Below are positions 1 through 64,000 of a stretch of 64,000 nucleotides of DNA, in pieces; position 1 is the stretch's first letter; the number at the start of each line of letters is the position of its first letter. The notes beneath the pieces are model-generated. The model saw only the letters and a program-made list of their open reading frames with translations. It did not search any database and was not told where the DNA came from. Where the stretch lies: contig OX485808.1 in NCBI GenBank assembly GCA_950295325.1, positions 41,687,180 to 41,751,179 on the forward strand, given 5' to 3'. Both the position numbers and the translations under genes were made by a program. The DNA is from Polytrichum commune (taxonomy: Eukaryota > Streptophyta > Polytrichopsida > Polytrichales > Polytrichaceae).

Positions 1-2516
1 GAACAAACAATATGAAGACATATGCATAAAAGAGATTGGACTACGTCTTCAAATTTATTAAATGCTTTACACTCATTAATGAACACAATTGAGAGGACCT
101 ATACATTCAATTCAGTTAGGAATCAACAAACATGCACTTTTGATAACCATAACTAAATAAGAAGATGTTCAATATTTAACCTGATTTTTGTTGATGTTTC
201 ATTGTAGATTTGCTAGTGCATCAAAAGTCTCATTGTGTATCTCTAATCGCTAGAAGTTGGAGAACATGAAATACAAACCAAATAATACTCACATACCTTC
301 GTGGACACAATTTCTTGGATTTTGTTTGCCAACATGTACCATCAGTGTTGCGGTTATAATATAGGTTTCTTTCTGATGCATCTTAAATCCACTTTAAGAT
401 ACTAATACAAGGTCTTTGACCACAATTTATGTGTTAACTTGGCTAGAATTAGCAACCATTAGGTTCTACACAGTAATCAATGTTATCACTCTTCAAGTTG
501 GTAGTTGTGGTGAACGTTTACACCAACCATCCTTTTTTAAAAAAAAAATTCTAATTAATTTAGTGTGTGGTGGAACATAGGAGGTGTGCACATAGCACCT
601 AGCTAGTTTTTTCTGTCAAGTAGAGAGAATATTTCACAGCTGGGAATTGAATCGTCAACCACGCCATTTGGTTTTGGGTTCCTCTCCATTATCATTTGGT
701 AGTTTAGGGTTATCTCAAACCTTTTTACCCCATCCTCTCAAGGCATAGAGTCTAGGCGTACCAACAACTACCTACGAGCCAACTACCTATACAATATTGA
801 GCCTAAATTGGTTATCATATTTTGAGTACATTGTCCAATCTTTTAACACACATGTCTTTGTGATATCCTTTCTTAGATCCACACCTAACCACATACCACT
901 CAAATATGAGTCTCCGCTATATTGGATTTAGGAACGTTCACTTTAGGTGATAACGGTGTAGCTAGCTACCCATGCAAGTAAGTACACTAAATACTGTAAA
1001 CATTGTCATATGATATTTTATGCCATTGTGGTAAACTTTCTAATGACACTTGGGTGATAACACGGTGAAGTAGACAACTCTTGGTCCTTGCACATGTTTA
1101 AGTGAAGGTGATTCAAAAGAACATATATTAACTTTTAAAAACATATTGCACTGCAAGTGGGTGTGCAAGTGGTGATATTGAACAAGCAATTATCAAATTT
1201 TTGTTTAAAACATAATAAAATCACATTGAATTGATGATTTCCTATAATTTTTTTTGATGATGACCTCAAGTGTATAATGAATTCACGGAATATGAAAAAA
1301 AATCAAGTTAAAAATAGTTAAGGTCATGAAATTTACATCCAAAACCAAATCTAGCCGTTTGCTTTTGAGCATTACTTTTTAATGATAAGTTCTTAAGTTC
1401 TCATCTTGGTGTTCTACATTTGAGTACATAATACAACAATAGAGATCACCATGAAAAAATGTTTGACAATCAATTTAAACAATGTTTTACTACTAGTTTT
1501 AGGTGTTTGAAAAAAAACCTTTGGTTTTAAGATACCATAACACTTTTTTGATGCACTTTACCATGCTTGCACCCACTTCTTATGAAAAACTCTACAAATA
1601 CTATCATCCCAACTTACTTTTGGTTCATCCACTTTTTGGTATATTTTGCATCCTAACATTTATGTATGAAATATTGTCATAAATGGTTGAATTTTGAATG
1701 GAAAATTGCTTAGTTACTGATATTATTTACAACATCGTAATTCTTTACTGCCCAAATGTTTTTACAAGGAAAGACAAATAATATTAAGTGTACATTTATT
1801 GTTAGTGACACCACACGGACGGTTCACAATTAGTGTTAAGCAAGACACAAAGAAATGGTGACGCTTTATACAACATTTGTGTAGTCCCTCTCACTAGGAT
1901 TTTACAAAGAAAGGGCTCACCCGGACTTCTAGCGAGCTCACTTCAATCTTATAATTGTTTTGTGCTCTCAAGGATGGAGACTTTAAATTCCACTTGGTAA
2001 TGATCCGGGGGATTGTAAAGATTGGTGCATCGTGCATGATGATTGTCATTTCTTGACTTCACGCTCAATCCACAAACTAAAGAACGAACTTACACACGGG
2101 AAATTGGGAGGAATACTTAGTATGTGTAGAGGGTAGGAGGAGGGAAAGGGAATCGCTATACGTAGAAGCTACTAGTTGTGTACCCGTGTAAGGACTCCCT
2201 CTCACTAGGATCTTGCCAATAACGGGCTTGCCTTCCGCCAACCCGCCCTTTTCGTTGTCGCACAAGAAAAAGACGTCCCTTCATGACTAATTCAAAAGGG
2301 AGGTATTGATGTCCACTAGAAAATGTGGTGCGATAAAAAAAATAGGGTTTTGTTAAAAAATTTTAAGTATAAAAAAGGTAATCAAAATTCATATAGAGAA
2401 TATATTAAATAAAAATAAAAATACATAGAATAATTCATGAAATATAAGTATTACTTCATAGCCCCCCTTATAAATATCCCATTATTGCATCGCAAACCCT
2501 TAGATTACAGAGGGTT
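1..2516. other. AT-rich intergenic DNA without recognisable gene
   Basis: No open frame with a recognisable domain is seen on either strand. A short direct repeat, CCCTCTCACTAGGAT, occurs near 1887 and again near 2197, each followed by a similar run ending in a GGGCT-type motif. A stretch near 2328 (GCGATAAAAAAAATAGGG) resembles sequence near 38618 that follows a copia relic, so part of this interval may be decayed LTR DNA. That assignment is weak. Confidence 0.5.
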
Positions 2517-2518
2517 TT

Positions 2519-2547
2519 CTCTCTCTCTCTCTGTCTGTCTCTCTCTG
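2519..2547. repeat. CT-rich microsatellite
   Basis: This is an interrupted CT/TCTG simple repeat in AT-rich flanks. No function is implied. Confidence 0.8.
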
Positions 2548-2569
2548 GAAAGATCTCATGACTCGTTTC

Positions 2570-3560
2570 ATAAGGTGAGGTGCGATTCATTTCCAACTAC
2601 ATCCTGATAGATTGCTATGGGGTGATGTCCATTTTGAAGATGAATAACTTGAAATTAGAAAATCTAAGACTATAGATTGGCTTGTTGTGTTGTCATTTTT
2701 TGAACATACAACTTAGTTTATCTAGACATTGTGAATCTCTAACCCAAGGACACACTGTATACATTATTGGGTATACGACCGATCCATGGTTTCTAATGCC
2801 ATTTCTAGAGTCAAATCGTCTAGAATATAAAGGTTCTTCTAGTATAGATTAGTTTGTTTGCATTGTCGCCTTTCTCATGATGGCGTAGTTCACTGAGACG
2901 CCATGAAGTTTTAGCCAAATACAAATAACAAATTTACATGGGTAAACTTGTGGAGGAATGCTTAGTACAAGTGTGATATTGCTAGACCAATCCGGGGTTT
3001 TGATGCCATCTATGAAGTCAAATTTTATAGAAATAAGTTATTTTACATGTTTTAGATTAGTTAGTTGCGTTTTCATCTTCCCAATGGGTGAACAAATTCA
3101 TCCAGACACCACGGCTTGGGTTTGTGATGGTTGTGTAATCTCATCCACTATGGATGAAGGCCTTCAATAAAAACAAGCCCCCTACAAGATTGAGGGCTGG
3201 TTCATTCCAATTACATCCCACTAGACTAATTAAGGGGTCTCTAATGGTCTGTGATTTACTAAGGGAGGATTACTTAGGACAAGTGTGGTCACTAGAATAA
3301 TTTGAGGTCTTTGATGCCATTTTCAAAGTCAAATTGCCTAAAAATTAACAATTCTCAAGTCATAGAAGCATTCACTGTGATGGCCCGGTTTGTGGTGTCT
3401 ATATAAACTCATCCATTATGGATGAAGGGGCTTTAGTAATAACATGTCCCCTATAGGGTGAGGGACGATTCTATCCAATTTCAATATGACGCGACCAACT
3501 TTGGGACTCTGATGCTATTTTCAAAGTCAATTCATCTAAAACCAATCCTTTTCAAGTTAT
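2570..3560. repeat. Diverged tandem repeats of about 200-300 bp
   Basis: A phrase of the form GATGCCATTTTCAAAGTCAA with small changes recurs near 2800, 2998, 3314 and 3507. A second phrase, of the type GTGAGG-GATTC-TTCCAATTACATC, recurs near 2576, 3187 and 3460. Their alternation suggests three or four decayed copies of one unit. No protein is encoded. Confidence 0.6.
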
Positions 3561-4026
3561 ATAGTAGTTCGCCACGAATCCCCAACCATGAGCTCTAACG
3601 TAGACGTGCCTAATTTCATTACTCATCTTAATCAAATACCTATAATAGAGTGGTAGCTGGCCAAGTGTGGCTCTAAGATTAGACACCAAAAAGACGTGTG
3701 TTTGAATGAGATTGGGCTACATGCACAAAACGTGATAACCATTCAAGGCTCAGGAGTCAACATAATTGGGAGGATCTACATGACCACTTAATAAACCAAG
3801 AATCTTCACTTTGATAATGAGCAAGGTATTCATATGAGCTCCATGAATCATTAGGAAAGCGACTACGGCCTCAGTTTGGATTTGCCAACCATCTCGTACT
3901 CATCACGTGTTTCCTATCCTAGGAGAAGTGGACTAGTCGGAGAAAAACTAACCATTTAAGACCCTCCGAACCAAGTTACGTATCCATTGTAGGTATACCA
4001 TGCGAGAAATACTTAAGTTAGTAACA

Positions 4027-4028
<2 letters not shown>

Positions 4029-4072
<44 letters not shown>
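4029..4072. repeat. (GA)n microsatellite
   Basis: About 22 uninterrupted GA units lie upstream of the MYB gene. A second GA run follows at 4197. In plants, GA/CT runs upstream of genes can be bound by BPC/GAGA-type factors; whether that applies here is unknown. Confidence 0.95.
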
Positions 4073-4075
<3 letters not shown>

Positions 4076-4193
4076 GGGGGCAGGGGATACATAGAGGCGC
4101 TGAGCGTAGACCTGCTGCTTGTGCGGGCGGATCGTCCGTTTCGTAGTGAGGGCGAGGACTAGCTTTAGCCTTCTCCAGCCAGCCCAGACTGGT

Positions 4194-4196
<3 letters not shown>

Positions 4197-4234
<38 letters not shown>
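4197..4234. repeat. (GA)n microsatellite
   Basis: About 19 GA units, a companion to the run at 4029. Arg-Glu repeat frames read through both runs are low-complexity artefacts. Confidence 0.95.
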
Positions 4235-4236
<2 letters not shown>

Positions 4237-4239
4237 CCA

Positions 4240-7200
4240 AAACTGTCCCAAATTGGCCGATCAGGAGCCTCTTGGCACTGCCTTTGAAGCCTTGCCTTAA
4301 CTTAACTTATTTGGGGACTTTGACGGCAGGAAGAAAAGCAAAGCAAAGAAAGGGAAGGGAAGGGAAGGGATGGGGTGGGCAGTGGCATGTGGGAGTTTGA
4401 TCCTTTCTTTCTCGTTCGAGGCTAGTGGAAGCGTTTTGGGCCGGCGGTTTTGTTGGTGCTGGGTAGAAGTGTTTTCTTGAGTGGTGGAGGCGAAGGCAGG
4501 CTGCTCTTGGTCTTCCAGGTCTGCTCTTTGGGGGCGAGTCTTTGGAGGAGGTGATAATGGATACCTGTAGTAGCTGGGAGATATTGTGGGGGCGGAAGTC
4601 ATTTTGATCCAGGGGTTGGCTTCAGATGAGTGAGTGACTTGAGTACTGCGTATGAAATAGATACTATATAGATAGCGTGCTTGATGGGGGATATTGCGGG
4701 TGATGGTGGCCCTTCGGAGTGAGTGAGGGAGGGAGGGGAAGAGATTCTACGTGGATCCGCATTCATTAACTCATCTGCAAGGTTTTTTTTTTTGTTTTTT
4801 TTGGGAGGGTTTTGGTTTTGGTTTGGCTTCGGGTTTCTCTAGCTTCATAACTTCGAAGCTTTCCCAAGCCTCTAGCTTTGATGTGTCAGGTCTAGTCTGA
4901 GTCGAAGCGACTTGAAGGGAATGTGCACTTTGGACGGCAACAATCGCTCTTTAAGCTAGTTCGAGCTTCGGGGATGTCAGTCGTGTGCAAGTTTGAGGAA
5001 TGATCATTTTTGTCCCGCTTTTGTAGACGTGTTTATGCGGAGCGACGTTCGGGAAGAAGGGGCTCTGAAAGCCATTCGGGTTTTTTTTCTTCTTTTGTTT
5101 CTTTTGGTTTTTTTGGTTTTTTTTGGTTTGCTTGTTTTATAATACTAGCTAGACTAGTAGACTAAACTATCCATCCATACAATTTATTTCGACTGGACAA
5201 GAATTCTTCCAAGTTCAAGCCTGCGACCCGGTTGCAGCCTGCAGCCAAGTGGGCTTCCTTCACCGACATGTTTGCAAGCCTTCTGGATTGATTGACTAAG
5301 TGGGCTGGTATCATGGGTTAGTGAAATTTCAGCTCTCAAGCATTCCTGGGTAGTCTGCCTGCCATACCCACTACAGTTCGGGAAAATCTTGCTGCAAGTT
5401 GGTCGACGCTCAGAGTGCACACTGTTCGAGTGATTTTGAATGCCTAATTCATCTGGAACAGTCATGGGGGGTCACTGTAGTTTCCTCAGCCTGGCCCCAG
5501 ATTCACTAGGTAATTGAAGAAGCAACCCAGGTGGTGATGATGATGATGAGAGCTTGGGGGTTGAGCTGATCTGGTGGCTATGGTGGCTCAGCCTTTTGAT
5601 CTTGCTGTTTTTTCCTTCTGAGACCCCAATTTAATTATCTTCGAGTGAGTTCCCTTCCCTGCCTCCTTCCTTCCTCTCTCTCTCTAAGCAAACCTCTTTT
5701 AGAATATTAAGCAACCCTACCCAACCCAACTTGGTGATGTTAGTGATCCGTCTCCTCCCAGATTCATCCCAAGCACTGATTCCACTCCACAAGTTTAGGT
5801 GCCACTCACTCACAGGCTCTCCGTGCGAGAAATGTCACAAGGATTCATACTGCAGACTACACGGTGAAGTTCTAGGTGGTAAAAAACCAGGCTGCCATGT
5901 GACGACAAAGTGGTGTAAATCAAACAAAAGACCTCTTCAAGCAGTTTACCCTACCCAAAGTCTTGTCTTTGCTTGAACAGGAAAATTAAGGCTCATGTTT
6001 CATCAACCCCTACCACCACCACCGCCACTGACTTGAAAGGTCGTATATCTGACTTCAAAGATCAGTGCAAGATTCGTAAGTGAGTGAAGACAACGAACTT
6101 GAGCGTCAAAATCACAGCAGATTGAGTAGTTACCATAATCTTCTTCTCCTCCAGCCTTCATTAATTTTAGCACAGTAGCTCCAATTTGGTGCTAGTAGTA
6201 AAGGACGTCCATGGTGCGGCTAAGTATAGGTCCGACCTGCAGTTTCTTGTTTTTGTTTTGTTTTGTTTGGGTTCCCGTCTTTGCCGGTGTTGTTGTTGTT
6301 GACACTCAATTGAGCAATGAGTAGCCAATTATGGATCCACCAGGCTCTCCAATTCTCACTCTCCAAGGCTTCGAGCTGTGCACTCTCCAAGAACTCACCT
6401 TGACATTCAACGAAGGGCTCGCCTTGCGATAATTTGATGATTCATCCTTATTTTCTCCACGGAGAGGAGCAATTCTTAGGTATGAAGGAAAGCGCGAAGG
6501 GTAAAGTGTGCGTTTCGTAGGCACACAAAATCTAAATGTAGGGAGAGAGATAGTGTGAGTTCGAAATTTGGAGCTGGACTCAATCAGGTAGAGTAGCCCC
6601 AACATTATTGCTGACCGGGTGAAGAAGGAGGCAACAAGTTCGTCTACTCACTCGGGAGCAGGACGAAGGAGAAGTTGGTTCTGTGTTGAACTTGGGATTT
6701 GTCGTTTGTTTCAGTTTTATATTATACATACATTCATACTTACCGTCGAGAGATGATGATGGTTCTTGGTTCTCCGCCGAAATGAGTTAAGAGAGGGAAG
6801 CAAAGCAAGCAAGTCAAGACTTTATGCGAGTCGAAGGGTCGAACAATCTTCAAATGACACAGGCGGAGACTGGAATGCCGACAAATGCTGCACCATCTCC
6901 TTCTGGCCCGGTACTAGAGCTCCCTTCCTCCCACGCTACCTCACAACCTGATGCAATTGTCTAACTCTAGTAGCTTACATTGCCCCAGAAAACAGGTTAG
7001 CTCCGACTGCGAAGAAGCTGGAAAGTTGAAGGTTCCTGTCGAGCGCTGCTTCTTAGGATAGAATTCTGTAACTTTGTAGATGGCAATGATAGTTCACCGT
7101 TGTTGGGGTTGACGGTTGAAGCAAGGTATAAGAATGTCGATGATTTTGTGTGGTGACGGTGTTTTGATGAATGGGTTCTGCTGTGTGGATTTTGGCAGTT

Positions 7201-7258
7201 GTCTCCTCGAGCCAGCGCAGCACTGAGTCCGGGAGGGCCACATGTGGGAGAGCCTAAA
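4240..7258 (+). promoter_or_regulatory. Upstream region and probable 5' leader of the MYB gene
   Basis: This 3-kb stretch has no coding region I can support. It is richer in GC than the flanks and has T-rich runs near 4790 and 5080-5130. The last bases before the coding exon (TTTTGGCAG at 7190-7198) would serve as a splice acceptor, so a leader intron is possible. A TGA at 7154-7156 closes the frame upstream, and the first in-frame ATG after it is at 7259. ATGs at 7167 and 7171 are in other frames and would make short upstream frames. Transcription start and leader exons cannot be placed. Confidence 0.45.
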
Positions 7259-10200
7259 ATGCAAGCCCCAAACGCAGTCGACTCGACGAAACCATCCTCC
7301 TCTTCCCCAGCTCAGCTCCTCAACAACAACAACAATATTAAGAACAACAACGACAACAACAACATTGTTTTCGCAGCCGCTGTCGGGAGCAGCTCGAGCA
7401 GGATGCTGGAGTTGACCGCCCCCCAAAGCATATTAGGGAACTCTCTTCAGAACCAAATTTTCGGATCACTCGCCTCCCTGAGTGGTCCGGAGGCGAACAG
7501 CCGCTCCCCGCAGATGAGCAGCACGACCACTAATACTCAAGTGTCAAAGCATCAATTTCACTTCCCTGCTGCATCTTCCAACAACAACAACAACAACAAC
7601 AGCAACAGCAACAGCAACATCAACAACATCGATAATGTTGTCCACCACCGTCAGGCATCCAGCTATACCCACCTCCTGGGTTTCGGATCCTCGCAAGAAA
7701 TTACAGCGAGTTCTCAACAGGATCGATTGTACAGGGACTTTAATGCCTGCGAGACAGGGTGGGGAGGAGGAGGGCGAAGAGCAAGAGAGCCGAGTTTCGA
7801 TGATGCCTACGAAGAGCCTTCCCCGGAGAGCTCTGGCTACGAAATCGAGCAATCTGGGGGGCAGCAGCAGGAGATGATGGTGGAGAGTCGATTGAGCCGT
7901 GATGAGGAATGGGAAGATGGAAAAACCCTGCATCAAATGGGGATGGGAAGTTCCCGGAGTTTCACCAAGAGGGCTAAGACTCGGTACCAACAAAGCTCCT
8001 CTCCGAGCAGTGACGAGGGCGTAGCTGCAGTTACAGCGAAAACTTCATCCTCGTCGATGTGGAACAACAACCACAACAACTACAACAACAGCAGCAACAA
8101 CAACAGCAACATGTCGGTTAGCCATGGTGGCTTGATCCTGGCAAGCCAACGTGTGAGTGATGCAGGAGGAGGAGGTCCTGGGCAAGGAGATGGAGGAGAC
8201 CGTCGATACAACATTGCGCATGAGGAGGAGTCGGTGTCCATGGACCTGGACGACGTGCAATCCGCGGGGGGCAAACCCAATTCGGAAACTTGCAACAAAA
8301 GTCATCAACTTCTCTTCCTTCCTGCAAGAGGCGGCCAGGAGATCATTAACCCTTCTTCTCTCCTGGTGAGAAGATCAACCAGCAGCAGCACCAACTTGGA
8401 GGCTTCAAACAACAACATGGTGCAGGCAGCGGCGTTGAGCATGGTGGATGATGTCGTTGATCACCACCCGGAGACAGTTACAGAGTTTCCAACCCTTTTG
8501 AGCTCCTCGAACGCAAGTGGGTACCACCATCACGGGGGATTTGGGGGTAGCTGTTTGAATGACTACTTCATGCTCACAAGTGTCCACAAGGCCAACTTAC
8601 TCGATCTGCAGATACAGGAGAATCAACGCCACATGAAACAACAACAACAACAACGCGGTGGTGGAATATTGTCAAGCAGCTGCCACGAGATGTACATGAC
8701 GGCACATAGAGAGAGGCTGACCACCGATCACTCCGAGAAATCGTTGCTGTCTGGGTTGATCCCATTGAGGTACCTGGACGAGAGTAGTGTGCAGTCCGCT
8801 CTGGGCCACTGCAGCAATTTGACTCTGTTGTCTAGTGGGCAGGAGTACTTCGACGGTTCCGAGCTTGGAGATGGCCATGACTTATACCGGGAACCGCAGA
8901 CAGCTAAGGAGGCGTATGAGAAAGTTCGTCGTGAACAGCATGATGAGTTCTCGGAGAAGCGCATCTTCAAGCGCTCTTCCAAAGGTGGCCCCCGCCGACC
9001 GAACATCATCAAGGGCCAGTGGACTCAGGAGGAAGACAGGTACTTTAATGTGATGTAGCTGTGTGTCGTAGATTAAGTACCAAAGTTTCACATATTTCCA
9101 TGGAGTTGGACTTAACCTTTCATTACCCATGACAACATCATCATCAAGTTTATAGTGCAAGAGAACTTATAGGTCATCGCCGGATCGAAGTTTGAGCGAT
9201 TCTGAGAGGTTTGACATGTAGTTCAAACCGCCACTGTGTGGGTGAAGACGACCTTGAAGAGTTATACCAGGCTGCGAAGACTTTGTACAACATGAGGGTA
9301 CATTGAGATGTGGGAGGCTCTGTGACTGTTGTGAAGCGGACGGTGGTTTGGTGGGGACACCTTTAGAGCGCTAAATTGCATATGATTTTATCTGGAGGTG
9401 TCTGTGACAGGAATATTGTTGTACTGCTTCTAAGGACTTCAACAATGAGACATGCCAATTTCTCGAATTGGTTAAAAAAACTACTTGTGCTGTTTAAAGC
9501 AACTGAAATTCTCGGTCATGTTAGTCGTCGGACTTACACATGATAAATAACATAATTAGAACTTGCAATTTTATGAAAGGGTAGGTACTTGGTCGAATTG
9601 GTGGAAAGGCACGGGCAGCAGCGCTGGTCACTCATTGCCACCTACTTGACAGGCCGCATCGGCAAGCAGTGTCGCGAGCGCTGGCACAATCACCTCCGAC
9701 CTGACATCAAGGTGGTATATCTGACTTATTAGGATGACTCGAAAAGAGTTGTAGATTGATTTAGTCTCCTCTATGAACATCATAAGAGCCATGATACATG
9801 CAGAGGTCATGGATGGGTCTTATAGTATATTATATTAATAGTTGTATAATATAAGATTCCCTTGTCCTTGAAATGTTTAAGATGAGTCTAAGACGAAGTT
9901 GGTTGCAAGAGAAGTTTGGATTTAATCGGTTTAAAGTAAATGCATTTTTTCAGTTGACATGTTTGCATGTGAAACTGCCTTTTGGGTGGCATTTTGTATG
10001 GAGATTATTATTTTGGATAGACAAAATGCAATACTCCTTATGGCCACTGAAGCTAACTGTTGGTAATCTGCTGCAGCGTGATGGGTGGAACACAGAGGAA
10101 GAGGAAGCTCTTGTGTCAGCTCACAACAAGCTTGGGAACCGGTGGGCAGACATAGCCAAACTTATTCCTGGTCGCACAGAAAATGCAATCAAGAATCACT

Positions 10201-12821
10201 GGAACGCTACCATGCGACGAAAGGATCTACGACGCAAGCACAGAAGGGCAGGTGATGGCTCCTCAGATGGCCTGGAAGTGGTTCCTCGCTGCACAATCCT
10301 TCGTGATTACCAGCAGAAAGTGGCAGCTCAGTCTGAGCAGAAGGCCAACTCCTCCAAATCGGCCACACCCGATGATGCCGATGGCTGTGGTGAGGCTAAC
10401 CAAGATGACACCCACTCTGCCACTCCAGACTCAGACTCACCCCAGGTCACAGGGGACTCTGCCACTGGTTGGAACCCTAACAACAAGGTGCATTACTACT
10501 CTTGTCAATTTAACTGAATGGTTCTCTGATGAATTGTGTATCTTTCATAATTTCTAATAAAAGTCTGAATACCTCTACATACATCAAGGGTTGTGCTAAT
10601 GAAGTATGTATGTATGTATATATATGTATTTTGACCCTCCGGCTGCGGGGTTTGTGTAGATTGAAAGTATGGCATTTCCCACATGCTTTGATGACATGAA
10701 GCCTGTGGAGGTTGAGCGCATTATGCGCATGATGTACACAAACGGCAGCCATGAAGGGGCCGATGCAGGAGGAGGATCACCTGCAAACTTCATCAATCCT
10801 TCAACACAAGGAAGCATTATCCTACCGCCACCTGTAAGCTATGGAGCATTCGGAGGCATCTCCCAATCAGCTCCACATAACTCCCGGGTCTCTGTTTGGG
10901 GCCAAGGCTCATCAAACAGCTGCAGCACCAGTGCTTTCTCTCGACCTGCTGTCACTGTGTGGGGTGGTGGAGGAGGGTCAGGAGCGTGGGTAGGAAGTCC
11001 ATATGAAGCATCGGATCATGGGACTACTAATCCTACTTCAGGGCAAGCAATTTGTACTGATGATACTGCAATGTGGGTTCAAAGTGGCTCCAATTATGGC
11101 AATAATTTCTTGGACCCAGCTGCATCATCAGGATATAATCCATCCGATGAAGCTCATGGGGCTAAGTGTTCTCCTCTCGGTGGAAGCTCTCTGTCTGACG
11201 CATCAGTTTACCAAACACTGCAGTCGGCACAAGACCAGCCTGGAGAGGTTGTCAATACATCATCACATCTTGCTGAGGGCTCCAGCTCCCACCACTCGTC
11301 CCTGCCTTACCCACTAGAGCCGGAGGGAGCCTCAGAGACCAAGTTGGGTCTGTTGGACAATTTGAGCCTTGAGAGGGTTACAAGCTCATCAAACCTGGCA
11401 CAACAGCCTCTAGTAAATATGGAATCCCTCCATGGATTTGACCCTCAGGGGATGCAGCAACATCAGCTTGGAATCACAATTGCTGAAAGCTTGAAACTAC
11501 AGAAAGATGCAGGTGGTGGAATTACTAACAATGGTGGTGGTGGTGGTACTAACCGCTTGTCTCATGACATGGTTTTGGAGAGGCTGGCAAATTATACACT
11601 CGGACTAGGGGGATCAGATCACCATCATGCTACTCCAGCTTCGGGCACTGACGTTACAACTAATTCGGCCTGCACGCAGCTTGAGCAGCACAAGCTTAGG
11701 TACTTAGACACTGACACAAATTTTCCCCTAGTGGTGGCCAGAAGCCATATCCTTTCTGACCATCCCTTACCGGTGAACTCCTTCGAAAATGATGATGGGC
11801 AGGCTCAGAAGTTGAATCATGCCTACTTCAGGAATCCTTGTGATAGTTTTGCAACAACAACGGCGACAACAACAAGGCCTGACCAATGTGATGTTAATTC
11901 CATGGCCTGTTTGCTGCTTCCAGGAGCAGCAGCAGCAGCGACTACTATGACAGTGGCCGACCGGGGGTTCCCCTTCTATTCGCATGAGCATTGGGGTCTC
12001 ACCCAGAATGAAAGTCATCATGATCATCATGACCATGAAGTCAATGGAAACATTATCCATGGGAAGCACATGAAAGATGATCAGCTTGATCTGGTTGAGC
12101 TTGTGGAGAGACCCTTGGACCAAATTTTGTATGTGGAAAGAGTGAAGAAGAGCAGCAACAATTCCTATTTGAATCTCAATGTGGGCTCCAGCGTGTGCAT
12201 TGTCCCCCACATTTGGAGAGATGGGAAGCACATCCGAGGGATTGACAACATACATCATGGCAGTGACACTAGCTGCCACATGGCCGAAGCTAGGCTCCAT
12301 GAAATCTGCAGAGAGATGCGTTCCCGTTGGCAGCTTGGTTGCATTGCCCTAGCCCACAGGTAGAGCCTTTCATGACTCATGCCATCTGCTTTTTTTCTAT
12401 TAGTAGGAAATTTTACAGGATACACACAAATCTACTTCAAACGTGGGCACATTACTGGCACCTTGCACTTTTTATGCCGACAGGTAGGTTCTCATATTCA
12501 ACTATAAGAATTTTTTGCGCTAGCTTGTGTTAATCCGCTGTTCTAGACATGGAATTAGTTGAACTCTGAAAACCAAGTCTCAAACTCGTTGCGAAGTTAC
12601 TTCTATAATTGTGGATTTCAGAGGATTTGAACTGCCTATTCACTTTTAAATTACTCACCTCAGATTGTTTTTGGGACAGGGTGGGCATAGTCGGTGCAGG
12701 GGAGATTTATGCAGCCGTTGTGGTGTCCAGCCAGGACCCTGCAAATTCCACTAATGCTGTGAATTTTGCGGTCAACAAACTCCAAAATGAGGCCATCCTC
12801 CAGCAGGAGCTCATTGTTTGA
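7259..12821 (+). CDS. R2R3-MYB transcription factor (MYB98-like) with C-terminal MoaE-like domain
   Basis: Five exons with GT-AG borders and matching phases: 7259-9039, 9585-9711, 10077-10487, 10660-12359, 12680-12821; about 1386 aa. Residues about 585-636 form MYB repeat R2 (starts [10 protein letters not shown], ends RPDIK) and 637-687 R3 ([10 protein letters not shown] to NHWNATMRR). The motifs [20 protein letters not shown] and [14 protein letters not shown] match the MYB98/64/119/115/118 group, nuclear DNA-binding factors which in flowering plants act in female gametophyte or embryo programmes. The N-terminus is Asn/Ser/Gln-rich. From about residue 1244 the sequence resembles MoaE/CNX6: [15 protein letters not shown], then AHRVG, GE and VVSS, ending [12 protein letters not shown]. 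The family's catalytic lysines (LK..aPiWKkE) are replaced by Gln, so molybdopterin synthase activity is unlikely. The final exon restores the MoaE frame across a GTAGAG donor. The MYB part is firm; the fusion rests on the continuous open exon 4. Confidence 0.88.
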
Positions 12822-13900
12822 AAACTGCAGTGAAGAGGTTCATAACTCTATGTTCATTTTTGTAAGATCAAGCTCCGAGAACCAGATATCAAATAGACTC
12901 CCTTCCACTATGATGCATGGGATTCTAGGATTAGTTTAAATTAAGGAGAGGACCATCGCCAGCTCCGGTTTCAGGATTCCTGTGCTCCATGCCTGAAAAT
13001 ACTTTACTTGCCAGCTCTTCACCATTTAGTCTCTCAGGTTCATATATTCAATGCCTGCTATGTCACATGTGCATAAATTATATGAACTTTACTTTCACAA
13101 CATAATTTGAGAAGTTGTTCATTTATTTCAACTCTCCATGCTGAACCTGTTGATATCTTCATCACTAATTGCCATCACACAAAACATGCATTCTCACTGT
13201 CATGTCACATAACCCAATCAACACACGCAGGACAACTACACCTTCATCAGAGCAGATCACTAATAAACCAGTTAAGCAGGTTTCATTTAGATTCATCCGA
13301 GGATGCAAAACTAAAAGCTGATTAATATAAAGACATTAATCATGCATACTTCTTGGTTGCAATCCGGCCATTTTCAGTCCAACAGAACAGACTCGACTTT
13401 CTGGTGGACTTGTTTAAAGACCTGAGAAGCTCACATAAAACTTCTACTGCATGGATTAAATCAGAACTGAATGCTTATCGAGAAAAAACAAACATGCCTT
13501 TAGGCATCCTTCTTTGTGTTATACATTGTCCTTTCCATACATGGGTCTGGAAAGGCCCTGCAATAGGATGACATGCGTATAACGAAGCAAACACCCGGTG
13601 ATTTCTGGAGGACTTCTCAATCTCCAAATTTTCGCACTACAGTCAAAAGCATACAAACTATTGGTGACACACACATGTGATGATGGAGGAGTAGGAGGAA
13701 GTAAATACTGTTTGCCTCTGTAAACATCCTGCCATTGGAAAATAAATCTTTGTGTGCATCTTTAAAATCCTTGGCTCCTCGTGAACCCAACATTCTCTCA
13801 GCCACTCCCTCGAGTCCCTTTCGCCGTAAAAAACCACAAGAATCTTACAACTGCTGCAGCTAGTCAGGCAAGGACACCATCTTTTAGCTGGAAATAGGGG
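12822..13900. other. 3' flank of the MYB gene, no further gene seen
   Basis: The stretch presumably holds the 3' UTR of the MYB gene. Short open frames of 70-72 codons have no recognisable domains. No other structure is seen. Confidence 0.5.
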
Positions 13901-15925
13901 TAACTTACATGGAGTTCAAGAATTTGCATGGTGGAAGTAGCAAAGGCATAGCATAAGTTCTTATGGCTCATCTTTGACACCCACTTGTGGTTTCTGAGCA
14001 CAGAATTTCCCGGCAGGACCACCTGTTCTGGGGATCATCAGGTTGCAACAACTCTGCCTGACATGGATCTACAGCGACAAATCAATTTCTCACAAGTGTG
14101 GAAATTTTTTCTAGCTCCAAAACTTTCCACCACCACTTCAGGAAATGTAGCCTGCAATATTAATATGTATTCTGTCAAGGTACAGACCCTCAATTAGCCC
14201 ACCTCTATTCGCAACAAAATGTACCTTCAATGTTTTAACTGACATGGAGTTCAGGAATCTGCATGGTGCAAATACAAGGCATAGCATATCGAACCTGCTT
14301 ATCGCTCCAGATGTTCTCATGGTTCACCTTTGACACCCACTTGCAGATTCTGAGCACAGAATTTACTCGGGATCATCAGCTTGCAACGACACAGTCGAAC
14401 AGAAACTCTGGCTGGCTGTCACGGCTCTATGCAACTCAGCAACTCAGCAACTCAGTAACTCAGCAAGGACACCATATTGTAGCGGGAATTAGAGGTATTT
14501 AACTTACATGGAGTTCAACAATTTGCATGGTGCAACTGCATAGGTATAGCATAGCATAGCGAACCTGCTGATCGTTCTACAAGTTCTCATGGCTCATCTT
14601 TGACACCCACTTGTAGATTCTGAGCGCAGAATTTCGGCAGTCCACCAGCTACTGACATTCTCGGGATCATCAGCTTGCAATAACACACTGGAACAGGTCC
14701 AACTCTGCCTGTGCCTCTCCAGAGACTGCGAATTTCCCACAAGTCTGGGATACTCCGTATTAAATTGTGTTTCGAGTGGATACCACCACTTGACACTCGA
14801 CAGCAAATATCGTGCTAACACCAATACCTCTAATCCGCAACAAACAAAATGCAACATCGAGGTACTTAACTTACATCATGGACTTCAAGAATTTGCATGT
14901 CGTAAGTACGAGGGATAGCATAGCATAACTGATCGCTCCAGAAATTCACATGGCTCATATTTGACACCCACTTCGAGAATCTAATCATATAAAATCGGCA
15001 GGGCCACCTGTACTTGGAAAATCAGCTTACAACAACATCAACATCACACTGTAACAAAACTCTGCCTGTGCGTTTACGAACTTTGCACGAGTCTGGGAAA
15101 TAATTTTACTCCGAACTTGATTGCGTTTCAAGTGGATACCACCACTTGACACTTGATATAAATATCATGCTAACATCAAGATCTCTAATCTGCAACAAAC
15201 AAAATGCACCATCGAGTTGGTTAACTTACATGGATTTCTAGAATTTGCATGTCTCAAGTACAAAGCATAGCATAGATGGCATGGATGACATAGGAAGGCA
15301 TTACTGATCGCTCCAGAAGTTCTCATGGCTCATATTTACACTCATTTGTAGATTCTAATCACACAATTTCGGCAGGACAACATGTATGCGGAATCATCAA
15401 CAGCTCGCAACAACATCACACTGACAGAAGCATCTACGAAAACAAATCAATTTTGCACAAGTCTGAGAATTTATTTTCCTCCGAATTTACCACCACTTGA
15501 CACTCGACAGCAATATCATGCTAACATTAAGACCTGTAATCCGCAACAAACAAAATGCACCATCGAGTTAGTCAACTTACATGATGGACTTCAAGAATTT
15601 GCATGTCGTAAGTACGAGGCACAGCGTAGACGGCATAGATGACATAGCATAACATAACTGATCGCTCCAGAAGTTCACGTGGCTCATCTTTTACTCCCAC
15701 TTGTAGATTCCAATCACATAATTTCGGCAGGACCACCTGTACTCGGGAGGACCATCAGTTTGCAACCACAACAACTCACTGACTGTAACAAAACTCTACA
15801 AAATCAAATTCGCACAGCTCTGGGAAAGTAAACCTACTCCGAGTTCTACTGTGTTCTTGAAAGTGGATGGATACCACGGCTTGAGGAATTTTTGTAGGCC
15901 GCAAGCTGAAATTTGTGGTAAGCTC
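13900..15925. repeat. Array of about six diverged ~350-bp repeats
   Basis: The phrase ACTTACATGGAGTTCAAGAA followed by TTTGCATGG recurs near 13903, 14240, 14503, 14870, 15226 and 15577, spaced 263-367 bp. Each copy carries, in the same order, a GCATAGCATA run, GATCGCTCCAGAAGTTC, CATGGCTCATCTTTGACACCC, AATTTCGGCAGGACCACCTG and a CATCAGCTTGCAACAAC phrase. Copies differ by substitutions and indels, so the array is old. No coding potential is seen. Confidence 0.8.
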
Positions 15926-16099
15926 CAGTCGACCCTCACTTGGGCCGCCTCTATACGCAACAGACTGTACTATAGATAGTAACTTTAAACCGCTGTAGCT
16001 TCCTCTCCTTAGCCAGTACCTTGGCACCGATCAATCAACTGCGGAGGAGCCCCGTCAACGTTACATACAGACATCAGACAGCATCAGCATCCATTTCCG

Positions 16100-16420
16100 A
16101 TCGACCATGATGGACTCGATCGTTTCAATGGGACGATCTTCCTCAAGTCCACCTTGTGAATCATCCCCAAAGGTGTTACAGGAAAATTGGGTGATTCCTA
16201 CGCCTTCGACGTGACTCCGGCGGTGACCCCCCAGCTGGAGAATTCGTGACGCATCCAGCTCCGAACAACTTTCCCGAACACCTTCGGCCTCTGCAAGAGG
16301 AGCTTAGCTCCAAACGGCAACGTCGAGGAGATCTGTTGGGCCGACTTTCCCCACGAGGAGCGGATGAATTTCATCCGAGAGTTCGATGAGATTCATCTAG
16401 TAGTTAGCTTTCGGTTAGGA
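16100..16420 (+). pseudogene. Broken coding fragment of unknown family
   Basis: A protein-like stretch ending PHEERMNFIREFDE, preceded by LCKRSLAPNGN, can be read up to about 16400. Further upstream the reading frame must change, and TGA codons interrupt it near 16190 and 16247. The amino-acid texture and higher GC content than the surroundings suggest a decayed gene or gene fragment. I do not recognise the family. It could be chance, but the shift in composition argues against that. Confidence 0.35.
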
Positions 16421-16629
16421 ACTATGTACCTAGGAAGGAACCATCTACTAATCTGTGAGAACTTGAAGTCTAGATCTATCACAGTGTTGTACACTCGCAT
16501 TGGGATTGTAGACTTTGGAAAAGTTATATGGAGATTTCCCGTCGGTAAAGCAAGTGGCCAAATTCGGTTACACATCTTAAATGGACACCAATTATATTGT
16601 TTTTGTGGTGAGTGGTTAGGTGTGTGAAT

Positions 16630-17400
16630 TTAAGAACGGGACATCCAAGAGACATTAAGTGTGTATTAAACTACGATTTACGTGTTTTTTGGATTCATGC
16701 ATGAATTTGGGACAATCTCGATTGCGAATATGATGTACATTATATCGCAAAACCACAGAAATGTGGTGGTTAGCGAACATGGAATATAAACATTCGAAGT
16801 TGTGATTGTTGTGTCGTTGCTCTGCGATTGTTGTTTGATGTTTTTGTGTCTACAAGTGCACCCATGCCTTACTATTTTTGGACAAGTGGTTCGTCCAAAT
16901 AATCTTAAATGTTAGTTAGTAAAGCGATTAGACTTACGTGCTCAAGGCTTGTTTAATAATCGTGATTCTATATTCAATATTTGCACGTACTTGGAGGGAC
17001 TAATGTGATTATTTGATAAGAAACTTGAGAAAAGGGATTAAGCTTTGACAAGTAAACAAGATATTTGCATGAGCTCCAGAAATTAGAGGAAAATGATTAC
17101 AAGCAAGGTTTACATGTCATCTTGCATTAAAACTAGGATTTAAGTAACTATGGACAAAAGACTTGTCCAAACTTAATTATACATTTGAGAGTATTTTTTG
17201 CACAGTTGAAACATGCACATTGCAAATCAACTTGTTTTGGGGGAAGAAGGTAGAAGAATATGATGAAAATCTCAAATGTATATGCTTTGAGAAACAATAT
17301 GGTCAAATAATTCCTCTAGGTTTGTATTTCTTACAAATATCTCAGTGTGCATGTAGCTCATATGTGCTACACTAGGAGATGCATGCCGCCTCTAGGATTG
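16630..17400. other. AT-rich intergenic DNA
   Basis: Nothing recognisable on either strand. Confidence 0.5.
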
Positions 17401-17619
17401 GTTGCAATCTTTTTACCATAGGTCTGCCAATAGGAGTGCACATATAAAATTTACATTATGTCCAAATTTCATGCATATGTCTAGATTTACTTAAAAGATA
17501 GAACACTATATTAGGTAATTTGAGAATTTTTGGCATTTTGGGATATTTACATATACAAGAACATAGAACATGTCATGTAAATATTAGGGAAAGGTGCGTG
17601 AAACCTAAACATGCGAACA

Positions 17620-18183
17620 TTTAAGAGTGGTGATCTACATAAATCCATGCACAAATGAAGGCATAACTTGATTAAGAACGCATATTAGGATGGTTTTGGT
17701 AGGACAATCCAAACATGAGATAATATTGGAAGAGAAAGGACATATTCATATTACGGGAATTAGAAAATACTAGGTTTAGGCAAAGAAATTAAGTAGCAAA
17801 CAAGCGCCACATCACAATTATTGGATAGTGCAACCTAAACTAAGCTTACTTATGTACAATGTCTATGCTAAATGTGGCCTTTATGGCTTTGGTCGCCGCT
17901 TCTTTTTCTTTTGCCACCACTCCACATTCCGGAAAATCTCTTCTCCGTGGCTATAGCCAAGGTCGGGACAAGGCCCCACCATGATACAATTAGGAGGATG
18001 ACAAGTGCTTGAACTATAGGAGGATGAATTTGAATGGGATGTCATTTGGTTCCATGTATCCCTCTCCCTTATCGGGTTTCTCCGTACAAATTGGGGACAG
18101 GGGAGGCCACTTGCTACAAGCGCATGAAAGTATCTCCCAAAGACAAGGTTTTGTCTACACGTAAAGATACATCTACTTCCCAT
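17620..18183 (-). pseudogene. Relic of the ParB/FCP1-like gene family (C-terminal exons)
   Basis: The minus-strand frame 18183-17881 (100 aa) contains SGLP--FVRRNPIRER, matching SGLP--FVRNNPIGER in the FCP1-like exon ending at 35840. It then has NSSSYSSS and GYSHGEEIFRNVE, matching NSSSYNS and GYSRGAEIFRNVE in the last exon at 36473-36754. Both end in a Lys-rich tail. Beyond it, on the minus strand, GTTTGGATTGTCCTACC near 17690-17712 matches the 3'-flank repeats at 36957-37175. In the relic the FCP1-like exon runs directly into the last exon, without the introns and exon found at 35841-36472. It therefore looks like a partial, possibly spliced or rearranged copy. No start or full domain remains. 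Confidence 0.6.
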
Positions 18184-18189
18184 CTAGTT

Positions 18190-21100
18190 GTGTAAGTAAT
18201 TTTCCTTCTTCCTATCACGTATAATTTCATTCACTCCAAAGTCAGAACATTCTAATGATGAACATCATCATCTTCATACCAAGAAAATGACCTTCAATAT
18301 TTGTCAAAAAAAATACTTCTTTAATTCATCCTAAATTTCCTAAAATTATCTATGTATCAATATCTTCGTTTGTAAATGTACAACAAATGGGCATGGTATA
18401 TCTACATTACTAGGAATATTTAGATTACCCAAGCCCTATGTTTATTTTGTAAACCATAGTCACAATGAATAACACCCCTTTTGACCCACATGCAAGATTG
18501 TGCAAATGGACGTGATGGGCATCATGTCATGTCATAATGGATGAAATCTCATCACTTCTGCCCTTGATGTGATGCAATGATCTATGACATGTAATTAAAT
18601 TTTTTATAGTATTATAATGATGCCATTTTTTTGGGATAACTGCTATTAGTAATCGATTTCTAAAAGGACAAAATGATTTATAGACTAGAATAGACCCCCG
18701 CACAAAATTTGAAATTCTAGATCTTGGAATTTTTTTGTGGATTGCTATTATTAGTTGACTCCAAGATAAACCAAAAAGTTAAAATTAAAAAATCCTAAAA
18801 TATTCCGCACCACTAGATCTTGAAGCCAACAAGATCTAGCACTTCCATCTTTTTGGATTTTTCTTGTAGTTCTTGAAATTGTATGCTATGTTAATTATTG
18901 GACAATTGACCATGGGGTTGACTTTGTAAATTTACGCCCTAGGAAATTGTTGGACTTTAACCCTGGCTAGTGGTGTGGCGTTCTGGGTGTGTCATCATAG
19001 GATGTGATGTGAGGTGATGGATGATACGGTGTAAACTAGATTGGAACAAATTCTTCTAAATCAAAGTTGAAAAAAACTCTAATGCAGACCACTGTAGACA
19101 TAATTTTGAGAATAGTACCTTAGCAAACCTAGTACAAATCCTTGTCACACATGTGTCTTGAACCAACATCAATGCACTCAGTTGCAATTCTACAATCAAC
19201 ATATGAAAATTAACATGAAACTTACCAATCATAGGACAAATAATTTACAGGATTGTAATAAGGCAATTGCGAGTGGCAAAGAGTGAAGGTGAGCTGTGAG
19301 TAAGAGCAACATGAGATTGGTGCACATGTTAACAACTCCATGCTAAATAATTACCTAACTAATGTAGCAAGAGCGACAAAAATTCACAACGGATTTACAA
19401 AACTTCAATGCAAAGTAGAGGTACTTGAGAATGAGTACGAAAATGGGGGGAAGGGGACTAATACCTTCCTACTGACCCTCTCACATACAGCCGAATTCTA
19501 GCGCATACCCCTTGGCGTGGGCTAGTATCCGTCGATACCCCCTACTTAATCCACCCACCATTCATCCATGAACTCAAAGTCAAACACAGTCAATATTCGT
19601 CTTCCTCCCTTAATTAATCGGATGCCCATCCAGATAACTCCTTCTTTGCCTAGTTATTGGCGCATATCAATTGATGCATCTGTAAGGAGCTATCAATTAT
19701 CCCTGTACATTGTTCAAGTTAAGTTGACGCTCAATGGTCTAATCAAGTCACCTCAACTTGTCGGTGAGGTATAATTGTTTTAAATTATTTATTATATTTA
19801 TTTATTTGGTTGCTGACCAATTGGTTGGGTCGATTGCTTGGTCAAATGATCTACTTACATGGAGCGTTTTGATTGGTCAATCTTTACCATTTATGGAAGG
19901 TGTGGGAGTCGTACTTCTAAGAGGAGAAGATGATGTGTCCAACAAGTCAATTGACAACCACATTTTTGCATCAAATTTATACAACACAAAAACATCATTG
20001 TCCATGGATTCCATTTTAACAATGGTCACATTTGTGATTTGCATAATTGATATGCTCGATTCATTTGTCAAAGCAATGGTGGAAGCTTGCCTCTATAAAT
20101 TAGAAAGACTTATAACCCTAAACAAACAAGGACCCAATATTCAAATATGGCCATCCTCACTCATGATCTTTAGCATCAAAATTGTTTATGATATATCTCC
20201 ATCCATACTATACATCTCTTGCTCAATGTATATGGTACCAACTTGAAGATTAAACTTCATAAAAAGCAAATCCTCCATGATAATAACATGACCATCATTA
20301 TCAAAAGGCAATGTGAAGGGCACCAAAGATCCATATTCTCTAAAAAAAAGTCATGTGCATTTTGTGGAATGTGTGAGATGTGAATGTGATGGATGTGGAG
20401 AATGCATGGAACAAACAATACTATTTGTATGGTGTTTAGGAACAACAAACAAGATGAAAACCAAACCCATAATGCAAACAAATATTGACCATTGTAAAAG
20501 ATATGACTACACAAATATCAAAGCGATCATGCAACACACAATGATCATTCCATAATTGGGATTTATGGTTAGAGCCACCGCAAATAAGGTGGCAAACAAC
20601 TTTATTACAACTCATTGTGTGAGAGCAATAAATTGATAATCTTTGATACTACAAACAAAATTTGTGTCATCTAACAAATAAAATATTTTGGTTTTAAAAT
20701 AAAATATTTTAACGACAACTATAACTAAGCACATACTAATAATGAGAATAGGCAAAGACTATAGATAGAAATACATGACCTAAAACATTGCAACCCCCAT
20801 TGCATAAGAGAGAGTGTCTCTAAGTTTTTTTTAGGGGTGAAACTCATATAAACACTATATTCGTTAAATTGAGACTTTCTCTAGTCTCAAATTAATATAT
20901 GGATCAAAGAACTTGAAGAGGCCCGAAACTATATTGTCAACAATCTCAATTATATTATATGTTCTAATATCCCAAATCTATGATGTGCGGACATAAGCAC
21001 ATATGGTAGAGCACTCGACACCAACTTCATCAACAAAAACACATTGGGTAGAGCACTTCAAACAAGTTTCACCCAAAAATATATATAAAATGATTTCTAT

Positions 21101-21380
21101 TATTAGCATGTTCAATAGAATATAGACATTGCAACATACAAAGTGCATGTAATAAATGCATGTTTCTTCATTCGAGAATATAGTCCCAAGCATAATAATA
21201 AGATGAACTTCAATTGCAGCTTGAAATATAGTAAATGGATATTCATCCAACTCCAAACAATATAGTATTCGTAAGTTCTACCCAAACTCTGCCCCAATTT
21301 TGAAGAGCACACATATGTGTAATTTATATTGCTATAATTACGTATTAAACTATAATCATGCTAACACAATCCTACCAACT
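18190..21380. other. AT-rich intergenic DNA
   Basis: No convincing gene. On the minus strand between about 20340 and 19877 there is protein-like text with several stops (for example ALTNESSISIMQITNVTIVK), which may be an old decayed gene, but I cannot name a family. Plus-strand frames here, including a 162-codon one at 19758-20246, have no recognisable motif and are hydrophobic, AT-driven reads. Confidence 0.4.
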
Positions 21381-21382
21381 TC

Positions 21383-24300
21383 TCATTCAACGTGGGTTGC
21401 TTCTTCTGCAATCCGAGCAAGGTTGTCTTTTGCAAAAGTTATGTACTTTTGAGGGATGGACACTGATCCACTATGGTGTTTCCGTGGTTTCCATGCTATG
21501 AATATGGAATCTGTATCTACCCAAGATGGACCGTGCTCAGAATCCACCTTCCACCGAAAGTTAGGGTTTGTATCCCAGCCTGTATAATGCCGAATCACAT
21601 CTTCATTCCTTGCTGTCGGTCGATAGTACTCCACTTGTATTTGTCGAAAATGAGGGCTGGAAGTTACAAAATTGGGATTGGACAAAGCTCTTGCCACCCA
21701 CACTGGCTTCGCATATGTCTCGTCTCCAGGACGCAAAATGAGCATATAACCTTCATGACAATCCACTGCAATGCGGAAAGATGGTGGGGGACGACTACTA
21801 GCAGGCCCCACGTAATGGTCGTCCACATCAAACTCCTCTCGAACCTCTCCATTTCCCAAAAGACTAGGCTCTGAAGCTTGTACATCGACTCGTGTTTGTG
21901 GCCAAAATCCATGCCTCAAAGTATGAGGGCTATCTTGGTGGAGGTCTGCCAAGGCGGCACGAACACGTGTCCAATAATGTATCCAACTCCCATAACGATG
22001 CCAACATGATCCGCCAACATCCGCTATTTTCAAACTCTCCCAATATTGTATGAAGCCTGATATACCTTTCAAAATATCCTCCAAATTCTTCATGGCTATT
22101 GGCTTACAAGGCCTAGGCTCCCCATCCGGTAACATGGTCTTTCCATCCGCATCCACGCGCCACACAAGAAGACCCTCCGGCGGGCTCCAGTCTTGTGACG
22201 TGCACAACAACTTGTATTGCATGGCCGGGACACCATCGTCACGCATATAGAAGCGGAATTGTTGTGCCTTCGTATGCCCGATCAATCGGTGAGCTCCACT
22301 TCGAATATAAGGTTCTATAAATGCCTTGAAGTCTGGCACCTCCTCAATCATATGGGGGATGACGGGAACGTTCTCCAAATCCATGTACGACTTCATCAAT
22401 AATGGAATTGTAGGGAAATCCTCCTCCCGCAACTTCATGCTCCACCGCCCAAAAGATGCATCAATATCATCGTGCGTGTGGCCTACCAATAGGAAGGACA
22501 CAAAAACCTCCTTGAAAATGCCTTTCGCAACCAACAACGACCAATATGCAAATACATATCTGCTTTTATTGTCCTTGGCACAATTGTCCAATTGGACACG
22601 CAAAGTTGGAGGCAACTTCTTGGCAATCACGGGTTCATTGGGTGGCTCGGGCAACGAATGCAAGCATACATCTTTTCCATCCAACACCGCTTCATATAAA
22701 GGTGTTGAACCCGTGTTCTCAAATAACAATCCTGAAGAATAGGCTGGTGGTTTCTCTAAATCACGTAAAAGCCTTGCAAATGATCCTATCGTGTGGTTTG
22801 AATCCGCTGGATACAAATCAAGAGCATAATGAGCAAATTTGACATCACCGTGTCCATGTGCAATCATTCCTGCAATGCCAACCCAACGTGATTAGCATCT
22901 ATGTATGAATAAACCATTATGAAGGAATCCATGTTCTCCAGTACATCACGGAATAAAATACAACAACATTTAGGGTATGTCATGACATTGTTTCGAAGTT
23001 CACCTGTAACCGATACAGGCAACTTGAAAAACCCATCCGTGGCCTTGATTCGATTTGCAAAACATGGGGAGGCTGTTTTGGCATGGTCCATTTTGTCATG
23101 GATGACCGTAAGAACCTCCAAGGGCCTGGAGATGGACAAAGCTCTATTTGTGTAGTAATCATTACGGTGTGCCTCTTGCATGTTTACGTGCTTGAAATAG
23201 TTCAATTGATGCGCTGCATATGACTCGGTGCCCATCGTGTGTGCATCCCGGAGGCGCTTCAACTTCTCGCAATTAGAGCACCTGGCAAATTTGTCCCCTC
23301 GTCTTTTTGTAATGTATTCGCTAAAGTTTTGTTTCTTGATTGCACTCAATTTTGACAATGAAATTGGCTCCAACCCAATCTTCTCGCCAACTGCATTAAC
23401 GTCCAACAATATGTCTTTCCATTTTGTGCCTGTGGGAAGAACTTTCTCCACAACCTTTTCACCGGTTGTGAGTGTGCGTGTTTTGTGCGGCATTGCATCG
23501 GCAAGAGGGACAATGATGGTTGCTAGAGTGGCCGTTGCTTGCCTTGTTGCTTCCCTAGGCTTCTTTAAACCCACGTTACCATGGTGACGGGACCGGCGGC
23601 CTTCCTTGGCATAAGCAGCTTGTCTATAAAAGTCCGATTTCGACACACCGTGAATGGTGTACCATGCCTTACAACACACGTCTATGCTTTCAATGGTGAT
23701 GACCTTGCGACCCGTCCCATTCACATGTATCGCCCTATGGACATCAAGTTTTCTTGTGGATCTTAGACGGAAATCTCCAAGCCACATTTCTTCGCGGATG
23801 ACCTTCAATTTATCCCTTGGAAACAATTGGCAACAACGATGCACACAACAATCCTTTGTGGCAACTTCTCTAATGGACTCCTCCCCGAGCAACCTTTGAC
23901 GTTTACAATCAGTTGCAGACGGAGCAGGACGTGCCAATGTATCGTACTTTCTTTGACCCTTGCGCGGCCGCATGTTTGATTGCACCTCCTTTTCGATTTG
24001 CATGTGTCGTTGCTCATGTTCACGCAAGCTAACTCCATCAATTGTGACATTCCTCAATGGCCACCTGCGGAGGGAGAACCTATGAGTGGGATCCACCTCG
24101 GAATGAACGACCGACTCCAATATGACAACCCCAACGTCCTCAGTGCCAAGCGGGTTTTCATCAATGCAATCTTGCGGATGGGTGTTACGGCAAATCCCCT
24201 CCGCCACAACAACTCCACTATCGTTAAGAAGTATCACCTCCAAATTCACCCACGAAGCCCTTGAAAGTCCCGTACATTCAACAATGGGACACTGCGGTAC

Positions 24301-24447
24301 GGAAGACGAAGGTAAATCCAAATGATCTTCATCCGCACTGTCAGCCATAGTAGCCTCCCCGACAATGTCTAGGTCATCATCAGATGCAGATGGCCAAGTG
24401 GCCATGTCATCAGATGACCAATCCCCTATTTCACTAAACCCATCCAT
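21383..24447 (-). CDS. DUF7869-type protein, putative DDE-transposase-like
   Basis: Two exons: 24447-23004 and 22869-21383, joined across a 134-bp intron (donor ACAG|GTGAAC, acceptor TTGCAG|GA) with phases that fit, giving 976 aa. Without splicing the frame would stop at 22864-22866. The ATG at 24447 (MDGFSEIGDW) is chosen because a splice-acceptor-like TAGGCAG lies just before it, suggesting a leader intron; an ATG further upstream at 24540 is possible. Diagnostic stretches are HDKMDHAKT (about residue 447), QLDNCAKDNKSRYVF (about 572) and VGHTHDDID (about 611), typical of DUF7869 proteins. Their spaced Asp residues suggest an RNase H-like, transposase-related fold; this function is inferred. 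Cys pairs in the N-terminal half (CSNCEKLK) could bind zinc. The gene has no breaks. Its 5' side faces the 78-bp satellite. Terminal inverted repeats were not found by eye. Confidence 0.75.
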
Positions 24448-24639
24448 TCTGCCTACACACATGAACATTGAACATTGTCTTAAAATCACAAAAATTGTAG
24501 GTTCAAATCGAAGAACAAAAAAACCATCATATATAAACAAAATTGCAAATACTCAGTGCTCATACAAGTTCATATGACTGCTATGCCATTGGGCTTGTAA
24601 AGGTTTCGGAAGGCCAGTGGCCACACCGGCACCCAGATC

Positions 24640-26010
24640 CCAACCACACTTAGAGGCTGGGTTTGGGTCGAGCGACCCAAACCTTTTGGGAGGATGGGTT
24701 CAGGCTCAATACAGAGAGCACCCACACTTAGGCGCTGGATTTGGGTCGAGCGACCCAAACCTTCTGGCAGGATGGGTTTAGGCTCACTACAGACAGCATC
24801 CACACTTAGGGGCTGGGTTTGGGTCGAGCGACCCAAACCTTTTGGCAGAATGGGTTTTGGGTCACGACAGGGAGCACCCACACTTAGAGGGCTGGGTTTG
24901 GGTCGAGCGACCCAAACCTTTTTGCAGGATGGGTTCAGGCTCACAACAGTGAGCACCCACAGTGTAGGGCTAGGTTTGGGTCGATCGACCCAAACCATGA
25001 GGCAGGATGGGTTCAGGCTCACAACAATGAGCACCCACACTGTAGGGCTGGGTTTGGGTCGATCGACCCAAACCTTGAGGCAGGATGGGTTCAGGCTCAC
25101 AACAAAGAGCACCCACACTGTAAGGCTGGGTTTGGGTCGACCGACCCAAACCATGAGGCAGGATGGGTTCAGGCTCACAACAGTGAGCACCCACACTGTA
25201 GGGCTGGGTTTGGGTCGATCGACCCAAACCATGAGGCAGGATGAGTTCAGGCTCACAACAGTGAGCACCCACACTGTAGGGCTGGGTTTGGGTCGATCGA
25301 CCCAAACCATGAGGCAGGATGGGTTCAGGCTCACAACAGAGAGCACCCACACTGTAAGGCTGGGTTTGGGTCGACCGACCCAAACCATGAGGCAGGATGG
25401 GTTCAAGTTCAGAACAGTGAGCACCCACACTGTAGGGCTGGGTTTGGGTCGATCGACCCAAACCATGAGGCAGGATGGGTTCAGGCTCACAACAGAGAGC
25501 ACCCACACTGTAGGGCTGGGTTTGGGTCGATCGACCCAAACCATGAGGCAGGATGGGTTCAGGCTCACAACAGAGAGCACCCACACTGTAGGGCTGGGTT
25601 TGGGTCGATCGACCCAAACCATGAGGCAGGATGGGTTCAGGCTCACAACAGAGAGCACCCACACTGTAAGGCTGGGTTTGGGTCGATCGACCCAAACCAT
25701 GAGGCAGGATGGGTTCAGGCTCACAACAGAGAGCACCCACACTGTAAGGCTGGGTTTGGGTCGACCGACCCAAACCATGAGGCAGGATGGGTTCAGGCTC
25801 ACAACAGTGAGCACCCACACTGTAGGGCTGGGTTTGGGTCGATCGACCCAAACCATGAGGCAGGATGGGTTCAGGCTCACAACAGTGAGCACCTACACTG
25901 TAGGGCTGGGTTTGGGTCGATCGACCCAAACCTTGAGGCAGGATGGGTTCTGGCTCAATACAGAGAGCACCCACACTGTAAGGCTGGGTTTGGGTCGACC
26001 GACCCAAACA
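24640..26010. repeat. 78-bp satellite built around a 20-bp palindrome
   Basis: Eighteen copies of the palindrome TTTGGGTCG-NN-CGACCCAAA start at 24662, 24740, 24818, 24897, 24975 and then every 78 bp from 25053 to 25989. The central dinucleotide is AG in the first four units, then AT (10 units) or AC (4 units). The spacer reads GCAGGATGGGTTCAGGCTCA, then a GAGCACCCACACT phrase. Units from 24975 on are nearly identical, while the first four are more diverged. Because 78 is a multiple of three, long open frames exist on both strands; they are artefacts of the period. The array lies immediately upstream of the DUF7869-type gene. Confidence 0.95.
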
Positions 26011-26630
26011 ATTCCGCAAAATCCGCCTATTTATTCGGGTGATGCTCTATTAATCTATTTATAACCTATTTGGGACAACTGAACTCATAGATGCTTGTTG
26101 TAATTAGCTGCTCATGAATGGAAGCGTATACAAACCGTGTATTACAGCTCCAACTTAGAGAGCTTGCAGCAATCTCAGGATTGGGACATGAAAGAAAGAA
26201 CCAGCATTTGGGGGGGTTGGGCTCTTTATACTACCCGCCTCCGCTTTGGGCATCCTCTTTGGATGCCTTTCCCACCTGGTCTCCTTTGGATGTTAATTCA
26301 AACCTTCTGACTCAATTTCCCGCTTCTTGTCAATAATAGAGAATGTATATTTAGCTTGGCTCTTCGTTGCCCCAACCACCAAATGAATAATTCAACATAT
26401 ATTTAAAGTTGTTACCACCCTAACTTGGTCAACACTATTCTTCAACTCTTTCATAATTAGTTTTATACATGAATACACCACCACCTTCCCTATTGCCATC
26501 TCCTTTCTCCTTTTATCATTGTTGTATATTTTTCTCACATCCTTACTAATACTAAATCCCTATATGTAACTTCCATATATCACCATAGTGGATATTTAGT
26601 GTTTGAGTTTACATTTAATGTTACTTACTC

Positions 26631-26766
26631 TCATAGGGTTAGTAATGGGAAGTGTATGCGTTCGTTTTAAGTGTATCAAACACTAACTATCATATAACTA
26701 AAAAGGATATAAAGGTTTTGATACACTACATATGAACGCATACACTAAATACCAATAACCCTATGA
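26631..26766. mobile_element. MITE-like 136-bp element with long imperfect inverted repeats
   Basis: The left end TCATAGGGTTA and the right end TAACCCTATGA are exact inverted copies. Inside them GTGTATGCGTTC is mirrored by GAACGCATACAC and AGTGTATCAAA by TTTGATACACT, so the whole element can fold into a long hairpin. There is no coding capacity. A clear target-site duplication was not found, so the superfamily is not assigned. Confidence 0.65.
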
Positions 26767-27573
26767 CAATATGTAAGATTATATCTATTAAGGGGTTTTA
26801 CTCTACTTGTAGTCAAACATTATGGTATATTTCAAACAATATATTGACAAAAGATGTGCATGTATTATAAAACTTCATATACTAAAAGTCACTAAATATA
26901 ATAGTTAATGCTATTATTTAGACTCTCACATGAGGACTTATATTTTGAAAACAAATAATTAATGCCATGACAAACTTGAATAATTTGGCCAACTTTCAAT
27001 TTCTGCTAATTAAAAGAACATATGTTGTGTTGTAATGTGTGCACCCAATATTGCTTCATCCTCAAGACTCCAAGTGTGACAATAACCTAGTACCTATGTG
27101 GAAGTCATTAATGGAACCCTAAACCACAAATGACATTTGGCACGTTCAATCTTCCAAGGATGTTTGAACCTATCGTGAAGTCCCTTGAACTCTACCAATG
27201 TGTGTGAGCAAAACATGCAAAGTTCAAAAGGTATGTCCTCATATCATTCACAACATGAAATCTACTTTAAATTAATATATAATATTTCACTATTCCAAAT
27301 AACATGTTAACATGAACAACATCCTATCCATTATAATCTAGTTCTTATGCTTTTCTTACCAGGTGACAAGGTTATAGGTTAATATTGTATCACCTACTTG
27401 TGAGCACAATATCGTTTATTTCCTTTAGTGCGTTCATTCGTGAAAAACCACACATCCATCTTTCACGTTTGTGAATTAGGATGTTGTGATGACAATATAC
27501 ATTTGTATTGGAAACTACAAGCACCAAGGCCCATGTCATTTGACCTATGTGCCATCCAGTTATGGTTTGTGTT

Positions 27574-27604
27574 GTTTAAGGTTTAGGGTTTAGGGTTTAG
27601 GGTT
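27574..27604. repeat. Interstitial plant-type telomeric repeat
   Basis: The sequence contains about three and a half tandem TTTAGGG units, the first and last slightly altered. This is the usual land-plant telomere unit. With unrelated DNA on both sides it is an internal remnant, not a chromosome end. Confidence 0.85.
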
Positions 27605-28257
27605 CAGGCATCATCAAACATCAAACTGAATGTTTAAATGACTTCATATGATATGTGAACTCCATGGGGTTGCAGTAGATACATTTGTAATCATTTGTTT
27701 CTCCCATGTACTTCAAATGTGAACTTCTAAGTACATATATTAATGTTCACTCTAATGCTACTTGTTAGGGTATCCATTATAGACTAGAGCATTGTCCTCT
27801 ACCAACAACCATCATATAAATTACAATACATAATCCTAAACTGTTAACCATGTGAATGGTTACCATATTTATATTATTGCACCGTGTAATTGCCTTTGTG
27901 GATTGCAATATAATTATGACTTACTCCTCTTAGACTTTGTAACACTCTCATATGATTCCATAAATTACATTATTCATACACCAAAACGATAATGGCTACA
28001 TTCAACGATGTTATCAATTCCAACGGGTGATCATTCAATTGAACACCATTAAAATATGAGTTGGTGATGGTGTTAATTTTGTGGAATACCTTAGTCCACG
28101 TAGGTTTTTGACTGGTATTGAATTGCCGCTAATGAATAGCGGGTTAGAAGGCCGGGGCCGGGCGGCCAAGAGAGGCGCCGGCCCTCCTATGTCCCGCACC
28201 TAGGGGCAAGGACAACCAGGAAGGCAATCTCCCTAGGGTGGCAGGTGTCAACACCAC

Positions 28258-28326
28258 AAGCCTCGCGGGCAACCACCTAAACCAAGGAGGTGTCGACACC
28301 TGGCAAGGTGTTGGCCCGCGAGGCTT
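28258..28326. repeat. GC-rich cruciform-like inverted repeat
   Basis: AAGCCTCGCGGGC (28258-28270) and GCCCGCGAGGCTT (28314-28326) are perfect inverted arms, and between them lies the perfect 14-bp palindrome AGGTGTCGACACCT (28288-28301). The structure sits in a GC-rich block just upstream of the pyrimidine-rich leader of the ParB/FCP1-like gene. It may belong to that gene's promoter or be an unrelated element. Confidence 0.7.
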
Positions 28327-28369
28327 CTGAGCCGTTGATGGGCCCGGCGCAATCTAATGGCCCGGATTC

Positions 28370-28986
28370 GAGGGTTTAGGGTGACCCCTTCCGCTCTCTC
28401 CTTCTCTCCCCTCCTCTTTTTTCTTTCTCTCTTTTTCTTCCTCTCTTCCTCCGCGCCAAGCGCCGCTCTTGGAAACGCCGCCGCCGCTTTCCATAGCGCC
28501 GCGCCAAGCGCTTCCTCTCGCACCTTTTGCTTTTGTCTTGGTCGCGCCGCTTCCCTTCATTCTTCTTTCTCCTTCATTCCTCTCCTCCTCTCTGATGCTT
28601 CTCCTCCTCTTCTCTCATTCTATTCCTCGTGTTATTGTCTTCCTCTTCTTATTCTCTCTTCTTGGTCCAGAGTGTTAGCTTTGAGTGAGTTCGGAGCGGT
28701 TTATTGTGTTGAACTCCTTACTTGTTTTGTAAAATTCATGCATGGAGTGATTTTAGGTTGAGTAGAAGTGAGCACGGTCGAGTGTGATAGAAATGTAGAG
28801 GTCTTTCAAATTAGGCCTGAGTTTGCAAGAATCAGGGGGTTTGTGAGAAAGTTTTAGGGTGCTTGAGAGATTCATTGTGTTTCTGAGATCTTTGTGAGAG
28901 TTGTTCTTTAGTGCCACAACAGAGTTTCTGAGTCTGGTTGTAAGAAGCAGATTGTGAGAGCAGCTTTCAAGAGTTTGAAAGACAAG
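28370..28986 (+). promoter_or_regulatory. Probable promoter-proximal region and untranslated first exon of the ParB/FCP1-like gene
   Basis: A pyrimidine-rich tract (28380-28640, mostly CT runs) resembles many plant 5' leaders. The segment ends in a good donor, GACAAG|GTAAGC at 28986/28987. The next good acceptor directly precedes the ATG at 29915. I infer a non-coding first exon ending at 28986; its start is not known. A frame of 134 codons at 28357 in this tract is low-complexity Ser/Leu/Phe text and is not supported as a gene. Confidence 0.45.
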
Positions 28987-29914
28987 GTAAGCAATTTGCA
29001 TCAGTGCACACAATTTGCATCATTCCCTTTAGGTTCCTATTACATATACAATGCATAAGCATTGTATATGTTGCCCAAGCATTAAACATGCATCTGGAAA
29101 CACAGTAGTTTGGGGAGACGACCCAAACTCATATTAAAATATAATAAATATTTGAATTGCAGCCTAAAATGAACTAAATGTTTGGGTCGTTCGACCCAAA
29201 CATTGCAGCCTCTTGTTTGGGTCGAGCGACCCAAACATTGGAGCCTCATTATGTTTGGGTCGCTCGACCCAAACATTACAGGGAGAAGAACTAAACCACA
29301 TTGTAAAATATAAAAGAACTTCAAAAATTAAGTAAATGTTTGGGTCGTTCGACCCAAACATTGCAGACTGAAATGACTGGGTTGAGGTACCTAAATTTGC
29401 AGCCTAACATGTTTGGGTCGCTCGACCCAAACATTACAGGGAGAAGAACTAAACCACATTGTAAAATATAAAAGAACTTTGAAAATTAAGTGAATGTTTG
29501 GGTCGTTCGACCCAAACATTGCAGTCTGAAATGAATGGGTTGAGCTACCTAAATTTGCAGCCTAACATATTTGGGTCGCTCGACCCAAACATTACAGGGA
29601 GAAGAACTAAACCACATTGTAAAATATAAAAGAACTTCCAAAATTAAGTAATTGTTTGGGTCGTTCGACCCAAACATTGCAGTCTGAAATGAATGTGTTG
29701 AGATACCTAAATTTGCAGCCTCATCATGTTTGGGTCGCTCGACCCAAACATTACAGGGTGACCACCTAAACCACACTTTAAAATCTAAAAGATCTTTTAA
29801 AACGACTTTGAAAATTAAGTAAATGTTTGGGTCAATCCTCCAAATGTTAAATGCACATTGCAATACTTTGGGTCGATCGACCGAAACTCACAGTTTCGAT
29901 TTCTTGGATTGCAG
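28987..29914 (+). repeat. Leader intron carrying a 158-bp tandem array with paired palindromes
   Basis: The inferred intron runs from GTAAGC to TTGGATTGCAG. It holds the 20-bp palindrome TTTGGGTCG-NN-CGACCCAAA at 29181, 29216, 29254, 29339, 29412, 29497, 29570, 29655 and 29729, plus a copy with one mismatch at 29867 and degenerate ones near 29110 and 29825. Two interleaved series repeat every 158-159 bp: centre TT at 29181, 29339, 29497 and 29655; centre CT at 29254, 29412, 29570 and 29729. The spacers (for example GGGAGAAGAACTAAACCACA) are conserved between units but unrelated to the 78-bp satellite spacer. Confidence 0.85.
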
Positions 29915-32900
29915 ATGGCCCCTAAAAAGAGACCAGGTGAAAGGTGGTTCATGCTCGCGCCAGACCACCTTTGGCAGGAGTATGAAACTCCACAGGACGA
30001 TTCTTACGTCCCAAAAGATGGCGTCGTTTTGGCATGGTCCGTTCAGGTGGTGAAGGCATCCATGTTCAAGCTGCTATTCGTGGTGAAGGTGGGGACCCAC
30101 GAGCAGCACACCTGGGCAACGCTGACGGGATGGGAGGTTGCGTCCGTCCAGTCTCTCGGGGACTACGTAGACGTGATACTGGAGAACTCCGCCGTGCAGA
30201 ACGTCCACATGTTCATGCACCAGTTCTCCGAGCCCTTCGACCCCCTGTACGCCAAGGAGACTTGCGTCGACCCTGAAACCATAAAACCAGAGGCCATATT
30301 CATAGATGGTAGTGTAACGAACACGAAGGTTGCGAGCAGGTTCACGAAGTTAAAACAGGCTATCACGGTTCTCAACAAGGCGCTGCAAAGCAAACCCAAG
30401 ACGCAGCAGCCTGTGAGGCGGAAGGCAACGACGGAAGAAGGCGCAGGGTCCTCAAGACCACAAACTGTGAGGAAACCGCGGGCGGTCCCTGCAGACTCGA
30501 GACGGACGAGCACTACAACAACGCCGGCTGACAGCGAGACGCCAACGCCATCAGGAAGCCGTCAGACGACCCCTTCCAAGAGGGGAAGAGAGTCATCGGG
30601 GATGACTGACGAGCCTGTTTCCCCGGAGCTCCGGATGCCGAAGCCTGGCCAAGAGGTGGATGCAGGCGAAATACAAAAAATAAACAACAACTTCGAGACA
30701 AAATGCCTGCACTGCTTCTTCATGGGCAGGGACTTCAAATTCGAGGTCAACATTGCGCAGTGCCACCTTGCGCCACCAGAGAAGTGCGTCCGAGCCAAGG
30801 AGGACGCCTACGTCGACTGGATGGTCGCTCAAATCTTGGGCGGGCAGTTCAAGGACGACAGGCAGACAATTGTTGTCATGCCACAAGGGCTGAAAAGAAT
30901 GCCGACGCCTGAGATGTGGCCGGCAATCTCTAAAGGAGACTTCTGGCTGATTGACGGGCAGCACAGTGTGGAGGCCTCGAAAAAAATCCAGCTGATGACC
31001 GAGTGGGACGACCCGAACAACCAGAAGGAGAAGCTAAAAGTTTGGAAGGCTTTGGTGGTTTGGTCGGACAACGAGACGGTCCTCAGCGACATCTCCAGGT
31101 TCTTCAACATGGGGAACAAAAAGAGGGCCTATCAGGCATCGTGGATCAGAAACATCATGGCCTCGAGGGAGGTGTGGGAGTTTTATGGAATGCCTCCCAA
31201 GGAAAGGGAGAATGCTAAAGACAAGAACCCCAAATGGGAGGTGAGTATGTTTGGGTCGATCGACCCAAACTCCTACATTGTTTTGTTGTCATCGCCAGGT
31301 TGATAGTTTGGGTCGGTCGACCCAAACTCTGAAATTATTTTGATATTGTCCCCAGGTTCATAGTTTGGGTCGGTCGACCCAAACTCTGAAATTGTTAAGA
31401 TGTTTTCGCCAGGTTCATAGTTTGGGTCGTTCGACCCAAACTGCTGTTGCATTTGTTTTTCCATTATGTGTTGTCTAACATGTGCTAATGTCTTCCTGTG
31501 CAGGACTTCAAATATCAAATGATCAATAAATTCTCCTCGATCGACAATGCTAGCCACAAGCAGAAAAAGTATAACGAGCTGAGAGGAGAAATCTATTTGA
31601 TCACAGCGTCCGATTCCGTATGGGCAAGATGGAAGAGTGTTTTTGAAAAACACGAGACGGGGGACCTCATGGACCCCGACACCGGCATGCTCTTCAACCA
31701 GACTATGCGCTTCAAGCAAATGAAGCCTCTGGTGAGGGAGTTCTTCAGAGCGCTTCAAGGTCTCTCCGAGACAGAGATGGGAAAAGCGGCGTCCCACATC
31801 CTACACGTGGAGACGACGGCGAAGAGATGCTGGGTCCACCCTAAGATCGTCTTCACCAAACCCAAGATCTTCGTCCCTTCATGCTACACAATGAAGGAAT
31901 GGACGGAGAACAGGAAGAAGAAGACGACCATCGTCCAGGAGCTGCACAAGCTTGTGCCAGAGAAGAAGCTCATCGTGGACGGAGAGGTCGACGAGGCGCA
32001 CTGGAGGGCCTTCAAAGCCGAATATAAGTTTACCAGTGCGTCCATGGCGGCACTCATGAGGGAGGCGGGAGACGACTTCCTCAGATCCAAGCTCGTGAAG
32101 GGGGGGAGGAACCGGGCGCTTCCCGAACACTCAGTGCGGGCCTTCTCCAACTTCATAAAGGAGAAGAAGATCGTCAGTTTCGAAGGCGATGCGCAATTCA
32201 ACATGGTCACTGTCGAACCTCTCAGGATCCAGGGTTGGCCGGGTTCTGAGTCAAGGAAGGCGATCAGGACTAGAGCCGGGGACCGCTTCCCCTTCGGAAT
32301 GATAGACTTCAGGAACATCCCTGGAGCCTCATTCGAGGGGACTATGAGCACCCCTTTTTACGATCCTTTCTTGTCGAAGTTCGTGAACTACGCCAGCCCC
32401 AAATTCAGGGAGGTCGACGTCTGGCTCTGGATTGTCGAGGACAGAAGGGCAGAGCAGGTTTACGAGATCGTGCGCAAATTGCAGCCGGAGTATGCCGTCT
32501 CGAAATCTCACTACGTTGCTGCACCGGCGGAGGGGGCGTACAGCACGCTGAAAGACAAGAAGACGAAGATCGTCAACGTGCTGTGTTTGTACTTCGTGTA
32601 CAAAGCTGAGCTGCTTAAGGTGCCAAACCATCCCATAGCCAGGATGGAAAAGCTCTTCCAAGTCCAAGAAGGGTTGGGTACCAGCAGGAGCTTATATGAC
32701 GAGGCGAAGTACGCCAACTACCCCGCGGATGAGCTGCGCATGGAGTTCTACCTGCGGATGATGAGGACCCTCACGAAGAGAGGGGACTGCATCTTCAACG
32801 TTTTCGGGGGGTCCAAACCGATTTTTGCAGCCATGGTAAGCAGAAAACCCAGAAGTCCCTATACGTTCGGTTTGGGTCGAACGACCCAAACTAGGGGCAT

Positions 32901-35840
32901 GCACAGTTTGGGTCGCTCGACCCAAACTAGGGCCATGCATAGTTTGGGTCGAGCGACCCAAACTAACTATTCTTATTTTGTTTGGAAGTCATTTTCCATT
33001 ATATGTTCATTTGGTGTTACTAATAGTATTGATTTTGATTGTGCAGATGTCTGGGTTGAACATCTACTCCTATGTAGAGGATGCCGATGTTCAATTCTAC
33101 AGGACCCAAAAGGCGCTGGCCAAGAGAATGGACATCCTCGACTGGATACCCGGATCCTACGTCGAAGAGATCGTCGAGGGGGGCGAGAATCCTTTGGATA
33201 TTGCGAGGCGAATCAACCCGGGTGAATTCGCCATGCGGGCCCCCGTTCAATTGCCAGAGCCGCTCATCGGGTTGCATCCGGGCAATCCGTCTATGGGAGC
33301 AGGTGGCAGGGTTGGGGAGGAGGGGGAGGAAGACGAGGAGGAGGCGGAGGAGGAAGCAGAGAAAGTGGAGGGGGAGGTGGAGGAAGGGGCAACAGGATTC
33401 ACTCAAGAATCCGAGGCCCCTCAGCGGAAGAAGGCCATGCGGCCTGCCACGCCGCAGAGCAGGCTGGTGCCCGCGTTGACGGTGGACGACGCCAAGGATA
33501 TGTACTCGAGGGACGCGACGGCCACCTTCAGGGAGCGTAGAAGGATGAAGGGGAAGAAGCTGTACGGGGACTATGCGGTGGAGGAGACGATCGCAATAAG
33601 CTCCGAGGACGAGGACGACATGGAACTCGCCAAGAAGCTGAGGTCTGATCCTGCCTCCCCCAGAGCGTTCGCCGGGAATGTGAGGGTGAAACCGGAGGTC
33701 CTCACCGTGGAGGAGGCGAACGCAAAAATGCTCCGAGACGAGGAGCAGCGTGTGCGACTGCAGAGGGCTGCCGCCGAGGAACCCTCTGTCCGCAACGAAG
33801 TCGCGGAGTTGAGGGCTCTCCTGTTGGAGCAGGAGCGGCAAAGGGCGATGTCCCAAACTCCGTCCCAAGCGGACCTCATCACGCAAGTGATCCAGGGCAT
33901 GCTGGCGCAGGGATTGGTGATGGCTCCCCCGAGTTCATTCCCTCACTTGCCCGCAGGCTTCCCTCCACAGGATATCCGCCCGCGGCCGGCGTTGGAGCAT
34001 TCCTTCAGCTTCGCGGATTTGCTGCAGCCGCACGCCCGTCCTTACGCGCCTGTGCAGCAGGTGGATGATCCAAACCTTTGGCGCGTCCCCGGAGCGTCCA
34101 GCTCGTTGGCACCCCCCCCGCTCCGGCCTCCCATCCTCTTGCCCCCACACCACCAGCGGGACGACCCCCACATGTTTGGGTCGTCCGACCCAAACAGTGC
34201 CGACGTTGCAGCGTCGCAGAGCGACCCTCGCCAAGCAGCAGGGTTTGGGTCGGCTGACCCAAACCCCGTCCCCCATCAGACCCCGGTCGACGAGCCTATG
34301 CTAGATGTTGAAGGCCCGCAAGGGCCTGGTGATACCTCTACTCCTAACCCAGTCGATGAACCAATGCATGATGCGCATGCGGAGGTTGGGTTGGGACAAA
34401 GGCCTGACAGTCAGCCTTTGCAGGAGCAGGTTGCGGCTGACGGCGTCGTCGGAGGCGGCGGTGACAGAGGTGGGGCAGCGCACGCGATGCCGGCATCAAC
34501 GTCGTCAAGGCACGACCAAGGCGAGGTAATGCACTGACCCCACTCAGTTTGGGTCGGCCGACCCAAACTTCCTGGGTCTTTGACTTCTTGCCTTGGTCGT
34601 GTCCCCTAGCTAGGACGAACTTAGGCCCCCCCCGGCACTCGCGCCCTTCGTCACCCCCAGCGACCATTCGTTCGTCCACCTACCCCCGGCTTTGCAACGA
34701 AGTCTTCATCACGGCGGCCCGTCTCTTCAATTTTTTCTAGATGTAGAAGTAGGCTAGTTTGAACGCATCGTTCAACGCGGCTCCCCCAATCAAGATGTAC
34801 ATAGAGCATTGTATATAATATAATCACCATTTTTGACTCCTATATACTTGTATATTGTGTTTGAATGTATTTTGTATGCTCTTGTATCCCTTGTATCCCT
34901 TGTTGCACCCCCTCCAAAATGAATCAAATGCTTTTGTGTTTGCACCGAGAACGCTCGTTTCCTTAATGCTTCGTTTGGACATAGCATGACATAAGTCGCC
35001 CCCGTTTTCTCTCGCTCGTATCCGCAGGGCTCGGAGCATAGCGTAGCGGCTCCCCGACGCTCTTCTCCAAGGAGCGCAGAGGGCAGCACGGCGGCCCCCC
35101 CGGTTTTACCCGCCCCGCCCCCGCTGCCGAAGAAACGATTCCTGGTGTTAGACCTGAACGGTGTCCTCGTGCAGTGCGTTCATTGCCCTAGGGCCCCCAC
35201 AGTGCCCTTTTGCAAGCCCGAGGACGCTAATTACGACGGGCCGCCCACGTTCATAAAGAGCAAACTAGTTCACCTCCGCCCGTGGCTTCGGACCTTCCTC
35301 CAGATCGCCCAACAACGATGGTGGGTGGTCGTGTGGAGCTCCATGACGGCCGAGAACACCAATGCGGTCGTGGAGTTCATCTTCAAGGGCATCGAGCCCC
35401 CCTGCATGGTCCTAGCACAGGAAGCCTGTAGAATATTGTACACACAGGACGGCAAAGTCGTCAAAAAACCAAACAACCCCGCTTCCCCCCAATACCTCAA
35501 GGTCTTGAAGCCCATTTTTTGGGACCAGCGACCGTCCTTGATAGGCGTCCCCTACGACGTCCGCCCCACCCGCGAGAACACGCTCATGGTGGACGACAGC
35601 GCCGCAAAGAACATGTTGAACCCGACGGCCAACTTCATAGTGTGCCCTACGTGGACGGTCGAGAAGGTCCGGGACCGATTTTTGTTAGACCTTAGTAAAT
35701 ACCTCCAGGCGCTCTGGGGAAGTGGACTTCCCGTAAACAATTTTGTTAGGAATAATCCCATAGGCGAGAGATACTTGGATCCACGAGACCATTTGTACAG
35801 AGAGTTGTTATCTCACGCGAAATTTAACAAGCTCATTTGA
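29915..35840 (+). CDS. Multidomain protein: ParB-like, degenerate DNA methyltransferase-like, FCP1-like
   Basis: Coding exons 29915-31240, 31504-32835, 33047-34525 and 35028-35840 all join in phase 0 with good GT-AG borders; about 1649 aa to the TGA at 35838-35840. The ATG follows an acceptor directly. Residues about 265-430 look ParB-like: a PPEKCVRAKEDAYVDWM helix region, then IDGQHSVEASKKI (about 346), the place of the family's GHgRlrAAk motif. Across exons 3 and 4 (about 869-915), GDCIFNVFGGSKPIFAAM followed by NIYSYVED matches the AdoMet-binding motif I of N6/N4 DNA methyltransferases, with no DPPY-like catalytic motif found. A Glu-rich tract (about 976-1000) and a coiled-coil-like segment (about 1104-1155) follow. 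From about 1416 an FCP1/NIF HAD-like domain is seen: FLVLDLNGVLV, WWVVVWSSMTAEN, VDDSAAKN. The second catalytic Asp of DxDx[TV] is Asn, so phosphatase activity is doubtful. Domain assignments are by eye. Confidence 0.75.
31250..31440. repeat. 57-bp intronic repeat array of the palindrome
   Basis: Four copies of the 20-bp palindrome lie exactly 57 bp apart (31250, 31307, 31364, 31421) in the intron 31241-31503; their centres are AT, GT, GT and TT. The spacer (CTCTGAAATT, then CAGGTTCATAG) differs from those of the other arrays. Confidence 0.9.
32871..32962. repeat. 36-bp intronic repeat array of the palindrome
   Basis: Three palindromes lie exactly 36 bp apart (32871, 32907, 32943) in the intron 32836-33046, with centres AA, CT and AG. 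They are separated by a CTAGGGGCATGCACAG-type spacer. Confidence 0.9.
34175..34263. repeat. Two palindromes inside a coding exon
   Basis: The copies at 34175-34194 (centre TC) and 34244-34263 (one mismatch) lie within exon 33047-34525. Both are read in the same frame and give FGSSDPN and FGSADPN in an otherwise Pro/Asp/Gln-rich segment. Confidence 0.85.
34548..34567. repeat. Single palindrome in the intron before the FCP1-like exon
   Basis: A perfect TTTGGGTCG-GC-CGACCCAAA lies 22 bp after the donor at 34525/34526. The rest of this intron (to 35027) shows nothing else. Confidence 0.9.
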
Positions 35841-35983
35841 GACAGTACGTGTGTTTGTATGTGTGTGTGTGTATATGCGCCTACCCATTTTGTGTAATTT
35901 ACGCTTCATATGTATCTTGATTTTCACGCGCTCTATCTCCCCCCTTTTCCTTGGGTTTTGTTTTGTTCCAATTTTGGCTCCAG

Positions 35984-36754
35984 CGTTTGGAGCCCTCGAT
36001 TGACGTCGTCAGCGAGTCAGACTTGGGGAGCTTCTTCTACGAGACCGTTTACGACGCCGCGTCAACCATCGACTACTCCAAGGAGCCTCTTGACGCCGGC
36101 GTCGTCGATAGCCCCCCACCCAAGCAAATCTTCCGGCGATCTGCGTCCCCGTCACCGCTCAAAGGCATAAATCGCAAATGCGTCCGGACATCCCCCTCTC
36201 GGCCCGGCGGCAGTAGTACACCTCAACGGCGGCTGCGGATGGACGCTCGGCCTACGAAGAGTGGAACCCTTCCTATTCCTTTGCGGGATGCCTTGCCCCT
36301 CCTCGCCAACTCCGACGGGAACGCCCCCGGTGACAAGGTGAACCCCCCCCCCCAAAAAAAAACATGGTTATCCGCGCATTACAATCATTTTGCACTTAAA
36401 AAATGAATGTGTGACACGTTTGGGTCTTCCTCCCTAAACTAACACATGTGTTCGTGCGTTGACGCGTTGCAGGTTGCTCCCACCCGTAAACCTATGCGGT
36501 CTAGTGCGTCCATCGAGTTGGAGCGTTTCTACTCCATGACCAGAAATGCAAGACAGTCCACTTCATCGTATTCGAATTCTTCGTCGTATAATTCGGGCGG
36601 CCGACGGAATACAAAATGTGTTATTGATGGCGTTCACCCCAAGAATGGCTATAGTCGCGGGGCGGAGATTTTCAGGAATGTTGAAGCAATGCGAGCAAAA
36701 GAAGCTGCAGCAAAAGAAAAAGAGGCAAAAGAAAAAAAAAGCAAAAGAAAATGA
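35984..36754 (+). CDS. Two downstream exons of the ParB/FCP1-like gene
   Basis: Exon 35984-36337 (acceptor GGCTCCAG, donor GACAAG|GTGAAC) and exon 36473-36754 (acceptor GCGTTGCAG) are open, in phase 0 with each other and flanked by good splice sites. They encode a Ser/Pro-rich region and a terminal Ser/Asn-rich part with GYSRGAEIFRNVE and a Lys/Glu/Ala tail. The relic at 17.6-18.2 kb carries the same terminal motif attached to the FCP1-like part, which supports these exons as part of the gene. How exon 35028-35840 joins them is unclear: it ends in a TGA before any strong phase-0 donor. Either a different donor is used, or the TGA is a nonsense change, or these exons are untranslated. A degenerate palindrome lies at 36419 in the intron between them. 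Confidence 0.5.
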
Positions 36755-36779
36755 AGCAAAAGAAAAAGAGGTAGTATCC

Positions 36780-37200
36780 GAGGCTAGATAGGCCATAGTA
36801 GGCGTAGGGTTTTGGGCCATAGGCAAGAACATTTTGGGTCGCACTATCCAATGCATGTGTGGTGTTAGCATGATATGCATTTTACATGCCACACTTTGTA
36901 TGTTTTTTTTTTGCAATAATACAAGTTAGACATGATTTCCCCTTCCATATGGTCTAAGGTTTGGATTGCCCTACCTAAACCATCACAAATATGAGTTTGG
37001 AATATTTTGTATGCAATATTATATTGGTTAACATATTAACCCTTCAATAAGATCTATGGTTTGGATTGCCCTACCTAAACCATATTCATACAAGCTCTAA
37101 TATTTTGTGTGCAATAATATGAATGTTTTAAGGTTTCCCCTTAAATGTGGTCTAAGATTTGGATTGCCCACCCTAAACCATCACAAATATGAGTTATTTA
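36780..37200. repeat. Degenerate inverted-repeat motifs in the 3' flank
   Basis: GTTTGGATTGCCC(T)ACC(C)TAAAC-type motifs recur near 36957, 37049 and 37150, spaced about 92-101 bp. They resemble decayed forms of the TTTGGGTCG...CCCAAA palindrome. The same motif is next to the relic at 17.7 kb. Confidence 0.6.
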
Positions 37201-37880
37201 TGGGGTTCTTGGTCTAAACACCTGCTTCAAAGTGTTCGCATCTTACAACTTTCTCCAATATGTGTTCCATTTATCCTTGTTCTTATTTATGTGAATGTCT
37301 CAAAATGCCCAAAAAGTCTCAATTTAACGAATATAGTGTTTATAGCAAAATAGTGGTGGTGTTGTTTAAATGCAAACACAAGCAAGGGATAATGCGAAGC
37401 ATGGAAAGAAACAAAGACGAAAGATGTCATTCAAGTAATTTAGTTCAAAACAATTGATGAGGTCCAAAATGAAGATAAAGTTGTTTAAAATAAAGGAAAT
37501 TCACATTCGTGAAGTCACACATATATTGAATTTCAACTCTAGTTTTGATGAGAACATTGACAACGACAGGGGATCACAACCATAGATTTTTTAAATGATT
37601 GTATTGAGAGAGTTAATGATATGGCACAACAGTCATCAGATAATGATGAGGAATAAGACACACAAACTTTCACAAAGGTAAGGCTATCTTTTTAATTCAA
37701 CTCTTATAATTATTAAGAATAAATATATATTGAGGATGCACTATGTCTTTTGTGCAATATGTCAAAGTGTGTGGTGGGCTCTGCATGCCACACTACCCTA
37801 GGGGGGAGGCCCTAGACCCCATGACCTCTTCCAAAACCCTAAAGACTTTCTCATTGTTGTGCCCTCCATTTTTACAAGAG
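37200..37880. other. AT-rich DNA, no gene seen
   Basis: Only short frames without recognisable motifs are seen. Confidence 0.5.
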
Positions 37881-38510
37881 TTTGTCCCATATTTTCATCT
37901 ATTGCAAGTTCTTCACTTACAAAATGCAAGAAGGTGATGACTTGCTAGACCATATCAACAAGGTCAAAGCACTTGCGGATCAGCTTGCATGTTTGGAAAT
38001 ACCCATGAAAATGAAGATGTTGTTATGATTTTGCTTGATAGTTTGCCACCCTCTTACAAACACTTGATCATCATTTTGGAGACAATAACGATGAATGAGC
38101 TAACTATGGAATATGTGATGACACATTTGTTGCACGAGATGTCCAAACAGAAGGAGAGGGAGCCCCAAGGTGATAGTGTCGCAATATTGTTACATCGAGG
38201 CAAAGGGGGCAATTCACTTTTACGCAAAAATATCAAAATATACTACTATTATGCAAATTGTGGCATATTACGCATTTTTATTACAAGAAAAATCATAAGG
38301 ATAGAAAGAATGCAAACAATGCAAAGAATGATAATGATAATGAATGCACATTCATTAGACACACACTGGATAAAAACCATACAAAATTCTATATGACTAA
38401 GTCATTCAAAATGGTTGTTCGCAAGGAATGCTCACAACCCATAACATCCACAGTTTATATGAACCACCTCATGTTAAAGTCTCCCAATCTTAACAACCAA
38501 ACAATGTGAT
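37880..38510 (+). pseudogene. Ty1/copia gag fragment, frameshifted
   Basis: Protein text typical of copia-type gag (UBN2-like) is seen: MQEGDDLLDHINKVKALADQL at the start, then LLDSLPPSYKHL and YVMTHLLHEM, then a decayed zinc-knuckle-like segment (YYYANCG near 38240) followed by YKKNHKDRKNAK in another frame. At least two frame changes are needed (near 38005 and near 38260). No protease, integrase or RT follows. This is a dead fragment of an LTR retrotransposon. Confidence 0.7.
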
Positions 38511-38663
38511 AAACCAAACAATGTTAAAAATCAAATACAACAACCACATAATGTTGACAAACATTTAATCGTATATGTCTCGGGGAGGTCACTAGCAAAA
38601 ATTGTAGAAACAATGTGCGATAAAAAAATAGGGTCTAATATATTCATTGTAGATAAATTTTGC

Positions 38664-38688
38664 AAAAAAAAAAAAAAAAAAAAAAAAA
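38664..38688. repeat. Poly(A) tract of 25
   Basis: A homopolymer A run in AT-rich DNA after the copia relic. It may mark the end of a retroposed sequence, but no body or target-site duplication could be assigned. Confidence 0.8.
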
Positions 38689-38974
38689 CATAAATATAAT
38701 ATAGGGTTTTTTAAAATAGTGAAACATGTTTACAAGTAAAATACCATCACATATAATGGCCTCTTTTATCTAGTCAATGTACATGTAAAATAATATGGAA
38801 ACAATTACTAGGGGTAGCGGGTCTAGGGTAGGGTTTATCTAGTGAATGAAAAGAGGTAATTTTTTTGTTGAAAAAGCTTCGATGGATGACTTCGCATGTT
38901 GGCTGGCTGGCTTGAACGTTAGTGAACCAATGTATTCAATGTGGAGTTAATGTTCTCTACCTACATGCCAGGAC

Positions 38975-39605
38975 CCCGGGTACGCAACTCCCATATTATA
39001 CGCAGGGGGCATCGTACTTAAAACGGCTTAGAGGACGGCTTTTGTAAAAATTATATCAAATTATATCAAATTAAAATGATCAAAAAGTTGGGTGAAGACC
39101 AAATTAAATAAAATGAGATGAAAAAAAAGTTGGGTAAAGACCAAATTAAATAAAATGAGATGAAAAAAAAGTTGGGTAAAGACCAAATTAAATAAAATGA
39201 GATGAAAAAAAAGTTGGGTAAAGACCAAATTAAATAAATGAGATGAAAAAAAAGTTGGGTTGCATATTTATTAAGCCTCCCATTAAAATTATAAGCCACG
39301 AATAGTTGCCTCCCATTAAAATTATAATTCATTCATAATGTTGAAATTTTATTAAAAAGTCCAAAAAGTTGGGTAGTTTGACCTATGGTACCTGTATTAA
39401 AAAAATCATATAATTAGGTTTTTAATGCAATTATATGCTTCAAAATATATTCATTTCCAATATATAATTACATTTTTGGATTCCTTGTTAGAAGGGCTAC
39501 AAGGGTTTCCTACATTAAAACAAATTGTATCACTCAATATTGGACTAAAACACATTATAAGTGATTATAATCAGGACCATATAATACGGGAGTTGCGTAC
39601 CCGGG
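38975..39605. mobile_element. Non-autonomous DNA transposon (631 bp) with 26-bp TIRs and 8-bp TSD
   Basis: The left terminus 38975-39000 begins CCCGGGTACGCAACTCCC and the right terminus 39580-39605 is its inverted copy with one mismatch in 26. The flanks are GCCAGGAC (38967-38974) and GCTAGGAC (39606-39613), an 8-bp target-site duplication with one difference. Eight-base duplications are typical of hAT and P elements, but the CCCGGG terminus does not match the hAT ends I know. Five copies of a GTTGGGTAAAGACC-type unit lie about 42 bp apart (39087 to 39254). There is no coding capacity. Confidence 0.75.
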
Positions 39606-39613
39606 GCTAGGAC

Positions 39614-41751
39614 GGAAAATTTCAGCGCGTTGTTTAAATTGCAATCTTCTTTCGAATTTTCTTTAGCATTATAAGTAAAATATGGTTTTTTTAAATGATT
39701 CCCTCAAAAAATTATAATTATTGATAGGGTGTATTCAAATACAAGCATTTACCTTTATTTTGAAAAATACCATACCTTATAATCTTTTCTGCAAGGTAAA
39801 TAGCCCCTTGATAAATAGGTCCTGAGCGCATGTGTATGCGTTAATATAAGAGGGAGTGACCTCCCCGAGGTATATGTAGATGGACCAAGAGGACGGGACG
39901 ATGAAGGAGCAGCTCTGAGGACGGGAGGAGGCGCGGAGGAGTGATAGCGGAAACTGTCGCCGTGTTCCAAGCGTCGAGGGTGATCCCATTTCCGCTTGTA
40001 GGCAGATCGACGGAGCAATCTGCCTGGTGTGGCAGGCGATGGCTGGATCTATGACTGTAGGAGCGAAATCGGAAAACCAGATTGGGAACACACCTGCTAC
40101 CGCAGCAGGAGAGTCCACAGCCTGGTTTCGAGGTCGTAACAAGGTGCCCTCAGATCTAAACACAACCTATCACCTATCTGCAGATCTAATACTAATGCAT
40201 GCACAGAAATTCCTGTAAGTGTGTTCTGGTATTTTATTTTATTTTTAAATTTTTTGGTTAGATGATTAAAAGTGTATAGACTGTGGTCACCTAGGAGATG
40301 TTCGGAGTCAGTTCATAGTGAGTAGCAATCCCGGGCAAAGCTTGCAGATCGCGCCGCAAGTTTGGTTAGCATACTCGCGATACTATAGTGCGTGTAGATT
40401 GGTTAGCAGGCGCGACTTTGTGGCTGCACTTCCAAACCAATAAACACCGCCTCAAAAGCGAAACCCGATTCAGGATCTAAAAATGCTTACTAAAAAACCC
40501 AAAGCCTCCACCACCAGTAGCCCTCAGTCCAACACAAATCACATGTGAACCACAAAACCGGCATTCATACATACACTAGAGGTATGTGTGTGTGTTCGAC
40601 AAGGGGAGCAGAGTGATCAAAGTGTCAGACTAGAGTTATGGTGACGGCCGGCGGGGATTTTTAGAAAGCATAGTGGATCTGGGTAAGCCGGACAGGCCGC
40701 AGATCGGCGAGTGGCCTAGAAAAGCTTGTGTCTGTATCTACCAGGATACAAACTTTCGGTGAGTCCTCCGATCTCACCCTTGGCAAGAAATTGCCAAGGT
40801 AACCGGAAACTCTCCGAATGGTAGATCCGACTAGGAAGCGTAGGCCGAAGGACCGCGTCAGGAGCCCGATCTAAACAAGGACCGGGAACAGTCGCCGAAG
40901 TGGACCCATGATTCTAGGAAAGTAACTCTTCTATCAAGCTAAAACCTTCCGCAATCACAAATACCTGCATCAGAGTTTGTGTGTACGGTATTACAGGTGC
41001 AGATACTACGATGCTGTGTGTGCAGATATCAAGGTGATGTGTGTGCATATACCAGTGTTGTGTGTGCAGACCACAATGTTATGTGTGCAGGGTTCGGCCT
41101 CAGATAAAGAGTACTAACTAGAAATACAACCCTCTTCAAAAAAAAAAAAATTCGGCCAAGGCACCCAGGACCACATCAAAGCGGGCAGCCGAAACCCAGA
41201 CTTGCACCTCTCTCATGAACAGGTGACCACCGAGACTTCACGAACTCGCCTCCGACAGACTTAGGCCCAGAAACCGCCTGTGCCGCAAAAACCCAACATT
41301 CATACTCACACTGAAGGTACATTCTAGCACCAAAGGTATTTGTATGCATGTGGGACTGTGTGCAGGACGTGCAGAAGGTGCTGACCGCACCCCAGTATGT
41401 ATCCAACGCCGAACCTGCGACAAAAACTCCGCTGCTCACAGTAGTCTACGGTGGCTCAAGCTTGGAGAGGCTAGTCGCTAAGGGTGATAACTGCACCGAA
41501 CTTAACCGACTCCAAGAGAAGGAGGTGAGCAAGGCGGATTGGGAAGGTCTGACAGTGTGGAAAGCCCATCTTGCTACCCAAGTCCTAATACTGTGAAGAG
41601 TTGGGGGACTCGTCTTGTTGTTGGGCAACGACACGGGGAGGAAGAAAGAGCCAACACACTGCCAAACACACTGATCCCGCCAAACCCACCTCACCACCGT
41701 AGATACTAAGGGGCACAGCTCCTCCGAACACTTCACACTTCTACCTAGCAC
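39614..41751. other. Possible LINE 5' region, no firm gene
   Basis: Composition becomes balanced, then A/C-rich towards 41750. A TGTGTGTGCAGA-type phrase recurs four times near 41020-41090. A frame at 41348-41596 (83 codons) has no recognisable domain. The stretch could be the long untranslated leader of the LINE, but its 5' end could not be located. Confidence 0.35.
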
Positions 41752-42296
41752 ATGCAACGGCCATCCCGCACCAAATCAACTAGAGCAGAGCTTACAACAA
41801 CGAATTCCGACTACAAGACAACCGTAATAGGTAAGCTCCCTAACCCTTACCATCATTTCACGCACATCAAACTTATAAGCAAGAATACCACAGAAATTAA
41901 TTGCCCACAACATCATAACATACCTCTAAACAAATTAACACATAATCATACAATCCTCCCAACAACAATCCATAGGAGATTTTACAATCAAACAAACATA
42001 AGCTCTAATCTCCTCTACAAAGCCCGATTGCACGCGCAAAAACGAGGAGGAGATAAAAGCACCACCCTAAAATCTTACCAAAACTTTAGCAATTCTTGTG
42101 TGCAACAGATGGCAAGCAGAGGCAAAGCAGTACATGACGCCATCATAAGAAGCCCCACCGACACCAACATGGAGGACACGGAAGACACAATGGTGATAGA
42201 GACTACCCAAACCAAGAGAACTCAAGAAACAAAGAAGGGAGGCAGCTCAAGCAAGAGGAAGAAGAACACGGAGCTCACAACCGGACTAAAGGACAC
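41752..42296 (+). pseudogene. LINE first ORF, 5' part, interrupted by the gypsy insertion
   Basis: An open, A/C-rich frame encodes a basic, Ser/Thr/Lys-rich segment with a putative nuclear-localisation-like run (SSSKRKKN) and stops being LINE-like exactly at the left LTR. The text beyond the right LTR (53259-53871) has the same composition and, without the insert, the two halves are in the same frame. I infer one first ORF (gag-like, nucleic-acid binding) disrupted by the insertion. Start choice is uncertain. Confidence 0.5.
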
Positions 42297-44172
42297 TGTG
42301 AGGCCAAACCCCCCACCCTTAAGCGTCCGTAGTCCGAGTAGTGGGTTTGGGCTCACATTCCTCCGCGGTATTGGATTTGGACTTGGATGAGTCCATAGTG
42401 CAAGATTCACCCTTCAAGTGGTCTTGGATTTAACTTTGGTCTTTGCTTCCTTTGTCTTGCCATCGCGAGAGTGCTCCACATTCTCCATTAATTTGTGCAC
42501 GTGGTTTATTTTTAAAGAGAGGATGCAAGTGTTAAAGAAAACACTATTCTCTATAGTCAATCTCAAATACATTTACTTGTGAAAGCCACCATAACACTAA
42601 CTAGCATAATGTAACTAACTACTTGTCTATGAGCTAATTAGGTAGGCTATCTACTAAGCTCCTTCATGAACCCATCTCTTTACTTTCTAATTACATAAAC
42701 CTAGCTCCTTCATAAACCCAGCTCCTTCAAAAACCCAGCTTCTTAGCTTCTAACTAAACAAACCCAGCTCCTTCATAAACCCAGCTCCTTCATGAACCCA
42801 GCTCCTTAGCTTCTAACTAAACAAACCCAGGTCCTTCATAAACCTAGGTCCTTAGCTTCTAACTAAACAAACCCAGGTCCTTCATAAACCCAGCTCTTTA
42901 CTTTCTAACTAAACAAACCCAGCTCCTTCATAAACCCAGCTCCTTCATGAACCCACAACTTTGTAGTTGTAATCCCCAACTACCTCACTAATTATTCAAG
43001 CCCTTAACTAATCTTCCTACCTAATTTCCCTAATTCTACTAACAACCCCTTTCTAATCACACAATTCTTCTCTAATCCTAAAATCCTAAAATCCTAGAGA
43101 GGAGAGGGGGAGAGAGAATTTCCTAACTTCACTAAGACTAACTAATCCACACAAGTATATTTTTGCACTCATCACAACATCAAGTGCTCAACTCTTAAAC
43201 ATGGAACTTGCAACCACGTGTATTCAAAACATGAACTTTAAGTACCACAAATTGGAATCATGAATTAACTTTAAAATCCTTCACGTCAACACTAATTCTA
43301 CCAAGAGGTCAAGCCCTCTTCAAGGCTAACAAGCCTTGGCTCTCAAACTAAAAACTAAGCACACACATGTGCTCCAATATGGCTTCCCACACCCACACTT
43401 ATAACTCGTGGGGTGCCTTGGAGCACAAAGGAAAGAGAGGATGAGTGAGGGAAGAATGAGGGATTATATAGTAAGCTTGAGGGGGTGAGCACCCTCAAGG
43501 CTCACGATAAGCCCTTGAGATTTCCTCCTACTTAGTAGGCGCCAATCCTATCTTCTAAGCCTTCCTCCCTCAAATGATCAACAAGGATCCTAATTCGAAC
43601 ATTTAACTAGCCTTGGCTTTCTACCTACCACACTTTACCAAACTTGGGATGCTTCAACCCAAACTTAGCCTCCTTCGCTTTCCGCCGCCATAACTTTCTC
43701 CCCTTACTTTCCCAAATCGTCGCTCACCACTTAATTCAAACCACGATGCTTAACTCGTGATTTGATTGGTGCTTTGAGAATTTGCTTATCCTCCACCTTG
43801 CATTCTTCCTTGGGCCTTCCCCATTAAGTGGCCATGATGAGGTGGTCCACTTGTGCGCTCCATGTGATCCTCCATTCATCCCAATTCGAATGCACTTGCC
43901 TCTTGAGTCACTTTGGTTGTCTCCATCCATTTGTACTAGCCTACTCACTAACTACTCAATCCAAGTTCTCCTTACCTATCCTCATTCACTCAAATCCTTC
44001 CGAAGGTAAAAACACAATAACAACTCACATCCTAGCCTCTTACAACATGGTACTTCTAAGACTAACATTTCACTTTTTTTTATATTTTTGTGAAGTAACA
44101 TGCTACTTCAAAGTGCATCAACTAACGTTTCAAGGGTCTAAGACTAAATGTGGGCACCCTTTTGGGCTCACA
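42297..44172 (-). repeat. 3' LTR of the gypsy element
   Basis: 1876 bp, TGTGAG...CTCACA. It contains short tandem repeats of a CCAGCTCCTTCATAAA-type unit (about 42705-42955). No clear polypurine tract is visible on its internal side, where the sequence is TAATTGGCGACC on the plus strand. Confidence 0.93.
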
Positions 44173-44233
44173 TAATTGGCGACCATCGGGGGATGAATCC
44201 AAACATCTCTTGCTCCAAGGGTAAGTTGCCTAG

Positions 44234-47200
44234 TCAAGCTCGGTACTCCTTACATCTACTTCCCGATGTACGGGTAGGAAAGAGCTCACCATTCAACGTT
44301 TCCAATTGAATTGAATTATTAGGAAAGACCTCATAGACAAGGTAAGGTCCTAACCATACCGCATTGAATTTCGCCGGAAATTCAAGCTTTCGTGCGTCTT
44401 GAATCATGACCATCATTCCCGGTGTTAGGGCCCTTCTCTTATGTCGTTTGTCGAAAGTAATCTTTCTCCTTCTTTGGATTGCCTCAATATGTTGAGCCGC
44501 CATTCTCCTCCCTTCGTCAAGTGCTTCCAAATCGGTTAGTCGATTTCGTAAGGATTGACTTTCGGTAAGTCTCGTACTCACGGCCACCCTAAGTGACTCG
44601 ACTTCATATTCGATTGGTAGTGTCGCTTCAAGACCATAGACTAAGGAAAATGGTGTAGCACGCGTAGTTACCTTATAGGTTGTACGGTATGCCCAAAGTG
44701 CCGCCGTTAGTTTCGTATCCCAATCCCGCTTCGAGTCTATAACCGTCTTGCGTAGTATACTCACCAAAATTCCGTTAACCCTTTCCGTTTGTCCATTGGT
44801 TTGTGGGTGGTAGGGAGTAGTCTTCCGGTGATCAATTTTAAATTTCTCTGTCATCTCTCGAATCAAGTCATTCAAAAAGTGAGTAACCCTATCGCTTACT
44901 AGGATCTTCGGCACCCCGAACCGCGAAATTATGTTTTCGTACATAAATGTTGCCGCGTGTTCCGCCGTGTCGGTCTTCACCGCTTTGGCTTCCGCCCACT
45001 TGGTGAGGTACTCGGTTGCCACCACAATATATTTCATTCCTTTTGAAGATTGGGGATGGACCTCATCCACATAGTCGATGCCCCATTTTTCGAAAGGAAT
45101 TAAGGGTAATGATACATGTAAAGGCATCTCCATTCTAAGGTCGTTTCGGGCATACCGTTGGCAAGCGTCGCATTTCCTTACATAGTCATGGGCGTCCTTA
45201 AATAGTGTAGGCCAAAAGTAGCCCGCTCTAAGTATTTTTTGCCCGGTGAGTTGACCCGAGAAGTGACCGCCGCAAGCGCTATCGTGGCAAGCGATTAAAA
45301 TCGCTTCAACCTCCGTTTTTGACACGCATCGTCGTAAAATACCATCGGACCCCCTTCTAAACAACCTATGGCCCACTACAACAAATTGCCTACTATTTAC
45401 CCTCACCTTCCTTCTCTCTTCTTTTGTCCACTCTTTGGGCAACTTGTGGGTTGTTAGAAATTCTACTATGCCCGCATACCACTCCGGTGTAGAAGTGACC
45501 ACAAAGAGGCTATCATCTACTAACATATCATTTACCGGATTTTTTCCTATCTCCTCCGACAACCTAGACAAGTGGTCCGCTTGTAAATGCATACGACCCG
45601 GTTTATATTCCACCGTGTAGTCGAATTCTTCTAATAACAAAACCCACCTAGCTAACCTACCACTTAACTCCGCCTTGTTAATTAGATACTTGATAGCCAT
45701 GTGGTCAACAAAAAATACAACCGGGTTGCACATGAGGTAATGTCTAAACTTTTTAACGGAAAACACCATGGCTAGGCACTCCCTCTCCGTTGTAGAGTAG
45801 TTTCTTTCGGCGGGGGTCAATTGCTTACTCGCATAAGCTATAGGTTGATCCTTCTCTTTTTCTCCCGTTGCTTGACAAAGCGGACTCCTTATTGCCACAT
45901 TACTAGCATCACAATAGACGTGAAAAGGTTTACCCCAATTTGGTGGTATCAACACCGGATAGGTGCTCAACCTATCCCGCAATTCCTCAAAGGCTTTTTG
46001 ACAAGCATCCGTCCACTCGAATTTGACATCCTTTTTGAGCAAATGGGTAATGGGCACCGCTATCTTTGAAAAATTAGGAATAAGTTCCCGGTACCATCCC
46101 ACATGTCCTAACAACTTAGAGATCCCCTTGGAATTGGTTGGAGTTGCCAAGTCGCTTATGGCCGCAATCTTATCCGGATCGGGTTCTCTACCTTTCTCAC
46201 TAACAACATAACCCAACAACACTCCCTTATTCACTCCCAAAAATGTCTTATCCGGGTTCAATGCTAACCTCATCTTCCTACACCTAACCAATGCCTCCCT
46301 AACACAATGTAGGTGATCATCCACATTACTTTGTGTGCTAAAATCGTCCACAAAGACGGTCATGGATTTGAACAACAAGTCGGTGAAGATATACATTACT
46401 AATCGTTGGAAAGTAGCCGGGGCATTACATAACCCAAATGGCATCACTACCCACACAAAAGTACCCCAAGGTGTAGTAAAAGCCGTTTTATGGATATCTT
46501 GGAGGGCTATGGAAATTTGATTATAACCCGCATACCCATCCATAAAGGTATATCGCGAATGACCTCCAACCTCCTCAAGCAACAAGGTGATAAAAGGTAA
46601 GGGGAAGTGATCCTTTTGTGTGCACGAATTCAATTTCCTATAGTCGACACAAACCCTTAATTTCCCATTTTTTTTCTTTACTAAGACCATAGGAGAAGCC
46701 CAATCCGTGATTTCCACCGGCTTGATAAACCCGGCCTTCAATAACCTTTCCAATTCCGCTTTCACCAACAATTGCAATTGAGGATTCATCCTCCTCTCCT
46801 TTTGTCTAATTGGCCTCGCCCCCGGAATTAAAGGAATCCGGTGCTCTACCATTTCCCTAGGAATTCCCTTAAGCTCATCGTAGGACCATGCAAAAGTATC
46901 ACTAAACTCATCCACCAAATTGCTATACTCCCTAACCTCTTTCTCCCCCAATTTGGAGCCCATCTTCATTTGTCGGGTTTTTCCATTCTTTAATTTCACA
47001 TCCACGTACCGCCAATCCGCTTCCGACACATGTGCTTGTTCCTCTTTGTTCCGATACCAATCGGAAGGCACATTGGGGTAATCTTTCACATCTTGACCTA
47101 CAACTATCCCCGTAGACGTGGTCTTGAAATGTAAAGGCTCCTCCAATTTCGATGACTCAATAATCACATCCTCCTCTTGAGTCCCATCTACATGAATTAA

Positions 47201-50200
47201 ACTAACCTCACCCTCTTCCACGTCATCTACCCAAGGTGTTAACCCACCGCTAACCCACTCTTCCTCGGTGAGCACCTCACATGGCTCCAACAATGAGCCC
47301 TCTCCTAAACTAACACTAGGAAATTCACTCCCTACGCCTACTTGGTGAAATGTAACCATTACATCAACCTCGGACTCGGGGTACTCCCTTAGCCATTGGG
47401 CATAATCCCCATTATCCCCATAATTGTAAAAATTAGGACCTAGACTTCCCGAGCCCGAATCTATAACAACCCTTTGACCTTCGGGATGGACGACTCCCAC
47501 CAATGCCTTGCCAATCTCATTCTCGTTTAAGTCATCAATTTCCTTCTCCAATGGCAAATACATCTCCTTCTTCATCCATCCTTCTAATGAACCAATGGAC
47601 ACTATGACCCTATTACCCTCCGGACCATAAGTGATGGATGGTTTAGGTCCACCCCAATTGACCATAGCATTCGCCATCCGCAACCAAGGCCTACCTAGCA
47701 AAATGGGGAAGGTGTCCTTGTTGGAGTGCATTTTAATGACATGGAAGGTGACCAAGTACTCCTCACCTCCCGTAGTCATTCTACAATCCTTGATCATCCC
47801 CAAAGGCGTAGTCGAACTTTGATTTGCCATATTTATGACCAAAGGTGAAGGCCCCGTGAGTCCAAGTCCCAATTTTTTCATAGTATCCTCCGGTAGTATA
47901 TTTAGACTACTCCCTCCGTCGACTAGCACATTAGGAACCACCTTATCTACTATAACAACTTCTATTTCTATAGCTTTCACGTCTCTTCCACCTTGTGATT
48001 GGATCCTAGCGGCTATTTTAGCTTTCACCTTCCTCATCCTCTTGTGTACCGGCATTCCCTCCTTTAATGTTTTCCTTGCCGTGGGTGAAATTTCCAATAG
48101 TTGGCCGAAAGTAATATCCGCCTTGAGTGTACTAAGGTCCGCCCACAAGTCGTACCCGGTAGATCTTTCCACCTTAGAATTACCCACTACGTCGAATTCG
48201 TCTACGGGAACCCCCGGTCCTTCCCATTCACCCACATCGCTATTATCCAAGTCATGTACCGCATTAGTCCTCTCCCTATCTTGTAAAATTATATTTTCCC
48301 TCTCCACATCCTTAGTAGCTCTTCTAGCTACCCTATCCAACTCGGAGAGATTAATCTCTTCATCCGAAGAGTAATTTCCTTGCTCTCCTATTCCTACCTC
48401 CAACGGGGCATCCCCTCTCCTAGCCCTAGTAGTTACCGCTAGTGCAGGTGCTTCTTCAACCACACCCTTACCCTTCACTAACTCATATGTAATAGCATTG
48501 GTGTGAGGAGGCCATTGACTTTGCTCCTCTCCAATTCTCGTTGGGAGAGGAAGCATGTCATCACATGTGGCCTCCAACACTCCATCCATGAACCTAACAT
48601 CTTGGGAGTTAGATGGTCCCGGATCCGTTGGAGGCGCTTGTCTCCCGTTACTACCATTAGGTGGAACTCCTTGTCTATTTTGTATTGGAATGTAACCGGT
48701 TGTAGTTTGCAAGCCCGCCGGTGGATGAAAAGTTTGCCTAGCATTACTATGGTCATAGTATAAGTTAGGTGGCCTAAGTTCATTGGCCGGTACTCCTTGT
48801 GGCCTAGCACCTCGCATATTATCCCTTGCTTGTTGTTGTGGATTAGCCACCGGGTAAGGGACATTAATTATTTTGTCCGGTTGGCGACACGTATCCGAGG
48901 GATGACTTCCTCCACAATTGCTACAATTAAACTCTTGACCTTCGGACCAACATTGTCCTTGAGCGTGCCACCTTCCACAAAAGGGATGAAATTCCTTCTT
49001 CTCTAAATTTTGGCCACCTTGCCCTCTAGGTTGTGGTCCTCTATTGCTTCCATTTCCATAGTGAGGTGGCGCTTGACCTCGTTGATTTTGTTGAGATGGG
49101 TTACCGTTTCCTCTTTGGTCACGGTTTTGTCCACTTCTACAAAATTGACGCGTGTGGCCCGGTTGGCCACATTGGACACACCATAATCCGGAAGAATGCC
49201 TACCCGACTCAACCGGGGGTGGAGGCCCCGGTTGTTGACTCCGGATCATTAATGACATTTGATCCGTGAGGCTTTGCATTTGTTTTATCATAGCCTCTTG
49301 GAATCCTAGTTGGCTAGCACCTAGTCTTCTCTCAACCTCCTCCAAGTGTGGATCCGTTCTAGGGGCCGGTAGTGCCAAAAGAGGTGCCGGTTCCCTAACC
49401 GCTAAAGGTCGGGGACCGGTGTCCACAATGGCATATGGAATTTGGTTCTCATACTTAGCGGGTTCTACCGCTACCACCCTAGGGCGTATGGGGATGAATT
49501 GTGGGATCAATTCATCCTCCCTTCTCCATAGCCTTTCGTGATCTTTATCCAAGTTTTCAATATCTCTAGCCGCACGCTTGGCATCCGCCAAGGTCAAGGG
49601 ATTCCTTTCTAGAACACCCCTAATAGTTCCGGACTTAAAAAGCCCTTGAATGAAAAATTGCCTTAGCGTGTCGTCGTTGAGCATGGTACCCACAAATCTA
49701 GTGCACACTAAATCAAACCTCCTAATGTAAGCCGAAATTTCTTCCTCCCTTCCTTGCTTCAATGACGACAATGCCCTTAATGCGGTACTTTGACCCACTT
49801 CCGGCCTAAATTCGTTAAGAAACTCCCTTTGTAATTGTTCCCATCCCCTAAAATATCCCTCGGCATGATCCCGATACCATTCATAGGCTTCCCCCTCTAG
49901 AGTGGTAGGAAACCACACTAACCAATAACCCGGGTCGGTTATGAGGAAGCTAGCCAACCGTTCGATATACCGTTCCATGTGCCGAGAGGGGTCCTCATCC
50001 TTGGTCCCATAAAATTTAGGGAGATGAGATGGCATATCCATCGCCGCTAAATTTTGTGGAACCACAATTGGTAGGCCTCTTGGCCTAACCAATGGGTCTA
50101 TTGGAGGTATAGGAGGTATGGGCGGAATTGGGGGTATGGGTGGTAGATCCATCCCCCGTTCCTCGGCCATGGTGACCGGTGAACTATTCAACAATCCCCT

Positions 50201-50473
50201 ATCAACTTCTACCGGGAATTCTTCTCTAAGTGTGTAATTTTCCGAAGAAGTTTCACCACTCAATTTGGAGGGAGTGATCTCCTCTTCAAGTTGAGCTCCA
50301 AGTTCTAAGGTGTCTAGAATTGACCTAGTCCTAGGTTCGACGTTCAAACAACTCTCTATTCTAACATTATCTTGTTCTAATCTATCACTGATTTTAGAGG
50401 ACCGCCTCTTTCGAGTAGATTTCTCTAGTCCTACTATCAAACTTGGTTTTTGTGAGCGAGTCCTACCTTGCAT
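44234..50473 (-). CDS. Gypsy gag-pol polyprotein, 2079 aa, intact
   Basis: One uninterrupted frame. The N-terminal third is gag, with a zinc knuckle CVQCGQPGHTRQFC (about residue 430) and a second Cys/His cluster CSNCGGSHPSDTC. The aspartic protease has VLVDGGSSLNILP (about 845), where the usual D[ST]G is DGG. RT shows YRKLNSCTQKDHFPLP, PFGLCNAPATFQRLV and FVDDFS (about 1372). RNase H starts at YCDASN (about 1520). Integrase has an HHCC zinc finger with CDACQ (about 1728-1775), catalytic regions WGIDYVDE and VSDRVTHF, and YHPQTNGQTERVNG (about 1897), with a GPY module (LGPYLV, about 2040) and no chromodomain. FVDD and the absence of a chromodomain point to a non-chromovirus lineage (Athila/Tat-like side). 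gag and pol share one frame, so no frameshift is needed. The ATG at 50473 begins MQGRTRSQKP. Confidence 0.95.
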   Translation of the reverse strand: MQGRTRSQKPSLIVGLEKSTRKRRSSKISDRLEQDNVRIESCLNVEPRTRSILDTLELGAQLEEEITPSKLSGETSSENYTLREEFPVEVDRGLLNSSPVTMAEERGMDLPPIPPIPPIPPIPPIDPLVRPRGLPIVVPQNLAAMDMPSHLPKFYGTKDEDPSRHMERYIERLASFLITDPGYWLVWFPTTLEGEAYEWYRDHAEGYFRGWEQLQREFLNEFRPEVGQSTALRALSSLKQGREEEISAYIRRFDLVCTRFVGTMLNDDTLRQFFIQGLFKSGTIRGVLERNPLTLADAKRAARDIENLDKDHERLWRREDELIPQFIPIRPRVVAVEPAKYENQIPYAIVDTGPRPLAVREPAPLLALPAPRTDPHLEEVERRLGASQLGFQEAMIKQMQSLTDQMSLMIRSQQPGPPPPVESGRHSSGLWCVQCGQPGHTRQFCRSGQNRDQRGNGNPSQQNQRGQAPPHYGNGSNRGPQPRGQGGQNLEKKEFHPFCGRWHAQGQCWSEGQEFNCSNCGGSHPSDTCRQPDKIINVPYPVANPQQQARDNMRGARPQGVPANELRPPNLYYDHSNARQTFHPPAGLQTTTGYIPIQNRQGVPPNGSNGRQAPPTDPGPSNSQDVRFMDGVLEATCDDMLPLPTRIGEEQSQWPPHTNAITYELVKGKGVVEEAPALAVTTRARRGDAPLEVGIGEQGNYSSDEEINLSELDRVARRATKDVERENIILQDRERTNAVHDLDNSDVGEWEGPGVPVDEFDVVGNSKVERSTGYDLWADLSTLKADITFGQLLEISPTARKTLKEGMPVHKRMRKVKAKIAARIQSQGGRDVKAIEIEVVIVDKVVPNVLVDGGSSLNILPEDTMKKLGLGLTGPSPLVINMANQSSTTPLGMIKDCRMTTGGEEYLVTFHVIKMHSNKDTFPILLGRPWLRMANAMVNWGGPKPSITYGPEGNRVIVSIGSLEGWMKKEMYLPLEKEIDDLNENEIGKALVGVVHPEGQRVVIDSGSGSLGPNFYNYGDNGDYAQWLREYPESEVDVMVTFHQVGVGSEFPSVSLGEGSLLEPCEVLTEEEWVSGGLTPWVDDVEEGEVSLIHVDGTQEEDVIIESSKLEEPLHFKTTSTGIVVGQDVKDYPNVPSDWYRNKEEQAHVSEADWRYVDVKLKNGKTRQMKMGSKLGEKEVREYSNLVDEFSDTFAWSYDELKGIPREMVEHRIPLIPGARPIRQKERRMNPQLQLLVKAELERLLKAGFIKPVEITDWASPMVLVKKKNGKLRVCVDYRKLNSCTQKDHFPLPFITLLLEEVGGHSRYTFMDGYAGYNQISIALQDIHKTAFTTPWGTFVWVVMPFGLCNAPATFQRLVMYIFTDLLFKSMTVFVDDFSTQSNVDDHLHCVREALVRCRKMRLALNPDKTFLGVNKGVLLGYVVSEKGREPDPDKIAAISDLATPTNSKGISKLLGHVGWYRELIPNFSKIAVPITHLLKKDVKFEWTDACQKAFEELRDRLSTYPVLIPPNWGKPFHVYCDASNVAIRSPLCQATGEKEKDQPIAYASKQLTPAERNYSTTERECLAMVFSVKKFRHYLMCNPVVFFVDHMAIKYLINKAELSGRLARWVLLLEEFDYTVEYKPGRMHLQADHLSRLSEEIGKNPVNDMLVDDSLFVVTSTPEWYAGIVEFLTTHKLPKEWTKEERRKVRVNSRQFVVVGHRLFRRGSDGILRRCVSKTEVEAILIACHDSACGGHFSGQLTGQKILRAGYFWPTLFKDAHDYVRKCDACQRYARNDLRMEMPLHVSLPLIPFEKWGIDYVDEVHPQSSKGMKYIVVATEYLTKWAEAKAVKTDTAEHAATFMYENIISRFGVPKILVSDRVTHFLNDLIREMTEKFKIDHRKTTPYHPQTNGQTERVNGILVSILRKTVIDSKRDWDTKLTAALWAYRTTYKVTTRATPFSLVYGLEATLPIEYEVESLRVAVSTRLTESQSLRNRLTDLEALDEGRRMAAQHIEAIQRRRKITFDKRHKRRALTPGMMVMIQDARKLEFPAKFNAVWLGPYLVYEVFPNNSIQLETLNGELFPTRTSGSRCKEYRA

Positions 50474-51360
50474 TCCATAAGAATCGATCGACCCTCACTT
50501 GACCACACATAATCCTAGCAATTCCCCTCTTAATATTTTCACTTGTCTTGGTGTGGTTATAATTTTTTTAGGAGGTGAGGAAAAGAACCTGCAAGCCCAC
50601 TTAGGTGAAAGAATCCCAATAGGGGATAGGCATGTTCATGTTAATTTTTTGGTTAAGTCGGAGCATCACCTCCGCACCTTCCCGCAAATTAACACTCACC
50701 ACAATACCGATTGTGAGGGGGTGACCTTCCGAGTAGATTATGTTAAAAGTCGAGGCTTCACCCTTCAACTTCTCACACCATCCACAATTCGGGAATTACC
50801 CTCTACAACGGATAACAACAATCACGAGTACAAAAGGCATTCCTTAATTAGTTAATGAGTTCACTTTGAAGAAATAAACATACCTTGAGCAATCGCATCC
50901 CCCTGTGAGTTAGCACTCCCCTCAATCGTGACTCAATGTAACAACACCATAAACTTTGTGAAATATTAATTTAATCTAGAGCATGAAATGACAACTCCCA
51001 AAACTTTGAAACTCACCCCGAGGTGAGTGTCAAAGTTCAATGTCCTAAGGTGAATTTACCCTCTAATGTTTTAATGAGCTACTCGGTTATAGGTTCCTTT
51101 TAAGTTCTTAGCAAATCCCCAAAAAGGTTGAGGACGTACCTTCGCCGCGCTCCTTCCTCAAAAATGAATTTGCGTAATTGACAATGCAATTCATTCCAAG
51201 GAATAGTTGAAATACAATGAATTCAAATGTAACCCAAAAAGAGAATACTTACCGAGTTTCGGGTGCTCCTTCCCTTCTCTCAAGTTTGTGTCTCCAATTT
51301 TTCCTAGTTGCCTCCAAGTCTCCTAGTCGCCTCCAAGTCTTGTAACTACCTTCCGCTTCG
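50474..51360 (-). other. Gypsy 5' untranslated leader
   Basis: About 890 bases between the primer-binding site and the gag start, without a supported gene. Presumably it holds packaging and translation signals. Confidence 0.6.
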
Positions 51361-51378
51361 CTCCCGGCGGACGCACCA
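51361..51378 (-). promoter_or_regulatory. Primer-binding site
   Basis: Reading on the minus strand, the LTR ends CTCACA, then TAAT, then TGGTGCGTCCGCCGGGAG. A match starting with TGG just inside the 5' LTR is where a tRNA 3' CCA end pairs. I could not identify the tRNA with confidence. Confidence 0.65.
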
Positions 51379-51382
51379 ATTA

Positions 51383-53258
51383 TGTGAGGCCAAACCCCCC
51401 ACCCTTAAGCGTCCGTAGTCCGAGTAGTGGGTTTGGGCTCACATTCCTCCGCGGTATTGGATTTGGACTTGGATGAGTCCATAGTGCAAGGTTCACCCTT
51501 CAAGTGGTCTTGGATTCAACTTTGGTCTTTGCTTCCTTTGTCTTGCCATCGCGAGAGTGCTCCACATTCTCCATTAATTTGTGCACGTGGTTTATTTTTA
51601 AAGAGAGGATGCAAGTGTTAAAGAAAACACTATTCTCTATAGTCAATCTCAAATACATTTACTTGTGAAAGCCACCATAACACTAACTAGCATAATGTAA
51701 CTAACTACTTGTCTATGAGCTAATTAGGTAGGCTATCTACTAAGCTCCTTCATGAACCCATCTCTTTACTTTCTAATTACATAAACCTAGCTCCTTCATA
51801 AACCCAGCTCCTTCAAAAACCCAGCTTCTTAGCTTCTAACTAAACAAACCCAGCTCCTTCATAAACCCAGCTCCTTCATGAACCCAGCTCCTTAGCTTCT
51901 AACTAAACAAACCCAGGTCCTTCATAAACCTAGGTCCTTAGCTTCTAACTAAACAAACCCAGGTCCTTCATAAACCCAGCTCTTTACTTTCTAACTAAAC
52001 AAACCCAGCTCCTTCATAAACCCAGCTCCTTCATGAACCCACAACTTTGTAGTTGTAATCCCCAACTACCTCACTAATTATTCAAGCCCTTAACTAATCT
52101 TCCTACCTAATTTCCCTAATTCTACTAACAACCCCTTTCTAATCACACAATTCTTCTCTAATCCTAAAATCCTAAAATCCTAGAGAGGAGAGGGGGAGAG
52201 AGAATTTCCTAACTTCACTAAGACTAACTAATCCACACAAGTATATTTTTGCACTCATCACAACATCAAGTGCTCAACTCTTAAACATGGAACTTGCAAC
52301 CACGTGTATTCAAAACATGAACTTTAAGTACCACAAATTGGAATCATGAATTAACTTTAAAATCCTTCACGTCAACACTAATTCTACCAAGAGGTCAAGC
52401 CCTCTTCAAGGCTAACAAGCCTTGGCTCTCAAACTAAAAACTAAGCACACACATGTGCTCCAATATGGCTTCCCACACCCACACTTATAACTCGTGGGGT
52501 GCCTTGGAGCACAAAGGAAAGAGAGGATGAGTGAGGGAAGAATGAGGGATTATATAGTAAGCTTGAGGGGGTGAGCACCCTCAAGGCTCACGATAAGCCC
52601 TTGAGATTTCCTCCTACTTAGTAGGCGCCAATCCTATCTTCTAAGCCTTCCTCCCTCAAATGATCAACAAGGATCCTAATTCGAACATTTAACTAGCCTT
52701 GGCTTTCTACCTACCACACTTTACCAAACTTGGGATGCTTCAACCCAAACTTAGCCTCCTTCGCTTTCCGCCGCCATAACTTTCTCCCCTTACTTTCCCA
52801 AATCGTCGCTCACCACTTAATTCAAACCACGATGCTTAACTCGTGATTTGATTGGTGCTTTGAGAATTTGCTTATCCTCCACCTTGCATTCTTCCTTGGG
52901 CCTTCCCCATTAAGTGGCCATGATGAGGTGGTCCACTTGTGCGCTCCATGTGATCCTCCATTCATCCCAATTCGAATGCACTTGCCTCTTGAGTCACTTT
53001 GGTTGTCTCCATCCATTTGTACTAGCCTACTCACTAACTACTCAATCCAAGTTCTCCTTACCTATCCTCATTCACTCAAATCCTTCCGAAGGTAAAAACA
53101 CAATAACAACTCACATCCTAGCCTCTTACAACATGGTACTTCTAAGACTAACATTTCATTTTTTTTTATATTTTTGTGAAGTAACATGCTACTTCAAAGT
53201 GCATCAACTAACGTTTCAAGGGTCTAAGACTAAATGTGGGCACCCTTTTGGGCTCACA
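51383..53258 (-). repeat. 5' LTR of the gypsy element
   Basis: 1876 bp and nearly identical to the left copy. Differences seen by eye are A/G near 42411 versus 51491, T/C near 42429 versus 51515, and C/T near 44069 versus 53159. It carries the promoter of the element on the minus strand. Confidence 0.93.
52547..52560 (-). promoter_or_regulatory. TATA-like box in the 5' LTR
   Basis: On the minus strand the sequence is CTATATAATCCC, a good TATA match in the right orientation for transcription towards gag. Its function is inferred from position and sequence only. Confidence 0.4.
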
Positions 53259-53871
53259 CAAAGCAATTATAGGAGGTCTAAATGTAGCATCATTTTACTT
53301 CCCAGGGCAAGTAGGAGATCTTCACAAAGGAACGGCAAATGTACAATGCCTCAACGCCATTGTCTATAGACAATGGGTAGGCAAAACCGTAGAAATCTTT
53401 GGCAAACATGTGAGCTTTGCACCCCACCCTAAAAGCTTGCAAGGAGCAATACCACCCACCAAGGAGGAACAAGAAAAACTTGGCTTTTGCGACATATCCA
53501 CAGCCATTGCGGATACACTCGAGGCAACTCGCAATGCACCACAAAACAAAGGGAAAGGTACCATGATCACACGGGATGACCTTGATACACTGGTCGAAAC
53601 TGCCATGGACAAGAGGAATGGGAAACTCATTAATGAACTCAAGACAGAGCTCACAGCAGAACTACACAAAGAAATGGGAGAATTCAAAAAAGAAGTATCT
53701 TTGGAAGCGGATACACGCGAAGAAAGAATCACCCGAAACTTGACAACACATGTCAAATTGCAACTAGCGGAAATAAGAAAACAACTAGCACTAACGTCAC
53801 AAGCGGTCAATATGACTACCAAAGCGCTAGACTCCATTCTCACCCCAACACAACCGCAATTGGAAAACTAG
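53259..53871 (+). pseudogene. LINE first ORF, 3' part
   Basis: The frame continues from the first LINE base after the right LTR to TAG at 53871. It contains GKHVSFAPHPKSLQG and PPTKEEQEKLGFCDI, then a strongly charged, heptad-like stretch (LINELKTELTAELHKEMGEF and onward) likely to form a coiled coil. A coiled-coil plus RNA-binding arrangement is usual for LINE ORF1 proteins. There are no breaks within this part. Confidence 0.55.
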
Positions 53872-53906
53872 TATGGAAAAACAACCACATAGCCTACCCT
53901 CAAAAA

Positions 53907-56141
53907 ATGTGTATCAACACAAAAAAAGCAAAAAGAAATAAAACAAAAGCATTTGGAAATGCTAAAGAAAACAAAACCACAAGAACAAAAACAATAATAA
54001 ATAAAACCAAAGTATTCCTAAATACTTTCACACAAAAACATAAACTAAAACAACAACAACATCAACAAAAACAAAAAATACCAATAACAAACAAAAACAA
54101 TCAAACAATACACCCCAAAACACACAAACTAAATAACACAAACAAACTCAACAATAAACCAACCCCACAAACACACCAAAATCCACATCAAAAACAAAGT
54201 ATGAATATCTCACATAACACAAAACCAAAACGGGCTCGGCCTACAGGCCTCGCCCAAAAACAAAACAAATACAAACATATAAACCCAGAAACTACAAAAA
54301 CACAAAACACAACCCCAAGCAAAAAAACACCTAAACAAAAGAACACCAAAGTCATAATAAAAAACAATCATATCAAAACAAATACACCGTACATACCTAG
54401 AAAGTATGTAATTAACAAATCCAAAACAACAAAACACAATATATACAAAATGAAAAACGCCGTAACCAAAACCAAATACGTAAAACAAAATAAACCTACC
54501 ACCCTCACCCACAAACATGAAAAACCACAAAGAGACACTAAAACACTTACAAAACATAAAACAACACACAAACTCAACAAACAAAAACAAAATAATAATG
54601 AACACACACAAAGTAAGCAAATAATGCATCCCCCCAAAACACACCCAAGATACCCCCCAAACATGCCAAAAAGAGACAACAAGGTCAAAGCAATAATACA
54701 ACAAAAAAACAAAAAAAACATACCTAAAACAAATACAACAAATCTAAAAACCAAAGAAACCCCAAAAAACATAAAAGTAGACTCTTATCTTAATACCCGC
54801 ACATATGCAAAACAACAAACCAAACAACACAAAATACATAACCCCAAAAAAAAACAACAGAAAAACACAAACCCAAAAATCACTAAACAAACACATACGC
54901 ATAAAACCATAAAACATAACAAGGAAGTAATATTCCCTAAAACCTTCACACAAGGGAAAAACAAAACAACACACAAAACCTCAAACCTAAACAAATACAA
55001 ACCCAAAAATCTTGGAAGAAAAGAAGGAAACAAAACAAAAAAATACCCTTCTAAAACTACATATACATACAAAATAAAACTAAAACTTTACAAAACACAA
55101 CGAACAAAACAACGGACAAACATACTTAACACAACCAACACAACTCTAATAAACCGCACAAATAAACACTCAAACCCGAACACTACCACACCTCCTCCAA
55201 AAAATACCCAAAAACATCAAAACAAAAATACACAAACACAAAAAACCAATATAAAACACCCACCACGGACTCGGCCTACCGGCCTCACCCAATACAAAAC
55301 AATACAAATAACAAAAGGAAAAAATAGAAAACACCAATACAACACCACACATACCAACAAATTTACACATAAAAAGAACACGAAACACCCAAATCATATA
55401 AAATACCCAAATCCCACAAACAATCATAACAGAAAACAAAACCTAAACCACAAAGAAAGAGTAAAAACCCCCATAAACCAAATACCCTCCCTATATATAC
55501 TACTATATAAAGACATCAGAACATCACTAAACAAATACAACAAAAAAAACAACAAAAAATGCCTCTATAAAACTAATAGAACATACAAAAACCCAAAATC
55601 ACACCGAACACAAAAAACTTTAAGAAAACAAATAAGCATACCTAACAACTCCCCCCTCACCAAACAAACATCCACACATGTACAGAAAAACAACCCTATA
55701 AAAACACCAAAGAAACCTACTCTAAACATATACCACATAACAGTAACCAACACTAACACAAAGCCACAAAAACCAAAAATAACAAAAAACAAAGGATATT
55801 GGCCAAATAATTGTCCAACCAAGCCTAAAAAGTCAACAAATACAAAATCTCACAACAACACCATACAAATAAAGATAAAAACAAAACAAAAATGGATCAA
55901 TAACACAAAACTAAAAAATAAATACCAAATAAACCACAAACAAACGCAAACAACCAAAATTACAAACAACAACAAATGTCATAATAAAAGACCTTCCCAA
56001 ATCAATAACCAAATAAGACAAGAAACAAAGAACAAAGCAAAAAATATACACATAAAACCTTACCAAAAACTAAACAAAAATCCTACAAATAACCACAAGC
56101 AAAACACAAACATATACAAAAAAACACCTTCAAAATGCTAA
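53907..56141 (+). pseudogene. LINE Lys/Asn/Thr-rich region upstream of the 2A motif
   Basis: 744 codons without a stop, in a strand so rich in A that TAA is frequent in the other two frames. This makes true coding likely. The product is extremely rich in Lys, Asn, Thr and Gln, with no recognisable domain; nucleic-acid binding is a guess. A GC-rich block encoding RARPTGLAQ or RTRPTGLTQ occurs near 54231 and 55265, and a third time near 56319 in the next frame. That next frame is open from 56074 and runs on into the endonuclease, so the region belongs to ORF2 and a +1 shift lies between 56074 and 56141. It could be an indel in this copy or a programmed frameshift. Confidence 0.55.
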
Positions 56142-58472
56142 AAACACATACAAAAAACCAAAAAAATGCCAAACGCAAAAAATAATAAGAAAACGAACAA
56201 ATACACACCACATCACTACAAAAACAACAACCCAGAACACCACCCCATTCCTCTCAAAAAACCCCCCAAAATACCAAAACAATACAACACAAAAAATAAC
56301 CCACACAAACCACCTAAAACGGGCTCGGCCTACCGGCCTCGCCCAAAACCAAATAAACAAAACAATAAATAATAAATACAAAAATAAAACCAAACAATCA
56401 CAAAAAAACACCACCACTAAAAACCCAAATCATATAACAAACCTATACACTAAAGTAAAAAACAAGCAACAACACCCAACACACACAAAACAAAAAAACC
56501 TCACCATAAACCAAACATTCTCCTCACACCTATTACTAATACGGAGCGGAGACATCGAAACCAACCCAGGACCCATGCCCAATATCCTACAAACACACCC
56601 AACCACACATAGAAATAGATGTAAAAAATATTTTATAGAATGTACAATCAAACTACAACCCGAATACCAACACCTAGCAAAACAATTTTCTCCTAGCATA
56701 AACCTAACACACCCAAAACATCAAGACGCAATTATAGACCACCCATACCTAACAAGGTACATCTACAAAAACCAACACCACCCACCGCCACGCATACTAT
56801 ATGCACTAATTACCACAATCAGCCCAATAATAGAAACATGCAACCATATGCTAATACAAACCCCAAATCCAGACTGGACAACAACAACTCTAGAAAGCAT
56901 GGCCCTACTCCAAAACCCCCCTGAAAGGCACATCACCACCATACACCCATACACAAAATTTCTACAAACAAATCAAGACATTATCAATCCACCCAACACC
57001 ATTCACAAAGAATTATATAACTTCATCAAACAAAGTAATGTACCTCTAAATATACAGCTAATGACAGATAAATTCCCTTTCTTACCAGAAAACCTACTTA
57101 AAGAAGCATTAAAATGCAACGAACCACTACACGAATATTCCCATCCCCCACCACTACCCAACATACCCATGTTGCGCCCCCAAGCAAACCAGACAACAAA
57201 TCAAAGCACACACATAATTACATGGAATGCTTCATCACTAAACACAGCCTTACCAAACCTCCACCAACTTATAACACATACACCAAACAACCCAGCAATT
57301 ATTACTATACAAGAAACCAAACTAACCGCAACAAAATCCACAAAGTACATACAAAATCTATTTCCACAATACAAATTAATATTTAATAACACACATGCAT
57401 TAACAAGATGTATACAACAAAGAATGCCATATAAACCTGCAAGAGGTGGACTCCTTACACTTATAAACAAATCTTACGCATACCCCGGTAACATCACCAA
57501 AATCCCCACGCCAACGGCAATATCACCATACTTACAAATAATAGAAATAAACAATCAACCTCTACAACCATGGCTAATAATACACATCTACATGCCCTCA
57601 CACGAAGAAGACATACAACTTATACCAATAATACAACAAAACATAACACAACAAAGCACTAACCACCCAAACCACACAATCATTCTATGCGGAGACTTCA
57701 ACAGAGACATAGCCCTAATTGGACGACAAAATGAATATATAACAACACCTCCACAAGCGGAAGATATAGAATGGCACACATTTACAAATAACCTCCAACT
57801 TACATATATCCCCACGAATAGCTCATACTCTAGACAAGGGGGCCATAACTATAACCAAACAAGTTTAATAGACGGTTACTACATTAAAACACCCAATGTT
57901 GCCCTATACACATCAACCACAAATAATACTCATAACCTAAACTCAGACCACTCCCCAATAACACTAAATATACCACCGAATACACTACTAGCCCGTAGCA
58001 CACCACCAACAACAGATAAATCACCTAGGTTACTAAACCCCATACCACAAGCAAATATCGAAATATTCAAAACAGAATTCTTCGAGGAAAATGCACTCAA
58101 GATAAACGAACTCACAAACACATTAAAAAACAACCAAATAACAAATGAACAATGGCAATCATCTTGCACTAAACTAGACCACCTAATCCAAAATATTTCC
58201 AACAAAATCCAAGACACATGCAATGCACCACCTCTCCCTGACCTCACAACCCGTACAGCACAACAAGGAGGCTTCCTACCAAGAAAACTACAGACAAAAT
58301 GGAAAAACCATCTCTCTACCTACCATCTTGTCAGAAAAACAATTTATCACATAAAAAATTCACCAAACTGGCCAACACACCCAATAATAGTAGAACTACG
58401 AAACCATACTCAAGCCGTCATTCCACCCCCCCCCCCCCAAATCAAGAACCTAATCAACAAGAATGGATAAAA
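56074..58472 (+). pseudogene. LINE ORF2, 2A motif and APE-type endonuclease
   Basis: Open frame without an obligatory own start. At 56524-56574 it reads SSHLLLIRSGDIETNPGP, with M encoded next. The hydrophobic run plus D[VI]ExNPGP is the 2A-like translational recoding motif, with separation expected between Gly and Pro. The APE endonuclease domain follows (about 57205-57990): TWNASSLN, IQETK, HIYMPS, GDFNRD, SLIDGYY and SDHSPI carry the catalytic Asn, Glu, Asp and His residues of the family, which nicks target DNA. The frame runs into a 13-base C tract at 58426-58438 and then stops. The natural continuation is in another frame, so this tract is the site of a frameshift or a sequencing slip. 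Confidence 0.75.
56524..56577 (+). other. 2A-like ribosome-skipping motif
   Basis: The sequence LLLIRSGDIETNPGP fits the 2A consensus, including G-D-[VI]-E-x-N-P-G-P and the upstream Leu-rich run. It lies between the Lys-rich region and the endonuclease of the LINE. If active, it would release the Lys-rich part (plus any ORF1-like product) from the enzyme part in equal amounts. Confidence 0.75.
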
Positions 58473-61400
58473 ATATTAGCACAAATAGCTAAAACAGCAA
58501 ATATACAAGCTCGAAAAATTACCACAAAATACACACAAGATTGTATAAAAAAATCCATATCCAAATACAGACAATTATACGAAAAAAGCCCCAAAAAAAT
58601 CAACAAAAAAATCTTTAAAAACCAAGAAACACCACCACTCGACTGCATTACAGACGAACACAACAATATACTTACAAATCCTGTAGACATAGCTAATGAA
58701 ATCCATAAACAACAATCAATCAGTAACAGACCCATAGTACCAACATGTTACCACCAACCAGAACACACATCACACTGTATTTGTGGAGTAAGACAATACC
58801 CATGGCACGACCTAGATGGATTCGTCATTGAAAAAAGAGGGAACCCACAAACTCCACTACATGAATACTTCGATAGAGAAACATACGACATTTGCCTTAA
58901 AAATCTAGCAAATAATAAAATACCTGGCCCCAAATAAAATCCCCAACATAATTTAAAAAAATATGCCGAAAGCTTTCACAAACTACTCTTCTTATTTTTC
59001 TCCCAATGTTACAAACAAAAACAAATCCCAACATCATGGAAAATAAGCTTAACCATACTCCTATACAAAAAATGAGACCCCTCAAAACTATCAAACCATA
59101 GATCAATCGCACTCGCAAATACAATATATAAATTCTTTACAAGCACTCTAATATACATACTATCAGCATACGGGGAAAAACATCAAATCCTATATGATAG
59201 TCAAGAAGGATTCAGAGCAGAAAGAAGCACGTCCAGACAACTTCAACTCCTTATAGCAGCGCTAGAAGACGCAAGATTTACAAACCAAAATATATACTTA
59301 TTATATATCGACTTAAAAAATGCCTTCGGTTCTTTTGACCATGCAAGGTTATTAACGATAACCAAAGACTTAGGATATCCAGAAGAAGCGGTGATCCTAA
59401 TAGGAAATATTTATTCAAACTCCAATACCATAATCACGGGTGAACACTTCGGAAAGACAAAACTTATACCAATACAAAGAGGCACAATACAAGGCGATAC
59501 ACTCAGTCCATACCTCTTCCTGATATTCCTGGAACCTCTACTAAGATGGCTACAAAAAGGGAAAAATGGATACACATTTGGTACATCCAAACTAACAATA
59601 AGCTCCGCAGCATACGCAGATGATTTGGCTGCCATCACAAACAACCTCCACTCAATACAAATCCAACTAAGCAAACTAGACAAATATTGCAACTGGGCCG
59701 GAATGGATCTAGGAGTACCAAAGTGTGCCATCACAGGATGCCCAAATAAATCAAAAACAAAACCAGAAACATTCAAAGCTAAAATACAAGCCCAGAACAT
59801 CAACTACAGAAACCAACCGCTACCTATCCTACACCAAAACGAACCCTACGTATACTTAGGCATACAACTAGTACCTTCACTGAAATGGAAACTCCAAACA
59901 CACGTCACTCTAACCAAAATAATAGACCAATGTAAACAACTAACAAAATGCCCAGGTACAATCAAACAAAAAATAAGCATGGTAGACACCGTCATAAGAG
60001 CTGGTATAGCCTATAGCTTCTACGCAATCCCATACTCACTACCAACCATCAAGAAATTAGACAAAAAAATTATCGGTATCCAAAAAGTAATCTGCGGTCT
60101 ACCCAAATGCACAGCAAATGTAATAACCCAACTACCACATGACCTATTTGGATTAGAAGCCTTCTCACTAAAAAATGCCTACCTAAGATGTATTAGTGAA
60201 CAACTTAGAAACGCATTAAACGACTCTGGAAGACTAGGAATAATCTACAAAGGGCTCATACAACATATATTAGCCAAATATGGAGGATCAAAGGATATAC
60301 AAAGAATAAAATACCAAGATTCCATCAGATCACCTACGACACGAACACTTTTTCTAATGAAAAAAGAAGGAGGGGTTCACCTCAAAAGCATAGAAGCAAA
60401 CTTCCAACTTCACATGACAGAACTAGAACAAGAATGGAGAACACAAGCCGCAGCCGAATTACCACAGCTAAACAACGAACTCTCCCTTAAATTACTTCAT
60501 AAACTCCTAACCCATAATATACACAAAATAAAACACATCTCTCTCCCTAATGGTACAAATTTAATGTCGTCAAAAGACTTCCAAACCTATTATAAAACAC
60601 CAACAAAACTCGAAAAAACTGCACTACATATAGCAGAACAACTTTTCTGCCACCAAAGTTGTAACCAAAATTGTCATAACCCATGTAATAGATACCCACA
60701 AGCCCGCACACTCAAAACTAGATACATATCAGAAAATAACGAACTAACACCCAGAATACAAGAAAACCCCATACAACCACCATTACCACAACAACCCCAA
60801 CAACCCAATCCACCCCCCAACATAAAAAATAATCCACTCAGATTCCCCATCCAAAAAATACTAAACCACAAATCAAAAGAAACAAAAGACAAATATAAAA
60901 TAACAAAAAAATTCAACATATACCTATGCCAATGGTCACTCCAAAATAACACCACATATAATAAATGGTTACCACAAGGTGAACTCTTTCCAATAAACCA
61001 ACCCCTAGTAATTAAACACAACATCGAGCTACTAACAGAATACTACACAAGATATCAACACAATTACTACAATAACATCGTAAAGGCAAACTTAGCCCCC
61101 ACACAAACCAAAGACTCAAGATTTATACCATCACCTACCATAATACCACATATTCAAATATCAGTTACAGAATGCAATCCAGAAAAAGACATTGTCACGA
61201 CAGAAAATACTATACACACACAAAACGAATTAACACACATATACGAAAACACTGGGAGACACCTCACCACCATCCCAACTACCAGACTAAACTGGCTATG
61301 GCAACAATATAACAAAGACACATACAGAACATACTGGCTGGTACCCCCCCCCCCCCCACAATCATTTGAAACAGAAGTAGTATTGCTATACCAAAGATAT

Positions 61401-61949
61401 AACTCCCAAAAATCAAAAAAAGACCCACTAAAAATATCACAACACACCCTCCCACAAAACCTCCTCGACTCCATCATAAAGACATTCAATATCTCGCACT
61501 CATACTTCTCTTCACCAGTAACATGTTCTACACATATTACAAAATTCTACTCCCCATTTGCAAGAGACAAAATCTTTGGATCACTAGGCACCGCCTTCCA
61601 ATATAAATGGAATGGAATTGGGTATGCCCATCCATACAACGAAGAAACGACCCAACAAGCCATACACTGGGCAAAATTAGCAGCTACAAAAGACCCAGAT
61701 AACATTACAATATTGGTCACACCAGATAGTAACTGGTACCAAAATAGCGCACCACACACCGGACCATTTCCCGACACACATGTACTAGCCCATTTCACCG
61801 CAGACACCGTTACATATGACGAACCAACAAACCCCCAAAACATTAACAACCCACGAATAGAACCATTAGCAATACACATATTTTGCATTCACCACCAAAA
61901 CCAAAACATTGGAACACCCAATCAAATAAACACAATCAAACAACATTAG
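58439..61949 (+). pseudogene. LINE reverse transcriptase region with nonsense changes
   Basis: After the C tract the frame continues through the linker (QEPNQQEWIKILAQIAK) to NNKIPGP at 58934. A TAA at 58935-58937 (or small indels around it) and a TGA at 59073-59075 then interrupt the RT, after which it is open to 61949. RT landmarks are SIALANTIYK, GFRAERSTSRQL, DLKNAFGSFDH, RGTIQGDTLSPYLFLIFLEP and the catalytic AYADDLA near 59612-59632. The palm Asp residues are intact. A second long C run (61344-61357) is read in frame. The two stops mean this copy cannot make a complete RT. Confidence 0.8.
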
Positions 61950-63592
61950 AAAATCTACATATAACACAATACCACATACAAAAAATACCACCCACACCCC
62001 GCAACACACAAGTAAATAAAAACGTTGCATGGAATAAACTAATATACCCTCCCCATACCAACCCATCAGCCACAAACATACCACCATTACCAAACTACGA
62101 AAAAAACACGACACCAAAATTTCCACCACAATACAGCTACTACACAGACGGCTCCTTTGTCCCACCCACACAAGCTAGTGACAGACATTGGAAGAAAGAA
62201 AAAGCTGGCTACGGAATCTACAACCCAATAAAAGCAGATATACGTATATCAAAAAGACTGTCTGGCCTACAAACCAGCTTTAGGGCCGAACTAATGGTCA
62301 TACACAAAACACTCAGACTAATCACTACCAAATACACAAATGAACCAGCACACATATTTACGGACTGCCTCAACTGCCTATATGTACTCAACACACAAAT
62401 AAAACACCCTACCCACCATAATAATCATGCTGACAAAACTATATTAACATCCATGGTTGAAATGCTAAAAAACCGAACACAACCCACTACGATATATAAG
62501 GTTAAAACACACACAAACATTGATGGAAATGAACAAGCGGACCAGTTAGCAAAACAGGGCAATAAAAAGATATACAAATTTGCTGCCAAATCATACGAAT
62601 TTGCACACACTACACCATATTACTTCCAAAAAGACACATGGCCTGGCCCAAATAAGCGACCTGACAAAGGCCCTGTCAGATGCCTCGAAACCTATATCGC
62701 TAAATACGACCGAGACAATAACCTAAAAACCATGTCAGAACAATTCCCTAACATTAGCAAATGGACAATGAACCCTGACATTGATAATGTAATATCTAAT
62801 AATTTCTGGTCTAACCCTATAATATCAGACTCACAAAAAACATGCATACTAAAATTCCGAACTGGACAATACATGGGCAACGCCAGAAAACAACTATTTT
62901 TTGGCATAGAAAGATTCCCATCTATCACATGCCCAATCTGTAACTCCTCGGATGCAGATACATGGCTACATGTACTATTAAAATGCAATCAACACCATAT
63001 ACACGCCCTAAGAACCAAAAGGCATAACAAAGCAGTATGGGAACTAAGAAAACTAATTCTATCATCGCAAAAATCAAGATGCTACATCCTCATGAATGTA
63101 GGGACATTCGACAACAACCCACAAGAGAATACAGTCCCCACATGGCTCCTACCATGTACATGTGTACAACAAAGATGCCACTGCAACGCACGATTTAAAC
63201 CCGACCTCCTATGTATTAAAAAATTCCCACACCAAAGCACCCCACCACCACACCCAACAGACAACCTCACGGTACAATTTATTGAATTCACATACACAAA
63301 CGACAGATTCCCACAAGATACAATTAACAATAAAACTCAAAAATATCAACCACTAATTAATGACATCATTCAACAAGGCTGGAAAGTAGACCCACTTATA
63401 GTCATCTCAGCCAGAGCTAGAGGAACCACACACACCCCGTCAATGAAACAACTTGAACAAACATTTAAACTACCTCAAAATTCTATAAACCACACATTCA
63501 AAGAAATAAACACCATTGCCATACAATATGCTAGTTCAATCCTTCTGCATAAAAGACGTATTGAAAATAACCAAGCAATACCAACAGAATAA
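61883..63592 (+). pseudogene. LINE RNase H and C-terminal zinc knuckle
   Basis: This frame overlaps the end of the RT frame by 67 bases and continues it in a different phase, so an indel or programmed shift lies between 61883 and 61949. RNase H landmarks are YYTDGSF, FRAELMVIH, IFTDCLNCLY and GNEQADQLAKQG, giving the D-E-D-D set. A CPICNSSDADTWLHVLLKC motif with RHN follows, the C-terminal Cys/His knuckle common in LINE ORF2 proteins. RNase H in a LINE points to the I-like/RNase H-bearing clades, but I do not assign a clade. Confidence 0.8.
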
Positions 63593-63715
63593 TAAATAAA
63601 TAAACAAACAAACAAAATAACAATAATAAGAAAAGGATCATAAAATAGTCCTTTATTTATTGAACAATGTAAATTCTAATAGCTCAGGAAGATGGGTAGG
63701 AGCCGGCTGATTGGT
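63593..63715 (+). other. LINE 3' untranslated end
   Basis: After the stop, AATAAATAAATAAAC and AAAC runs precede AAAAGGATCATAAAATAGTCC. No poly(A) tail or target-site duplication is clear, so the exact 3' end is open. Confidence 0.4.
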
Positions 63716-63739
63716 ACAATTTTCCTGCCTTTAAATCAC

Positions 63740-63960
63740 TAGCAGCACCAAGTCATGTATAACACACTAAACGCTCAGACGGATTCAACGGGAGTCGAAC
63801 TCGGACCGCCTACATGTAGCTAAACATCCTTCCCCAACCAGCCAAGGAAACATGACTTGGCATTCACCAAACACAATAATTTATATCTTATACTATAACA
63901 CTGACGCAACTGAGCGCTAATCAACTAAGGAGGGTTACCTTTATTTTGTTTTCCGGTTAC
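63740..63960 (-). mobile_element. tRNA-like, SINE-like sequence
   Basis: On the minus strand, TGGCTGGTTGG (near 63845-63835) resembles a Pol III A box. About 40 bases later GGTCCGAGTTCGACTCC (near 63803-63787) is a near-perfect B box with a T-arm-like GAG-TTCGA-CTC. The tRNA-like part is bracketed by an inverted repeat, CACCAAGTCATGT near 63748 and ACATGACTTGG near 63850. A second D-arm-like motif, TTAGTTGATTAGCGC, lies near 63928 on the same strand. A normal tRNA cloverleaf does not close, so this is more likely a tRNA-derived SINE than a tRNA gene. Confidence 0.4.
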
Positions 63961-64000
63961 TATAGTGTCCATCCTCGAAAGGGGAGAGTAGTATTGCCCA

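What the first reader, a model, noticed from the sequence alone, without database searches (positions are those of the whole stretch)
24662..34567. One 20-bp palindrome, TTTGGGTCG-NN-CGACCCAAA, maintained in five differently spaced arrays
About 38 copies are confined to about 10 kb. They occur with periods of 78, 158, 57 and 36 bp and as an exon pair 69 bp apart. Spacers are unrelated between arrays, yet the two 9-bp arms are nearly invariant while the central two bases vary (AG, AT, AC, TT, CT, GT, AA, TC, GC). Ordinary satellite growth would amplify spacer and arm together; keeping only the arms suggests selection or a mobile or copied unit. The form is that of a site for a dimeric DNA-binding protein or of an RNA hairpin.
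Basis: partly seen in the sequence, partly recalled or inferred. Interest (0 to 1): 0.87.

Follow-up and report, generated by a model that had tools for sequence, protein, structure and literature searches.

The report
Jumping gene carrying palindrome arrays
The repeated 22-base palindromes are part of a recently multiplied 16.5-kb plant jumping gene, and they look like landing sites for a DNA-binding protein that the jumping gene itself encodes, possibly to escape being switched off by its host.

Summary
All 38 copies lie inside one DNA transposon (window 20851-37340; 28-bp inverted repeats, 4-bp target duplications) with hundreds of copies in a 408-Mb plant genome. It carries a DUF7869 gene (a homologue is predicted to have a DDE-transposase fold) and, on the other strand, a gene for a protein with a predicted ParB fold and a NIF/FCP1-like phosphatase exon. 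Palindromes lie between the genes, in all four proposed introns of the ParB-like gene and twice in its coding sequence. Two relatives with about 25% DNA divergence have the palindrome in the same places with unrelated spacers, so the site itself is conserved. Its centre is not free: 38 of 9731 genome copies have a pyrimidine-purine centre. A second repeated gene pair (transposase-like; ParB-like by motif only) carries the same palindrome plus one of its own. Best reading: binding sites for transposon-encoded ParB-like proteins, working like the VANC motif arrays of Arabidopsis VANDAL elements. Binding and anti-silencing are inferred. ParB-like accessory proteins of algal transposons are published, with no binding site in the passages I read; this supplies a candidate.

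The parts
20851..37340 (.). complete DNA transposon (element W), 16,490 bp
   Evidence: sharp ends shared with independent copies
20847..20850 (.). target site duplication TATA, left copy
   Evidence: AAGT and CATT flank two other copies
37341..37344 (.). target site duplication TATA, right copy
20851..20878 (+). terminal inverted repeat AACACTATATTCGTTAAATTGAGACTTT
   Evidence: 589 + 595 genome ends at up to 2 mismatches, control 0
37313..37340 (-). terminal inverted repeat, right, identical
21383..24447 (-). probable transposase gene; proposed exons 24447-23004 and 22869-21383 (intron placed by eye from the homologue consensus); second exon holds DUF7869
24644..26009 (.). palindrome array 1: 18 copies, 78-bp period, between the divergent genes
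   Evidence: arms 100% identical, spacers 85% in 17 units; 2 CpG in 987 bp of spacer against 82 expected
28987..29914 (+). proposed 5' leader intron holding array 2: 10 copies, 158-bp double period; the last (29867, one mismatch) lies just before the start codon
   Evidence: splice sites by eye; copies; a one-mismatch copy is at the same place in relatives B and C
29915..31240 (+). exon 1 of the ParB-like gene (442 aa); PH-like region and ParB fold
31241..31503 (+). intron with array 3: 4 copies, 57-bp period
31504..32835 (+). exon 2 (444 aa), function unknown, conserved
   Evidence: 95 scored genome copies at 90-100% identity, of 1236 candidates
32836..33046 (+). intron with array 4: 3 copies, 36-bp period
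33047..34525 (+). exon 3 (493 aa) with two in-frame palindromes 69 bp apart, read as FGSSDPN and FGSADPN
   Evidence: arms 35 of 36 bases conserved against 75% background
34175..34194 (.). palindrome in coding sequence
34244..34263 (.). palindrome in coding sequence, one mismatch
34548..34567 (.). single palindrome just after the donor of the next proposed intron (34526-35027); same place in relatives
35028..35840 (+). exon 4 (270 aa): NIF/FCP1-like phosphatase domain with motif DLNGV in place of the classical DxDx(T/V) (consensus recalled)
   Evidence: Pfam PF03031 E 3.7e-15; motif
36905..37189 (.). right subterminal 98-bp repeats holding degenerate palindromes (4-6 mismatches to the 22-mer)

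Best explanation
The palindrome, GTTTGGGTCG-NN-CGACCCAAAC, is most likely the binding site of the element's own ParB-like protein. SHOWN: it sits in arrays in the non-coding parts of a TIR transposon; it is conserved in sequence and place while spacers are replaced; the element encodes a protein whose homologue is predicted to have a ParB fold; a second repeated gene pair, transposase-like and ParB-like by motif, has the same layout and the same palindrome. INFERRED: the ParB-like protein binds the sites as a dimer (two-fold symmetry, centre read by shape), arrays give high local occupancy over promoter and introns, and the bound protein, with its phosphatase-like exon, regulates the element's chromatin or transcription, most likely to counter silencing, as VANC proteins do for VANDAL elements. 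Tandem duplication of unit plus spacer creates and renews arrays; selection keeps only the arms.
For: Element ends, TIR and TSD (21 of 34 head-to-head TIR pairs made from the 90 ends listed on contig C1 span 14.4-18.6 kb). Relatives B and C (75-77% DNA identity) have the palindrome at the same anatomical places with unrelated spacers and other periods. Coding palindromes: third positions of unchanged codons 10 of 10 conserved against 206 of 334 (B) and 208 of 343 (C) elsewhere. Within three window arrays: arms 100%, spacers 54-85%. Fifteen metagenomic homologues (67-80% identity, one 34%): 9 have read-through peptides that the intact palindrome would encode, 3 near-variants, 3 none. Centre YR in 38 of 9731. 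Spacers of 11 W/B/C arrays hold 22 CpG against 228.5 expected, while palindromes with their two CpG persist. ParB fold. Second pair: 64 of 80 scored transposase-like copies lie within 20 kb of a ParB-like copy, chance 1.2, 62 of the 64 divergent; its own palindrome P2 has a member within 1.75 kb of a ParB-like gene in 10 of 10 clusters formed from the 50 sites listed, of 490.
Against: No binding, methylation or expression data. No DNA-binding helix-turn-helix was found; most of the ParB-like model outside residues 37-160 and 277-404 has low confidence. The ParB sequence signal alone is not significant: no ParB family in Pfam, best PHROG E 0.031, in 4 of 10 homologues. The ParB GxxR nucleotide motif (recalled) reads GQHS here. 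CpG depletion is absent from the second pair's four arrays (20 against 23.7). The same palindrome occurs beside the second pair, whose ParB-like protein has no significant similarity to this one, so the binder could be a third protein.
Confidence: 0.55

Rival explanations
1. The palindrome is the site of a host DNA-binding protein (a transcription factor or silencer) that several transposon families have acquired independently to be transcribed, or by which the host marks them.
For: Two gene pairs with different transposase-like and different ParB-like proteins share exactly this palindrome.
Against: The first 100 listed genome copies are all in elements of this family or within 17 kb of a gene of the second pair; sites also sit in the coding exon and in every proposed intron of one element gene, more than a promoter needs. 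Both pairs include a ParB-like gene of their own.
Confidence: 0.22
2. The palindromes are binding sites of the DUF7869 transposase, like subterminal arrays of other DNA transposons, helping to pair the ends.
For: Arrays of transposase sites are known in other elements (recalled: TNPA sites of En/Spm); degenerate copies lie in the right subterminal region.
Against: Intact copies are internal, 3.8 kb or more from the left end and 2.7 kb or more from the right end; the second pair's stretches show no similarity to DUF7869, yet have the same palindrome.
Confidence: 0.12
3. An RNA hairpin in the transcripts (splicing, RNA stability or small-RNA source).
For: It folds as RNA at -13.2 kcal/mol and sits in introns and one exon.
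Against: No compensated arm change (1 mirrored double mismatch among 164 contexts, not compensated). The largest array is intergenic. No Rfam match at gathering score.
Confidence: 0.05
4. Ordinary satellite growth with gene conversion; no function.
For: Each array is a tandem repeat and copy number varies between elements.
Against: Arms are kept while spacers differ between arrays and elements; synonymous sites inside coding palindromes are frozen; YR centres are almost absent.
Confidence: 0.06

Closest known systems
VANDAL21/VANDAL6 elements and VANC anti-silencing proteins, Arabidopsis (PMC5735166, passages read; PMC10398659, abstract and outline)
   Same: Transposon with short motifs in tandem repeats in upstream regions and introns of its own genes; motif concentrated in its own family; unit plus spacer turn over quickly.
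   Different: The VANC21 motif in the passages is 9 bp (YAGTATTAY) and arrayed in one orientation. Here the site is a 22-bp palindrome, the candidate binder is ParB-like, the TSD is 4 bp, and the motif occurs in two gene pairs. Anti-silencing is not shown here.
ParB-like plus methyltransferase accessory proteins of algal transposons, e.g. Sola1-1_Ec32 of Ectocarpus (PMC12477816, passages read)
   Same: Giant DNA transposon with a ParB-like protein on the strand opposite the transposase; the authors suggest that such proteins may bind and epigenetically modify their own transposon. The second pair here has a ParB-like frame and a DNA-methyltransferase-like frame 2.7 kb downstream on the same strand.
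   Different: Element W has a NIF/FCP1-like domain and no methyltransferase found, and a DUF7869 gene. 'Palindrom' and 'binding site' do not occur in the main text of that paper. Here candidate sites are given.
Bacterial ParB/parS, Noc, KorB operators (structures)
   Same: Predicted ParB-N fold; palindromic site present many times.
   Different: No helix-turn-helix detected; GxxR motif not kept; plant transposon, not a segregation system.

Membership tests
cut-and-paste DNA transposon | terminal inverted repeats and target duplication | tested here: met
   28-bp identical TIRs in the window copy, matching ends and a 4-bp TSD in 3 of 3 copies examined
cut-and-paste DNA transposon | RNase-H-like transposase | tested here: met
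   [not shown]
VANDAL/VANC | motif arrays in introns and upstream regions of element genes | tested here: met
VANDAL/VANC | Mutator-like element (9-bp TSD, recalled) | tested here: not met
   TSD is 4 bp
VANDAL/VANC | VANC protein homology | not tested
   no VANC sequence was compared
VANDAL/VANC | loss of DNA methylation caused by the protein | not testable with these tools
   no methylome
ParB-like transposon accessory protein (algal type) | ParB-like domain on the strand opposite the transposase | tested here: met
   gene strands; fold of homologue P0001
ParB-like transposon accessory protein (algal type) | N4/N6 DNA methyltransferase domain | tested here: not met
   none found in W by Pfam; a methyltransferase-like frame in the second pair (phrog_67, E 3.8e-6)
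Sola1 superfamily | Sola1 transposase homology | not tested
   no Sola sequence at hand; only the 4-bp TSD (recalled as a Sola feature) agrees
ParB/parS | GxxR nucleotide-binding motif (recalled) | tested here: not met
   alignment A2 reads GQHS in all 10 rows
ParB/parS | helix-turn-helix | tested here: inconclusive
   low model confidence beyond residue 405

The most novel reading that the evidence does not exclude
Two unrelated families of giant transposons in one plant genome use a common 22-bp palindromic DNA address, read by a transposon-encoded ParB-like protein, to protect or activate each other's copies; other ParB-like families carry other palindromes, so the genome holds a set of competing and shared transposon addresses, the ParB-like counterpart of VANC specificities.
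Probability: 0.3. Interest if true: 0.88.

Novelty: new variant of a known kind. Interest (0 to 1): 0.74.

Why it matters
ParB-like accessory proteins of eukaryotic transposons have been suggested to bind their own element, but the passages I read name no binding site. A 22-bp palindrome repeated 38 times in a recently amplified element and 9731 times in the genome (20-bp core) gives a direct DNA target for testing that idea. It would extend sequence-specific transposon self-protection, known to me only from VANC proteins, to a different protein fold. Sharing of one site by two gene pairs would raise the question whether transposons cooperate with or parasitise each other's protection.

Tried and rejected
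Rejected: the palindrome as mobile unit (copies sit at fixed anatomical places of a larger element); association with the neighbouring Gypsy element (window 42297-53261): it has no copies, and its solo LTR merely interrupts one array at C1:475-478 kb; origin in known viruses or prokaryotes (0 exact matches in viral contigs; 65 pattern matches but no encoded relative of the ParB-like protein; 1 exact match in the 257-Gb prokaryote collection, where my estimate from 18 fixed bases is about four by chance). A third palindrome (GGTGTCTCGGTACCGAGACACC, L059) was not counted genome-wide because I wrote its centre wrongly. Profile searches of the PDB: 0 rows for the DUF7869 and ParB-like alignments, 1 row, a ribosomal protein at E 0.023, for the second ParB-like alignment; single-sequence searches gave 2 chance-level rows for exon 1 and 0 for exon 4. 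The second ParB-like family rests on its DGNHR box: Pfam best ParB row E 0.089 in 3 of 25 members, PHROG ParB E 0.083 in 6 of 25, and its profile comparison with the first is not significant, although it aligns the DGQHS/DGNHR boxes; no model was made of it. Its ends were not determined, so that it is a transposon is inferred. Papers: DUF7869 in 0 papers; ParB + transposon + moss + palindrome in 3, judged from titles and abstract openings as irrelevant; listings showed me no other report of such a site. The library holds only open-licence papers.

Full report
WHAT IS THERE. The window lies in an assembly of 407.8 Mb with 64 contigs, which holds 9731 exact copies; the reversed control pattern has none. 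The DUF7869 relatives that carry a species name in the listing come from the mosses Ceratodon and Physcomitrium, so a bryophyte is likely but not established.

THE ELEMENT. Comparing the window with other genome copies gives sharp ends at 20851 and 37340. The window ends are identical 28-bp inverted repeats; 4-bp duplications flank 3 of 3 copies for which both ends were seen: TATA, AAGT, CATT. At up to 2 mismatches the repeat occurs 589 + 595 times, control 0. From the 90 ends listed on contig C1, 34 head-to-head pairs under 60 kb can be made, and 21 of the 34 span 14.4-18.6 kb. Exon 2 of the + strand gene gave 1236 candidates, 95 of them scored, at 90-100% identity. DUF7869 gave 1863 candidates, 87 scored, 97-100% identical. 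I take this as recent amplification.

WHERE THE PALINDROMES ARE. Eighteen lie between the divergent genes, ten in the proposed leader intron, four and three in the next two introns, two in frame in exon 3 (FGSSDPN, FGSADPN) and one just after the next donor site. Two diverged family members, B (C1:1180000-1192500) and C (C1:2113500-2127000), have 83-86% protein identity in exons 1-2, with a frame break in exon 2 of each. They carry the palindrome in the same places, including the pair in exon 3 still 69 bp apart and a one-mismatch copy before the start codon. Their intergenic periods differ (about 56-66 bp in place of 78) and the spacers are unrelated. Of 15 metagenomic homologues, 9 have read-through peptides that the intact palindrome would encode, 3 have near-variants and 3 none; their DNA was not seen.

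WHY THE SITE ITSELF LOOKS SELECTED. In exon 3 the arms keep 35 of 36 bases (W against B, and against C) where the background keeps 75%. In codons with unchanged amino acid the third base is kept in 10 of 10 within arms, and in 206 of 334 (B) and 208 of 343 (C) elsewhere. B and C are close to each other (96.7% background), so they are nearly one comparison. Within three arrays of the window the arms are 100% identical and the spacers 85, 54 and 56%. Among 164 distinct contexts with up to 4 mismatches 114 are exact, and the one mirrored double mismatch is not compensated. The base outside each arm is nearly fixed too (224 of 230 half-sites). The centre is not free: YR in 38 of 9731 copies, all CA/TG, RY in 5678, the remaining 4015 being RR or YY by subtraction; in 114 distinct contexts YR is 0. 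Many copies are related, so these are not independent trials.

CpG. In 11 arrays of W, B and C the spacers hold 22 CpG against 228.5 expected from base composition; an exact palindrome has two CpG by definition, so the point is that palindromes persist where their spacers have lost CpG. Units within an array are copies of each other, so the effective sample is smaller; other parts of the window have CpG ratios of 0.34-0.98. In 4 arrays of the second pair there is no depletion (20 against 23.7). Mismatches in palindromes are commonest at one G (arm position 4) and at the CG (positions 8-9), many of them C>T or G>A. This fits methylation-driven loss around the sites, with the sites kept by selection or protected, but does not prove it.

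A SECOND GENE PAIR. In the first 100 listed copies (8 clusters by my count), 81 are in three W-family elements; 19 in five clusters are not. Around four of these five I fetched DNA and found a gene with the array in an apparent intron (L057) and a frame with a ParB-like box DGNHR (L060:4512-5000), with a methyltransferase-like frame further on (phrog_67, E 3.8e-6); that the last two belong to one gene is not shown. Calling the L057 gene transposase-like rests on motifs I recall; Pfam had no match, and no exon of W matches these stretches. Genome-wide 80 scored copies of the first (of 2226 candidates) and 150 of the second (of 1226) were listed: 64 of 80 have a partner within 20 kb (1.2 by chance), 62 of those divergent, at a median of 4.7 kb. 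A second palindrome, CCTGTGCGTTAACGCACAGG (490 copies), goes with this pair: the 50 listed sites form 10 clusters (joined at 20 kb), each with a member 0.5-1.75 kb from a ParB-like gene. So two gene pairs share the plan transposase(-like) - arrays - ParB-like, and share the first palindrome.

MECHANISM. The simplest account is that the ParB-like proteins bind the palindromes. Arrays spread over promoter and introns resemble VANC motif arrays, which in Arabidopsis lie in upstream regions and introns, appear to arise by tandem repeat formation and go with loss of silent marks (PMC5735166, passages; PMC10398659, abstract). ParB-like plus methyltransferase proteins opposite the transposase are reported for the 21.5-kb Sola1-1_Ec32 element, with the suggestion that they may bind and modify their own transposon (PMC12477816, passages). 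Binding I rate likely, anti-silencing plausible; neither is tested here. A host binder is the main rival because of the sharing between the two pairs.

VERDICT. Real, conserved, and best explained as cis-sites of a giant transposon; a new variant of a known kind, with a directly testable target.

Noticed in passing
window 42297-53261: Gypsy-type LTR retrotransposon, polyprotein on - strand (44234-50494), two 1879-bp LTRs 99.8% identical; no palindromes.
   Followed up: partly
window 53600-64000: LINE-like open frames (reverse transcriptase, RNase H and endonuclease-like motifs, recalled) on a strand that is about 83% A plus C at 54-56 kb (GC skew -0.68, AT skew +0.65): an extreme strand asymmetry.
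   Followed up: no
L059 (C1:468.5-472 kb): Array of about 138-bp period built on the perfect palindrome GGTGTCTCGGTACCGAGACACC; perhaps a third array type of the same kind.
   Followed up: partly
C1:475.4-477.7 kb (L060): Solo LTR of the window's Gypsy family inserted inside a palindrome array, duplicated target ACGAC.
   Followed up: partly
window 36905-37189: 98-bp subterminal repeats with a degenerate form GTTTGGATTGCCCTACCTAAAC of the palindrome; possibly a weaker or different site near the right end.
   Followed up: partly
C1:42393157-42397936: 4.8-kb TIR-bounded derivative that includes a DUF7869 copy, too short to hold the rest of the element.
   Followed up: no
window 7157-12363: MYB-type transcription factor gene (GAMYB-like by recall) with Asn-rich stretches, apparently a host gene next to the insertions.
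   Followed up: no
[not shown]
   Followed up: partly
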